In this document: piece by piece, positions 1-64,000 of the stretch
Layout: the number at the start of each line of letters is the position of its first letter
Position numbering within the stretch: position 1 is the first letter of the stretch
Origin: Pseudeuparius sepicola
Lineage: Eukaryota > Arthropoda > Insecta > Coleoptera > Anthribidae
Assembly (NCBI GenBank): GCA_963920635.1
Contig: OY987301.1
Location: 19,014,501 to 19,078,500, forward strand
DNA: 64,000 nt
Direction: 5' to 3'
The notes under the pieces: model-generated
What the model saw: the letters and a program-made list of their open reading frames with translations, nothing else
Database searches by the model: none
What the model was told of the DNA's origin: nothing
Made by a program: the position numbers and the translations under genes

Positions 1-174
1 TTTAACCCCATTGAGTTAATATGGCACCAATTAAAATCAAATATTAGAAGAAATAATATTTCTCCCACATTAAATATATCTGTAGTAGAATTAATAAAAA
101 ACGTAGTAAGTAACATCTCTGCGGACATTTGGAAAAACTGTATAGGTACAACATATCGTACCTGTATAATTTAA
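1..174 (+). CDS. Tc1/mariner-like transposase, C-terminal end only
   Basis: The reading frame is open from base 1 to a TAA at 172-174 and gives 57 residues, so only the C-terminus lies in the window. It opens with FNPIELIWHQLK. The NPIE-x2-W pattern is the end of the DDE/DDD catalytic domain of Tc1/mariner-type transposases, where the acidic residue after NPI is the third metal ligand. About 48 residues of the usual C-terminal helical tail follow and end normally. Within the visible part there is no frameshift, so the copy could be intact upstream of the window or could be a relic. A transposon end should follow downstream, but I could not identify a terminal inverted repeat with confidence. 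The family assignment rests on this one motif plus the typical length of the tail. Confidence 0.72.
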   Translation, partial: FNPIELIWHQLKSNIRRNNISPTLNISVVELIKNVVSNISADIWKNCIGTTYRTCII

Positions 175-1135
175 TATATTTAATAAAATATTATTATTCA
201 TTGTTTTGTATTTTCATTTAGTTTAGAATGTCTACTTATTTTAAAATAAAAATAAATGAATAATCTCTCAATAATGTTTAAGCCGAACCTGCACCCCAGT
301 AATATATTATACCTATATACAATGGGGTATTATCAGGTAGTTGATTTATTTCAGAAAGGTCAACGGTATAAATCCGTACACAATATACAGGGAAATAATA
401 ATATCCCCACAATAGTCCAAACCTCAGAGAAATAACCAAGGATAGAGGGAGCAACAGCACCAAAATACACACGTTTGTAGTCAACCAACCAGCAAATTTA
501 CCGAAATAAACAAACATTAGGCTCCTGTGTACAATGTACAACGTTTACCTGAGATATAGGTTATATCCTGAGAAATATCAATTTGGCCACACACCACACA
601 CTTTCTGCGTCCCATTGTATACAAAATCAATCACTGTATCCTAAATACTAATAAATAGCTTATAAATTAGCAGAAAAACAATTGAAAACACGAAAAATGC
701 ATACGTAAACAATCGGAAAACTTAAATTGCTGGGCAAACACAAAACAAATACCGCCGAGTTAACGAGCGCGGCGCCCGCGGCAGCAACGGCGGCGTTGCC
801 ATGTTGGCGGTTTGAGGTATATCTGTGACGATTTTATTAAAGTGATAATTAGCTATTATAATTACAGCCCAAATTAGTTTTAGTTTAAAATTGTTATATA
901 CAAGAAATTAATAACTACATTTGTTAATTTGGCGTTATGGGAGGTGTGCCTTCATTTAATCCCATTATTAAACCCTTCTATTTTAAAATGAAATGCTGTA
1001 AACAATGGAGTACGTGGCATCACTCAAAAAGATGTTGGCTCTGTTTAGTTTTTGTTCTTACTCCCTCTATCTTTGGTTTCTCTCTATGAAGTCCAAACGA
1101 AGGGTACCCCATTTTTATGTAATTATGTCCTTGAT
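175..1135. other. Mostly anonymous AT-rich DNA
   Basis: Apart from the candidate exon and CpG patch described separately, I see no gene, RNA or bounded repeat here. Confidence 0.5.
549..615 (-). other. Candidate first coding exon next to a CpG-rich patch
   Basis: On the minus strand an ATG at 615-613 opens 22 codons beginning MGRRKCVVCGQ and reaches a GTAAAC donor-like site at 548. The start includes a C-x2-C pair after a short basic stretch, as at the N-terminus of THAP-type zinc fingers, but the rest of such a domain is not found in the neighbouring DNA. About 140-200 bases upstream (757-815) lies an isolated CpG-rich patch in otherwise AT-rich sequence, suitable for a promoter. This is inference only. 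No second exon was found, and the longer minus-strand frame at 278-541 does not look coding. Confidence 0.2.
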
Positions 1136-1139
1136 AATT

Positions 1140-1412
1140 TAGCAATTCCAATTATGAAGAAGTAGGTACCTACACAAACGCCTATGCCACTTTGGTGCGT
1201 GTTCTCAAAAGTTAATTTAAATTACAAAATTATTTATGGATTAAACAAAACATTTAGTTTTGCTAACCATGAAAGAGCCACAAGCCGCACAGTTAAGCAT
1301 AAAAGTATCGAAACACCACATATTGGCACCTATCACTGTGTCAGATATCCGTCTCAAGTATTTTATAATAACCAGCTTTGACTTCTTCCTGGGGTTCTTT
1401 ATTTTCATTGGT
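1140..1412 (-). repeat. Dispersed repeat R1, copy 1
   Basis: This segment is related, in inverted orientation, to 21656-21972 and to the tandem units at 26766-27797. Shared landmarks are a GTAGGTACCTAC block next to a TTAGAATT/AATTCCAAT block at one end and an ACCCCAG-type block next to AGTCAAAG at the other. Short open frames across it are not conserved among the copies, so I treat it as non-coding repeat DNA of unknown class. Confidence 0.6.
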
Positions 1413-1449
1413 GGCAACCGTGCTGGAAATAAGTATCAGTATCCATATA

Positions 1450-3600
1450 AGTAACCACACAACGATCTATAAATTTTTCACTGGCATAAGTTTAAAAACT
1501 ATATGATTATAGTTCGGGAAGTTTTATGGGTATCCGCTGCAAAGTATCATAAATTTATATTGCAGTGAATGGGTCCCACAGAGGGCTAGATGAAGTTAGT
1601 TTCCTGTAAAAGTAATACCCACAATCTATATTTTGACCTATAGTTCTATAAGAGGGTGATATATTTATTGAGAACAATATTGCCGTCAGCAGCAAAAGAC
1701 CGTAAATCACTAAATTTGGGATTTTGAGTTGTTTCCTTATTATTTTTAGTTGTGAAGTTGTATATCTACATACGAAGTAAAAAAGAGGTAGGTCTATCGA
1801 AAATAGGTAAAACAGCAACTTTGAAAAGGCCGTAAGTGCAAAACGTCATCATGTTACGAAGCTAAGACACCGTAAGTCTGAACTACATAGTAAAAGCAGA
1901 AAAAAATTACACTTGCGTCTTTTTTGCTTCGTATTTAAGGGTCCGGTCATGTTTGCAAAACCTACGTGGAAGACGTAAGTGACTTAATTTCGCCATTTGA
2001 ATAAAAAAGGTAAAATGGCAGAATAACAAAAATGTATCTCTCATAGACAAGCAGTGCGGCTAAAATTTTCTATATATTGGAGTGTTAATGCAAAAAATTA
2101 ACATAATCTTAGTTATTTCATATGTACTTATTGCCTTTTTGCTACTGGATTGGTATCATTTTTTGGGCTAAACTATAGAAGTACAAAGGCAATAAACGTT
2201 TTTTTTTTTAACAATTTTGTTTTTTTTTGTTGAAAAATGGGATTATATAAAAACAATATATCATGTTATATAAACCAACACTAAAAAAAGCAGCTGATAT
2301 ATTTTTTCCATAGTGGCACAACTTGAAAAGGTATTTATCTTTTTCTTCAAAATGGCTTCTCCAGGGGTTACGGCCTTTTTCCTACTGACGGTAGAATAAT
2401 TTTCTGTGTATTATATTCAGGACTTTTAACGAGGTATATAATACAGTTCATATGTTATTAAAACAAATGATGTATGTCCATATTGTCCATACCTGCGATG
2501 CATGAAATTATACTAATTATGGTATATCCATTAGTGTGTTTTTTTTTTTATTTCAAAATGTTATTCTACTTTAGAAATCGATCCAATTAATTTATTAATT
2601 AATCTATTTATCCATTCTAAATTTTCACCACGTTTTCCAAATCAATTATTTTCGGCAAATAGCCAATAATAGCCATATAACTCTTTATTTTTATCATTTT
2701 TTTAATACTGGGTATTTAGACCAATAATAGTATTATTCAAAAAATTTTCTATTTATTACGCACGTTTCGGCACTTCAAAAGTTACCATCAAAACAGGTAT
2801 TAATAATAAACATTTCGCCCGAAATGCATGATATATAAACAGTACCTACCTAATGCTATCATAATATAAAGGATACCAGACGAAAATAAAAGGGGACAAT
2901 AAAATGAGGAACCGACGTTTCACATACAGGTTTACCCGTAAAAAAATGGACCAACCTTTCCTTTTTTTATCGGCTTGACCGAATATCCCCCGTTTGCTTT
3001 GTCCAGCACATGGCACCGACATAAACGCCGACGCAAGTAATTCCTTTTATTTACGTTTGTCCCCCCGTAAAGAAAGGAATCGTTCGGATCTATTTTATTT
3101 CCCAAAGTAACAATAAGGGGGGATTTTTTAGGTAAAGTGTTTTAAGATCCAACCAGCTCACGTTTCTCTCCTCGAATATAAAAATCCGTTCTCTGGAGTA
3201 TCGGGTCGCCGATATTCGTTTCTCACTTTTTATTGGTGTTAAATTTCAACCGAGTTCTCCCGGTGTCGCATCGCATTTCACGTTATTGATAAGGTAAATC
3301 ATTATTTTTTAAAACCGTGCGAACGCGCGGTGAATAAATAATAAACATAGCTCGTGCCGGTGTATTTGTCGAATATCTGTGCAACCTAGCGTGCCCAATC
3401 TGATATGAAGGTCAATTTTGAAATGAAATCGATTTTTGTAGTTACCATATTGGCCGGCTATATCCCGCTGGAACTAGGCCAAAACTTTCGCAAGTTTGGC
3501 CTAGCAAGTTGGTTTAGCAAGTGTTTTAAGAGATTCAAACACTACACGTGAAAGGTATTAGACCACAAATTGTTACGTCGCTACTATACACTGTGTCCCG
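1450..3600. other. No gene recognised
   Basis: AT-rich sequence with short frames only. A moderately GC-richer stretch at about 2930-3300 looks like single-copy DNA but shows no coding signal that I can support. Confidence 0.5.
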
Positions 3601-3633
3601 GATAAGAATGAACAGCATGGGGATATTGCAAAC

Positions 3634-5040
3634 GGTGAGAGATAGGGCAACGGTTAAATGGGGAAAAAGTTGCGCAATTTCGAGTTCAATAAAATGGCGC
3701 AAACAGATTTCTAATATCTTTTTTCGTTTTTGAGTTATTTTGAAAAAAGTAAAATTTTGCGTTTTTGATTTTATTTTTTTCTGAAGTTGTTATCACAGAT
3801 AGAGAAAAAAGAAAAACACTTTCTTATGGCACTTTTTAACGGGCCTTAAGATGGCGTTTTTAGATTTGTTTTACAACGTTTCGTTTTTGAGAAACCATCT
3901 TCAACTTAATTTTTTTAAATACGGACCTGGATTTTTTTTTGTACATTTTGAAAGCACTTTTCATTGCAAATACCATGATGTATGACACTAAATATTTTTA
4001 AAATGTTTTGAGACAATTATACTGAAAATTCCTTTTTTCCATTAATTTTTTTTCTAATGCGGCCCTGTATTTAATAATAAGAAGTCTAAATATTAATCAG
4101 TATTGTCAACAATTTAACTTACAACTTATCTTTCAATTGGAGAACTAAAAAAAGGATAATAAAAAATAAATAAAAATCCTCCACCTAGAAAGCTTTGAAA
4201 CAACGAAACCAATCCCTTGTCATTTGTCATAACTCCCACTGTATCATTTAGTTAACAATTTATTTCATTACAAATGGAGGGTGCTTTTTCAAATGACGAC
4301 AAATTTAACATGTCAGCATGTTATATCTTGTGTCACAGTGTAGGGGCCGAACGAATGTATTTTTGCAATTAATAAATGGCAAAAGTTATAGATTACGTTG
4401 GCTTAAAGCTTTCTTCTCGCAATTAGGAAAAGCGAAGAATTTACTCCAAAACACAATGCGACACTGTTTGCTGTACAACAACAGAGGAAAACACTTTACC
4501 AGACGCAGGGCCGTAAAATTTAAAAATATTAAGTTTTCGAAGTAAAAATAAACTGTAAGTTAAATTGTTGTCAATACTGATTAATATTTAGACTCCTTAT
4601 TATTAAATACAGGGCCGCATTAGACAAAAATGAATGGAAAAAAATGAATTTTCAGTATAATTGTCTCAAAACATTTAAAAAATATTTCGTGTCATACATC
4701 ATGGTATTTGCAATGAAAAGTGCTTTCAAAATGTACAAAAAAAATCCAGGTCCGTATTTAAAAAAATTAAGTTGAAGATGGTTTCTCAAAAACGAAGCGT
4801 TGTAAAACAAATCTAAAAACGCCATCTTAAGGCCCATTAAAAAGTGCCATAAGAAAGTGTTTTTCTTTTTTCTCTATCTGTGATAACAAGTTCAGAAAAA
4901 AATAAAATCGAAAACGCAAAATTTTACTTTTTTCAAAATAACTCAAAAACGAAACAAGACATTAAAAATCTGTTTGTGCCATTTTATTGAACTCGAAATT
5001 GCGCAACTTTTTCCCCATTTAACCGTTGCCCTATCTCTCC
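3634..5040. repeat. Large hairpin (foldback) repeat
   Basis: The sequence at 3634-4133 returns as its reverse complement at about 4547-5040. The arms begin with GAGAGATAGGGCAACGG and are close to identical over some 490 bases, separated by a loop of about 410 bases. Small frames within the arms are mirror images of one another and not coding. No target duplication was recognised at the outer ends. It is probably a foldback or MITE-type element, or an inverted duplication. Confidence 0.75.
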
Positions 5041-5154
5041 AAATTCTCTCCAGACCGACTTCCCAACACCGCATTCGCCACATAGTGTCCTCGCAACGCG
5101 TACTGTGAGAAGGATCATTTGGAAAACGCCTGACGGCGATTTGGCGCAAGGTAT

Positions 5155-6728
5155 ATACTGCCGTGCTAAGCTGAAGCGCCCTGACCGAATAAAAGTTAGT
5201 TTCGAAATATTTACGTTTACCTTTTTTTTATATGCCAGCTCTTAGATTTTGTTTAAATGATCCAAAATTTTAGGTAAAGTATGTTAATTCTATCATCATT
5301 TTAGTTATCTAATTAACTTAAGCAGATATTAGACTTTTGAAAGATAGGACAATTTTCTTTAGTAAACTTTAAACGAATTCGTATCAGGTACAGATAGGAC
5401 AAAGACGCGCTTTACATGTTTATTAAATAATTATTATTTATTCAAATATAAATAGGTAGGTATGTATATAAATTCAGATGAAAAACTACCCGCGGCCATC
5501 ATTATTCTGAAACAAGGCCTTCAATTTATTTTTTTTATTAAAATAAAATTAAAAATCTACATATACACACAAAATATCAGATAAAACTATTTTTTTGTAT
5601 GCAGGGTGTCCGCAAACTACACCGTGAACGCGTGACAGATGATAGGAAATGCGATTTTAAGAACTTTTTTTAAACGTAAACATTTATCTGCTGATGCTTT
5701 GTTTTTAATATAGGTACAGCATGTTAAAATTAACTTATTGAAACGATTTTTATAAATTATATCATACAAAATGAATAATAACCTAACATCTTTGTATGAC
5801 AGCTGAAAAAGTCATTTGTTCATGGCCACTAATATTCATCATAGTTCCAAAGCCTTCTATGGTTTTTTTGTGTTTTTAAGAAATAATGCCAAGCTTGCCG
5901 GCGGCATTAATGTTTTTCAGTTAAAATTTCAATTTTAGAGGGAGTCCCTTTTCAGTAAATTTGACACATTTTCTGTTTAGAACAATTGATTGTGGATTGC
6001 AGAACTATTTCCGTTTACTTAAAAATTCCATAGGCGTAAACGTTATTTTGAAAAACGGAAACTCGCATTACCCTCACGCAAGCCACTGGCGCTTTAAAAA
6101 TTGTTTATTTAAAAAAAGTTCTTAACATCACATTTCCTATCATCTGTTAAGTGTTGTCGGTGTAATTTGCTGACACCCTTTATAAAATAATATTTTCTCC
6201 CATAAAAGTAGGGTCCTACCTCGGTTCTCACTTGTGCATTTCCATGCATGCAACTGAGTTGCTGCAACATGCTGCATGCATTTAGAACTTGTTCTAATTT
6301 ACGTGCATTTCCTAGCGCATTTCTGGTCATTTTTTATGGACGTTTAGTGTTATCAACATAAGCTATTTTGTCCTATGTCGCGAACTGTTCACACACCAAA
6401 TAAGTATAATTAGTCCAATCTGCCAGATAGGACCTTTTTGCTTTGTAAACGCATTTAAGAATACTTATATGTACACAAATAAATGTCCATGTGTGCAGTT
6501 AGGACAAAAGTAGGTATCGAATATTACTTAGAACAACATATCTTAGTATTTAGTATGATTTTGTAGATAGGACAATACAAATACACATAATTGGGGGTTA
6601 ATAAAATGAGATAGGACGATTTTGCTTAGTGAATAAGTTAAAGGGGTGGGGTAGGTATCCAGAAATGCATTTAGGACAAAATATCAAATTTTGTCAGTTA
6701 GGACGCTTCAGCTTAGCACGGCAGTATA
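5155..6728. mobile_element. TIR element with terminal TAGGAC repeats, flanked by TA
   Basis: TACTGCCGTGCTAAGCTGAA at 5155 is matched exactly by its reverse complement ending at 6728, with TA directly outside each end. That points to a Tc1/mariner or pogo-type two-base target duplication. The TIR continues inwards with a TAGGAC-containing octamer, and that hexamer is scattered through both subterminal zones (about 5345, 5394, 6425, 6502, 6568, 6614, 6671, 6698, and inverted near 6371). No transposase frame is visible, so it is non-autonomous. It carries a second hairpin element (5604-6183). It appears to interrupt the left outer edge of the Penelope-type inverted pair that follows. Confidence 0.72.
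5604..6183. mobile_element. Nested hairpin element starting AGGGTGTC
   Basis: AGGGTGTCCGCAAACTACACC at the left is answered by an imperfect reverse complement ending GACACCCT at about 6178. The matching arms extend some 75 bases and include ACAGATGATAGGAAATG on the left. The interior has no coding frame. It belongs to the wider set of elements in this window whose ends read ACAGGGTG or a close variant. A target duplication could not be fixed. Confidence 0.6.
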
Positions 6729-6729
6729 A

Positions 6730-8400
6730 ATCAATGAAGTAATAGTATTTCAGCCAAAATTATGTATTATTTATTCTTTAGAATGAACCAAGCTTTCGGC
6801 CATATTTTTGGCCTTCGTCAGGGCTAAAATAGTGTTAGATAAAATATATTATTGAGTAAGAATTATTTATATACTTACTATTGAAATGAATATTGAAAAG
6901 TTATGGTTCAAATGGATATAAACTTCCAAAAATTGAATAAATTGTTATGTAAATAATTTTGTTATTGTCTACTGAAAATTTTGTAATAAATATTTATGGT
7001 TGTTAAAGAAATTTGAAATAAAAGAAAATCTTCAGATTATGAAGCAAGTCATGAAAAACAAATGATAGCAGACAATAATATTTTAAGGAAATAAAAATTT
7101 TTTAGGTTACCAAACATTTTGACAATAAACAAAAAAATCTAAATTTTAGGTTATTTGTCAAAAAGGTTAGAAAATATTTGCCAATAAAAATGTTTAGTTT
7201 GAAAACCGAAAACTTGGGAAATATAGATGGTAGTATACAATAGTTTTACAGACAAATTTTTTATATATAGGGTTATAGTGAGTTATTTTGATTGTTTTCC
7301 ATCTAAAAGTAAAATATAAGAATAAATACAACTTAAATCTTCTATATCAATTCTTTTGTTCATTGGATAATTTTCTTTGTTAATTTCAAACATATCAAGG
7401 AATAACCTCTTAGTTAGATTCTTTTCTCTGTGTAAAATTTTAACATTGTTAAATTTTGAACAAAAAATGTCTCTTGTAAAAATACGAAAACCTTAACCGT
7501 TTTCATGAAAAACCCAATTTTGTGTCGCGGTGCGCGTGAATTCGAAAAAATTAAAATTTCGTAGTATGCTGAGAAATGGGATTTATTCATTTGGAATTCT
7601 TTATTTACAGTAGGTATTGTCCTAAATTAACAATTTTTGTGAAATTAGTAACCCACAATTGTTTTCAAAGCCTACTAAACGTTGAAGCGCTTTTTCTCTG
7701 TTTTTGCTAATAAAGTTGTCTTGGTTAAAGTTCTTTTTATTACTAATTTCACAAAAAATGTTAATTTAGGACAATACCTACTGTAAATAAAGAATTCCAA
7801 ATGAATAAATCCCATTTCTCAGCATACTACGAAATTTTAATTTTTTCGAATTCACGCGCACCGCGACACAAAATTGCGTTTTTCATGAAAACGGTTAAGG
7901 TTTTCGTATTTTCACAAGAGACATTTTTTGTTCAAAATCGAATGTAATTTAATATTCCGCTGTCTAAAATGCAGATTTTTCAACGACAAAAAAGTTTAAA
8001 ACCCTTTGAGTTGATAGAAAATTCATAATCGCCGTCCCAGAAAACATAAAAGTACCAATTTTCAACTCGGTAGCATAAATGGAACCGAAAATACTTATTT
8101 CTTTCTGTTTTTAAAAGAAAACTTTGACGCCCTGTATGTTGAAAACGAAGCGTTTTTGGACAAAATGTTACATGAAGAACCCCATTTATTTTTAAAAATA
8201 CTACTCAAATTTTGAGTATGGCGGTTTAACTTCGACTCACCCTGTATAAATAAGTTTTACTCAATATTATCTTTTACCTAACACTATTTTAGCCCTGACG
8301 AAGTCCAAAAATATGGCCGAAAGCTTGATTCATTGTAAAGAATAAATAATACATAATTTTGGCTGGAATACCCGTTATTTTACTTTGTTGCATTTATACG
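6730..8400. mobile_element. Penelope-type inverted pair, degraded
   Basis: About 120-140 bases at the left (from about 6747) recur inverted at the right (to 8374), both tails pointing outwards. Each tail contains a CTGACGA ... GAAA pattern with a GGCC-paired stem between the two boxes (6783-6821 on the minus strand, 8295-8330 on the plus strand). This is the same layout as in the two clearer Penelope pairs at 36158-39844 and 58481-59962. No reverse transcriptase or endonuclease coding remains in the interior. The assignment depends on the tail motif and on the arrangement, not on protein similarity. Confidence 0.5.
7458..7938. repeat. Inner hairpin repeat
   Basis: Bases 7458-7672 are repeated as a reverse complement at about 7736-7938, with a 60-odd-base spacer. 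The match includes GTATGCTGAGAAATGGGATT and TGTCGCGGTGCGCGTGAATT. It lies in the middle of the degraded Penelope-type pair and may be an independent insertion. Confidence 0.7.
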
Positions 8401-9951
8401 CCGAAAACAAGGGGCGTTAATCTCCAAGTTCTGCATCTCCACATAGAAACACTATGAAATATTCAGCTTCTTCTGAATTCCTCAGAACAGTCCGGCACAT
8501 AAATAATATACATTCCGTAATATCCACGTCGGGTCTGGGCGGGCATACTCCATCCAGGGCACTTTATTATTCCAATAAATCTTTAGCCAGTATTCCGCAA
8601 GCCCATATTTCGCCGAAATTCCGCGACTGTTTAAAATTACGGCCATTCCCGCAACCAAAACATCTGTATTAAACTATATGTGTGCCAGAATACTAACACA
8701 TATAAATTCTTGCGGAAGAGGGCTCTTGCAAATTCCGTGTTTTGGTCTGGTTTTTCATCCCCTGGTATTTCGGAATTTACGAAAATTTATTACTACGTTA
8801 ATTATTATTGTACATAAATATATGGGGCATCATTGAATTTTAAAAACACACCGAGATCGAATACAGGTTTCAGACTATTTCGTCATCAAAGCAGGAGTCG
8901 ACAGAATAGAGGTTATTACCATGTCAATATTTTATATTTTTAGTGTATAATTGTCATTATAGTTTAATGACTCATTAGTTTTTGTAACATTTAGTTTAAT
9001 TCATAGTGTAGCTGTTATAAATAATCGATTAAGTTGTTCTACATAAAACTATAAGGTGGAATGTATGCATTACTGATTGTATTCACTTTTACTGCCAGGA
9101 ACATAGGAATTTATTTTCTATTTACTTAAGACGTATCTTTTTTGCTCTTTCTAATCTTACCCTTATCTATAGTTTAGTTTTAAGTCGCTCGATTTTTCTG
9201 GCTGATTCTCTCTTTGCTCAGGTACACTAGTTTCATCTACATCATCTTTAGACCTACAAACCTTATCTTAAATTTTGTTCCAAATGCGTTTAGATTCTTA
9301 GATTTGTTTATTTATTTTATTGAATCTCGTGATAGCCCTGTAGAGACAAAACACCAATAATACTTGCAATATTTTAAGAGATCTGTTGTTGTAGCAATGA
9401 GTAATAATCTTAAGTGACTAATAAAAATCTCATTAGAACAGTTGATTTTTCACTGAAATATTCATACACAATGAGAATCTTATCTTGAGAACTGACACTG
9501 ACAAACAAAAAATCCACGAACTCTTCTCATTCTCATCACACTGAAAATTAACATTTTAGTTAATTTGAGGGGGCTCGTGCGTGGTTTTGCATTTTCTGTA
9601 CAACTTATTGTTTCGGTAATAAAAAAAACAATATGGAATTAAAGCCATCTGCATGCGGGCGTAATGAGTTTTTTGTAATGGCATGGACATTTGCATTCTG
9701 TTTTGCAAATAAGGAAAATTGAATTGTCTTTTTATCTAAATGTTTCATAATTTAATTAAAATTTTTATTCGGGACAAAATAGTCCTGGTTACAATAAGTA
9801 TTATGCAGGCGAAATCTTTGGTTTGAGTTTCCTAATTGCGGAACATATTTTGTTAGTATCAATTTAACCCAATCTTCAATGTATTTAAATTTAAAAAATG
9901 AATGGGCAAATTTTCTGAAAGATGAAAGATACTGGGACATCTATCTAAATC

Positions 9952-9954
<3 letters not shown>
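8400..9954. other. No gene recognised
   Basis: Only short unsupported frames. Nothing with a domain, splice structure or clear repeat boundary. Confidence 0.5.

Positions 9955-10018
<64 letters not shown>
9955..10018. repeat. (AT)n microsatellite
   Basis: Thirty-two uninterrupted AT dinucleotides. The Ile/Tyr-rich frame that crosses it is an artefact. Confidence 0.97.
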
Positions 10019-10019
<1 letters not shown>

Positions 10020-10020
<1 letters not shown>

Positions 10021-11720
10021 TATGTTGAATAAAAAATATCTCAAGAATTAAGCTTCTTTAAAATTTAAAATATAATTATCCGAAGGAGGAGCTATTCGTA
10101 TACTGTGTGATCGGTCATTTCCGAATGGTGATAATTTTTAATACCTTTTCGCATTCCTTGTCAAACAGTAGGCACTTAGGTATTCGCACGGTGCATATGT
10201 TATATTTTTCTATCTAATAGCCAATAAGGAGACAATTATTGCGAATGGCATGTCAATAATGTTTTACTGCATGTTAGTTCATAGCCACGTAGTCTTCTCA
10301 AAATGTACGCAAATCACCAATATTGTGGTGTGGATTACGTCCCACTTCAGGGTGACTCAGCCACGTTTTAGTAAAGTTCTTAAAACTTTGTTAATTCTCC
10401 AGTATCAATCCATTTGATGTAGCTACTCTGAATTGTATTTCAATTTTATTTATTATTTTAGATCTAATATTTGTAATTTCAAACCATGGGCAAGAGAAAT
10501 TTTTGAACAACTTTTTCTTAGTGAAATCTTCCAGTATCTTGCACAGAAAAGGCACTTTGCCTAGGCAAAAAATACATTCAAAGAAAATAAGCTGAAAAAA
10601 TTGAACATGTCGAATTGAATGCGCGAGTAATTTATAGAGATCTCAAGTAATTAACCTTGTATTTAACAAGTAGATAAAGCCGATTTCAATGCAGTCTATT
10701 GTCATGTCTACAAACATGTAATGTTTCCTGCCACCCCAACATTTTTTTTTGTAAGTCCTATGGTTTCCACGCAAAAGAGTATTGAAACATGGAGGAACAT
10801 AAGTAATTTTTTAAAACAGCAAAAAAACACCATTAATTTATAATTTTTATTTCATGTAGGTAAATATTATTCTATAGGCTAATAAAAGCCGTGAATTTCT
10901 GTATTTTATGTATAGGAGCCCTCTTAGACAGGGCTTCCATGCAGTGATGTGAGTGGCGAATATTTCAATTCGAACTTTGGAATATATTGAGAATATTTTG
11001 GAAATATTCAGTTCTGGAAAAACGAATATTTGTTTATTTTATATTTCCCGGAAATTTTGTGAGAAAGTTCGCAATTTTCAGCCCGAAAATTCATATCGAA
11101 TATACAGGGTGTCCCATAACTTATCCGCCAGTCCCATAACTTATCCGCTAGTCGTCAAAATATAATGTGTGAGCAAAAAATGCCTTAGTAAACTGTTGCT
11201 CGTTTAAAAGACACAGGGTGTTGAAAATGAAATTTTATTTTCGAAAAATTGCAATAATTTCGAAGGTGACAAATCCGAATTAATTTATTATTAATTAGGA
11301 AAAATTCAACAAGCGACCGATATTATTAAGAATGCTGAAAATACCTTCCCGAATATGAGGCGTGATTTAATAAAGAGCATAAGGAAGTGACTTGAGGTAA
11401 ACGGGGGAGATTTTCATTACCTGTTGAAGTAAATTTCAAAAAACGTTTTGTATTTTTTTTCGGTGTTTCTACATTCAGAGACGAATATCTCTCAAACGGC
11501 TTGCGATATCGATATTGACCAAGAGTATGTTTTTACGTGGAAATGATGACTCTTCTCGAAGCCAAAACATTCCCAGCTTCACAGGGTAAAATATTATGCA
11601 GAATTTATTTCATCACGCAGTTAATAATCGAATTAAAGGGAAAGTTGCACTTTTATTTATTTATTTTTTGCTATTTGCCAAAAACTACTTATTTCCCTAT
11701 TTCTATAATTTCAACACTCT
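10020..11720. other. No gene recognised
   Basis: AT-rich DNA. An ACAGGGTGTCCC hairpin-element end occurs at about 11105, with CCCATAACTTATCCGC repeated twice beside it. Otherwise nothing that I can name. Confidence 0.45.
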
Positions 11721-11723
11721 TTT

Positions 11724-11880
11724 GCGTGGAAACCATACGACGTACAAAAAAATGTTAAGACAGTTAAATTGTAGATAACTTTCTCCTGTTTATTTTACGT
11801 TTTTGCGTGGAAACCATACGACGTACAAAAAAATGTTAAGACAGTTAAATTGTAGATAATTTTCTCCTGTTTATTTTACT
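11724..11880. repeat. 81-bp tandem duplication
   Basis: GCGTGGAAACCATACGACGT starts at 11724 and again at 11805. The two units are almost identical over about 75 bases. Confidence 0.9.
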
Positions 11881-13660
11881 ATAGGGTTAGTGTTTCTTTA
11901 ATGATTTCTCATATTTCCGAGAAAATTTTGATTGGGCAACTTCAGATTCATATTCAGCACCTCAAAGAACATGAAATAAATCACTAAAAACAATTACAGA
12001 AGAACTTTCCACTTCGCACCCTCCTTGTGTACCATTTGACTGAACTAATTATGGATTCTTGAATTCTGATCATTTTCAGGTAGAGTCAATTATGTAGTGG
12101 TAGTAGAGTAGTAGTAGCGCAGAAAACATTATACAAAAGTGATAGAATGTCCATTTGGATTTTTTTTCTTCATTTTGATGTTCAAAAAAATGTCCAAAAT
12201 GCCCCAAATGTATTTTGGGATAATTTTGCCAATTTCAACACAAACGATTGATGTAATCGTTATGGAACAAGAGTACACTTTTGTTGAAAAATAAAAAGAT
12301 GCACTAAATTGCACTTACCTGCGAGATCAAAAAGACAACCTCAAAAAGTTAGCTACGAATAAAAAACACGACACAAAAGTTCAAGTGGCGCCCTCTGTGA
12401 GATACGTAGAAATTAAGATATTCAGCTGATTCTCCATCCCAAAAACATATACATCATGACATGACCAGCCATAAGTCAATTAAAAAAACAACTCAACAAC
12501 AACATATAAGGTATAGGGACAAGTTCGAATAGGACAGTTTTTTTTAAATCCACCATTATCTTTGGTCCAACCTGCTGTACAGTAGCCGAAGTTATAGGTT
12601 TTTAAATTAAAAATGCAATATGCACAATACATATTATCTTACTTCTTTTTAAAATATGAGCATTAAATTATCCAGGAATGCCGCATACAACAAAAAGAAA
12701 GATTATAAATCATTCTGCAATTGGCCGCAGCACCATTCTGCTCCTGTCTTTTTATACTAACTTGGAATTTAGAATGCAAAGATTAATTAAATTAATTAAA
12801 TTTTCTCCGTCTGCTGCATATAACCGGAAGCATGATTATCATCTATTTTCCTTCGTATTTTATTTGTATTCTTTACAGGCTAATATTAAAACTAATATAT
12901 TAGAGATGTTTTAATTAAAATTGCGGGACAATCATCTAGCAGTCCAATGGATAAACTATCCAGTCATTTATAGAGTTACTTAACGTTGTTGTTATTGTTG
13001 TTTGTTGATTGTAGTCAACTGCCCGATATAACAAACATTTTAGGAAATAGAATACAATCTCAAAGCAATTTTGATCTTCGCGAAATTTCACAAATTTCAT
13101 TTGAGGTACAGCAAACAGCAGAAAAAAACAGAACACGAATCACTAACATCTTCAGCAGAGGAATCTTGGAAGTATCTGGTATCTAAATATATCAACCAGA
13201 TTTTATACCTATAATAGACATTTCTATATATTTCCTACCTACCTACATTATAAATATTACATATTTTTATTATTTTCGTAAGCAGATAAATAAGGTCATT
13301 TTTGGTTTTGATAGATATAGATGATAATGAAAACTCATTATAACGTTAAAACTAAAATCTCAAAATTAAAATTATTTCAGTTTGAAATGTTTGAAGTATA
13401 CCAAAGATAAGTAGTTAGGTTAGATTGGTAAAAAATCGACAATTCACAAATAATAACAAGGAAGATTGTGTGAACTTGGCTACAGAGGACTTTCGGCACA
13501 TCGATTGTATGTAGAGCCATCTTTTGAGAGCAAAAGGAGCAATACCTTAAAAATTGGAATTATTTTTTATTTAAAAACTAAGAGGAACTGGCATAAATGA
13601 AATATGCCAGGGGAGTCTACTAAACTTATATTATCCGCCTTCGTGCAGTTTTCTATATGA
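11881..13660. other. No gene; weak dispersed repeat
   Basis: About 12590-12960 is distantly related to 19100-19430. Shared landmarks are TAGGTTTT followed by AAATTAAA and AATATGCACA. The rest shows nothing recognisable. Confidence 0.4.
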
Positions 13661-13665
13661 CCAGA

Positions 13666-14055
13666 CTAGCCCATTGTATTACGTCGTTGGCAGATGCCTT
13701 GTTTCAGCCAGACGGCTTGGAAATAATGCGGGCGACGAATCATAGTCTGATCACGTATCGTTTTTATGTTTATTTCATATTGTGGAAAAATAGACTGTAG
13801 TGGCCTACTTTCCACAGGTAGGTATATTTCGCTCGCACCATGGGCGCCAAATTGATCGTAAAGTAAAACCAGTCCCCAACGTCCATTAGTTCCGGCGCTC
13901 GGAATCTGCCGATACCCGAATAGGTACGTGTGGAGCGCGACGAGAGATAAGGGCCGCTCTAACTGCGAATTGCTCCGGAAAAAGAGAAAACCGTATAAGA
14001 AGGCATCGGAAAGACGCTGCCGAACACGCTCGCCAGTTCCCCTCATTAACCGCAT
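13666..14055 (-). CDS. Unrecognised ORF in GC-richer DNA
   Basis: A 129-codon frame from an ATG at 14055-14053 to a stop at 13666. It stands out because the underlying DNA (about 13830-14060) is much richer in G+C and CpG than its surroundings. The predicted protein is basic at the N-terminus (MRLMRGTGERVRQR) and has no motif or transmembrane pattern that I recognise. With no homology and no splice context, a chance frame in a CpG-rich regulatory segment is as likely as a real exon. Confidence 0.15.
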   Translation of the reverse strand: MRLMRGTGERVRQRLSDAFLYGFLFFRSNSQLERPLSLVALHTYLFGYRQIPSAGTNGRWGLVLLYDQFGAHGASEIYLPVESRPLQSIFPQYEINIKTIRDQTMIRRPHYFQAVWLKQGICQRRNTMG

Positions 14056-14481
14056 CTTACTCTGAAAACTTCCAAGTTGCTGTGGCTGCCAAGCGGGCAG
14101 GAATGACGAGTTAAAAGTATTTAAAGAAAATCAATGAATAAAATCGGCATACACTGGGATTTAAAGACGAGCAACTGATAGAGCAAGTGCATTTATAGAT
14201 CTCTTACAACTTATAATATTCTTTCCGAATAAAACCGTTTTCAATGCAAAAGTAATGTTTCTTTTCCCCTGTTCATGTTATAGTAATAGTTATTTATGTA
14301 CCAAAGCACTGAAGTTCGACTTTTTATAACTCATGTGAAATTTAATTGCCGAGGCCTCAGGCCTTACGACAGCGGACTTCCCGTGTCCGGCGCGACGTGT
14401 TTTTGTGTTTGCGATTTCGGTGTTCGTAGTTTTGACACATTTTTTATCGTTTTTTTAATACATTTGTAAATGTAAAATAGG

Positions 14482-14584
14482 ATGGAATCGTGTTCGGTGG
14501 AATTTATCAAAAAAATATATAATTTCGAGAATCGAGTGCTTATAAAAAAGAATGGACCACCTCGGCAGGAGATAAACATTGTTC
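14482..14584 (+). other. Candidate first coding exon with GTAAGT donor
   Basis: An ATG at 14482 opens 34 codons beginning MESCSVEFIKKIYNFE and runs into CGTAAGTAAG, a strong 5-prime splice-site match, at 14585. The stretch upstream (14370-14430) is CpG-rich and promoter-like. No matching downstream exon was found before the repeats that start near 14780. Inference only. Confidence 0.25.
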
Positions 14585-14807
14585 GTAAGTAAGAGTGCCA
14601 TAAGAAACAAACGACAAACGTAGTTTTAAGGTTGAACAATACAAAAAAAAAAACTTCGTGGTTGTGCTGGTGTGACAAACTACATGTTTTGTTTTGAACA
14701 ATGAAAATACTACATCAGAATGGACAAAAACAAGCGTTAAAGATTTAGAAGGATAGTTTTTTTTTGGGTATGGGATCGTCTTAAAATGGAAACCACTTTT
14801 CTAATTT

Positions 14808-14843
14808 TGTCGACGTTTCGATAAATTATATTATCTTTCTCAG
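14808..14843 (-). mobile_element. Isolated Penelope-type tail
   Basis: Read on the minus strand the segment gives CTGAGAAAGATAATATAATT and then TATCGAAACGTCG. This is a CTGANRA box, a pairable GATAA...TTATC stem and a GAAACGTCG block, the same pattern as in the Penelope tails elsewhere in the window. No coding remnant is attached. Confidence 0.45.
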
Positions 14844-14936
14844 GACACTACAATTTCGAGAGAATATCTCAATTAATAATGAACAATGAACAGCATTCAT
14901 AAAAATTGTAATCTAAAAGTCTAAGTTTCTTTGTTA

Positions 14937-15850
14937 CAGGGGCGTGCAGTCCATGGAAGCAAGGGAAGCAGTGCTTCCCGTAAACCAAAACAATGTAAAG
15001 TGACAAAATGTAATTCTTGAATTTTTAAACAGGAAGCAGTTAGTTTAGTTACCTAGGTATATCAAAAACGCTAAAAATTATCTTATATATCATATATCAA
15101 ACCTACAATATGTTATGCCTATATCCCAGACCTATGCTAACAGGTCTGTGCCTATAGCAAATGCGGCGTTGACTCCGACTGCGCCCATCCGCCCATCCTA
15201 CCGAGCCACAGTACAAGTGTAAGCTATGCGCCGGCCGCTAGCTTTTCTGTAGCGTTCGGGAGTCGAGAGGTTATTGAACTTTCCACCTCCACCGCACTGG
15301 CTGACGCGAATGAGAACGCGCGTTTAACGCGTGCGTGGAAGCTATCGTTGCAGTAGGTTCTTTGTGTAGTTTAGTTGGTTTTGATATCTGCGTTGGTGCG
15401 TCGCGCGCGTCGTATCTCGGGCGATATCGAAGACAATAATACGGCCATGGACATGCAAATACCGTCAACTTCGGCTGTCGGGAATGACGTTGAAAATGTT
15501 AAAGTTGGACAATTAAGTAAGAGTGTGTGTGAATGTGTAGTGTGTACCTTAATAATAAAGGGATTTTCAACATTAAACTTTGCGGATAAGCTTCAATTAA
15601 TTACTAACGGAAGGGCAAGGGCAAAACCCCCTATGAAAAATTTAACCACACAAATCAATGAACGACTTTCACAGTTATCGCTGTTGTTTATTGAGAATAT
15701 ACTTCTCCAGAACATTTTAGAGCATCGACGTTTTTATGATGACGTCATTGACGAATTCGCAAAAAGTGATCGAAGAATCGAATTGCATTACAAATAGGTA
15801 AGTTTTTTAAACATTGCTTCTCTTACTTAAAATGTCACCGCACGCCACTG
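14937..15850. mobile_element. hAT element, internally deleted, with 8-bp target duplication
   Basis: The left end reads CAGGGGCGTGCAG and the right end, reverse complemented, CAGTGGCGTGCGG. The octamer CTTTGTTA occurs directly outside both (14929-14936 and 15851-15858). Ends beginning CAG plus an exact 8-bp duplication define a hAT-superfamily insertion. At 914 bp it is far shorter than an autonomous copy, but it retains a short frame that looks like the two ends of a transposase joined together. Confidence 0.9.
15447..15797 (+). pseudogene. Remnant hAT transposase ORF (N- and C-terminal parts)
   Basis: The frame is open from 15375, but the first ATG is at 15447, giving 116 residues. An N-terminal part with a CxxC pair (CECVVC) and the stretch LITNGRARAKPP is followed at once by a part that resembles the end of the hAT dimerisation region (NERLSQLSLLFIEN ... 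VIDEFAKSDRRIELHYK). The DDE catalytic region and most of the protein are absent, so it cannot be an active transposase. A short translated product with DNA-binding or dimerisation ability is conceivable but not shown. Assignment to the ZMYM1-like group of hAT proteins is from remembered family features and is moderately secure. Confidence 0.6.
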
Positions 15851-16419
15851 CTTTGTTACACTTAAAATTATTAAACTAAAACTTGACATAATACGTACAA
15901 GGATATGTAGACACATTAAAAATAAATAAAAATTGGTAGCATATAATAATACAAGTGTTAATTATTCGACGTGTAGGGCAGATATACAGGGTGCCCCATA
16001 TGTATGGAATTATGCTTATATCTTCTTAAAAAATATATTTAGAAAAAAATGGTTTAATTAAAACTTACAGTGTGATCTCTTCTGCATAATCCTATCAAGT
16101 CGATTTTGTTTTACCTCTCATAATGTGGTTGCTATGGCAACGAACTTTTTTTTTCAAATGGGATCATATAAGTTTTAATCGATTTTTGGAAACAGCTACT
16201 TATTCTGCATACAACAGCATAAAAAAATCTATAGGTTATACATAAGGAAAATTTTGAGAAATAAATTATTTTTATTTTTTCCCATTTAATAGTGTACGTT
16301 ATCAGAAAACTCGATGGAGGCAAAAAATATGCTACATTAAAATTGTTTGATGGTTCTGCCATAATGAGAATGGTAAATCTTTCGAATTCAGTTAAATGTA
16401 CCATTTTAACTATTTTTTT

Positions 16420-18302
16420 TTATATAAGAAAAGCAAAAAGAAAAGAAGCAAAGCCATCAAACAATTTTAACCCGGTTTATAAAAACCGACAACGCCTCAA
16501 AAGAAATAAAACAAAAAAACCGTTCAGTGGAGATACATACGCCTGGGAAGAACATCGCATGTCAGATCGATTTCGGTCAATAATATTAAAATAGGCAGAA
16601 TTTAAATTTTCGATGTCCGTTCTTTTATTAATTGTACTATTATCTTTCTTTGCTTATCATCTGATGCAGACTTGGGTATTCTTATTCTTATAGCTACTTT
16701 TTAAAGCAGGTATTCTGTATTCGATAATTTAAATAGTGATTTTTTGAGGATTCTCTTAGAAAGAATACCGATATTCAAATCTCAGTATTCAGAATCAGAA
16801 TACAGGATTCAAAATTTGAATCCTGTATTCAAATGTTGAATACTAATAAGATTATAAAAAAAACGTGGACAATGATCGGTATTTCTTAGGTATATTTAAA
16901 TTTGTTGTTTTTACCTATATAAAGTTTTGATTTTTATTGTATGTATCGATGAAAATAGTCAAATGTACAGTGTGTTTGGAAGATGGGCCGCATTTCAAAA
17001 AACTTTTCAACCTGCAGTTCTCGAGAACTCTACATTTTGGATTATACTTTTTTGAAATAGTACTATATTATGTGGTCGACTGTTAATAAAAGAAAACCCC
17101 CAAAAATTATAAACCATATTAGGCATGTTTATAAGAATAGAATGCATAGTGTCATCGAATTGGCCCTAGTTCAAAACCTTTCGTTATCCACCAAATGGGG
17201 CAAAATTCCAAAAAAAAAAAGAGTTTTCCGGAGTACCTTGTATAATAAACCACAGGTCATATATTGGTGATCCTTTTCTGCGAATCGATTAAGCCTTTCC
17301 CAAGATATTATTTTACTTAGTAATACCAGCCTCGCTTATACAGGGTGTTTCATATAAGGTAATTAAATGAACACAATATTCATTATATGAATACATGGAT
17401 TCGAATACTATTCGGTAATTGAATACTTTTGTTAGAATAGTATTCAAATCTCTAGGATCCGAATCACGTTCAACTTGAGTATTCTGTATTCGTATTCGAA
17501 TACTGGTTTTTGGTATTCTACCCAAGTCTGATCTGATGTAGCAAACGTTCCTTGTAATTTCGTTGTATACCTAAAATTGAAACGTTTTCAAAATCGAAAT
17601 TATGCCCCGTATTTTTTCTGTTTCACTAATGCCGTGGGATTTTGCTTGGTCCAATAATGCTTGCAATCATTTTTGTGCTCATATATTCGTTGTTTTAAAT
17701 ATCTACCTGTTGGATCAATATAGCAACAGTTGCAAGAAGAACAAGGTATTCTATATATAACGTTAGATAGGAATTCGGTTGGAGTTTTTGATTTTAATTT
17801 GCTGAAGAATTTTCCTTTTATTGCGTTTTGACTTTTAAGTGTGACTCTGATATTTTCTGTTTTGTTGACTTTTTTTAATTCTTTCTGATAGATTTTTAAT
17901 ATAAGGAATTTTGAAATATTTTGTTGTTGATTGTTGATCTTGTATCTTTAAATTTGTTTTCTGTTGCTGTGTGAGTCTTTTATTATCGTGTATTTTTTTT
18001 ATAATGAGATTGGATTACCATTTTTTGTAAGTATGTGTTCTATATATGTTGAGTTTTGTTCCAAAAATTGTGAACTTGAGAGGGAAATGGCCCTACTTAA
18101 CAAATTTTGGACAATATTTAATTTCTTATTCATTGGATGCTCTGAATGAAAATTCAAAAAACGTTCAGAGAACGTTGGTTTGTGATACCAATTTGTCAAG
18201 ATAGTACCCTCATCCTGTCTGATAATTAAAACGTCCAAAAAAGGGATGGCCTTAAAATTCTTCTTTTTCAATGTGAACTGAAACCTAGGGTGAAAACTAT
18301 TG
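16420..18302 (-). pseudogene. Penelope-like element fragment (RT end plus GIY-YIG), split by a hAT insertion
   Basis: Reading leftwards from 18302, the frame gives the end of the reverse-transcriptase region (SFHPRFQFTLKKKNFK, then FLDVLIIRQDEGTILTNWYH and ERFLNFHSEHP). Then comes a GIY-YIG-type endonuclease segment (VIYRIPCSSC, CCYIDPTGRYLKQRIYEHK) at about 17640-17780. The usual YIG is YID here, which would damage the active site. The C-terminal stretch (NEITRNVCYI) is interrupted by the hAT-type insertion 16667-17530 and resumes on its left side (NKRTDIENLN, about 16600-16640). Several stops and shifts are present. The residues align with those of the Penelope copies at 36931-39034, which is the basis of the call. 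Confidence 0.75.
16667..17530. mobile_element. hAT-type non-autonomous element with 8-bp target duplication
   Basis: Both ends read CAGACTTGGGTA when viewed inwards, and the octamer ATCTGATG flanks the unit exactly (16659-16666 and 17531-17538). The subterminal zones on both sides are packed with GTATTC/GAATAC hexamers. The interior (about 16975-17355) contains another insertion ending in TACAGGGTGTTTC. There is no transposase. The unit interrupts the C-terminal coding part of a Penelope-like element, so it is the younger of the two. Confidence 0.88.
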
Positions 18303-18870
18303 AATTAGAGATTTATCTTATTTGTCAACAAAAATTAAAAAAACATGGATCTTCTCAAATTCGTTTAAGAAATGAATTGCATCTCTCGAATATTGGCAAT
18401 GTGGATGTTTGTCAGTTATTAGATTCTGGATATCGAAAAGCAATAAAAGGCTTGAGTAAACAGAATCATTACGCATCTTGTCCAGTCTTATTTTATCGAT
18501 TGTGTAAAATTTTGTAGCATATTGACGAGTACTCGGAGAGTTTAAATGGAGGAACATACAGGGAGCTTATTGATTTTGTATCAGAAATCGACATGGCTAG
18601 GAAAAAACAGGGAAATACTGATTTTAAAGGTACGTGAAAATCGGATCAAAATGACATATTTGATGCTATTTTAACACTTTGCCAAGAAGAGACAATAAAT
18701 TTCAGAAGCACGGTTTGTAGAGATTCAGTATGATGAAACTACTGATGTTTCTGCCCACCATCAACTTTTTAATATCTTAAGATGTGAACGAAACGGCCAA
18801 AGATACGAACGTTTTTGGAAATTTTTTAAACCTGCGTCACATAGACAGCCACATAAATTAAAAAAAGTTT
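18303..18870 (+). pseudogene. hAT transposase fragment, DUF4371 type
   Basis: Pieces in different plus-strand frames add up to part of a ZMYM1-like hAT transposase. First IRLRNELHLSN at about 18358, then EYSESLNGGTYRELIDFV at about 18527, and, after a shift, RFVEIQYDETTDVSAHHQL at about 18710. The QYDETTD stretch matches the region around the first catalytic acid of DUF4371 proteins. Stops at about 18515 and 18636 and at least one frame change rule out function. It abuts the Penelope fragment at 18302 without a visible TIR, so it is truncated on both sides. Confidence 0.6.
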
Positions 18871-18879
18871 AACGTTTCT

Positions 18880-20530
18880 TTCTCGCACTGTATTAATCGA
18901 GGTATTAATATTGTATGCGACATTGTGTAAATTATATTTTTTTAATTGAATAGCCATTTTAGATTACCACTGGTTTAAAATTTGGAAGAGGTGTATAAAT
19001 TAAAAGATGAACAACTTCCACATTTTCAAACTTGAGAGATAAAGTAAATCACTTAACTACTTTTGAGCACTTCATTTGACATAATTGAAGAGCAGTCGAT
19101 GGTACATAGGTTTTAAAATTAAATTGAATATGCACAGAGGAAAATATTATCTTGCTTCTCTCTGGGAATATAATATATGAACACAGGAAGATTTATAATT
19201 ATTTTTACAATTAGCCTCAGCCCTGTGCCCCTTCTGCGTTTCGCATACCCACCTACTTGTAATTTTGAATGTAAATATTATTTTTTTAAAATTAAATTTT
19301 CTCAGTCTATCAAATAAATCCCTAAAGATGACTATGCATTCTTCTTCGTATTGTTTGTATTCTTATAATAAAACAGACAGTATAATATAGTAGATTTAAC
19401 TATCATGATACTTCATTCTACCCAGTCGTTTCCTGAGAAGTGTGAATAATACTCAAGTGCTGTCAAGTGAAGCTACTAAGATATATACAGCGCTTTTGCC
19501 ATTGGCCATTACCATTACAAACATTTTTAGAATCTGCCGTTTATTCTCCATCCTATACCCTAAAGTGGAATATGCCATTATATCTCGTTGACGTATAGCC
19601 ATATCCTTAACTTTTAACGGTAAACATAATGTATAATAAAAATTCAGATCAACGGGATCGGCTTTTGTTGCGAAGGAAAGTGTGCGAGAGTTTTACACCC
19701 GGCTTCATTCTTCGCAAGTTATAAAATTTCGTAACAAACTTTGACGCGGCGGTAGGCTTCTCGGGGTCTATACATATAATACCTTACTTTAGATGCAAAT
19801 GGAGTGCCGGCAATGGTAAATACACGGCTACGTATAGATTAAATTTCTTGCGGCCAACACCGAAGCCACCGCGAATGAGAGTCCATCATGTCTACTCAAT
19901 CGGTGACGACACTCGTTCACGAAGGTAGGTCTTCTAATTAAGCAGTCCCCAGACCGATGCGATCGATATAAAAATTCACTAATTTATGCCACTCCAATTA
20001 TTGGACAAATGTTTTTATTCCGACCCGAATTTGAAGCATGCCAATTTGTGACCTTCACAAATAGGCGGCCGGGACTAAGGCAGAAAGAAATTTTTGCTTA
20101 AAAATCATACTACACACATGACAAACTGGCACAATAATAATTGTGTCAGTTCGTGAATTATTCACGAACGAATTTTTATGATTTTGTTGCAAAAATTTGG
20201 CCACAGCTTCGAATAAATAGAAAATGCATTAAGATCTCTAAAACGGTTAGAGATGTGACGCCAGTATTCATTCAAAATTTGGGAGAAAAAAGTTATTTCT
20301 CTATAAACCGGAAGTGATATATTTATTTGCTGTATTTATAATCAAGTAAGTAAACGATAACTCGCAATTTTTTTTGTTTTTTTTTTTCAGTTTTTCAGGC
20401 TATAAATGTTTCTCAAACGTCGCATAAAACTAAAACTAAATTTTTAACTATACAGTAGGGATAGAAATTGTGGAATATTGCTTATATTTCTTAAAATATT
20501 CCTCATATCAAAAACATGTTTTAATAAAAG
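18880..20530. other. No supported gene; CpG-richer stretch with exon-like start
   Basis: A GC-richer stretch at about 19660-19960 ends in an ATG at 19888 with 12 open codons up to a GAAG/GTAGGT donor-like site at 19924. This could be a first exon but is too short to support. A distant relative of the repeat at 12590 occupies about 19100-19430. Nothing else was recognised. Confidence 0.35.
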
Positions 20531-20537
20531 TGTTAGG

Positions 20538-21318
20538 GGAAATTATTTCCCGTTTAGTGATATCAACCAATCTTTCGTAGCACAAAAAATGTGGTTGCCA
20601 TGGTAACCGATTTATTTTTTTTAAATGGCACCATATACTTTTTTTGGTGAAAATTTTTTGGTGAAAATTTCTGAATACGATACAATACAATTTTAATGGG
20701 ATCGCATAAGAAAAAAATACAAAAAAAATTAAGTTTTCTATTATGCTATTGACAATGTTTATCAAAATAATTATGCACATTAAGTTAGCCATGCCAAAAT
20801 CAGAACAATGCGAAACTGTCACTAGCTGTCTAACTGTGTACATTGTTACACTAAACGTTCTTTTTTACTCAATTTTCTGTGTACTTAAGTACTTAGTATG
20901 TTAACCTGTATTCTTTCCGTTTCACTTAATTCAAGCGCCATTATAACTTACTAAGTACTTAATACACAGAAAATTGAATAAAACAGTACCTTTACTGTAA
21001 CAATGCACACAATTACAAGCAACTGACAGCTAGTAACAGTTTCCCATTGTTCTGATTTTGGCATGGCTAACCTGATGTTATTAATTATTTTGATAAACAT
21101 TGTCAATAGCATAATAGAAAACTTATTTTTTTTATATTTTTTTCTTATGCGACCCCATTAAAATTGTATTGTATAGTATTGAGAAAGTTCCAATGTATCA
21201 ATTTTCACCAAAATACGTATATGCTGTCATTTAAAAAAAATCAAGTCGGTTACCATGGCAACCACATTTTTTGTGCTACGAAAGATTGCTTGATATCACT
21301 AAACGGGAAATAATTTCC
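20538..21318. repeat. Palindromic hairpin element
   Basis: GGAAATTATTTCCCGTTTAG near the left end recurs inverted at the right end. The arms (about 20538-20905 and 20945-21318) stay highly similar, including GTGGTTGCCATGGTAACCGA. The centre is only about 40 bases. A diverged relative of one arm lies near 16000-16180 (GTGGTTGCTATGGCAAC). Open frames across it are mirror shadows. Confidence 0.8.
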
Positions 21319-21655
21319 TAATAAATTCTTTAGGGTAGACACCCTCTTCAAAAAAGCATTTATAATATAAGTTTATCTAATTCAAATTTTCAGTAGATAC
21401 TGAACTACTGAACTGATTCTAAAATTTTAGCTTAGAAATGCCATAAAATGTACTGAATTTTGATTATAATTATTCAGCTCAGCTCCAGGACATATGACGC
21501 ATTTCGTTATAAACTTCACACATTTGTTACAATAGAAAGTTCCCAACTGGTCAGAGCTAATCAAATGACATGAAAGGTGTCTCAGAATTTAAATTCAACT
21601 AATTAGATTGACACTGTCTGATTTGTGAGTTCTATTGGAACAGTCGGAATATACC

Positions 21656-21972
21656 AATGTATAAAGAACCCCAGAAAGGAGTCAAAACTCTATGGATATT
21701 ATAAAATACGTGAGACGGGAATCGCCCTGTGCAGGAGCCAAGTTTTGACACAATATTTTGATATCTGACACGGTAATAGGTGCCAGTATTTGGTGTTTCG
21801 ATGCTTTTATGCTTGGCTCTTTCCTGGCTTATTGCAAAACTGAATGTTTGAGGATAATAATCCATCGTTAAGTAATTTTGTAATACAAATTAACATTTTA
21901 GGCATTGCACCAAAGAGGCATAAGCGTTTGTGTAGGTACCTACTTCTTAATTCGAAATTTAAAATTAGAATG
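21656..21972 (+). repeat. Dispersed repeat R1, copy 2
   Basis: Related to one unit of the tandem array at 26766-27797 and inverted relative to 1140-1412. It has the ACCCCAG-AGTCAAA start, the TTTTGATATCTG block and the GTAGGTACCTACTTCTT end. Confidence 0.65.
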
Positions 21973-21979
21973 GACTAAT

Positions 21980-24900
21980 ACACCACTTTTTTTTATTTGC
22001 TCATCGGATAGTATTGGGTGAAATATACTTGCTGTATTTTTTTAAATTTTTTTTTTCGCCCCCGTTTTGCCGCAATTAATTTTTAAAGTTCAATATACGT
22101 AACTACCTGTTGGATTTTATTTTTCCCTAAATATACCGCCATGGCACCAGGTTTGGCAACGCCGCACCTCAATGCCAAGCTGTCAGTCTGCGAAAACATA
22201 AACATAACCTATTTTGTGGCGTCACAAATCGAAATATAGCTTTTATTTTTTATGATTTGAACTATTTTCACCATTCATTCTAATAATCCATGACGGAAAT
22301 GAACCATTCTATTTTGCTGAGGAAAATGCTGGGAACACTAGGTATTGGTATTGATGATTCGGACGCTATGCTGGTTGGTTTACAAAACTTTTTTTTATTG
22401 GAAACAAGTCGATTTTATCTATAAAACGACACAATTCGTAAGTACCTAACTGAACTTGCATAAATTAGATATCTAGACTTGCTGATATATTAAAGACAAT
22501 AAAGAACCAACCAGGTGTAACATTTTAGCTGACGATTTTAGATTAGTGGCTCTGCCAAACGATTTTTTACTTGTTATCAAGTATATTCCACCGACTGCTA
22601 GTTGTTTGAAGAAACTGATGATATTTTAGCCTCAATACCTAGTGTCACAGAATAAATAGCTTCACCTATTTATTCTGTGCTAGTGTTAATCAACAGCATT
22701 GATTGGTTATAAACTAAACTGAGAAAAGTTAATCCTATAGACGTCAAGCACTTACCTGGTCTGAATATAAAAAATTTATTACTTTAATTTCATGAGCCCT
22801 TACTTACAAGAAGTAGTTAGACCTGCATCGGTTCAAAAATGTAACGCTAGAATATTGGAGAAGGTGCCAGTTCTTCGTGATGTTAGAAATATAACATGTA
22901 AAACGCAATAAAGCCAAGTTTTCAGTCGAAAAACTTTATTGTCATAGCTTGAACTATTTTAGACCCATTTAGGTAAATTATATTGTGATTGCCGAAGCAT
23001 CCTCATAAAAAATGACATAATTCTTTAGAATTTTTTCACTATACATATTATACCTATATCACAGACCTATATAGTAGCGAAGCTATATAGGTCTGTGCCT
23101 ATATTTTTTCTGGAAAATAAATTTTCATAAGCATATTTTGTGATTGTGGTTAATAGAAGTTAAAAATAAAAAAATATAATGCAGCAGCCGGCAAAAAATT
23201 AAGATTTCTTTAATTTACAAGAAAAAAAAAAGCATTATTTTGCATTCTATGGCAAAACCTCAAATAAGTTATCTATTAAATTTAGTGAAAATATTCCAAA
23301 ATCAAATAATACAGTTTTCATGTCGCATGCACAGATTGTAACAAACTGGATTTTTTTGGGGGGGTTTCTTCTATTCTGCGAAGAGATGGACAAAGAGTAG
23401 GTAGGTGTACTGTGCTCGATTTTTGAGGGCAATGGAAAGCAGTTGAATCTCAAAATCTCGATTCGTTTTGGAGATACAGGGCATTTTTTGTTTTTTAACA
23501 TGTCAGACAATCCCTCCTTGTAATACGTTTTGATTTTTGCCAAAAATCTTCCTTCATACTACTCCAACGTATAATAATTATTGAGGTATGTCGGTATGTC
23601 TTTCTCAACTATCCTATAAGGTAGACTTTCATATTTTTTATTGCACTTGTGTTGACTTTTTCCAATATAACAATCTACTGATGTTGTCCATGATTCTTCG
23701 CTATTTCCAGGAAGTCAGCAAAGAAAAGCAATACCTTGCTTACATTCATCTAAAATAAGTTTTCCATTAATATGTACCTACCTGCAAAAATTTTACAAGC
23801 GTACTTAGTTCTATTATTAGTTGACAAAGTTAATGTCACTAGTGCAGAAAAGTACAACTTTCCGCATCAAAATGGATGCGACAAAGTGTACTACTACGGA
23901 CTTAGATCATACAAGAAAAAAATACCCGCAAAAACTAGTCATTGACAGTCAAGCACTTGATATCGAATGAAACTCTGCTGTCGAACTTGCACTAGATTAT
24001 TTAAATTAGTTCTTAATCATGGTTCTCAGATGTAGATATCAATGATCGTTTTTACAAACGCATGATTTCTTGTTTTGATAATCGATTTCAACATTGGGGT
24101 GTGCGACACTCCCACGCCCCCTCCCCCATATCTTAACTATAGGTATATACACAATAAGTATTTCTTTACTGTACTAGCAACTAAAGATAGAAGCACAAAA
24201 AGCTGTATCTACGTATGTGCCACGATGTATGATCCTCGTACATTGTGGTATGTGCATAATTTAGGACTAATCTGCTTATGTTGGGTAATTACAACATAAT
24301 ATACCTACTTCCACAACTATTCAGTTGAATTTCTTCATTTTTAACCACAGTGTCATTAACATTTTTCTTATTAATTTTGTGCTCGGGGGTAATTTTTGCC
24401 TTAACCGGGCATTATGCATTCATTGCTATGTTCTTTCCTCTGCGTGTCTCCAATAACATTGTTACCATAATATTTATTCTCTAGTCTACCTAAAACCAGA
24501 ATTTAAGCTATATCATCATCATTAAGCAATATTAAAACAATATACAAATCAAATAACAAACATACCTCTTCATTTCTCCATGTTTTGCTCCCCGTTTTTA
24601 TTGATAAAATTGACACACCATATCAAAATCTATGCAAGGCAAGTTATCAGGACAAGCTTTAACAAATCTTGTCTTCATTATAAACCGAAAGTATTCACAG
24701 CAAGATTCTTTTAAAACTGAGAATATAATTTATTTAGTTTTCACTAAGGTTATTAACCTTGGTTTCCGCGTTCCGCCGGCGAATGTGAGGTTATATGCAA
24801 AGTGCGGCGTTGCCGACGATTTTCTTTAAAGCATTGAGTAATATGTCATCTGTCATATTTTATAGGGGGCATCTAATAAGTTCAGAATGGGATCAATAAA

Positions 24901-25450
24901 ATCCAAATATTTCATTGAAATGCTACGAAATTTGATTATTTCTCATCAGGCGCATACAAACTGAATCTAATAATTTGCCTGGAAATGCTTGGTTATATAA
25001 AAAAAGACGAAATAAGTACTAAGAAAATAGCAGGTACTTATTGAAATTAGGGATCGTGACGTCACATTCCTTACTTTTGCGACCGTTTTTTTCAATTTTT
25101 GAGCAAACTAATGGGAAAAAAAATCTGTTGGTTGGGTTTCGTGATTATCTAGACATGTTTTACAAATTCCAAGGCAAAAAATTATTTTTCATTCCTAAGT
25201 ATACTTGTCCATTGCCATATTATCAAGGATTCCTAAACTTAAAGACATATAAATGTGCCTTATAATTTTTGATCCGAATTGTAGGAACTGATTTTACGAA
25301 AAATGAAGATTTCTGCCTCGATCAGTTTGTTGAAACCATTTATTGTAACATACTATAGGCACAGAGGTAAATGTAGGAACGTAGAGATGACTAACTGGAA
25401 CCTCTGACATCACCATAATCTCATTTATGGTTGACATGGCCGATAGTACG
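21980..25450. other. No gene recognised
   Basis: AT-rich, with many short frames but no motif. An ATG at 22290 opens 44 codons behind a GC-richer upstream stretch (22130-22210); I cannot tell whether it is coding. A hairpin at 23049-23103 is listed separately. ATCAAGGATTCCTA followed by ACTTAAAGACA occurs near 25218 and again near 27881. Confidence 0.4.
23049..23103. repeat. Short perfect-looking hairpin, related to one at 15117
   Basis: CACAGACCTATATAG and its complement face each other across the centre TAGCGAAGCTA. A weaker version with the same outer words (CAGACCTAT ... AGGTCTGTGCCTATA) lies at 15117-15164. Function unknown. Confidence 0.7.
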
Positions 25451-25467
25451 GGAGCCCAAGAGGGGAT

Positions 25468-26222
25468 TTTGGGATTTACTCAAGCGCGGCAGATTAACAT
25501 ATGGGGGGATACCTTGCACCCTGTTGAGTACCTCCACCATATCTAAGCCCTCTATACAGGGCCGCGCGTGTAAGGCAAAATCGATAGATGGATATACTCG
25601 AGCGCGTCAGATTAAGATATGATGGGTTAATTACATGACAAAAAGTGTGCATTTCAATAATCTGACGATTTAAACGTGACGTGAGGGGGTGGGAGGGTCA
25701 CAAACTTGCAAAAGAAAACGTTACCTCGACTTTCTGGAGCGCGGTCGAATATTTTTTTTATTTTGAAGGAAATAATTCAAGGATGACGGGAAAAATATAA
25801 TCTGCCGATTTCCAGAAGCCGAAGTAACAAAAATCGTCGATAAAGTTTAGCGCGTGCAGCTAGCTGCAGTGAAGCATGTATTCCCCACTCCGCGCCTCTC
25901 TCTCCCTTTCACTCTTTCTCTCGCACCGTCCCCACACGCCAGCCATCACGCCATCACAGCTGATCACAGCACTCGTGGTATTATAACCCTTCCGTACGGC
26001 CGCCCCCACCATGCAAATCGGCAGATTAACATCCCTACGTCATCGGAGACACGAAGGGCATATACACTATTAATATCTGACGCGCTCGAATATCTCCATG
26101 TGACTATTTTTTTTACATTTGTGAAAGCCTGTAGACGCTCCCCCCACCGGCGGAACCTTTTTTTCCTTCTACCATCTAATCTTCAAAATCCAATAGGTCC
26201 CCACGACGCTCGAGTAAATCCC
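25468..26222. mobile_element. TIR element with repeated CTGACGCGCTCGA-like iterons
   Basis: The left end contains GGGATTTACTCAAGCGCGG, and the right end, reverse complemented, GGGATTTACTCGAGCG. Between them the word AATCTGMCG with or without GCTCGA recurs at least six times in both orientations (about 25485, 25600, 25660, 25798, 26020, 26070). GC-rich filler occupies the middle. No transposase frame is visible. The class is uncertain and no target duplication was fixed. The 127-codon frame across 25854-26237 shows no motif and overlaps the terminal repeats. Confidence 0.5.
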
Positions 26223-26239
26223 CATTTAGCATCGTAAGC

Positions 26240-26765
26240 CTCCCTACTACAACTTTACTTAATATAACCAGTTATCGATGATGAAACGTGTTCAGTATTG
26301 TGAGCTGCCCCACTGACACCAGGACAGAATGCGACAAGCAAAAATTTAATTGAGATTTTATCCAATCGCGGTGTAGGCGCGGGAAACCCAATTTCCCTTG
26401 CGACTAGTATAATCGTAACTGCCTAAATTAATTTACAGTGGTCATAAATTAGGCAAACGTGAACAATTTGCTTAGTTACTCCTGTTGGGTACATTATGTT
26501 CATTTAAGTAATTACCGTGCCAGCGTTGCATGTTGATACTCATTCGGGTTTATTAGATAGTTTTACAACTTGTTAAAGGACTTGGATTCGCGTAAATTAC
26601 GGCGGTGGATGGGCATTTAATACCCCACAAGATTCGCGTCAAGTGCAAAGCGCTTAGCAGCATTTAGTGTTTCATTGGAGCGAAATATACGGTAGGTACT
26701 TAAATAATTGTAGAATAATATTATTCGATGAAAACGAAAGAAGGTATAACCCTTTTGAATACAGA
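26240..26765. other. No gene recognised
   Basis: Unremarkable sequence, moderately GC-richer around 26330-26660. No feature supported. Confidence 0.5.
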
Positions 26766-27797
26766 ACCCCAGTAAAGAGTCAAAGCTCTATGTATATTAA
26801 AAAATAAGTGAGACAGAAATAGCCCTGAGTAGTAATCAAGTTTTGGCACAATATTTTGATATCTCTCTTGGTGATAGGTGTCAGTCAGTATGTGGTATTT
26901 AGATACTTTTTCGAGTTATTATGCTTAAGTGTGGCACTTTCCTGATTGCCAAAACTAAAATGTTTGACGACAATAATCCATCGGTAAGTAATTTTATTAT
27001 TTTTTAAATTTAAATTGTGTACCCCAGTAAAGAGTCAAAGCTCTATGTATATTAAAAAATAAGTGAGACAGAAATAGCCCTGAGTAGTAATCAAGTTTTG
27101 GCACAATATTTTGATATCTCTCTTGGTGATAGGTGTCAGTCAGTATGTGGTATTTAGATACTTTTTCGAGTTATTATGCTTAAGTGTGGCACTTTCCTGA
27201 TTGCCAAAACTAAAATGTTTGACGACAATAATCCATCGGTAAGTAATTTTATTATTTTTTAAATTTAAATTGTGTACCCCAGTAAAGAGTCAAAGCTCTA
27301 TGTATATTAAAAAATAAGTGAGACAGAAATAGCCCTGAGTAGTAATCAAGTTTTGGCACAATATTTTGATATCTCTCTTGGTGATAGGTGTCAGTCAGTA
27401 TGTGGTATTTAGATACTTTTTCGAGTTATTATGCTTAAGTGTGGCACTTTCCTGATTGCCAAAACTAAAATGTTTGACGACAATAATCCATCGGTAAGTA
27501 ATTTTATTATTTTTTAAATTTAAATTTAAATTGTGTACCCCAGTAAAGAGTCAAAGCTCTATGTATATTAAAAAATAAGTGAGACAGAAATAGCCCTGAG
27601 TAGTAATCAAGTTTTGGCACAATATTTTGATATCTGTCTTGGTGATAGGTGTCAGTCAGTATGTGGTATTTAGATACATTTTCGAGTTATTATGCTTAAC
27701 TGTGGCACTTTCCTGATTGCCAAAACTAAAATGTTTGACGACAATAATAAATCGGTAAGTAATTTTATTATTTTTTAAATTTAAATTTAAATTGTGT
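26766..27797. repeat. Four-unit tandem array of repeat R1 (255-261 bp units)
   Basis: ACCCCAGTAAAGAGTCAAAG begins units at 26766, 27021, 27276 and 27537. The first three are essentially identical. The fourth has several substitutions, and a six-base TAAATT expansion precedes it. Each unit ends in CCATCGGTAAGTAATTTT or a near variant. The flank after the last unit (GTAGCTACTTCTTCATAATT) continues the R1 sequence, so a single R1 copy was amplified internally. Confidence 0.95.
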
Positions 27798-28021
27798 ATA
27801 GGTAGCTACTTCTTCATAATTGGAAATTTAAAATTAGAATTGCTGTATTATCTAGAGTTCCCCTATCCAGGAACCCTAGTATTATCAAGGATTCCTATAC
27901 TTAAAGACAGAATTGGCACTTAGGATGCAACAAAAATTTAATGTATTTAAGTTTCTGAGCATAATAATTAAGATGCGTTGTTTTGTAGAATTGAGGCGAA
28001 TATGGCAAGCTACTCGTACTA

Positions 28022-28988
28022 GGGTAATTCCGGGAGAGACGCGCCCCCGGGAGAGATGCCTAACTGCAATATTTAAGCTATTAACGTATAGATGGAGCCA
28101 CCACTGCCGTGTAGTAGAGTGCTATGATCTACCCGGTGAAGTCAACTGCGACTGCAACGAAAAAGTGCATGGTGCTCGAGCTATTTGCTTAAATCATTTT
28201 GAACGGTTGCGGAAATTTTATCCATCGGTAAGTAAGTTTTGTATTCGGACCAGCTTTCAAGTATTTTGTGACTAAATTCTCAATTCGTGGTCACTGTTGT
28301 TTGTAAAGGTTATGTTTTGTCTAGTATCAAGCTGTAATTTAGGCGCGTAGTTTAAAAATTTCTAGAGGCATCTCTCCCTTAATTTTGGTACAGATGCCGA
28401 AAATGTTGTCGGGTGAGATGCCTATAATTATTACCAGGTAAATTTGGGGTTGCTGAATGCAGTATTTTTGTTTAAGGGACGAAATGCCTACTGTATATAA
28501 AAAATCAAAAAAAATCAACTAACTGCAGCGATAAGACATGTTACAGAACGCACAATGTCATTGAAAGTTGCCTGTAGGGAGTTTGGTATTCCGCCAAGGA
28601 CATTAAAGAGACGAATAGATAATAACAACACTGTATAAAGGGAAGAATGGGACCTACGTCGATATTGGGTGTCGAATCAGAGAAAAAGATTGTCGCAAGT
28701 GTCACCAAACTACAAAAACATGGTTTCTCGCCTTCTCTCCCATGCATAGGCATCTCTCCCGAACTGCTTGGGCATCTCTCCCGCATACTAAGGGTTAGAT
28801 GCCCAAAGCACGAGTCCAAGAATTAATTTTTTCGTCATTATTTTTTCTAGAAATTAAGTTCACTTTGTAATTATATTATTAATTATATTTTCCTTTGTCA
28901 AACTCAATTTTGTTTTTATTAAAATTTCTATAAACATGGCTACAGCAATGGATTTAAAAAAGGGGTGGCGTCTCTACCGGAATTATCC
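28022..28988. mobile_element. Pogo-type element with GGGAGAGATGCC repeats, TA target duplication
   Basis: The left end GGGTAATTCCGGGAGAGAC and the reverse-complemented right end GGATAATTCCGGTAGAGAC differ at two positions, and TA flanks both. The word GGGAGAGATGCC or a close variant recurs inside both ends in both orientations (about 28042-28060, 28366-28378, 28416, 28748, 28768, 28793). It overlaps the TIR, as expected for transposase-binding repeats. A broken psq-type helix-turn-helix coding segment in the interior supports a pogo/Tc1-mariner origin. Confidence 0.8.
28484..28740 (+). pseudogene. Pogo-like transposase N-terminus (psq HTH), broken
   Basis: An ATG at 28484 starts MPTVYKKSKK. 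After a one-base shift in an A-run, the frame continues with AAIRHVTERTMSLKVACREF and then GIPPRTLKRRI, which is the psq-type helix-turn-helix found at the N-terminus of pogo/Tigger/jerky transposases. A TAA at 28636 and another shift follow. The next frame gives VESEKKIVASVTKLQKHGF, corresponding to the start of the CENP-B-type second DNA-binding region. The catalytic DDE domain is absent. Three lesions in about 250 bases make it a pseudogene inside a non-autonomous element. Confidence 0.75.
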
Positions 28989-29253
28989 TATTTGAACGAA
29001 AAAAAAACAGCAATTCTCAAAATTTAAAGTTTAAAGAGTACTTAAAATCTAGTCTAAAAAGTCTAGACCTTGTTCAAATTGAAGAGTATCTCAATGGGTT
29101 CGAAAAACTAAAGGTTCCACAGTCAATTTTCCGACATCGTCAACCGATCCACTCCCCTAACAAAAAAACTGCCAAACACGCAGATTTTCCAGCACCCTCC
29201 CCTGGATAAACTATTTTACGATACGTTATCCTGGGTCGCAAATCCTGAAGGAC

Positions 29254-29310
29254 TCCGGCTTAGCTCATTTGGTTTTATCCGGCAACGCCGGGAGGGTTCG
29301 AGTATAAGAA
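29254..29310 (+). ncRNA. Possible tRNA-derived SINE head (A-box and B-box-like words)
   Basis: TAGCTCATTTGG at 29261 resembles an RNA polymerase III A box, and GGTTCGAGT at 29295 resembles a B box. A short CCGGC...GCCGG stem lies between them. The spacing is about 10 bases shorter than in a true tRNA and no complete cloverleaf can be drawn, so a tRNA gene is excluded. A truncated SINE head is the best guess. Confidence 0.35.
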
Positions 29311-30150
29311 ATTTGTTGAGATAGGCTTAGGGATATCCGGGAGATTTGCGAATGGGGTGCCCGAAAACGACTTCTTACAGTGGAGCCAAATTTTACAATT
29401 CTGGCTAAAGTGAGGGGTAACACAGAGCAATACAACAGAGCAAATGTATAGTAAAGTGTCCATGTCAAAATATTTTATTTTTGTGACGGCACACTCCCTA
29501 CATGGTTGTCATTTGTTAATTGAAAGTACAGTGAATTGGATTGGGATCATGATCCCTCTAGGTAGTCTAGGTAACTTTATTTTTCAGTCAAGAGGTAGGT
29601 ATGTTTTAGTAGCCTTACCCGTACCGGTGCACTAACAGGTTCTGATAAAAGATTTATAGTCAATCAAAATGACTGATTTCGAAAAACTTATTTCAAAAAC
29701 TCATTTAAAAGAACAATTTTAATTTAGAGGTAACCAGAACCAGCTAGCGGAAAACCCAAAATAGTTTTCATATCCAAAATCCTCACCCTCATAAACCCTA
29801 AAGTGCGAATTTGGAAAAAATCTAACTCAAACGCTTTCAACTGAATTGTTTATTATTTTAGTAAACCATTTTTCAATTTTTTATTAATGTGTTTAAAAAC
29901 TAATAAAATACTGAAGTACTTACTATAGGTACTGTAGTTTTTCTTAGTAAAAATCTTCTGAATTTAATGCGAATTTTGAAATGTTACCCACTGTTACATT
30001 ATTTGTTACACAGTGCAAATATCCCGAAACCTCCAGTGGAAATATATTTATGTCAGAAAAGAAGGTACCCTATAGACCCAAAAAAGTTATGACGTTTTAA
30101 ATCACGAAATGCCCGAGGTGGCGCCCTCCATAAAATCACATCAAATCTTA
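29311..30150. other. No gene recognised
   Basis: AT-rich, with no motif or repeat boundary apart from what flanks it. Confidence 0.5.
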
Positions 30151-30154
30151 TCAC

Positions 30155-30829
30155 CAAATAAACACTGTGTCCGCGGATGGAGTTCCGGAGAGGACAAATG
30201 GACCAAAAATTTCATTTTTCGCCAAAAAGTCATTCTTGATCAAAGTTTCTGCTTCTCGAAAAAATATGGTCTACCGAAAGAATTTTTGTTTTTTTTATAC
30301 AGGGTGCCCAAAAAATACAAAAGCATGAAATACCATCAAGAAAAACTATACCTTTATTTTTAAAAATATCAAAAAATTTTACTTGAAATTAAAACATGTG
30401 TCCGATTGTCACTTTTCCAACAAATCAGCCAACTTCGATTTTTTTATTGCCAAGTGTGAAACTATTTTATTATTAAAAATATCAAAAACATTTAATTATA
30501 AAAGTTATTTAGAATTAAAAGACGTGTCCGATTGTAACTTTTCAAGCAAATCGGCCAACTTTGATTTAAATAGGTAAAAAATAAAAAATCAAAGTCGGCC
30601 GATTTGCTTGAAAAGTTTAATTCTAAACAACTTTTATATAGGTCAAAATTTTTGATATTTTTAAAAATAAAGGTAGTTTATTCTTGATGGTATTTCATAT
30701 TTTTGTATTTTTTAGGCCCCCTGTATAAAAACCCAAAAATTCTCTCCGACTTTTTGTCGAAAAATGCAATTTGTTGTCCATTATTTGTCCTTTCGGGGAC
30801 TCCATCCGCGGACACACTGTATTTGAAAT
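30155..30829. repeat. Palindromic hairpin element containing an ACAGGGTG word
   Basis: Outer ends share CAGTGTGTCCGCGGATGGAG or a near match in inverted orientation. Inside, TACAGGGTGCCCAAAAAATA at 30299 is mirrored by a variant near 30705-30725. The left arm is longer because a block starting GTGTCCGATTGT is duplicated (about 30397 and 30525). Frames across it are mirror shadows. Confidence 0.8.
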
Positions 30830-31627
30830 CCTCGCCACAAAATGTTTGTGGCGTGTTTGTTCTGCTAAAACTTTTAATAGTATTTTTTAACAAAAAAAAC
30901 GTTACTTTCAGCTAAACTGGAAGTGATATTCAAACGTGCGTTGCAGATTTTTTATTCACCTTACTAGTTAATGAAAACTGAAACAAAATCTCTATCTTAA
31001 TAAAAAAAAAACGGTTATTTGGAGATAACTTTTTTGTTTGAAATTCAACTAGAATTCCATTTCTTGGAAAAAACTACTAAATAATGAATATTCAGGAAAA
31101 ACGTACCATACTTTTTACTCCTCTTGTATACCTGTCTAGTCGTATTTCCCATTAGCTGTAGGGCTACTGCAGTAACCCAAACATCGATTGCAGAGGAAAG
31201 CAAATGCCATTCGCCCGGCTATTCTACCAATATGACTGCCTGTGTATATTTTTGCGTATGAGGCATCAGAGCATCCATGAATATTTAAAATTTCAATTTA
31301 CCTAAGGAACTCCCGGGCCCGCAGAGCAAATTGTCAACTTTTTTCTCCGATACGGATGCATATTTAAAGTGGAAATGGCAAGCTCAAATTTGGAGCAGCG
31401 AGAGCGCATACGAGAATGATGCTACAAAAATCGTGTTTTATTGGTGATATTTGCCAGCTGTCCGATAATATAAAGAATGTGATTTGTAACAAAGCGATAA
31501 ATATAAACTAGCAATAAATTATTGTTTTATTACGAGCAATAAATTTTTGTAGACTTGGTAAGTTTATATTATACAGAACTGCGATTTGCACATTTTTATT
31601 TGGCAGCCGCTTTTTATGGGTATATGC
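30830..31627. other. No gene recognised
   Basis: Anonymous sequence. A somewhat GC-richer section lies at 31140-31420, with no supported feature. Confidence 0.5.
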
Positions 31628-32156
31628 CAGGGGCGCCGGGCTTTCAGAACTCCGCATGCGGAGAAAAAATAGACAGGCGATTTTTTTTTAATAAAAACAA
31701 AAATAAAGAAGTAAATACTTAGTAATATATAAAAAAAGTTTATACAAATATAAACTAACTTTCTGTTTTAACAAAGTAGGTAATAAAAATAAAAAATAAA
31801 TGGTAAAAAAATCGCAAACAAAAAAACATAAAACAAAGTCAGCACTAATGTCAGCACTAAAGGTACCTACATACATATCGCATTCAAACACTTCTGGGGG
31901 AAAATGTATTTTTTCTTTGTACCTACTAATTTATTTATAAATGCGTGTTTAGTAAAATATCTATATTCAGTCTTGTAAATTCATAAATATTTATGTACAG
32001 TAATTAAAGCTACATCATTAAGTCTTTTTGAGTTATTGTTGTCGGAGATAATTTTAAATAATCTAAGTTTACTAAATTATACCCGAAATAATTCTGCCGG
32101 GGCTATGCCCATGGGGGACACGCGCCTTTTTGTCCCCTCTGGAGTCGGCGCGCCTG
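31628..32156. mobile_element. Short hAT-type non-autonomous element
   Basis: The left end reads CAGGGGCGCCGGGCTTTC, and the right end, reverse complemented, CAGGCGCGCCGACTCC. The flanking octamers GTATATGC and ATATATGC agree in seven of eight positions. The interior is very AT-rich with no transposase. Confidence 0.7.
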
Positions 32157-34080
32157 ATATATGCAGTACAAGTAACACAAAAACGTTTACTAACCACTAA
32201 TTATTAAAGGATCAAAACAAATATTTTGAGATATTCAAAAATATTATGGTCCAAGTAATGAAGAATCTTTGCAAAAGTGTACAGCTACTAGATATTTTGG
32301 GAAAAATAAGCTAACATAATATATTTACTTACGGATTTCCATCGATTAGAAATCTTAGTAGCACGTTTCAACGACGACGGTTGCACTTTCTTTATTTTCT
32401 TGGGCGAACGCCAATCAATTTATGACAAAAATACAACTATAGAAAATCCTAAATTTCTCCATACGCACACATGGTATAAATGAAGTCACTTGGAACAGCA
32501 TAAAAACACTTGGGCGGCGTTTGCTTTGTAAAACAAGACCGAGCCTTAGGCGGCGCGTGGCCCTTAAAAATATTATAAAAATTTTATATAAATGCTCTAT
32601 AAAAGAATAAAATAAACTTTGAAATAATTTAAACCAAAGCAAACCAATGATTTTGTTTCACACAAAACATTATCACACAAAAATCTATACATAAAACCAA
32701 AATCCGTAAAATAAAGCGCAATCCTTATTTCCGTGCACGGCACTGGTTATACTGGCCTAACTGGCCTACGTCGACACCTCCTCCGTCGATCTCCGAATTT
32801 TATACGAGTGATTTCTGCTGATAAGTCTGGTATTTTTACCAGTAGAAGAGCGTGGTAAACGCTATGAAATAGATCGCGCCCCGTACGTGTTCCAAGTGAG
32901 TTCATTTATACTTTACATACATACGAACTTCCAAACGCACTAAAAGTCTGAATGAACGCCAAGCACACAAACACCTTTTCTCCAACGATTGCACAACTCG
33001 TTGGCGCTGACAAAAACAATCATAATATACTGGGTGTCCTATAGAGATAGAGGCTTATACTCGTATCTGCGTCTATACAAGCACTCTGCTGTTATTTATA
33101 CAGGGTGTTTCAAAAAAGTCAATCAGTTTACCGGGTCGAAATAATTGGGCCCTTCTTCTGACACAGCTGTATTGTCGTTTAGGGCCACCTTGCTGATTTT
33201 TTCCGAGGAGCTTAGTGATTGAAAATTCAAAAGGATTTCCTGCAGTAGTTAGCTTCCTAACACAGATTGTAGAATTATTATGTATAACGGGAATATAGGA
33301 ATAAAAATGAATAAATCAAATCGTTTATGGGGGAAATTCCATTCCTTGGGTTGGATGTAATTAAAATAGAGCCCATTGTGGAGGATTTATTCTCCGAGCA
33401 AACAGTAAACGAATAATGAGGATTTTGCGGGAGTCTGAAAGGAAAATCGACTTAGGACGTCTTTTCATTTTTTTCTGTGGACTATTAATAATTGGAATTT
33501 TCCCAGAGGCGCTCTAAGCAGATTTCAGAGTTCGCTCTTATTTTAAAATTAAGTAAGAATGAACTGGTGGATCACTAATTAATGCAAAAATTCGGATTAA
33601 AATATATCTCCATCGGTCCCATCGCAAATTTAAGGCGATTTCTAATTTTTCGTTCGTCCTGACCTAAATACCCAATAAGATTTTTCTAATTATATCTTGG
33701 GAATTTTGATGGTAGTTCAGCTGGAATTGGGATTGGGAAAACAAAAATACCAAATACTTAGCCCAGTTAATTAATCCCAAAAAAATATTATTAATTATTC
33801 ATTAAATTGTTTTGCGCTCAAATACATAATTTCAATATCCTTTCCTTGATATTTCAATTTTTGCTAAAAATGTCAAGTAGTACGATTAAATTAAAATATT
33901 ACTGGTCAGTGACAGTGTTTAACAAGCAAATATGTTTGAAGTTTTTGGAAGTCGCATGCCAGGAACAAATTTACTGCGTTTAGGCAGTCAACTCTAGAGT
34001 GGGATAAGGTTTGAACTTGGCAAGAAGTAAGACAAAGACGTGCAACGAACTTGTCACGTAACGGACGGCGAAGGATGTAG
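32157..34080. other. No gene recognised; two ACAGGGTG-type ends
   Basis: TACTGGGTGTCC near 33030 and TACAGGGTGTTTC near 33098 are ends of hairpin-type elements that I could not complete. No coding signal. Confidence 0.4.
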
Positions 34081-34085
34081 TATAG

Positions 34086-34790
34086 TCCTCCTTACGGCAG
34101 AATGCGTGCGACGTAATAAGGGGGAAGAACTCGCAAATATTATAGAAATAGTCACAGTTCAGGGGTGTAGCTCAATTTTGTGTAACTCACTGACTTAATT
34201 TTCATATAATTGTTATTTAATTTATTGTTAATATTATTCTTAACGGTGATGCCTGATAGACTATGGAGGAAGGCAAACCCTTATAACATTGGCAGTTATT
34301 TCTCGTGCTTGAGAATGCAACGTTCTTCCCTGTTTACTCATTTTGCACACGTTAACTCCCGAACATACGAAACGCCACTGAGCTCTCTGAGCCGGCCTAA
34401 AAAAGGAGGTTTGTATGGTAGCCCAAATACGCAGTTAACTTTACGTACTATAGAAACAGGCACAAAACGCGTTGGCTAACTGCTTTTGTCAGCCGACTCC
34501 TTCGCAGAAGTGCTGTGTTGCCGTATTTCAAAGGCGATGGTAGACGCGACGATGTTGAAAAAAATATAATAGGTGTTTTATCACACCGCGTTAAAAATAA
34601 ATGATAAACAAAAATAGGTAAGTGGTCCCGCGATGCGAGCTTTATTTTTTCGGTATAACAGAGTTCAGAAATTCGGCTTCAATATGATCAAACTTGTATT
34701 CGCCAATAAATAACGACTATCTACTCTTATAGGAAATCTCGCAACGCTGCCCGCATTCTTTAGAAACGTTTTCTTTCGTGCTTTGGACTA
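34086..34790. repeat. Dispersed 0.7-kb repeat R2, copy 1
   Basis: From CTCCTTACGGCAGAATGCG to about TTAGAAACGTTTTCTTTC, the sequence is closely similar and in the same orientation to 62356-63021. It has no terminal inverted repeat and no long frame shared by both copies. Class unknown. Confidence 0.8.
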
Positions 34791-36157
34791 TATGAGGTAT
34801 GTTTCAGCAGAACTTCAAACCATTTTTTACGCTAGCTCTGCGACTAGGTATAAGATAACGAATTTGTATTGTTAAAAGGGAAATCCAGGACAAAGAAAAT
34901 TTTTACATTTATTTTGCCACATTCATATTATTTTTGACCATAGTCTGAACCATACTGAAAAAGTTTTAATTTTTGTTTTGAATTTGAAGTACCTACATAT
35001 ACCTAATAATATTTAAAAGCCTACTCATCAGACTTCGCTTAATTCTTGCATACATTAAGTATATACCCTCGAGAACACTTAGAATCTTAGATGTTTTTTC
35101 TTGACATTCGAAAAGCTGATTTAAATTCACACCATTAATTGTTGACACAAATCTAACTATATAACTATACCATCCACTTTCCAAACATCAACATCTCGCA
35201 TGTCTGATTTAATCTTAACAAGACTTCATCGCCTCCACTTTATATTGCCGTCCGTCTGTATAAACTGAACGCCTCGGCCGGTCGATAATATACTTCTTGC
35301 TAATCTCGCGGTTTTCGCTTTAATATCTTGCCGTCACGGCTATGATGCGAAGTAATTTAAACTTTGGTTTGAGACGACCATATACTCAGGATACGAAAAA
35401 GCACTTCGTAAAATGAATGTCGAGTATGCTGATCCAGTTTAATAGGTCTTTAGTCTTCAATCCGTATTCGTTAACTAGCTAGCGCAATGATCTTGCTAAA
35501 GTAAAGTAAAAAACCTCAATTGATAAGCAAATTCAGAGATCTAAAATTTAATTCTTTGATATTGACATAAAATTTTCGAAGGCATTTAATAGTATACCTT
35601 CTCGATAAGCATTTTCGGCGCATCTCTATAGAGATATAAATATGTAAAACTGACATATATATCACGAACGATGATCCCCGAATCACAATGGTCGACAAGG
35701 TAATTTTCATTGTCAACTATTGTAACAATAGATACGATTCCCCAAACGACCGATGCGTGCTTCAATCTTCAGCTGCAGGCCTCTTAAAAATTTTTAAATG
35801 ATTGCTTGAATAATAACAGTGAAATAATTAGATTCAGAAACATAATAAAATGGCGATTTTGTGACTAGATATAGTTTATTTTGCTTGTTTGCCCCTCAGC
35901 GGATTTTGATAAACAAATATACAGAAAAAAATACTGGAATGTTTTTAATTAGTTGTTACAAGGAGAACATTGAGAAAATATGATTCTTCCCTAAACCGCC
36001 ACCGACACATTAAAATCACGATACTTTTCGAAAAGTTCATGTTTTCTAGATGTTCCTTCTTGTAACTACGTGTTGCGGTGAACTTTCACGAAGTTGGGAT
36101 ACCGTGCGTCATTTACGAATATGTGGCCGGCCGCTCGGCAATCGGCATTGGCCTACT
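34791..36157. other. No gene recognised
   Basis: A CpG-richer stretch at 35200-35420 looks like ordinary single-copy host DNA. No exon supported. Confidence 0.45.
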
Positions 36158-36930
36158 ATTATTCTATTAATTTTTCAGAATGGAATTTCCTGGGGTTCGA
36201 CCAATTAAATTTTGTTTTAACACATTAAAATTTTTTATTTATTAAAAACATGACACTACACGTGTTTCAGCATTTTTGCCATCATCAGGTATCTAGGATA
36301 GTTTTTTTTTCCAAAATTTAAAATTCACCTTAAATAATAATAAGTATATCTGAAAGAGGAGATGTTCTTTGTTATTTTTATGGGAATACAAGATTTTTTT
36401 TTTAATATTTATGTTTAGAACATTATAGATTTTGAAAAAATAATAGTTATTATTACTTACATTACTAACTTATTATTTTTAAGAGTCCCTCCTCCTTTTG
36501 TTCTTTCCTTCTTGTAATAATTTTCTTATTCAACTAGTCTTTTTTCCATAGTTTCATTGTATGTGTTCAAAATTCTTTCTTTTTTTAATTTTTTTAAATT
36601 ATATAATAGTACTGGTGTGTGGGGAAAGCATTTGTGGAAAAATATGTGAATATGCTTTCAAAAGGATTGCCGGAGACGAAGTAAATTATTTTTATATTTA
36701 GACACGAATTGAAAGGCTCGGTGAGGTTTGTGGATACAAAAAATGTTATAAAAAGAAGGAGAGGAAGAAAGACTCTTTTACAGTGTGGCTTTGGAAAATG
36801 CAAGAAAATAAATATTTTTGAAATTTTGTTTTGTTATTGTTGGTAAAAACACATTTGGTTTTCTATTATTTCTATTATTATTTTTTTAATTTATAACTAT
36901 TATAAAGGAAGTTTATTTTTGGACTTATTT

Positions 36931-38171
36931 TTAAGTTATAAGATTATAATAAATATGAGAAAGATTTTCAGTGTCTGTTCTATAATTGATGCTATTTTTA
37001 TGTTTTTTTTATGTAAATCATTTCTAAGACATTCCTTTTAGTGTGATTATTTTCTTTAGTTAAAATTTTTGTATTGTTAAAATCAAAGTGATGGAAATTA
37101 TCTAAAGAGTGTTTAGTTAATGCTGTGGAGTTGTTGTTGTTAGTTCTTACGTCATATTTATGTTTGTATAAACGTTTATGGAGATATTGTTTAGTTTGAC
37201 CGATATAAACTGAAGGACAATTATTACATGATATTTTATAAATTAAATTTGATTGATAATTATTTGTAACGTTGGGTTTTAATTTGGAAAAGAATTTTTT
37301 GGTATAGTGATTTGGTTTATGTCCTATATTAATATTATATTGTTTAAAAAATTTTTTGATCTGTTCAGAAGCGCCTTGGATGTATGGCATTGAAAAATAT
37401 TTGGATTGATTGTTATTATTAATTTTAGGATGATTATAAATTTGGTGTATACGTTTCTTAATAAGAGGTTCGTAAAATTGTTTTGGATAATTATTCTTTG
37501 AGAGTACATTTTTAATTTTTTTAAGGTTGTTTGGTCTATATTTTGGATGTGATAGAGAAATGGCTTGGTCAGTCAAACTATTAACAACGCTTTTTTTGTA
37601 AGTTGTGGGAACAGAGGAATTAAAATTAAGATATCTTTCGGACCAAATTTCTTTTGTAAACCAATTTGTTGTTATATAACCGTTTTTATCATAGGTTAGA
37701 GAGAGATTTAAAAAATTAATATTTTTATTTTGTTCTAATTCGTAAGTGAATTGTAAGCGTGGATGGAAATTGTTAAAAACATTTAGGGTATTGTTTATTT
37801 CGTTTTTATGTATACATAAGATGCAATCGTCTACGTATCTTCTGTAAAAAAATGGTTTTGTGTTTAATTTTTGAATAGTAATAGTTTCGAGTTCTTCCAT
37901 TACTAAGTTGGCAATAGTTGAAGATATAGGAGAACCCATAGCAGTTCCAAAAGTTTGGAGGTAGAAATTATTTTCAAAATTAAAAAAAGTTGATGTTAAA
38001 CATAGTTTAGTGCATTCTATAAATTGTGATTTGGGGATTGAGGTGAAAGGTTCAATTTTATTACAGTGTTTAGTGATGCAATCTAAAGCTAAATCAATGG
38101 GTATATTAGTGAAAAGTGATATTACATCGAAGGAAACTAAAATGTGGTCTTTAGGGATAATTTGGTTTTTT
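36931..38171 (-). pseudogene. Penelope-like reverse transcriptase / GIY-YIG protein, left copy
   Basis: Reading leftwards from about 38171, the frame starts inside the RT domain: VSFDVISLFTNIP is RT motif A with its catalytic Asp. MGSPISSTIANLVMEE and RRYVDD follow, the latter holding the second catalytic Asp pair. A linker leads to the GIY-YIG endonuclease (YKISCNNCPSVYIGQTKQYL ... KRLYKHK) near 37150-37260. The frame is intact for over 1.1 kb. An extra A in a homopolymer near 37005 then shifts the last residues, whose normal end (RTDTENLSHIYYN) is still readable down to a TAA at 36931. The N-terminal half of the usual protein (RT fingers and upstream region) is absent, the normal outcome of incomplete reverse transcription. 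Confidence 0.85.
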
Positions 38172-38216
38172 ATAATTTATAATTAATATAATTTATAATT
38201 TATTTTGTTCTAATTC

Positions 38217-39034
38217 ACTTACGAATTAGAACAAAATAAAAATATTAATTTTTTAAATCTCTCTCTAACCTATGATAAAAACGGTTATATAACAACAAAT
38301 TGGTTTACAAAAGAAATTTGGTCCGAAAGATATCTTAATTTTAATTCCTCTGTTCCCACAACTTACAAAAAAAGCGCTGTTAATAGTTTGACTGACCAAG
38401 CCATTTCTCTATCACATCCAAAACATAGAACAAACAACCTTAAAAAAATTAAAAATGTACTCTCAAAGAATAATTATCCAAAACAATTTTACGAACCTCT
38501 TATTAAGAAACGTATACACCAAATTTATAATCATCCTAAAATTAATAATAACAATCAATCCAAATATTTTTCAATGCCATACATCCAAGGCGCTTCTGAA
38601 CAGATCAAAAAAAAATTTTTAAACAATATAATATTAATATAGGACATAAACCAAATCACTATACCAAAAAATTCTTTTCCAAATTAAAACCCAACGTTAC
38701 AAATAATTATCAATCAAATTTAATTTATAAAATATCATGTAATAATTGTCCTTCAGTTTATATCGGTCAAACTAAACAATATCTCCATAAACGTTTATAC
38801 AAACATAAATATGACGTAAGAACTAACAACAACAACTCCACAGCATTAACTAAACACTCTTTAGATAATTTCCACCACTTTGATTTTAACAATACAAAAA
38901 TTTTAACTAAAGAAAATAATCACACTAAAAGGAATGTCTTAGAAATGATTTACATAAAAAAACATAAAAATAGCATCAATTATAGAACAGACACTGAAAA
39001 TCTTTCTCATATTTATTATAATCTTATAACTTAA
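38217..39034 (+). pseudogene. Penelope-like protein, right copy (linker and GIY-YIG only)
   Basis: The copy begins just after the RT active-site region (ELEQNKNINFLN), so it is more deeply truncated than its partner. It runs in frame to about 38610. There a lengthened A-run shifts it; the shifted reading terminates at 38642. The correct frame resumes at once and encodes the whole endonuclease (VYIGQTKQYLHKRLYKHK) and the C-terminus, with a TAA at 39032-39034. Compared with the left copy there are only a few substitutions, so both copies derive from nearly the same source. Confidence 0.82.
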
Positions 39035-39844
39035 AAATAAGTCCAAAAATAAACTTCCTTTATAATAGTTATAAATTAAAAAAATAATAATAGAAATAAT
39101 AGAAAACCAAATGTGTTTTTACCAACAATAACAAAACAAAATTTCAAAAATATTTATTTTCTTGCATTTTCCAAAGCCACACTGTAAAAGAGTCTTTCTT
39201 CCTCTCCTTCTTTTTATAACATTTTTTGTATCCACAAACCGCACCGAGCCTTTCAATTCGTGTCTAAATATAAAAATAATTTACTTCGTCTCCGGCAATC
39301 CTTTTGAAAGCATATTCACATATTTTTCCACAAATGCTTTCCCCACACACCAGTACTATTATATAATTTAAAAAAATTAAAAAAAGAAAGAATTTTGAAC
39401 ACATACAATGAAACTATGGAAAAAAGACTAGTTGAATAAGAAAATTATTACAAGAAGGAAAGAACAAAAGGAGGAGGGACTCTTAAAAATAATAAGTTAG
39501 TAATGTAAGTAATAATAACTATTATTTTTTCAAAATCTATAATGTTCTAAACATAAATATTAAAAAAAAAATCTTGTATTCCCATAAAAATAACAAAGAA
39601 CATCTCCTCTTTCAGATATACTTATTATTATTTAAGGTGAATTTTAAATTTTGGAAAAAAAACTATCCTAGATACCTGATGATGGCAAAAATGCTGAAAC
39701 ACGTGTAGTGTCATGTTTTTAATAAATAAAAAATTTTAATGTGTTAAAACAAAATTTAATTGGTCGAACCCCAGGAAATTCTATTCAGAAAAATTAATAA
39801 AAACGACCAGGAAGAAAAGTTTTGTTAAAAAAATTATTCTATTA

Positions 39845-41540
39845 TTTATTATACTGCAAACACTACACCATCTATTCCCGTAAGGATTGACCTTCTTCTA
39901 GTACCTAGTAGATTCTTCTATCTTCTATGCCAGTATTTATAAAGAATAACTCTCTTAAAGGTATGGTGAGTTTAATAGGACCAGAAATGGTGATACGCTT
40001 TAAAGGCTATTAGCACAATGGGCTTTCTTGGACTATGCTATTATTTGATATTCCAATTTCAAGTAAGACATATATGGCGTTGACTGAAGGATATAGGCTA
40101 TATTTGATCGTAGGAAAACTATTACCAGTATACATTATACAAATTATTGTAAAGTGCTTTATTACAAGAGGTCACGAACTTTTTTTTGTTAACCTGTTAT
40201 AAAACTCTTACCTACCTTATTTTGTAATATATGCTAATTGCCTGTTGCCATGTTTGTTAAAGCTACAACTGCTTGTTCAGTAGCCTTTCCACTTTTAACT
40301 GTTGCTATTTTTACCTACTGCTTTTTATGAACGTCAGGTGTACTTAATAAATTTCGACAATTTCATGTGTTGCCGAAAACGCCAGTATTATTGGGTTAAA
40401 CTTTTGTCGTCGGTAACTTTTAGCTGGACCGACACTATTATTAAAGACCCGAGCATGACGTCATATTTCATTGTTGTTTGCGGACTGGGGTGGCGCTACT
40501 CGACATATAGGCAGATTTGTTTGTGATAACATGAAATTTCCATACTTATGAAAAAATCATGTTCACAGACCATTACCTCAATTTTAGAAAAATATACACT
40601 AGTTTAGAATTACGGGATGATCTGTTCGACCAGTTGAAAAAGCGGGAATTCTAGGCACCAAAATACTCTTCCTGGCTTTTTAAGCCTGGTTCATGCAGCT
40701 TCTTTATCTTTTAATTTTACTTTATCTTTAAGAAATAACCAATGGCATTTGTCCCTTGATTTGAACTGACCAATGACGTTTTATATTTCTTAAAGATAAA
40801 GAAAAATTAAAAGATAAGGTAGCTGTCTGAATAAGAATATATGTATGGCATGTCAACTTGTCAATCTAAAGGAGCATAACAAACAATCATTTAATGTTAT
40901 TTTAAATATTAAATTCGTTGTGGCGATCGCTTGAAACAGGGCTATGCACAGGTCTTTAATAGTATTGGTCCAGCTTATAGTTATCCTCGATATTATAATA
41001 TACACATGTGCAAATGCGTCCTGGAATGTCACATAGTCGTATTCATATTGATATTCCGGCAGTATTTAATGTGAAAACAGGTGAAATGAGGCGACCAATT
41101 AAACTCATCCCAAAAATATATCCTGAGTTCCGACAATAAATTTTATACAAATAATTGAATTGCGCTCAATTCCATAAATACGCCGGTATTTATTTTGCAC
41201 TGAGTCTCCTCGGAAACAAATACATACGGATAGCTGAACATTGTTTTATGCCGTCGTTGTGTAATAACATAGCAGACAAGAGCCATTCGGCCACTGGGAA
41301 ATAAATAATATCTGATGCTATCCAATTGGTTTGTTCGGCAAAATATGCAATCTATGATGCCGTACCGACGATATTTCCAACCTACATAAAAATGTATAGG
41401 CAGTAGGCACAAAATATATAAATCGGGGAAATTGAAACCATTCCTTACAAATAACTTGTCTCTTGCTTATTAGGTTTTTTATTTATCGTCATCTACAGAG
41501 TGTTTTATAAATTATTGAATATCAATATTTTTGATAGTGA
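39845..41540. other. No gene; small hairpin and a short dispersed repeat
   Basis: About 40697-40738 and 40783-40826 form a short hairpin (CTTTATCTTTTAATTTTAC against its complement). A segment near 40560-40680 containing CACAGACCATTA and GATGATCTGTTC is related to 63630-63725. No coding feature supported. Confidence 0.5.
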
Positions 41541-42000
41541 TATACAGGGTGTAACTGAACTGATGGTCAAAAATGAAACCACGTATTCTTGGAGTCAAAA
41601 TAAGGGCACTTATTCATATATTTTTTCTCCCACGGGCCCTACTTTTTTTATACAGAGCATAGAAAATTTAGATAAAAAAAATACACACATTCCTTAGTAT
41701 CTCTAGAAGTATACGAGATATTTTCTTCAAACTTGGCGTGTCACATGAGCGGATGAGCCGTCAAACTTAAGTTTGACGTGAAGCTTCAGAGGCCCCCAGT
41801 TGCGGAGATACAGGGTGTTATTAAAATTAATTAGTTCAAAAAATATTATTACCCTGTATAATCGCATTTTTTTCAATTTGTTTTGAGTGGTGAATCCAAT
41901 GGTTAACAAAACGTATCTCTTAGTATTTTTTCATATTCGCAGCCGTTTCTTAATTATTTTCAAAGGACGGCATTGCTGCAATAAACAAGTTATTATCTAG
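41541..42000. repeat. Left arm of an old hairpin element split by the 14-kb element
   Basis: TACAGGGTGTAACTGAACTG at 41543 and the following 450 bases correspond, with clear divergence, to the reverse complement of 56580-57000. Shared blocks include TCACATGAGCGGATG, TTGCGGAGATACAGG and ATATGAAAAAATACTAAGAG (the last read from the complement). The arms once formed one hairpin. Confidence 0.7.
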
Positions 42001-42235
42001 CAATCTGTGGATGTCAATTAAACTTTATTTAACAAAATACGAAAGCAAAAACTATAATAGAAGAAACGTAATGCTATTAGAAAATTAGGTTATAAATTAT
42101 TAAATGTTCTAAATGACCGCCGTCTTTTTCAATACAGGTCTATATGCATTTCCGCATTTTTATTATTGCCACTGGCAAGTGCATAGCAAAAGTGCATGTC
42201 AGTCAAGTCTTCGAATGAAAATAAGTAGTAATACA

Positions 42236-42430
42236 AAGAGAGTACGGGCTCACTTTGACCTCAGTTGACCCCTTGATCCTGAGAGTCCCCTACGGCCCGA
42301 GGTCACGGGAGCAAAGTGGCTACGTCATGGTCACGTGACGTCACCGGATGACCCCAGTTGACCCCTAGATCCTGATAGGTTAACCTTTGACCTTTGGGCC
42401 ACGTGTGACCCCCAGTTGACCCCCCCCCCC
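42236..42430. promoter_or_regulatory. Cluster of TGACC half-sites in the terminus of the element
   Basis: Within 200 bases TTGACC/TGACCY words occur about ten times (for example TTTGACCTCAGTTGACCCC and CCCAGTTGACCCC, repeated). There is also a GGTCACGTGACGTCACC palindromic block. Blocks starting CAGTTGACCCCT and continuing GATCCTGA are repeated about 100 bases apart. The mirror copy lies at about 56265-56460. It could bind nuclear-receptor-type or bZIP factors, or the element's own replication or integration protein. No binding is shown. Confidence 0.5.
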
Positions 42431-42478
42431 ACTCCAACGACGGGGCAACCCCCACTCCAACGGCTTGGTGGGGTGAGG

Positions 42479-42520
42479 TCTATATATTCGTGCGCAAGAG
42501 CAGTTTTCCCGTTATATACA
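42479..42520 (+). promoter_or_regulatory. Candidate TATA box for the TIR gene cassette
   Basis: TCTATATATT at 42479 lies about 80 bases upstream of the ATG at 42558, a usual distance for a short leader; a second TATATA word is at about 42515. The mirror promoter sits at about 56170-56210. Confidence 0.45.
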
Positions 42521-42557
42521 CTTACAATTTCCCACAGTCTGATTTGCCGAGTTCAAA

Positions 42558-42866
42558 ATGCAGTCGTTCCTGAATCACCTGAACAAGAATTTGATCGTCA
42601 AGAAATTCGAAAGCGTTCAAAATATGGACGTGGATGAAAATTTTCAAATCACGAGCGTGGACAAAGTGAACACGCAATACGGAGAGAAGGTCTACGTAGA
42701 GTTCGAAGAATTTAAGACGGTGCTGCCGCAACGATACACGGCCGAGTTTACGCCCCAACGGATCGAAGAAATTAATAGGGATATCGGTAACGGAAGGAGG
42801 TATTACATGAAGAGTCTTGGACCCGTCGGCCGATCTACAAATATCGAATTTATTGTAGAACCATGA
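42558..42866 (+). CDS. 102-aa TIR-encoded protein, possible OB-fold ssDNA-binding protein (left copy)
   Basis: The ATG is preceded by CAAA, a typical insect start context, and follows a TATA element. The frame runs 102 codons with no lesion. It begins MQSFLNHLNKNLIVKKFESV, and a beta-rich middle (KVYVEFEEFKTVLPQRY) is followed by a short helix-like stretch and SLGPVGRSTNIEF near the end. The alternation of hydrophobic and charged residues and the compact size fit a small OB-fold. I recall similar short frames accompanying mobile DNA in insect genomes, but this is fold-level inference, not a motif match. The right-arm copy differs by one residue (Thr to Ala at about position 33), so the two are either young or kept alike by gene conversion. 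The stop overlaps the next start. Confidence 0.6.
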   Translation: MQSFLNHLNKNLIVKKFESVQNMDVDENFQITSVDKVNTQYGEKVYVEFEEFKTVLPQRYTAEFTPQRIEEINRDIGNGRRYYMKSLGPVGRSTNIEFIVEP

Positions 42867-42985
42867 CGAAGCTGGAGTACAGAAGAAAACTGCAACAATA
42901 TTTGAAGAATTTAGAAGCATTGAAATATGAACTTATGTTATATGAAATTAAAATGAAGATAAAACATATTGACTTACACAATTAA
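42863..42985 (+). CDS. 40-aa coiled-coil-like peptide overlapping the upstream gene by ATGA (left copy)
   Basis: The ATG at 42863 shares ATGA with the stop of the 102-aa frame and runs 40 codons to TAA at 42985. The peptide (MTKLEYRRKLQQYLKNLEAL, then a second Leu/Met/Ile-spaced half) has heptad-like spacing of hydrophobic residues and many Lys/Glu. AATAAA at 42991-42996 and a TG/T-rich downstream stretch follow at once, so both frames would sit on one short mRNA. In an animal cell such an ATGA overlap implies termination-reinitiation or a -1 shift, as in compact viruses. It is too short to be sure by itself; the overlap, the polyadenylation signal and the identical right copy support it. Confidence 0.5.
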   Translation: MTKLEYRRKLQQYLKNLEALKYELMLYEIKMKIKHIDLHN

Positions 42986-42990
42986 TTTTT

Positions 42991-42996
42991 AATAAA
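42991..42996 (+). terminator. Polyadenylation signal AATAAA
   Basis: It lies five bases after the second stop of the cassette, with a GTTGTGTTTTTTT-type downstream element at about 43012. The mirror copy is TTTATT at 55693-55698. Confidence 0.6.
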
Positions 42997-43878
42997 CGTT
43001 TAAAAATCTTTTGTTGTGTTTTTTTATAAGAATCTTTGTGTTGAAGGGAAAACACCTGAAGCATCATATTATAATAAAACTCTCACTCTAAGCAATAATA
43101 TCACTCTATTCCACTGTTATGTGTATACAGGGTGATTCTTAACTTATACACATAAATTTGGGAAATTGTAGGTTATGTCAAGTAATGTCTAATAATGAAA
43201 AAAAAAGACTAATAAAATTGTTATCGATAAGGTCTGCGTTTGTGATCTTATGAACCATAATTTTTAATTTATTTGTGCAAATAAACCCCGAATTGTTCAA
43301 GTACACAAAAATATAACTCAGCTGTTGCGTCGCATCGGGTTACTCGCTGCGAACGCGTGACCGCATAGTAAATATATAGTAAGAGAAAACACGTGGAATA
43401 GTTCACGACAGACGCCTGCTTTGTTTGGTCGAGCACTCAGCGATTTTGCTGAAACCGCATATAGAACAATAGGCTACAAATTTCACCCAATTATCTTCTA
43501 AATAAAAAAATCTGAAAAAATTGCAGATAGAATAATAAACGGAAAATTTGGGAAAATCAGCATGTAACGCAAACGATTTAGGCCGGAATCTTCAACTAGA
43601 CACGTGGAAATCCGAGGTAGACTCCTTGGTATCAGGAAATGTGATACATTATGGTAAATAAGAAACCACGTGGAACCGTATATGATGCGATGTACAACGT
43701 AAACAATTAGTACGTCAGGGGCTCGGATTTTCTGCTGATGCAGGTGTATCGTGATTTCCAAATATATCTTCTGATCGGCTGATCGGAAAAAATCCTCATA
43801 TAGCGCAATCGATTTTGGGGCCACCCCTTGGGGGGGGGTGGACTTAGTCTACCCCGGGGTGGGTGGGGGGTGGCGGAT

Positions 43879-43942
43879 GGGCAACTATGTGCCAGGAGGA
43901 ACGGAGGCCGAAGGCCTCCGTCCGACTGGCATGTAGTTGCCC
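43879..43942. repeat. 64-base GC-rich hairpin in the left TIR
   Basis: GGGCAACTATGTGCCAG faces CTGGCATGTAGTTGCCC with two mismatches, and inside this a perfect nine-pair stem (ACGGAGGCC/GGCCTCCGT) closes on GAA. It sits in a strongly G-rich/C-rich stretch (43818-43990) unlike the rest of the element. Nested stem-within-stem shapes are used as replication origins or packaging signals by small DNA viruses; here the role is unknown. Confidence 0.7.
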
Positions 43943-45039
43943 GAACAAAATCCACCCTTCCCCCTTGCACGCGTTTCGCGCATGCGCAGTTCCGCACTTT
44001 TGATACCTATGAAAAATCGAAAAAATTTGAAAATTTTTTATTCAAAAAATGTAATTTTAAAAAGGTCCTGATCCTATAATCCCGATAACATTTTGGGAAA
44101 TTTTCATTTTTTGACGGTGAAATGTACAAGACAAGACTCAGACGAATGTTTTATATACAAGTGCAGATAGAATTTTTTCGAGTGACTGATAAAAACAGTT
44201 ATTATAATAGTTAGTCGGAAGGCCCCAGATAACATAGGAAATTTTGTTTGAACAAAATCTGTAAAAAAAATCCAAGACGTGAAAATGTAGGTAGAATTTT
44301 CGAATAAGTTTTGTATACCGGTAAAAATATATGTAAAGGTAAAAATAACGTCAGTTTCACTTGGAAAAAAATGATGAAAAAATTTCAGTAAAAAAAATAC
44401 GATGTAGAGGTTGTACCAAAAAAAATTGGAAATAATTATTTATTCCAGTAAAATATACACAAGACCGAAAAAGGTAATTGCGCGGCTGTCCCATTTTATA
44501 CACCCTAGCTGTTTCAGTTCATCTCGTTTGGAAAAATTTTAGGGGTTATTACTTTTTTAAATACCGGTTTCCTCAACCTTATTTGAAAGTAAATATTTTT
44601 TAGTTCCCCACAGAAGGAAATAATGACGATATTTTATACCGGTGGATTCAAAAAATATATAAGGTTAGGAAAAAACCTTGGTAGGCAAACGCGGCTCTGC
44701 TGACCAGACAAAAAAAAACCTTAGTCGACAAATAATGGCCTATAAGAAGGGTGCGTGATTCCACGTATCAGTTCGAGTGCTCCAAGATGCAAGTAAGTAT
44801 ATACCAGCTGTCCCATTTTTAAACAGCTAGATATTTGGAAACCTTTCGTAAAAAAATTCCCAAGGATTACATGAGCAAAAGAAAGAAAAAAATGTAAATA
44901 TACCAGCTGTCCCATTTATAAACCGCTTGATATCTTGGAAACGAAAACTTATATAAAGGAAGTAAAAGCTATATCTTAATAGGCGGAGGACCGACTGTCA
45001 TTCAGACAGGTGAAAATTTTTTGTGATTTTTTGTAGAAG

Positions 45040-45365
45040 TTTTTTGCCAAAATTTTTTTTTGTCAATTTTTTTTTCGTCAAAATTTTTTTTTGTCAAATT
45101 TTTTTTTGACAATTTTTTTTGCCAAAATTTTTGTTTGCCAAATTTTTTTTTGCCAAATTTTTTTTTTTGTCAAAAATTTTTTTGCCAAATTTTTTTTTTG
45201 TCAAAATTTTTTTTGTCAAAATTTTTTTTGTCAAAATTTTTTTTTGTAAAATTTTTTTTTTGTAAAATTTTTTTTGACATTTTTTTTGCCAAATTTTTTT
45301 TTTGGCGAATTTTTTTTTGCCAATTTTTTTTTTTGCCAAATTCTTTTTCGACAAAATTTTTTTTG
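45040..45365. repeat. T-tract low-complexity array (left TIR)
   Basis: Runs of seven to nine T separated by GYCAAA or GTAAAA words, with a period near 15. The Phe-rich frame on the plus strand and the Lys-rich frame on the minus strand are artefacts of this. The mirror block is at about 53350-53650. Confidence 0.9.
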
Positions 45366-45991
45366 ATACAAATATAATTGCTAACGTTTAATTTGTTTAC
45401 CCCATTTACGAAAATGATAACAAAATTGGATCAGACAAGATGTTTTTTCGAAGTATAGTTTTTAAACACAGGGTGCCACCACCGGTTTTACGACATAGGT
45501 TTCAAAATGCGACGCAAGTACATAAAAAAAATACCCTAGAGATAAGAAAACAAAATACAACTCACCGAAAGATTCTTGATGATGTATAAAAAGAAATCAG
45601 GTTACATCTAATGCCCCAGACAGTAAAATAAACATCCCCGAGCTATCAGATATAACCAAACATCATTTTTCTAACGGCACAGTCATTTTCACGGGAAAAA
45701 CAACCATGCCTCGCTACGTGGTGCGTCGCATACTCGCCGTCGCGTGGTGTATGGGCGCCAGCTTTTGGCCAATTTCAAGGGAATCGTTTTTCATATTTTC
45801 GACGGATTTTCGTCCTTTTTGCAGACGTTACACTGCTAAATTGATCCGTTTTGCTGGCAAAAAATATTTCTATCGCCATGACTGAGTCACGACGCTTGAC
45901 CTTATGCAATTCGCTGCTGGCGCAACTTCCAAACGCTTCCCCAAATATCTTAACATCTCAAATGGGTCAAGGTTTCGGCTAGTTTAAAATT

Positions 45992-46066
45992 TATAAAAGT
46001 GGTGGGGGTAACGTCTTAAAAAGTGTATGGAAAAATATAAAAGTGGTGGGGGTAATGTCTTAAAAG
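45992..46066 (+). promoter_or_regulatory. Duplicated TATA segment before the GNAT gene
   Basis: TATAAAAGTGGTGGGGGTAA occurs at 45992 and 46036, 44 bases apart, each followed by a GTCTTAAAA word. The second lies about 70 bases upstream of the ATG at 46106. The duplication gives two strong TATA boxes for the same gene. Confidence 0.6.
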
Positions 46067-46105
46067 TGTGTGACCGATGATTTTTCATTCAAACGTCTGT
46101 GCAAC

Positions 46106-46639
46106 ATGGAGATCAGATTCTTTTTTGATCGACAAGCAGTAAACAAAATAAGACAAGAAGTCGTGAGAGATGGTATTGCAAGAAGTATGTTCGATCAGTG
46201 GTGCCTAGATAAAAAAATATCGTGCTATATATTATACGTTGATGCTAAACCGGTTTCATTTGTCCTAATGTCAAAAATTGATTTCGACCCTTTAAACAAA
46301 CACTCCAACCCGAAAAATCTCAATTTTGTTTTTACCCATGAAGAATATCGTCGAAGAGGATATGCGTCAAGACTAGTGAATCATATTAAGAAAATTAATC
46401 AATTTACGTCTTTCTGTTCTAATACCAATTCAGAAAAACTTTTTGAAAACTGTTCATGTATTAATTACGGAGAAATAAATTATAACACCATGTATAGATC
46501 CCCTAATAAAATGTTTGTGTCAATTTTTCTTCTTTTTTTTTTTCACAAAGCACCTCAAAATCGGGTCCATTATTGCCGAAATCCTCCAACATTGATGATT
46601 CAGCAAGAAATTAGACTACACCCTGATGTACGCCTCTGA
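46106..46639 (+). CDS. GNAT-family N-acetyltransferase-like protein
   Basis: The frame is open from 46070, but the first ATG is at 46106, giving 177 residues. Residues about 80-105 hold FVFTHEEYRRRGYASRLVNH, a good match to GNAT motif A, where the R-R-x-G-Y-A loop binds the pyrophosphate of acetyl-CoA. The beta strands before it (CYILYVDAKPVSFVLMSKID) fit the preceding part of the fold. The tail beyond about residue 135 (from MFVSIFLLFFF) does not look like the family and may be read-through of an exon or a damaged end. It is the first gene of the unique centre, behind a duplicated TATA segment. Its substrate cannot be guessed. GNAT proteins are a common cargo of large DNA viruses and elements. 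Confidence 0.65.
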   Translation: MEIRFFFDRQAVNKIRQEVVRDGIARSMFDQWCLDKKISCYILYVDAKPVSFVLMSKIDFDPLNKHSNPKNLNFVFTHEEYRRRGYASRLVNHIKKINQFTSFCSNTNSEKLFENCSCINYGEINYNTMYRSPNKMFVSIFLLFFFHKAPQNRVHYCRNPPTLMIQQEIRLHPDVRL

Positions 46640-47359
46640 AATCCGGGTGTCATCAAACATCTGTGCTCCCACGATCCAGGTACGAGCGCGGCTGAGATAT
46701 TTTGCATCGGAACCCTAGACGCAGCGGCGCTCCGTGGCGCCCGGCGTTTTGCTGTGCAAGTCTCGATAAAAAATTTGGCCGACGAGCGTGGCCGAGAAAT
46801 TGAAGAACCACGTCGCATTTAACTGACAATCATCATGCGTTCGTTTCCTACTTCGAGGTAGAATACAGAACGCAATAAAAAAAAATCGAAAATGTTTCAC
46901 ACCTTCAACAAAAATTTTTAATCGCAAATTAGACGTACAGTTTCATATGGATATTAGTTATAAATAGGTTGAATTGTTCTTTTATATATATTTTTAAATT
47001 GTAACAAAACTATATGCATTCATTTTCCCACCACCTTTGAGGTAGAATGCAGGGCGCAGGAGGTCTAATCCATGTTTGATCAAACATATTAGAGAGATAC
47101 AAAGAATAGTGTAATTTAAAAATATGGGATATTACCTTATAAGCTTATATTATGAAAGTATGGTATCACAAACAACCGTTTCGAGCTGCAGGGAGAGTCG
47201 CAAACTTGATGATACAAAATTCATTTTTTCATACAAATCCTAAACAATATAGACTAGAAAAGATTAGAGTAAAAACTAGATAATGCAAGTTGGGGCCTTC
47301 CTTCTTTCGCCACTGGGGTTGAAACCCAATCTTGAGAGAAACAAAACCATATGAAGGGT

Positions 47360-47565
47360 ACACGGGAAAAACAGGCCAAGTCATTTTTTGTTGAAATTGG
47401 GATTACAGTGCCATCTTGTGGTAAATTGTGTGCTCTTTCAAACCAACGTAATAGTCAGGGGAAAAACAGGCTAGGTCACAATATACGTATTACTTTAAAA
47501 TACCCATACACGGGAAGAATAGGCTAAGTCAGCGCGGAACAGGGGAACAACAAGCTAAGTCATAA
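47360..47565. repeat. Four copies of a GGGRAxAAxAGGCTAAGTCA-like word
   Basis: Variants of GGGAAAAACAGGCYAAGTCA begin at about 47364, 47459, 47514 and 47543, all in the same orientation. They resemble the subterminal repeats of the DNA transposons in this window but have no visible partner end. They may mark a truncated insertion. Confidence 0.6.
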
Positions 47566-47899
47566 TAAAAATCGCATAAAATCTTCAGCTGTTTTGTTTA
47601 AGGTTAGCAGTTAATTATCGTGATCGTGTTTGCGCTGGCGTCTTTGTACAATCATTACATCACAATAAAATCATTCTTCTGAAAAGTGAAGTTTGCGATA
47701 ATTTGTCTAACAATAATCAAGACCAAAACGAGCTATTTTTCATTATATTTAAACAAAATTGCCAAATCCCACTGGTTTATAAACTTCACTATGAAATGTG
47801 CTATTTATTCACGATTAGTAACATATTGTGGCGTCGGGTAGAGGAATTGAGATTAAAATGGTGGAAGAAGATAACAGAAAGAAGTTGGGTTAACAAAAG

Positions 47900-48009
47900 C
47901 TGACTCCTATACAAAAGTATGCAATACCTATCATAATGACAAGTCAAGACTTGGTGGGGTGTATTCAAAACAGGCTCTGGAAAAACGGCGGCCTTTTTAC
48001 TACCCCATC
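47900..48009 (+). pseudogene. Vasa/DDX-type DEAD-box helicase fragment, frameshifted
   Basis: LTPIQKYAIPIIM, with the Q-motif Pro-Ile-Gln, is followed by TSQDLVGCIQ. After one extra base comes TGSGKTAAFLLP, which contains the Walker A motif GSGKT. Order and spacing match the start of the helicase core of Vasa/Belle-type DEAD-box RNA helicases. No DEAD box or later motif follows. The 66-codon frame just upstream (47703-47903) does not show helicase features. It is probably a captured host mRNA or gene fragment that has decayed. Confidence 0.65.
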
Positions 48010-49290
48010 ATCCACTAGATCGTTTCTGACCAAACACCGCTCTTAAAAACTGAGAAATATCTGAAACGTTGTTTTTCACAGATATATGTGATACAAACAC
48101 CGTACAATATATTGGAGAGGAAACAAAATTAATATTATAAAATGTACTATTTAGGCATTGGAAAAGAAACAGAACCAAGCCGTAGATAAATATTTAATTA
48201 TAGCAGCGTAGGTAATAGAAGATTTTAACGATGATTACCACAGTGACTTCCTTCCAAATTTCGATAAGTGGAACCGTTTATCAATGACTCCACCGTGACT
48301 TTCTACCCCTGCGATTTTCGCTACCTAAAGCAAGCACTCTAACAATTTTTCTAGAGAACACATAGCCTAAAAGTCTGCCTAATATCCTTACAGAGGTATC
48401 TTTTAATTAAAAATATTATACTATTTTAGAAGAGTGCCTTTTCTGTAGCTTACACGTTAAAATGTTGTTAATGAAACTTGTTCAAGATGAAGAATTAGGT
48501 AGGTGTAAAAAAAAATTTCAAAACCTTAGGCCCATTTTGACCCATTTTGACCTTCTAGCCGAGACGCCGCGATCAACCTCATTCGTACCCCAAAATGTAA
48601 ATTTTCAACATACACCCCAAAAGTTCAGCTTTTACCTTGGAAATATTTTTCGACTAAAAGAAAACACCGATACGAAATTTGAGTGCGCCCGGCCTTGGCG
48701 TTCTTGTCCTTTCTGGAATTGGTTTTGTGAGCGATGGGAGATACCTCTGTTGTTCGATTTTTAAGCGGAAAGTAGGTTGAACTTTTTTTTTGGGAGATAT
48801 GTTTTTGCGTCTACATTTTTAATTAACTGTGCAACGATATGATTGGACAACCCATGCGCGATTTGTTTCTTTAAACATTATCACATTCAATTTCGCAAAG
48901 ACTCTGCGATGTATTAACAATCTAATTCCCCCTAGTCCATCAGCCCAGTCCGGCCCTAAAGAACGTGTATAACGCCATACAGTCTAGCTAATTTTTTTTG
49001 GATTACATTGCATTATATCGTTCATCCCCGTGGCCTCTTGTTTACCACATATTAAATTTAATGACCACGCATAACGCCACACAGTCTCGCTCAGATCAAT
49101 AAACAAGTTTTTTAAAAATTCTAGAGTGGGCAAATCGTTTTTCTCCTACTATATTTTTTGACTGACATCGAATTTTTTCCCTTTAAAGAGGTTTGTTGAA
49201 TGGCCATTAGCCAGTTCACAGCCTCCTCTCTTATAAGTTTCTTGATTCACAATAGTAGTTCCAGTGGTGTGTTTTTTGTGTATTTTGGAT
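48010..49290. other. Intergenic DNA of the element; small hairpin-type repeat
   Basis: ACAGAGGTATCT near 48391 and AGATACCTCTGT near 48737 form short inverted ends around a segment related to 60310-60420. ATAACGCCAYACAGTCT is repeated at 48969 and 49071. A TATAAG word at about 49233 could serve the next gene. The 100-codon frame at 48462-48764 lies within the repeat and is not supported. Confidence 0.4.
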
Positions 49291-49297
49291 ACTTACA

Positions 49298-50040
49298 ATG
49301 CAGCACCCTAAGAAGTTGTCTCTCTCGACAAAGAAACCTACTATCCTTAGCAATATGCTAATAATGCCTGTAAGTATAAATCTTGGTTTTCTGGTAATCT
49401 TCAACAATTTTTTTCATACAAAATTATTTTTTAAACTTTATTTTTGAAAAATACTTTTTTTCTAAATTAAACTTATTATTTTTTTTCTTTTCAGCCAACC
49501 ATCGACTCTGCACAGTCATACAACATGCCCGATTTGAATAGTGCGTCCTTCGTGTCGCCCTCCCAAGTGCCTTGTTACGACGAGATAATGGCATTCTGTC
49601 CGAATTCCATTATTTCACCGGTTCATCGGCAAGAGGACGTCTAGCAGTGTGGTGTGGAAAACACGAATAACCCACAATTGAAAGGAAATGGTGGTAAAGA
49701 CATGCGTCAGTTGGGCATGGACAGCGAGGACTCCTTTAGTGACGTGCACATTAGTGTTAGTCAGCAGATGGACAGCGAGGATGAATTCGAGGAGCTGACT
49801 AGTCCTGGGAGTACTTCACTCGGTTCCTATATATTACAGGTCTCAAAAGGGCTGAAACAAAAGGACGCCGAAAATCTAAAATCCTTGAGAGAGGAGCAAC
49901 ATCGACTGGCGACTATTAGGAGAGAGAAAGAACGACTGAGAAAAAGGGAGCAGGTATCTATAGCCAAAATTGAGAAAATGGAGAGGGATAAACGGCTGTC
50001 TGCTGGTACTTTAAAAAGATTTAATGTGGTAAAAAAGTAG
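49298..50040 (+). CDS. Spliced gene for an acidic/coiled-coil protein, interrupted by an in-frame UAG
   Basis: Exon 1 (49298-49369) encodes 24 residues starting MQHPKKLSLSTKK. A 125-base intron (49370-49494) has GTAAGT and a pyrimidine tract ending TTTTCAG. Exon 2 continues in frame for 49 codons to TAG at 49642-49644, and the same frame then stays open for 131 more codons to TAG at 50038-50040. The distal part has a repeated acidic word (MDSEDSFSDV, MDSEDEFEEL) followed by a strongly charged helical stretch (about 49850-50010, LREEQHRLATIRREKERLRK) likely to form a coiled coil. I do not recognise the family. Either the UAG is a recent disabling mutation, or the gene makes a 73-aa protein plus a readthrough product. 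An AATAAA lies near 50184. Confidence 0.55.
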
Positions 50041-50829
50041 TTTTTTCTCACATTAAATATTTTTAAAAAAATTTTGAGTCTTTATTTTCCAACGTTGTTT
50101 ATAGATACCTATCCTTCTTTTAGTTTTAAATTTAATACGTATTCTTAGCTTTTAAGTATATTTTCTTTTATATTTTTATACACAATAAATATGTTTTATG
50201 TATATTTTTGGTTTTTTTCTATCCTCCCTTATAAGTGCAAAAACATGTTGAAACTAAAATGTAATAATAATATAATCCTAGAGACAAGTATTTCCTGATT
50301 TTGTTCTCCTGAGAAACATGTTACAAACTGAAAATATGTTAAAGTGCACCATAAAAAGATAAAGATAAAATGTGTAAGTATATATTTTTATTAAATAAAC
50401 CAAAATTCCATTTCTGAATTTCTTACAACAGTACCGATTAAAATAATAAGTCGCTGTTCGAGTCCTATACACAAAGAGTGAATTGCCCATTTTCTTTAAG
50501 ACTGTCTCGTTCTGTTGTGTTTGTATAAGTAGGTATTGTTCTCTCAACTTTTTTTCATTCATAAACAGCTCAACTTATATGAAATTTCCACTTTTTCTCT
50601 GCATCCAGCATATAATACAAATTTTCCTACCCACATTAACTTTCTAAAACTGCATAAAATTCAATGAGGTTATTCATGAAAACAGTCGATTCTTATTACG
50701 GCATTTTTATCCAGTCACCAGTCACAGTTCGATGTATGAATTTTATTTACAATTCATTGCATGAAGAAAGCATGCATATTATGTTACACCTTTTCCCGCG
50801 AATGTCTCTACCCACACACATTGTTTATC
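50041..50829. other. 3-prime flank of the spliced gene
   Basis: AT-rich, with the candidate polyadenylation signal near 50184. Otherwise nothing recognised. Confidence 0.45.
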
Positions 50830-51400
50830 GCATAAGGCCAAGCGTCGTGACTCAGTCATGGCGATAGAAATATTTTTTGCCAGCAAAACGGATCAATTTA
50901 GCAGTGTAACGTCTGCAAAAAGGACGAAAATCCGTCGAAAATATGAAAAACGATTCCCTTGAAATTGGCCAAAAGCTGGCGCCCATACACCACGCGACGG
51001 CGAGTATGCGACGCACCACGTAGCGAGGCATCTCCGGGCAAGTTGACGGCGGCGCGGCGGCCAGATTTCAACAAACGAAGTGGCGCGCAATGCGTCGAAA
51101 GGCCGAGATGCTTCCATCTCGAGCGGCGATTTGCATGTGACGAAACACCGGCGGCTCTCCCACGTGGGCGTATTGAAGGCATCTCCGTTGGAAATGCCTG
51201 ATTAGAATCGCAATAGGTACCTTTGTTTACTTTTTACCAGCAAAACGGGTCAATCGGTGTCATCGCTATGTTGTCTGCTATATTTTTTATTGTAAATTAG
51301 GCCATTTTTTTCTTGACCTGAATATTTCTCTGTTTTCGATACGTATTATAGGCTTACTATTCACGTAAGTAAAGTCAACAGTGCGTTTTGTATTTTAGTT

Positions 51401-51757
51401 ATTCATTTTTATCCGTCTAAAATATCAAGGAATACCCCCAAAAGCTAGCAAAATGGGCAAACAGTCGATAAAAATTCCGTTGAATAACTTATTACTACTA
51501 CCTATGGTGCCTTTTGTATTAATCAGAAGTGTATTATATGAGTGAAAGTATTGTTTTGGTGAAATTTTTATTTTTAATTTTTATTATTCATTTTTATCAG
51601 TCTAAAATATCAAGGAATACCCCCAAAAGCTAGCAAAATGGGCAAACAGTCGATAAAAATTCCGTTGAATATCTTATTATTACTACCTATGGTGCCTTTT
51701 TTATTAATCAGAAGTGTATCATATGAGTGAAAGTATTGTTTTGGTGAAATTTTTATT
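51401..51757. repeat. 185-bp tandem duplication
   Basis: ATTCATTTTTATC, then GTCTAAAATATCAAGGAATA, starts at 51401 and again at 51586. The two units are nearly identical, ending at GGTGAAATTTTTATT. Confidence 0.9.
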
Positions 51758-52249
51758 AAATCGGTTTAAAATGAGCGATTTCTATGTTTTGAGGTTGTAA
51801 CTCCTTGTAGGTAATATGCAAACATGATTCAAAAGGAATCCAACTGACCATTATTAAACTACAACTTTTTGTCTAAAAAATTTTTTAAAGAGTTTAGCTT
51901 CTAAGATTATAAGCTGTTACAATTAACTGTTGATAAACTAAACATATTTTAATCGCATTTACTAAACAATTTAAGCCAATATTTTTGGATCCTCTAACTT
52001 ACGACGCAATAATAAGGCTTCACATGATATCTAGAAAATTGCCACTCGCAATATTTTTGATTCTAGATAATCGAGAAAATTGTCATTATTAAACCTAATT
52101 ATTAAATTGAGTTGAAAGTCAACGCACAAAGATTTTTGTATGGTATTTACTCTCAGGGTCGTTGTCTCAGAATTCTATAAGAGATTCTTAAGATTTTTTT
52201 CCTATTATCTCAATTAGTAACTTATTGAAACTCAATTTATACAAAACCA

Positions 52250-52470
52250 ATTTTCAGAGGACAAAAATCCCTTGAAAATATGATTTTTTAAATTTTATAA
52301 CGTTCAGTATTTTTTATTTTGGTTATATAGTTACCACCTAGCTTGACCCAGAGAAACTGAATTTTACACAAGAACAATTTTCAGAGGATAAAAATCCGTA
52401 GAAAATATGATTTTTTAAATTTTATAACGTTCAGTATTTTTTATTTTGGTTATGTAGTAGCTTGACCCAG
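52250..52470. repeat. Two-unit repeat of about 115 bp
   Basis: TTTTCAGAGGAYAAAAATCC at 52252 and 52369, each followed by TATGATTTTTTAAATTTTAT and TAGCTTGACCCAGA. Confidence 0.8.
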
Positions 52471-53349
52471 ATGGAATTTTTCTTTTCATCACATTCTGTT
52501 CTAACGGGAAGCGTTTATGATGTTGTCTCGGTCTATTGAACAACTATTCTAAAATAACCCAACCTGTATAAAACATAAAATGGGACAGCCACATCACTAC
52601 TTTTTTTGCCTTGTATATTTCCAAACTGGCTGTTAGATGTGTTTCTCACCTTAAAAAATTAAAGCCAATATTTTTTTTGGACCCTCAAACTTGCAACACA
52701 ATTAGGTTTCACATCTCTGGCATATTTCTCATTTATTTTATATATACGTAGGTATAAGTTTCATTGTTTAATAAAACCAACTCGGCACTTTTCACGTCCT
52801 ATGCGTCGCACTTGCTTCAGTAGATTCTCGGTCGTGGCCACAAATAAAGACTCTATCGAGGCGTTGTAATAAATATATGAAAAGTCTGAGTTTCGTGTTT
52901 GTTTTTCTTTGGAAAGATGGAAGTGTATCAGTACCTACTTCAGTATAATAGATACGCGTAGTTCAGTGAAATTTTGGATTACGGCAGTACCTATCTATGG
53001 AATTTGAACGGTTACTGGTTGTTTTTCCCGTGAAAATGACTGTGCCGTTAGAAAAATGATGTTTGGTTATATCTGATAGCTCGGGGATGTTTATTTTACT
53101 GTCTGGGGCATTAGATGTAACCTGATTTCTTTTTATACATCATCAAGAATCTTTCGGTGAGTTGTATTTTGTTTTCTTATCTCTAGGGTATTTTTTTTAT
53201 GTACTTGCGTCGCATTTTGAAACCTATATCGTAAAACCGGTGGTGGCACCCTGTGTTTAAAAACTATACTTCGAAAAAACATCTTGTCTGATCCAATTTT
53301 GTTATCATTTTCGTAAATGGGGTAAACAAATTAAACGTTAGCAATTATA

Positions 53350-53650
53350 TTTCTATCAAAAAAAATTTTGTCGAAAAAGAAATTTTCAAAAAAAAAAATT
53401 GGCAAAAAAAAATTCGACAAAAAAAAAATTTGGCAAAAAAAATGTCAAAAAAAATTTTACAAAAAAAAATTTTGACAAAAAAAATTTTGACAAAAAATTT
53501 TGACAAAAAAAAAATTTGGCAAAAAAAATTTTGACAAAAAAAAAAATTTGGCAAACAAAAATTTTGGCAAAAAAAATTGTCAAAAAAAAATTTGACAAAA
53601 AAAAATTTTGACGAAAAAAAAATTGACAAAAAAAAATTTTGGCAAAAAAC
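53350..53650. repeat. A-tract low-complexity array (right TIR)
   Basis: Mirror of the T-tract block at 45040-45365, with a few length differences, as expected for slippage-prone DNA. Confidence 0.9.
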
Positions 53651-54746
53651 TTCTACAAAAAATCACAAAAAATTTTCACCTGTCTGAATGACAGTCGGTC
53701 CTCCGCCTATTAAGATATAGCTTTTACTTCCTTTATATAAGTTTTCGTTTCCAAGATATCAAGCGGTTTATAAATGGGACAGCTGGTATATTTACATTTT
53801 TTTCTTTCTTTTGCTCATGTAATCCTTGGGAATTTTTTTACGAAAGGTTTCCAAATATCTAGCTGTTTAAAAATGGGACAGCTGGTATATACTTACTTGC
53901 ATCTTGGAGCACTCGAACTGATACGTGGAATCACGCACCCTTCTTATAGGCCATTATTTGTCGACTAAGGTTTTTTTTTGTCTGGTCAGCAGAGCCGCGT
54001 TTGCCTACCAAGGTTTTTTCCTAACCTTATATATTTTTTGAATCCACCGGTATAAAATATCGTCATTATTTCCTTCTGTGGGGAACTAAAAAATATTTAC
54101 TTTCAAATAAGGTTGAGGAAACCGGTATTTAAAAAAGTAATAACCCCTAAAATTTTTCCAAACGAGATGAACTGAAACAGCTAGGGTGTATAAAATGGGA
54201 CAGCCGCGCAATTACCTTTTTCGGTCTTGTGTATATTTTACTGGAATAAATAATTATTTCCAATTTTTTTTGGTACAACCTCTACATCGTATTTTTTTTA
54301 CTGAAATTTTTTCATCATTTTTTTCCAAGTGAAACTGACGTTATTTTTACCTTTACATATATTTTTACCGGTATACAAAACTTATTCGAAAATTCTACCT
54401 ACATTTTCACGTCTTGGATTTTTTTTACAGATTTTGTTCAAACAAAATTTCCTATGTTATCTGGGGCCTTCCGACTAACTATTATAATAACTGTTTTTAT
54501 CAGTCACTCGAAAAAATTCTATCTGCACTTGTATATAAAACATTCGTCTGAGTCTTGTCTTGTACATTTCACCGTCAAAAAATGAAAATTTCCCAAAATG
54601 TTATCGGGATTATAGGATCAGGACCTTTTTAAAATTACATTTTTTGAATAAAAAATTTTCAAATTTTTTCGATTTTTCATAGGTATCAAAAGTGCGGAAC
54701 TGCGCATGCGCGAAACGCGTGCAAGGGGGAAGGGTGGATTTTGTTC

Positions 54747-54810
54747 GGGCAACTACATGCCAGTCGGACGGAGGCCTTCGGCCTCCGTTCCTCCTGGCAC
54801 ATAGTTGCCC
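54747..54810. repeat. 64-base GC-rich hairpin in the right TIR
   Basis: Exact mirror of 43879-43942, with no change in either stem. Confidence 0.7.
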
Positions 54811-55703
54811 ATCCGCCACCCCCCACCCACCCCGGGGTAGACTAAGTCCACCCCCCCCCAAGGGGTGGCCCCAAAATCGATTGCGCTATATGAGGATTTT
54901 TTCCGATCAGCCGATCAGAAGATATATTTGGAAATCACGATACACCTGCATCAGCAGAAAATCCGAGCCCCTGACGTACTAATTGTTTACGTTGTACATC
55001 GCATCATATACGGTTCCACGTGGTTTCTTATTTACCATAATGTATCACATTTCCTGATACCAAGGAGTCTACCTCGGATTTCCACGTGTCTAGTTGAAGA
55101 TTCCGGCCTAAATCGTTTGCGTTACATGCTGATTTTCCCAAATTTTCCGTTTATTATTCTATCTGCAATTTTTTCAGATTTTTTTATTTAGAAGATAATT
55201 GGGTGAAATTTGTAGCCTATTGTTCTATATGCGGTTTCAGCAAAATCGCTGAGTGCTCGACCAAACAAAGCAGGCGTCTGTCGTGAACTATTCCACGTGT
55301 TTTCTCTTACTATATATTTACTATGCGGTCACGCGTTCGCAGCGAGTAACCCGATGCGACGCAACAGCTGAGTTATATTTTTGTGTACTTGAACAATTCG
55401 GGGTTTATTTGCACAAATAAATTAAAAATTATGGTTCATAAGATCACAAACGCAGACCTTATCGATAACAATTTTATTAGACTTTTTTTTTCATTATTAG
55501 CCATTACTTGACATAACCTACAATTTTCCAAATTTATGTGTATAAGTTAAGAATCACCCTGTATACACATAACAGTGGAATAGAGTGATATTATTGCTTA
55601 GAGTGAGAGTTTTATTATAATATGATGCTTCAGGTGTTTTCCCTTCAACACAAAGATTCTTATAAAAAAACACAACAAAAGATTTTTAAACGTTTATTAA
55701 AAA

Positions 55704-55826
55704 TTAATTGTGTAAGTCAATATGTTTTATCTTCATTTTAATTTCATATAACATAAGTTCATATTTCAATGCTTCTAAATTCTTCAAATATTGTTGCAGT
55801 TTTCTTCTGTACTCCAGCTTCGTCAT
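55704..55826 (-). CDS. 40-aa coiled-coil-like peptide (right copy)
   Basis: Mirror of 42863-42985. Same ATGA overlap with the upstream stop, same length and the same AATAAA signal (complement at 55693-55698). Support and doubts are those given for the left copy. Confidence 0.5.
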   Translation of the reverse strand: MTKLEYRRKLQQYLKNLEALKYELMLYEIKMKIKHIDLHN

Positions 55827-56131
55827 GGTTCTACAATAAATTCGATATTTGTAGATCGGCCGACGGGTCCAAGACTCTTCATGTAATACCTCCTTCCGTT
55901 ACCGATATCCCTATTAATTTCTTCGATCCGTTGGGGCGTAAACTCGGCCGTGTATCGTTGCGGCAGCACCGTCTTAAATTCTTCGAACTCTACGTAGACC
56001 TTCTCTCCGTATTGCGTGTTCACTTTGTCCACGCTCGCGATTTGAAAATTTTCATCCACGTCCATATTTTGAACGCTTTCGAATTTCTTGACGATCAAAT
56101 TCTTGTTCAGGTGATTCAGGAACGACTGCAT
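55823..56131 (-). CDS. 102-aa TIR-encoded protein, possible OB-fold ssDNA-binding protein (right copy)
   Basis: Mirror of 42558-42866, 102 codons from an ATG at 56131 with the same start context and TATA element. One residue differs from the left copy (IASVDK instead of ITSVDK). Having two intact copies, one per arm and divergently placed towards the ends, means any recombination between the TIRs keeps the gene. Confidence 0.6.
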   Translation of the reverse strand: MQSFLNHLNKNLIVKKFESVQNMDVDENFQIASVDKVNTQYGEKVYVEFEEFKTVLPQRYTAEFTPQRIEEINRDIGNGRRYYMKSLGPVGRSTNIEFIVEP

Positions 56132-56579
56132 TTTGAACTCGGCAAATCAGACTGTGGGAAATTGTAAGTGTATATAACGGGAAAACTGCTCTTGCGCACG
56201 AATATATAGACCTCACCCCACCAAGCCGTTGGAGTGGGGGTTGCCCCGTCGTTGGAGTGGGGGGGGGGGTCAACTGGGGGTCACACGTGGCCCAAAGGTC
56301 AAAGGTTAACCTATCAGGATCTAGGGGTCAACTGGGGTCATCCGGTGACGTCACGTGACCTCGGGCATGACGTAGCCACTTTGCTCCCGTGACCTCGGGC
56401 CGTAGGGGACTCTCAGGATCAAGGGGTCAACTGAGGTCAAAGTGAGCCCGTACTCTCTTTGTATTACTACTAAAATATCATTTTTCAAAATATTGATAGA
56501 TACTAAAGTGCAAAGTTCACAGCCAAATGATTCAAATAATGCCAAGTTTAATTGCTACATTGCTATATTTATTATTAAA

Positions 56580-57000
56580 ATGACTGTTATTGCCGTTCTT
56601 TAAAAATAATTAGGAAACTGCTGAGAATATGAAAAAATACTAAGAGATATTTTTTGTTGACCATTGGATTTACCACACAAAACAAATTTAAAAATGCGAT
56701 TATACAGGGTATTCATATTTTTATGAACTAATTAATTTTAATAACATCCTGTATCTCCGCAACTGGGGGCCTCAGAAGCTTCATATTAACCTTTAGTTTA
56801 ACAGCACATCCGCTCATGTGACACGTCAAGTTTGAAGAAAATATTTCTTATACTTCTAAAGAAACTAAGAAATATGTGTATTTTTCTCTAAACTTCTACG
56901 CTCTGTATAAAAAAAAAACTAGGGCCTGTAGGAAACAAATATGTGACTCCAAGGATACGTGGTTTCATTTCAGACCATCAGTTCAGTTACACCTTGTATT
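56580..57000. repeat. Right arm of the old hairpin element split by the 14-kb element
   Basis: Diverged reverse complement of 41541-42000. It ends with GTTCAGTTACACCTTGTAT, the counterpart of the ACAGGGTGTAACTGAAC start. The arms differ much more than the giant TIRs, so the hairpin is older. Confidence 0.7.
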
Positions 57001-57194
57001 TTTTCATTTGTGCAGTCTGATGTATAAGGCCAAAAACTGAAAGTAGGTACTCTTTTATCTGTGTTAATATAATTTTTGTTTAGAGGTGCATCAAAGACAT
57101 CTTTGCACAGTTTAGAAGCCAACAATATACAGACAATTTAGCTTTTATTTACCCTCAGATAGTTTGCTTTCGTAAGTGACTGCTGGCCGTATTG

Positions 57195-58056
57195 GACCGG
57201 GAGATAGTGACAGATTTTTGGACGTGATTTTACTCAGTATGCCTTGCAAAGGGCATTATGTGGCACATATTCTCACAATAATAAGGTATGAATCAGAGAG
57301 TCATCCTGGGTTCTTCATGTGAAAAACTGAGTTTTCAATTATTCGAAAAATATGCGTTTTGATATGATTTTATACAGGCTGCCATGTGTTTTATAATGAA
57401 GTTCAAAATAGAAAATTCTTCGGAAAACCATAGGCATACCGTTAGGGTGGGTCCAAAGGGCTATTATTGCCACGTGATCTTGTATTTTAATAATTAATTT
57501 TTCCACGTTTCTGAACAGACTGCCAATGAGAAGTATGCAAGTTCTTGTTATGAAACTGCTGAAGAAAAGATGGCATACCGTTTGCGCATGTCCAAGTACA
57601 CTTTACATCGAATAACTCGTTTAAATGATTAAATAACATTCAATTTAAACAGTACTTGGACTTGCGCGAAAGGTATGCCATCTTTTTTTCAGCATTTTCA
57701 TAATAAGAACTTGCATACTTCTCATTGGCAGCCTGTTCAGAAACGTGGAAAAATTAATTATTAATATACAAGATCACGTGGCAATAATAGCCCTTTGGAC
57801 CCACCCTAACGGTATGCCTATGGTTTTCCGAGGAATTTTCTATTTTGAACTTCATTATAAAACACATGGCAGCCTGTATAAAGTCATATCAAAACGCATA
57901 TTTTCTGAATAATTGAAAACTCAGTTTTTCACATGAAGAACCCAGGATGACTCTCTGATTCATACCTTATTATTGTGAGAATATGTGCCACATAATGCCC
58001 TTTGCAAGGCATACTGAGTAAAATCACGTCCAAAAATCTGTCACTATCTCCCGGTC
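57195..58056. repeat. Palindromic hairpin element
   Basis: GACCGGGAGATAGTGACAG at the left recurs inverted at the right end. Arms of about 405 bases (57195-57600 and 57650-58056) are nearly identical and the centre is about 50 bases. No coding frame. Identity this high suggests recent formation. Confidence 0.9.
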
Positions 58057-58079
58057 TATATTAAAAAAAAACATTCTTC

Positions 58080-58390
58080 CGGCGGCGCCGAAATCTGCCA
58101 ACGACACCACTCAAGATTGAGGAGTCGGCATTCGGCCTCCTGACTTCGCTCCGCGCCTCTGTAGATAAATACGCCGGGTTATCTCCTAAGCGACGCGATA
58201 GCAGCCCCAGGCACTTTGTTCTTTTGTAATTGTCTCCGATGGGTTAATTAAGACTGGCGCTACCCCGCTACGCCGCCGCCACTGATGCCTTACTTCAGTT
58301 TTAACTCGACGATCCTTATCGTTCTATGCGGGCGAGAATCCGCTCAGTTTGTCGCGAGTTTGCCGTGAATGTAACCGTGAAGGAGTTAGA
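58080..58390. other. CpG-rich single-copy-looking stretch
   Basis: Unusually rich in G+C and CpG for this window, with no repeat partner seen here and no splice-supported exon. Could be a host promoter or conserved element. Confidence 0.35.
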
Positions 58391-58480
58391 CAATAATAAT
58401 TCGTCCTGATTTGGACTTTAATAATCTATCCTTTCAAATAATTTCCTTCATTTCATTTTGATGCAATATATATTTTGACT

Positions 58481-59962
58481 TTAAAATTCGTGAGTATCGG
58501 TCATAATATTTATTCTTTAAAATTTTATTTTACGACGTTTCGACAACTCAGTTGTCATCATCAGGTATTTTTTTAATAATAAAAACAAATCTTTTCCACA
58601 TACAGACACATTAAAAATAGATTTTTAAAAGCTAAAATGAAAAATTGAATTTTAGTAGGTACATATCAATGCTAAAAATTATTATACAAGTTGAAAAAAG
58701 TAATAATACAATAAGGATATAAAAAGATTCTCTATATAACGGAACTTACCAAGAAAAGGCAGCTAAGTTTTTGTTTTAAAAATCATCGGGGTAGTAAAAC
58801 ATAAATTATTTTTTTGTGTAGATTACTTATTTGTTTCTAGAACATTTTTGTTTAATTATATTCATTTCAAGAGGCAGGACGAGAGACCAAAGAATAGTTG
58901 GAAATATTTAAAATTTGAAGCAGGCCAGTCTGTTTTTTTAGGTTTCAAAGGTAAAAAATATTGTGTATACAGTATGGTGCTTTATGGGTTTGGATAAGAA
59001 AATAGATGGTTATTTGTTTGTAGTTGTAAATTACACATATTATTTAAGAATTCATAATTAAATTATTGTAAATGTGAGACAACTGATTAGTATCAGAACG
59101 GAGGTTTATTGTATTAGGATGTTTTTTGATATTTATCATTTCCAAAACATTTCTTTTATAAAAATCATTCTCAAAATCTAAAATTTTGGGATTGTTGAAA
59201 TTAAAGGTATGTAAATTGTCGAGTGCATGTTTAAACCTTTAATTTCAACAATCCCAAAATTTTAGATTTTGAGAATGATTTTTATAAAAGAAATGTTTTG
59301 GAAATGATAAATATCAAAAAACATCCTAATACAATAAACCTCCGTTCTGATACTAATCAGTTGTCTCACATTTACAATAATTTAATTATGAATTCTTAAA
59401 TAATATGTGTAATTTACAACTACAAACAAATAACCATCTATTTTCTTATCCAAACCCATAAAGCACCATACTGTATACACAATATTTTTTACCTTTGAAA
59501 CCTAAAAAAACAGACTGGCCTGCTTCAAATTTTAAATATTTCCAACTATTCTTTGGTCTCTCGTCCTGCCTCTTGAAATGAATATAATTAAACAAAAATG
59601 TTCTAGAAACAAATAAGTAATCTACACAAAAAAATAATTTATGTTTTACTACCCCGATGATTTTTAAAACAAAAACTTAGCTGCCTTTTCTTGGTAAGTT
59701 CCGTTATATAGAGAATCTTTTTATATCCTTATTGTATTATTACTTTTTTCAACTTGTATAATAATTTTTAGCATTGATATGTACCTACTAAAATTCAATT
59801 TTTCATTTTAGCTTTTAAAAATCTATTTTTAATGTGTCTGTATGTGGAAAAGATTTGTTTTTATTATTAAAAAAATACCTGATGATGACAACTGAGTTGT
59901 CGAAACGTCGTAAAATAAAATTTTAAAGAATAAATATTATGACCGATACTCACGAATTTTAA
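58481..59962. mobile_element. Penelope-like element, two head-to-head 3-prime ends
   Basis: Two arms of about 725 bases, virtually identical, point tails outwards and join at about 59209-59236. Each arm encodes the C-terminal end of a Penelope protein (NNPKILDFENDFYKRNVLEM, then RSDTNQLSHIYNNL and a TAA at about 59398 on the right copy), matching the corresponding residues at 38880-39034. Tails carry CTGATGA, a six-pair GACAAC/GTTGTC stem and GAAACGTCG (58530-58564 and 59879-59911). ATATATTTTGACT occurs just left of the pair (about 58468) and again about 45 bases to its right (about 60008), which I read as the target duplication. Confidence 0.85.
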
Positions 59963-60123
59963 TAACAAAATACACTCTACGGTCAAGAAAATTGATTTAT
60001 ATAAAAAAATATATTTTGACTACAAGGTGTGCGTAAAAATAAAATAAACTTAAACCTACCTATATTAACAAATAATGCAATATTAACTAGCTATATACAG
60101 AGTGTCCCCGGATAGGTGAAATG

Positions 60124-60763
60124 TCTCTTGTAAAAGATAAAAAAAAAATAGTTGGAATTTGAGTATTTGGGGATCAGCCCTGCTTGGTTTGAAAGTAATT
60201 TGTGACATAATTTTAGTTTTGAAAAATCAAGTATTCCTTAGATACTTCGAAAAAACTGTTTTTTTTTTACACTAGCAAAGATATATACAAATATATCTTT
60301 GACACTAGTAAAGTGCATTTCCTGTAGGAGTTACGGCAAAATGTTATCAAGAAAAGTTGTTCAGAAAAACTGAGTAATTTTTCAAAACTTGAAAATCCTA
60401 GGCCTACTTTGATTGTTTGTTCTTTTTTACTAGAAAAGTGGGGAAAGTGCCCTTTTGGTCAAAGATAATACAAAATATTACTAGGAAAAATTGTTAAGAA
60501 TGCAAAAATAAATAAGATTGCACAATTTAAAAGCAAAAGGGCACTTTCCCCCACAGCTGAACAACTTTTCTTAATAACATTTTTCCGTAATTAGGAAAGG
60601 CAGTTTACTAATGTAAAAAAACTGTTTTTTTTTTCGAAACATCCAAGGCATACTTGATTTTTCAAAACTAAAATTATGTCACAAATTACTTTGAAACCAA
60701 GTAGGGCTGATCCCCAAAAGCTCAAATTTCAACTCGACATTTTTTTTGTCTTTTACAAGAGTC
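60124..60763. repeat. Inverted repeat with 140-base arms
   Basis: TCTCTTGTAAAAGA and about 140 bases after it match, inverted, the segment ending TCTTTTACAAGAG. The left outer flank begins TACAGAGTGTCCCCGG, a variant of the ACAGGGTG end. No coding frame. Confidence 0.75.
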
Positions 60764-62350
60764 GTTTAATTACAAATATTTGACTAGTGGAAATTTATGA
60801 ACAGATAAGCACACGCCATAAGAGCATAATAAAAAAAAATAACGTGCTAAAAACGCGTTAAGAAGAATGGATGACAAACAAACAAATAAGAAAGCGAGTT
60901 ATTTAACAGTTTGCAAGAAAGCGACAACTTGAGCCTACAGCCTCCAGATGTTAAATAAGAAATAACTGGAATTCATTTCTCTTAATATTGAAATAAAAAT
61001 GTTATAACATTAATTTTGATTCCCTCTTTATTTTATTCTTCAGGAAAGTAACAATTAAACAGATTTATATGTTGTTGGTAGGTAGGTATAACAATTTTCT
61101 GTTTCAAATATGATAAGGCGAAGACAAACAGAAATAAATCTGAAATTTGCCACATGTCTATGTCATATTCTCATCAAGAACTTTCAAATCGATTGCAAAA
61201 TTCAAATACAACGCTAGAATCCAGAAGAATAAAATTCAATTAAAAAAATAATATCGTTGACTGACGTATTTAATTAATTATTAATAAATTATTAATACGT
61301 CAATCAACGATAATATACTTTTTACGTTTCTGTTTTTTCTTTTCATATAGCCGAAACCATCACATTAGCAAAAACGAAATTGTTGTCTCCTATAATCAAT
61401 GGAAATTTTCATTTTTCTTTTCATACTGGAGACGTACTAGGCAAAAAGGAAGTCTATCTCTATACTAAATAAAAATTTATTAAGTTCCAAAAAATTCCTG
61501 TGTGGTCATGGAAAAATGTTTTCGTCGATTTCTCTATTACATTCTACAAGTTGTTCCATATTTTTATTTGTATGCAAAATCAAGGCCATGGCCATGGAAC
61601 TTTTTTCTTATTGCTCTTAATATTTTTACCTTATCAGACTAACACAACAACACGCAATTTTCTAAATACTACAAAAAAGTTTTGATTAGTACAGAAATAT
61701 TAACAAAAGGTAAAGTTGAACCCCTGAACTTATTTTTTAAAAAACTCAAAAATAAATGTGATACATTTTTAAAAAAAATTGATATTTTCTATAAATAAAT
61801 AATATTTTTTTGAAATATTTTAAATTTATATTAATAAAGTGTAGCAACATTCAGATGGAACAAGGGTCCCAACGATCCCAGAACTTTTTAACAAAACTTC
61901 ATGGAGAAACGCAAGTTTTATTACCACTGGTTAAAATTTGTGTACTAATCAAAAAATGCCCTGTATTAGTAGACCAACCTGTAGACTCCAATTGTTTCGA
62001 ATAACCATTGTTTATGTTTGTTGCTTATGTTTTCCAGTTGGTGATGGTAATGAATATTTCCTAACCGGTTAGGGAAGGAAAGGTTCAGGAAAATATGAAC
62101 TTTTCCTAATTGGTTAGAAAGTGTACGGTGACACTTACTAAATTAGAAAATAGTATATTACTCAACGAAGGGGTTATGATGGTCATTACTCGTTCGGGAG
62201 AATTGCGGGCCGAGCCTATAGGGCGAGGGGAGTTGACTTCTAGGCTTTTTCAACTACTTAGGCGAGTTGAACTTACCGTCGTCTATAGCGACCATAGTCA
62301 TAGACCAGTATGAGTTGATGCAGGATCATGATTGGCTCAACATTCACTGG
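60764..62350. other. No gene; one small hairpin
   Basis: 61249-61272 and 61291-61316 form a hairpin (AATATCGTTGACTGACGTAT against its near-complement). Otherwise AT-rich sequence with unsupported short frames. Confidence 0.5.
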
Positions 62351-62355
62351 TATAC

Positions 62356-63021
62356 TCCTCCTTACGGCAGAATGCGTGCGACGCAAGGGGAAAGAACTCG
62401 TAAATATTACAGAATTAGCCACAGTTCAGGGGCGTAGCTCAATTTTGTGTAACTCACTGACTTAAATTTCATATAATTGTTATTTAATTTATAGTTAATA
62501 TTATTCTTAACGGTGATGCCTTAGACTATGGACTAAGGCAAACCCTTGTAACATTGGCAATTATTTCTCTTGAGAATGCAACGTTCTTCCCTGTTTACTC
62601 ATTTTGCGCACGTTAACTCCCGAACATACGAAACGCCACTGAGCTCTCTGCGCCGGCGGCCAAGGTTGCCGGCGGCCGAAAAAGAGAGCGCTGTGTGGTA
62701 GCCCAAATACGCAGTTAACTTTACGTTCTATAGAAACAGGCCCAAACGCGTTGGCTAACTGGTTTTGTCGGCGGCTCGCTGGCAGAAGGGCTTTGTTGCC
62801 GTATTTCAAAGGCGATGGTAGAAGCGACGATGTTGAAAAAAATATAATAGGTGTTTTATCACACCGCGTTAAAAATAAATGATAAACATTAACGAGTAAG
62901 TGGTCGTGTGATGCGAACATTATTTTTTCGGTATTACAGAGTTCAGAAATTCGGCTTCGATATGCACAAACTTGTATTTGCCCGCATTCTTTAGAAACGT
63001 TTCCTTTCCTGCGTTGAACTA
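62356..63021. repeat. Dispersed 0.7-kb repeat R2, copy 2
   Basis: Same orientation as 34086-34790 and closely similar. Differs by a short GC-rich insertion near 62655-62690 (GCCGGCGGCC repeated) and a 45-base deletion near 62980. The 169-codon minus-strand frame across it is not conserved in the first copy, so I do not accept it as a gene. Confidence 0.8.
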
Positions 63022-64000
63022 TATTATAGTTTGTGCTACGTCGTTTAAATGCAACCTGTACATCAGTCACCAGTTTTATACCGGTGTACCACTTCTTTAA
63101 TATTCCGTTGGTGCAGTTCTCAAACTATGATTGAACAATGTAACTGCTGCAGGCCCTGCATCTAACTTCCCATCTAAGAACCATTTTAGTTGTTTAGAAA
63201 ATGGAAATAAACGGCCGTACATTTTTCCGTGCTGTTTTCAGACTCTTTTATTTCTCTTCGCTATTCGCAAAACTCGAGGCGATAATGAACAAAAATCGCC
63301 GGGGCGGCGGGCGCCAACCTTTCCAAACGACCACTTTGCAATAACAATCGCTCCACTCGAAGAAGTAAACTCGGTAATGGGCCACGGCCACGCCTGAGTG
63401 CCCATTTATTAATTTGTGTCGCTTCTTGTCATTGTTTACTCCTCCTTTATAGTGCTGGACCCTAGTAAATTTGGATTAGGGATAAATGCCCAATGATTGC
63501 CCGCAGTTTGCTTATTTAGATTGATACGGCGACAACCTTGGTTCAACCCAGTGGCATAGCCAGGGGGGGGGCACAGGGGCACGTGCCCCCCCCCCCCAAA
63601 CGTTACGCCAAACGTGTCCGTGAAAATCGTATGCACAGACCATTATGCAGAAGAATAAACACTACTCTGGACTTATGGGGTGATCTGTTCAACCAGCTGA
63701 AGAAGCTATAATTCTGGAAAGTATTTTGTCATGTTGATAGCTAACAATGTATTTTGTTTTGTATTTTGTGTCCGGAAAGCGCATGGTGAGCCAAAAATGT
63801 GTCAGACTTGACAACCGTGAGCAGTCTTTATTAATACGTCAGTCAACTCCAATAGATAAGCCGTAAGTAATATTCACAGTGAAATTCCTGTATCGCCTGA
63901 TGAGGTGCTAAACGAGTTGTCTAAAGTAAATATAAAACGTAAGCTTAATATTAAATTGTAAGTTTTAAATAAACATTAAATTTTTGTATTTTTATTTTGT
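63022..64000. other. No gene; hAT-like end and possible Penelope-type tail
   Basis: CAGTGGCATAGCCAGGGGG at 63549 resembles the 5-prime end of hAT elements. It runs into a G-tract/C-tract hairpin (to 63598), but no other end is seen. 63630-63725 is related to 40560-40680. CCTGATGAGGTGCTAAACGA near 63896 is a weak version of the Penelope tail pattern and runs to the window edge. Confidence 0.35.

Follow-up and report, generated by a model that had tools for sequence, protein, structure and literature searches.

Mavericks, also called Polintons, are seen as virus-like although their particles remain unobserved, and PMC8097293 gives (AGT)2//(ACT)2 as their commonest end motif in vertebrates, a motif that goes with 6-bp duplications. 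The terminal inverted repeats (TIRs) of vertebrate Mavericks measure 46-1,447 bp according to that paper, far less than the arms described below. Adintoviruses are described as having an rve integrase with a C-terminal chromodomain, a hexon-type capsid and a PolB with an OTU-like N-terminal domain (PMC11071296). Among the open-licence papers searched, the phrases non-autonomous or truncated Polinton/Maverick led to no report on such elements; only the word Polinton-derived occurs.

Here we describe a 14,248-bp element in a 64,000-nucleotide stretch (the window) of the genome of the beetle Pseudeuparius sepicola. It carries the 6-bp duplication, AG-type end motif and long TIRs of a Maverick, and very probably belongs to a non-autonomous Maverick/Polinton lineage of adintovirus type that is present in many copies, was recently active and would be moved by Maverick PolB and integrase acting in trans.

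Results

The element spans window positions 42224-56471 and has AGTAGT...ACTACT termini and kilobase-scale inverted arms; its left end, AGTAGTAATAC, starts at 42224 and its right end, GTATTACTACT, finishes at 56471. An earlier note on this DNA had called a 14.2-kb element with exact inverted termini, and the coordinates, ends and flanking AAAATA all proved correct. Flanking open reading frames are putatively those of an errantivirus env, a Penelope and a MULE. The features of the element are as follows.

42218..42223, no strand: left 6-bp target site duplication AAAATA (flank sequence read)
42224..42245, + strand: (AGT)2-type terminus, agreeing with the resident Maverick end at 18 of 22 bases
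42224..45910, + strand: left TIR, without the 1,984-bp stretch of the right arm (arm alignment, copy mapping)
42262..42423, + strand: subterminal stretch in which CAGTTGACCCC occurs three times (GTTGACC starting at 41, 134 and 192 of the element)
42558..42866, + strand: left copy of the OB gene, coding for 102 aa with a predicted OB fold (homologous to the resident Maverick TIR gene)
42863..42985, + strand: ORF2, left copy, 40-aa coiled-coil-like peptide (start codon shared with the stop of OB as ATGA; also kept by the resident Maverick)
46106..46639, + strand: GNAT acetyltransferase-like ORF, from first ATG (Pfam Acetyltransf_1)
47894..48043, + strand: DEAD-box (DED1/DDX3/vasa-like) helicase fragment, broken, in part (sequence match)
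49298..49369, + strand: acidic coiled-coil protein, predicted exon 1, 24 codons (sequence and copy mapping)
49495..50040, + strand: acidic coiled-coil protein, predicted exon 2 (in-frame stop in the window copy)
50827..56471, - strand: right TIR (arm alignment, copy mapping)
51032..53015, - strand: 1,984-bp part of the TIR, here in the right arm only (copy mapping)
55704..55826, - strand: ORF2, right copy (ORF in right arm)
55823..56131, - strand: OB gene, right copy (ORF and copy mapping)
56472..56477, no strand: right 6-bp target site duplication AAAATA (flank sequence read)

The genome search for further copies that the earlier note had proposed gave 184 forward and 181 reverse matches to the 29-bp end (365 in all, roughly 180 copies), with none in either direction for a reversed-pattern control, and 86 of the first 100 matches listed fell into 43 convergent pairs with a median length of 15,094 bp. 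The element is therefore neither due to chance nor an artefact of one locus. Among the 15 two-ended copies with both flanks read, the window copy included, the duplication was a perfect 6 bp in 13, 5 bp in one and missing in one, which upholds the duplication claimed from the window; an 8,423-bp end pair at C2:68431544, whose right flank is unread, is left out of this count. The other 14 of these copies, like the one in the window, begin and finish with the AGTAGT...ACTACT motif, but since they were picked by their match to the end, this is no independent test. At two loci (L015/L016 and L023) a window-type element has inserted into a Maverick end.

The two arms (42224-45706 and 53016-56471) are 98.57% identical over 3,489 columns with 11 mismatches, and a second segment pairs 45706-45910 with 50827-51031 at 99.0% identity. 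Arms that are more than 98% identical are hard to assemble, and a collapsed or mirrored contig joint could in principle have produced them; against this, the flanks differ among the 15 two-ended copies, matching short duplications border 14 of these, and each arm has indels of its own, so that we consider the chance of such an assembly artefact to be practically negligible. The TIRs of 3.7 and 5.6 kb given earlier are one and the same TIR, the left copy of which is short by 1,984 bp. Seven further copies were mapped in one orientation (five of the seven lie the opposite way in the genome). The 1,984-bp stretch was whole in both arms of two of them (L017/L018 and L019/L020), partial in the GNAT-side arm of three (L009/L010, L011/L012 and L013/L014) and absent from that arm, with the same junction as in the window, in the remaining two (L015/L016 and L021/L022). 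Given this pattern, loss of the 1,984 bp from the GNAT-side arm is the simpler reading, and the identical junction in L015/L016 and L021/L022 indicates that the asymmetric form found in the window has multiplied. A nested insertion at 51032-53015 was also considered and given up.

In the terminal 2,550 bases, arm-to-arm substitutions amounted to 0.13-0.45% in seven of eight copies and 0.83% in the eighth, and of 31 OB matches among the loci read (three being the same place counted twice), 30 had a frame free of internal stops. The low arm-to-arm substitution and the open OB frames are best read as a sign that the lineage was recently active.

Between the arms lie the GNAT ORF, with a match to Pfam Acetyltransf_1 above cut-off (E 3.7e-7) as the earlier note had anticipated and no match among viral contigs, and an acidic coiled-coil gene whose claimed spliced form fits, with a GT...AG intron between the two exons predicted from DNA. 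Exon 2 has an in-frame stop in the window copy and is open in five other copies, namely those that have it in a single continuous piece. Of the seven additional copies that were read from one end to the other, all have the acidic gene and five have GNAT, which rules out the idea that all copies have the same centre. Neither gene has a match in the resident Maverick and C5 loci (see below), and so far only these two appear to be specific to the window element. The helicase fragment is probably captured host DNA.

The one full Maverick read in this genome is a resident element of 17,831 bp (C1:27471979-27489809) with TATTAA flanking both sides. It encodes a double-jelly-roll capsid (PF21738, E 4.7e-75), an ATPase (PF04665, E 5e-10), an rve integrase (E 1.6e-13) with a chromodomain match just below cut-off, a PolB (PF03175, E 5e-28), a PLA2-like protein (E 2e-11) and a putative protease with a weak match. 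The window element had been said to hold none of the standard Polinton genes, and its comparison with the resident ORFs agrees: there was no match in it to two resident protein-primed PolB ORFs (one partial), to the rve integrase ORF, or to the double-jelly-roll capsid, A32 ATPase, protease-like and PLA2-like ORFs. Among 16 ORFs of two resident PolB elements, the OB gene was the sole match, in both arms. Its relative lies in each TIR of the resident Maverick, with 51-53% identity (E 1.3e-29 for the left one), and is followed there by a relative of ORF2 with the same ATGA overlap, at a score reached by none of 10,000 shuffles. The first 22 bases of the window element and of the resident Maverick end agree at 18. 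The element thus has ends and terminal genes in common with a full Maverick and lacks its enzymes, as a non-autonomous derivative does. An inverted PolB pair on C5 was rejected as a partner, its BLAST-delimited TIR having no AGT start and its DNA no match to the element.

These comparisons bear on two other origins. Other DDE transposons can also make 6-bp duplications, and a cut-and-paste transposon of another superfamily might have gained a Maverick TIR gene by nested insertion, a reading helped by its insertions into a Maverick end at L015/L016 and L023. We regard this as very improbable: the OB gene adjoins the end in both arms, an arrangement that the full Maverick also shows in its two TIRs, and the termini of the two elements agree at the 18 bases given above. 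Alternatively, an independent virus-derived element might have a replication or integration enzyme of its own that went unrecognised, for example among GNAT, the acidic protein and the short ORFs; there are conserved frames with no assigned role in replication, and the copy number is very high for an element without known enzymes. This too is unlikely, if less so, because the longest listed ORF is just 189 aa, the scanned ORFs and pieces gave no Pfam match to any DNA transposition enzyme, and the OB-ORF2 cassette and end motif link the element to Mavericks.

A single-sequence search with the 102-aa OB protein found no relatives, neither Pfam nor PHROGs nor PDB sequences yielded a firm match, and viral contigs gave none at all; the resident Maverick copy likewise had no Pfam match at E 0.1. 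Only a two-family alignment found relatives, first 2 proteins and then 16 on public contigs, and among 18 members of the family no Pfam match was better than E 0.011. Source names on these relatives, such as 'precorrin isomerase', were rejected, the best Pfam CbiC match of the 18 members having an E value of 0.05. A first AlphaFold model made without an alignment (pLDDT 63) gave no significant structure matches. The model from 10 sequences (pLDDT 85) has SSB P12 of PRD1 at Foldseek ranks 1 and 2, at a non-significant E of 0.011, and other ssDNA-binding proteins also figure in the top ten. In VIA-align, toxin B subunits and eIF5A reached a Z equal to that of HIN and SSB domains, and we read these matches as reflecting the common barrel only. 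OB-fold ssDNA-binding proteins are characterised by a five-stranded OB barrel and by binding of single strands; the predicted OB-fold protein would probably be one of them.

Discussion

The element described here is, we argue, a gene-poor relative of Polinton/Maverick that would need polymerase and integrase from outside, as the earlier note had supposed, and its ends, its duplications and the missing link given by the resident full Maverick all favour this view. Two further parts of that interpretation were not supported. The gene set does not belong to this element alone: the 102-aa gene forms a cassette with the coiled-coil ORF that overlaps it, and the TIRs of the resident Maverick have this cassette too. 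Nor is there any need to invoke a 'new kind of virus-derived element'. In the mechanism that we propose, the integrase of resident Mavericks would insert the element, generating 6-bp duplications, and their protein-primed polymerase would copy a linear form from the repeated AGT ends. The OB protein would coat the single strands exposed by strand-displacement replication, which would explain its place beside each end and its retention in both lineages. We see the GNAT and acidic coiled-coil proteins as putative cargo carried by the satellite lineage, with host chromatin as a possible target.

Internal deletion is the typical origin of non-autonomous elements, and the window element could be a recent derivative of this sort from a same-ended autonomous Maverick family, extant or lately lost, its separate history being an illusion of sampling. 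Such a family could have been missed, since the ends listed were 100 of 365 and the PolB candidates scored 87 of 1,839. These gave 152 PolB_2 matches in the genome, 20 of which, among those listed, lie in open frames of 1,254 aa and mark possible helpers. The end comparison covers the full Maverick and the C5 pair, and the genome has several other families of PolB, with open frames of 1,226-1,338 aa. The longer, same-ended relatives with a polymerase that had been suggested were not found: none of the 86 listed PolB places starts inside any of the 43 pairs formed by the first 100 of 365 ends. Two PolB places do lie outward of an unpaired end, within 40 kb of it. The seven further full copies carry the acidic gene (7/7) and GNAT (5/7), and none is of the Maverick type; the OB protein is only 51-53% identical to that of the single full Maverick read. 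Because its OB protein is only about half identical, the lineage did not arise by fresh deletion from that Maverick family. A recent deletion from some other same-ended family is a real possibility, albeit a doubtful one.

Returning to the non-autonomous Maverick lineage, we tentatively put forward a broader proposal, to which we give somewhat less than an even chance. The element may represent a long-lived satellite of animal Mavericks, a linear parasite that has kept only the ends and the TIR gene pair for replication and gained GNAT and the acidic coiled-coil protein as its own cargo. Borrowed polymerase and integrase, and perhaps capsids, would have brought it to roughly 180 copies. The OB cassette, present at both ends of the putative helper and of the satellite and with 16 protein relatives on public contigs, would then be an undescribed ssDNA-binding family of protein-primed replication in animals. 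A recent derivative with only the ends and one gene pair, in roughly 180 copies, points to the minimal parts for mobility, and is a natural substrate on which the integrase and the protein-primed polymerase could be assayed in trans. The small gene family that it brings to light near the Maverick ends may code for the ssDNA-binding protein of these elements.

Polintons/Mavericks and adintoviruses, as represented by the resident copy, have in common with the window element the AGTAG ends, the 6-bp duplication and, in each TIR, OB and ORF2 with the ATGA overlap, whereas every other Maverick ORF tested is absent from the window element and the GNAT and acidic coiled-coil genes are added. The arms differ in length too, reaching about 5.6 kb here and about 0.6 kb in the resident Maverick. 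The SSBs of protein-primed phages (PRD1 P12; the Bam35/phi29 group, PMC8276246) resemble OB in being small, with a predicted OB-like fold, and belong to genomes that a protein-primed polymerase copies, as would be the case for the element. There is no significant sequence match between them and OB (fold match E 0.011), and ssDNA binding by OB is a prediction. Galileo/Foldback elements have very long, internally repetitive inverted arms like those seen here, and Galileo is grouped with the P element by its transposase (PMC3573991). The window element differs from Galileo in its ends, duplications and gene content, which are of the Maverick type. Transpovirons and virophages are satellites that borrow the machinery of a helper. 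Like the window element, they are gene-poor linear DNAs that would need helper enzymes; in contrast to those systems the putative helper and its proposed satellite are both inserted in one animal genome.

Copies, ends and target site duplications

The element at 42224-56471 of the window is most likely one copy of a non-autonomous Maverick lineage that is numerous in this genome and has exceptionally long arms with genes in them. Its position in the earlier note was confirmed: it measures 14,248 bp, has ends of the AGTAGTAATACAAAGAGAG type with termini AGTAGTAATAC...GTATTACTACT, and is flanked on both sides by AAAATA. When a 500-bp arm query was run against the genome and the best 40 of 782 candidates were scored, the matches were 98-100% identical. 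With three mismatches allowed at most, a 29-bp pattern from the element end matched at 184 forward and 181 reverse places in the whole genome (0 and 0 with the reversed pattern as control). The first 100 end places listed comprise 43 convergent pairs (86 places) and 14 unpaired ends; among these matches, 40 of the 43 pairs are 11.9-17.5 kb long, the others measuring 8.4, 21.6 and 32.7 kb.

The 6-bp duplication proposed from the single insertion recurs as a perfect repeat in 13 of 15 two-ended copies, chosen by their ends and read on both flanks (AAAATA, TATAAC, TGCCTT, GAGGTT, TTCGTG, AAAGGG, GCTTGA, GACTTT, TAAGTA, ACCCAA, TAGGGG, AACATG and GAATTA); one copy has 5 bp (CGTGA) and one has none. 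Arm divergence is highest in the copy lacking a duplication (0.83%, against 0.13-0.45% in seven others measured), which matches our inference that it is a recombinant of two copies. At C7, the flanking ORF continues after removal of the element and one 6-bp repeat, and equally after removal of both repeats, because six bases preserve the frame.

Arms and surroundings of the element

Further features of the window
51032-53015: 1,984-bp stretch that makes up the length gap between the arms
45030-45370 and 53350-53660: AT-rich short-unit repeats, one per arm, varying in length between copies and arms
41614-41972 and 56591-56946: 86.5% inverted repeat immediately outside both element ends
36165-37752 and 38212-39799: inverted repeat, 99.2%, with a 313-aa ORF at 36998-37939
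26766-27798: tandem array, unit ~255 bp, ~98-99% identity

In the window comparison, the two inverted arms are 98.57% identical over 3,489 columns, with 205 further columns at 99.0%. One-orientation mapping of seven further copies, read as halves, found the 1,984-bp stretch complete in both arms of two, partial in the GNAT-side arm of three (in one of these, in the opposite arm too) and missing from the GNAT-side arm of two, with a junction identical to that in the window. The stretch was probably part of the TIR originally, GNAT-side arms having lost varying amounts of it, and the asymmetric-arm form has itself multiplied. On the GNAT side of two of the seven copies (L010 and L014), the GNAT gene has disappeared together with the innermost 205 bp of the arm and a portion of the 1,984-bp stretch. 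Three CAGTTGACCCC repeats lie close to the element end; perhaps arms of this size are just tolerated, or perhaps they offer extra binding sites, for which these repeats are candidates.

The flanking 86.5% repeat could belong to an older inverted-repeat element into whose loop this one inserted. The 313-aa ORF, which we take to have a Penelope-like look, gave nothing firm against Pfam.

Genes of the element

Each arm carries a 102-aa ORF with a predicted OB-fold (OB), followed by a 40-aa coiled-coil-like ORF (ORF2) whose ATG overlaps the OB stop. Among 31 matches in the loci examined, of which three are places counted twice, 30 have no stop inside the 102-aa frame. The centre holds a GNAT ORF (Pfam Acetyltransf_1, E 3.7e-7), a piece of a broken DEAD-box helicase (closest solved structure DED1, E 2.2e-5; Pfam DEAD, E 0.0026, under the cut-off) and an acidic coiled-coil protein predicted to have two exons with a GT-AG intron. 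All seven further copies have the acidic gene and the DEAD fragment, and five have GNAT. In the window copy an in-frame stop interrupts the acidic gene, which is open in the five other copies whose exon 2 was available in one piece.

Polymerase-bearing elements in the same genome

Possible helpers are present in the genome. A search for PolB returned 152 matches, at least 20 of them in open frames of 1,254 aa, and one such place (loci L047, L043 and L044; C1:27471979-27489809) is a 17,831-bp Maverick with TATTAA at both flanks. Both its ends start with AGTAGAGATACTAAGAGAGCACC; its TIRs are identical over 439 + 155 bp, the right one being interrupted by inserted microsatellite-rich DNA.

Domains matched by ORFs of the resident Maverick
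DJR capsid: PF21738, 4.7e-75
A32 ATPase: PF04665, 5e-10
rve integrase: 1.6e-13, with a chromodomain match just under the cut-off
PolB: PF03175, 5e-28, part of the ORF scanned
PLA2-like domain: 2e-11
C48/C5 proteases: match under the cut-off

The resident Maverick also has, at L043:2464-2886, a BIR (5e-21) plus RING gene of the inhibitor-of-apoptosis type. A second PolB element (L045/L046; G000:C5:31295471-31310982) has inverted arms of ~7.5 kb at 99.96% identity, each with a 1,272-aa PolB frame, and the genome holds at least six such inverted PolB pairs; no AGT start was found in the C5 arms as delimited by BLAST. A further large inverted structure, at L025:3568-6555 and 7823-10000, consists of two facing near-identical long ORFs of 996 and at least 726 aa, presumably MULE-like.

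A shared cassette and a probably separate lineage

The copy L015/L016 provides a link to Mavericks: it adjoins a fragment resembling the Maverick end, and this fragment contains a gene related to the 102-aa gene but diverged from it (47% identity, E 5e-24). Both TIRs of the resident Maverick also carry a relative of the 102-aa gene (51% identity; left E 1.3e-29, right E 1.3e-28), followed by a 33-aa ORF whose ATG overlaps the stop of the OB relative and which resembles ORF2 of the window (score 56, 0 of 10,000 shuffles). The two elements are alike in a TIR-borne OB gene and ORF2 joined by a stop/ATG overlap, and in their ends, of which 18 of the first 22 bases are identical (against at most 15, ungapped, on the four locus strands that lack such an end).

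The earlier note had seen none of the standard Polinton genes, and this held: when 16 ORFs were searched (15 from the resident Maverick, plus a PolB of the C5 element), OB alone matched the window element, in both arms, and the other 15 gave no match there. As a control, 15 of these ORFs found themselves again; the locus of the remaining one was not part of the control set. The small gene set described as the element's own stands for GNAT and the acidic protein, which have no match in the Maverick and C5 loci, but not for OB and ORF2, which are shared with the resident Maverick TIRs. The longer PolB-bearing relatives with the same ends suggested as a check did not appear: among the matches listed, none of 86 PolB places lies inside the 43 pairs, and two lie outward of an unpaired end, less than 40 kb away.

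No DNA similarity was detected at E 1e-3 between the window element and the Maverick and C5 loci L043-L046, while the OB proteins of the window element and the resident Maverick are 53% identical (dN 0.33, synonymous change too large to compute), which argues that the cassette has been maintained as protein across a long separation. In a tree of ten OB proteins, the window protein pairs at 0.965 with P0005, which comes from a public contig of 1,000 bases; the resident family falls outside this group. Since there is no DNA match, the OB proteins are only 53% identical and the tree places the window protein apart, the sequences indicate that the element is not a fresh deletion of the resident Maverick family examined. 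The wider OB family (P0001-P0016) lies on public contigs of up to 187,563 bases; the name 'precorrin isomerase' on some members is a source label without support.

Proposed mechanism and comparison with known systems

We infer every enzymatic step of the following scheme. A Maverick polymerase would most likely copy the linear element, starting at its AGT-repeat ends; the OB protein, either the element's own or the helper's, would coat the DNA during copying; and a Maverick integrase would insert the element, generating the 6-bp duplications. What is new is a probable satellite lineage that carries its own cargo, together with a TIR-borne OB-ORF2 cassette common to possible helper and satellite. 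As for the resident Maverick, its rve integrase with a putative chromodomain (the match lying just under the cut-off) would fit adintoviruses, which are described in PMC11071296 as having an rve integrase that bears a C-terminal chromodomain.
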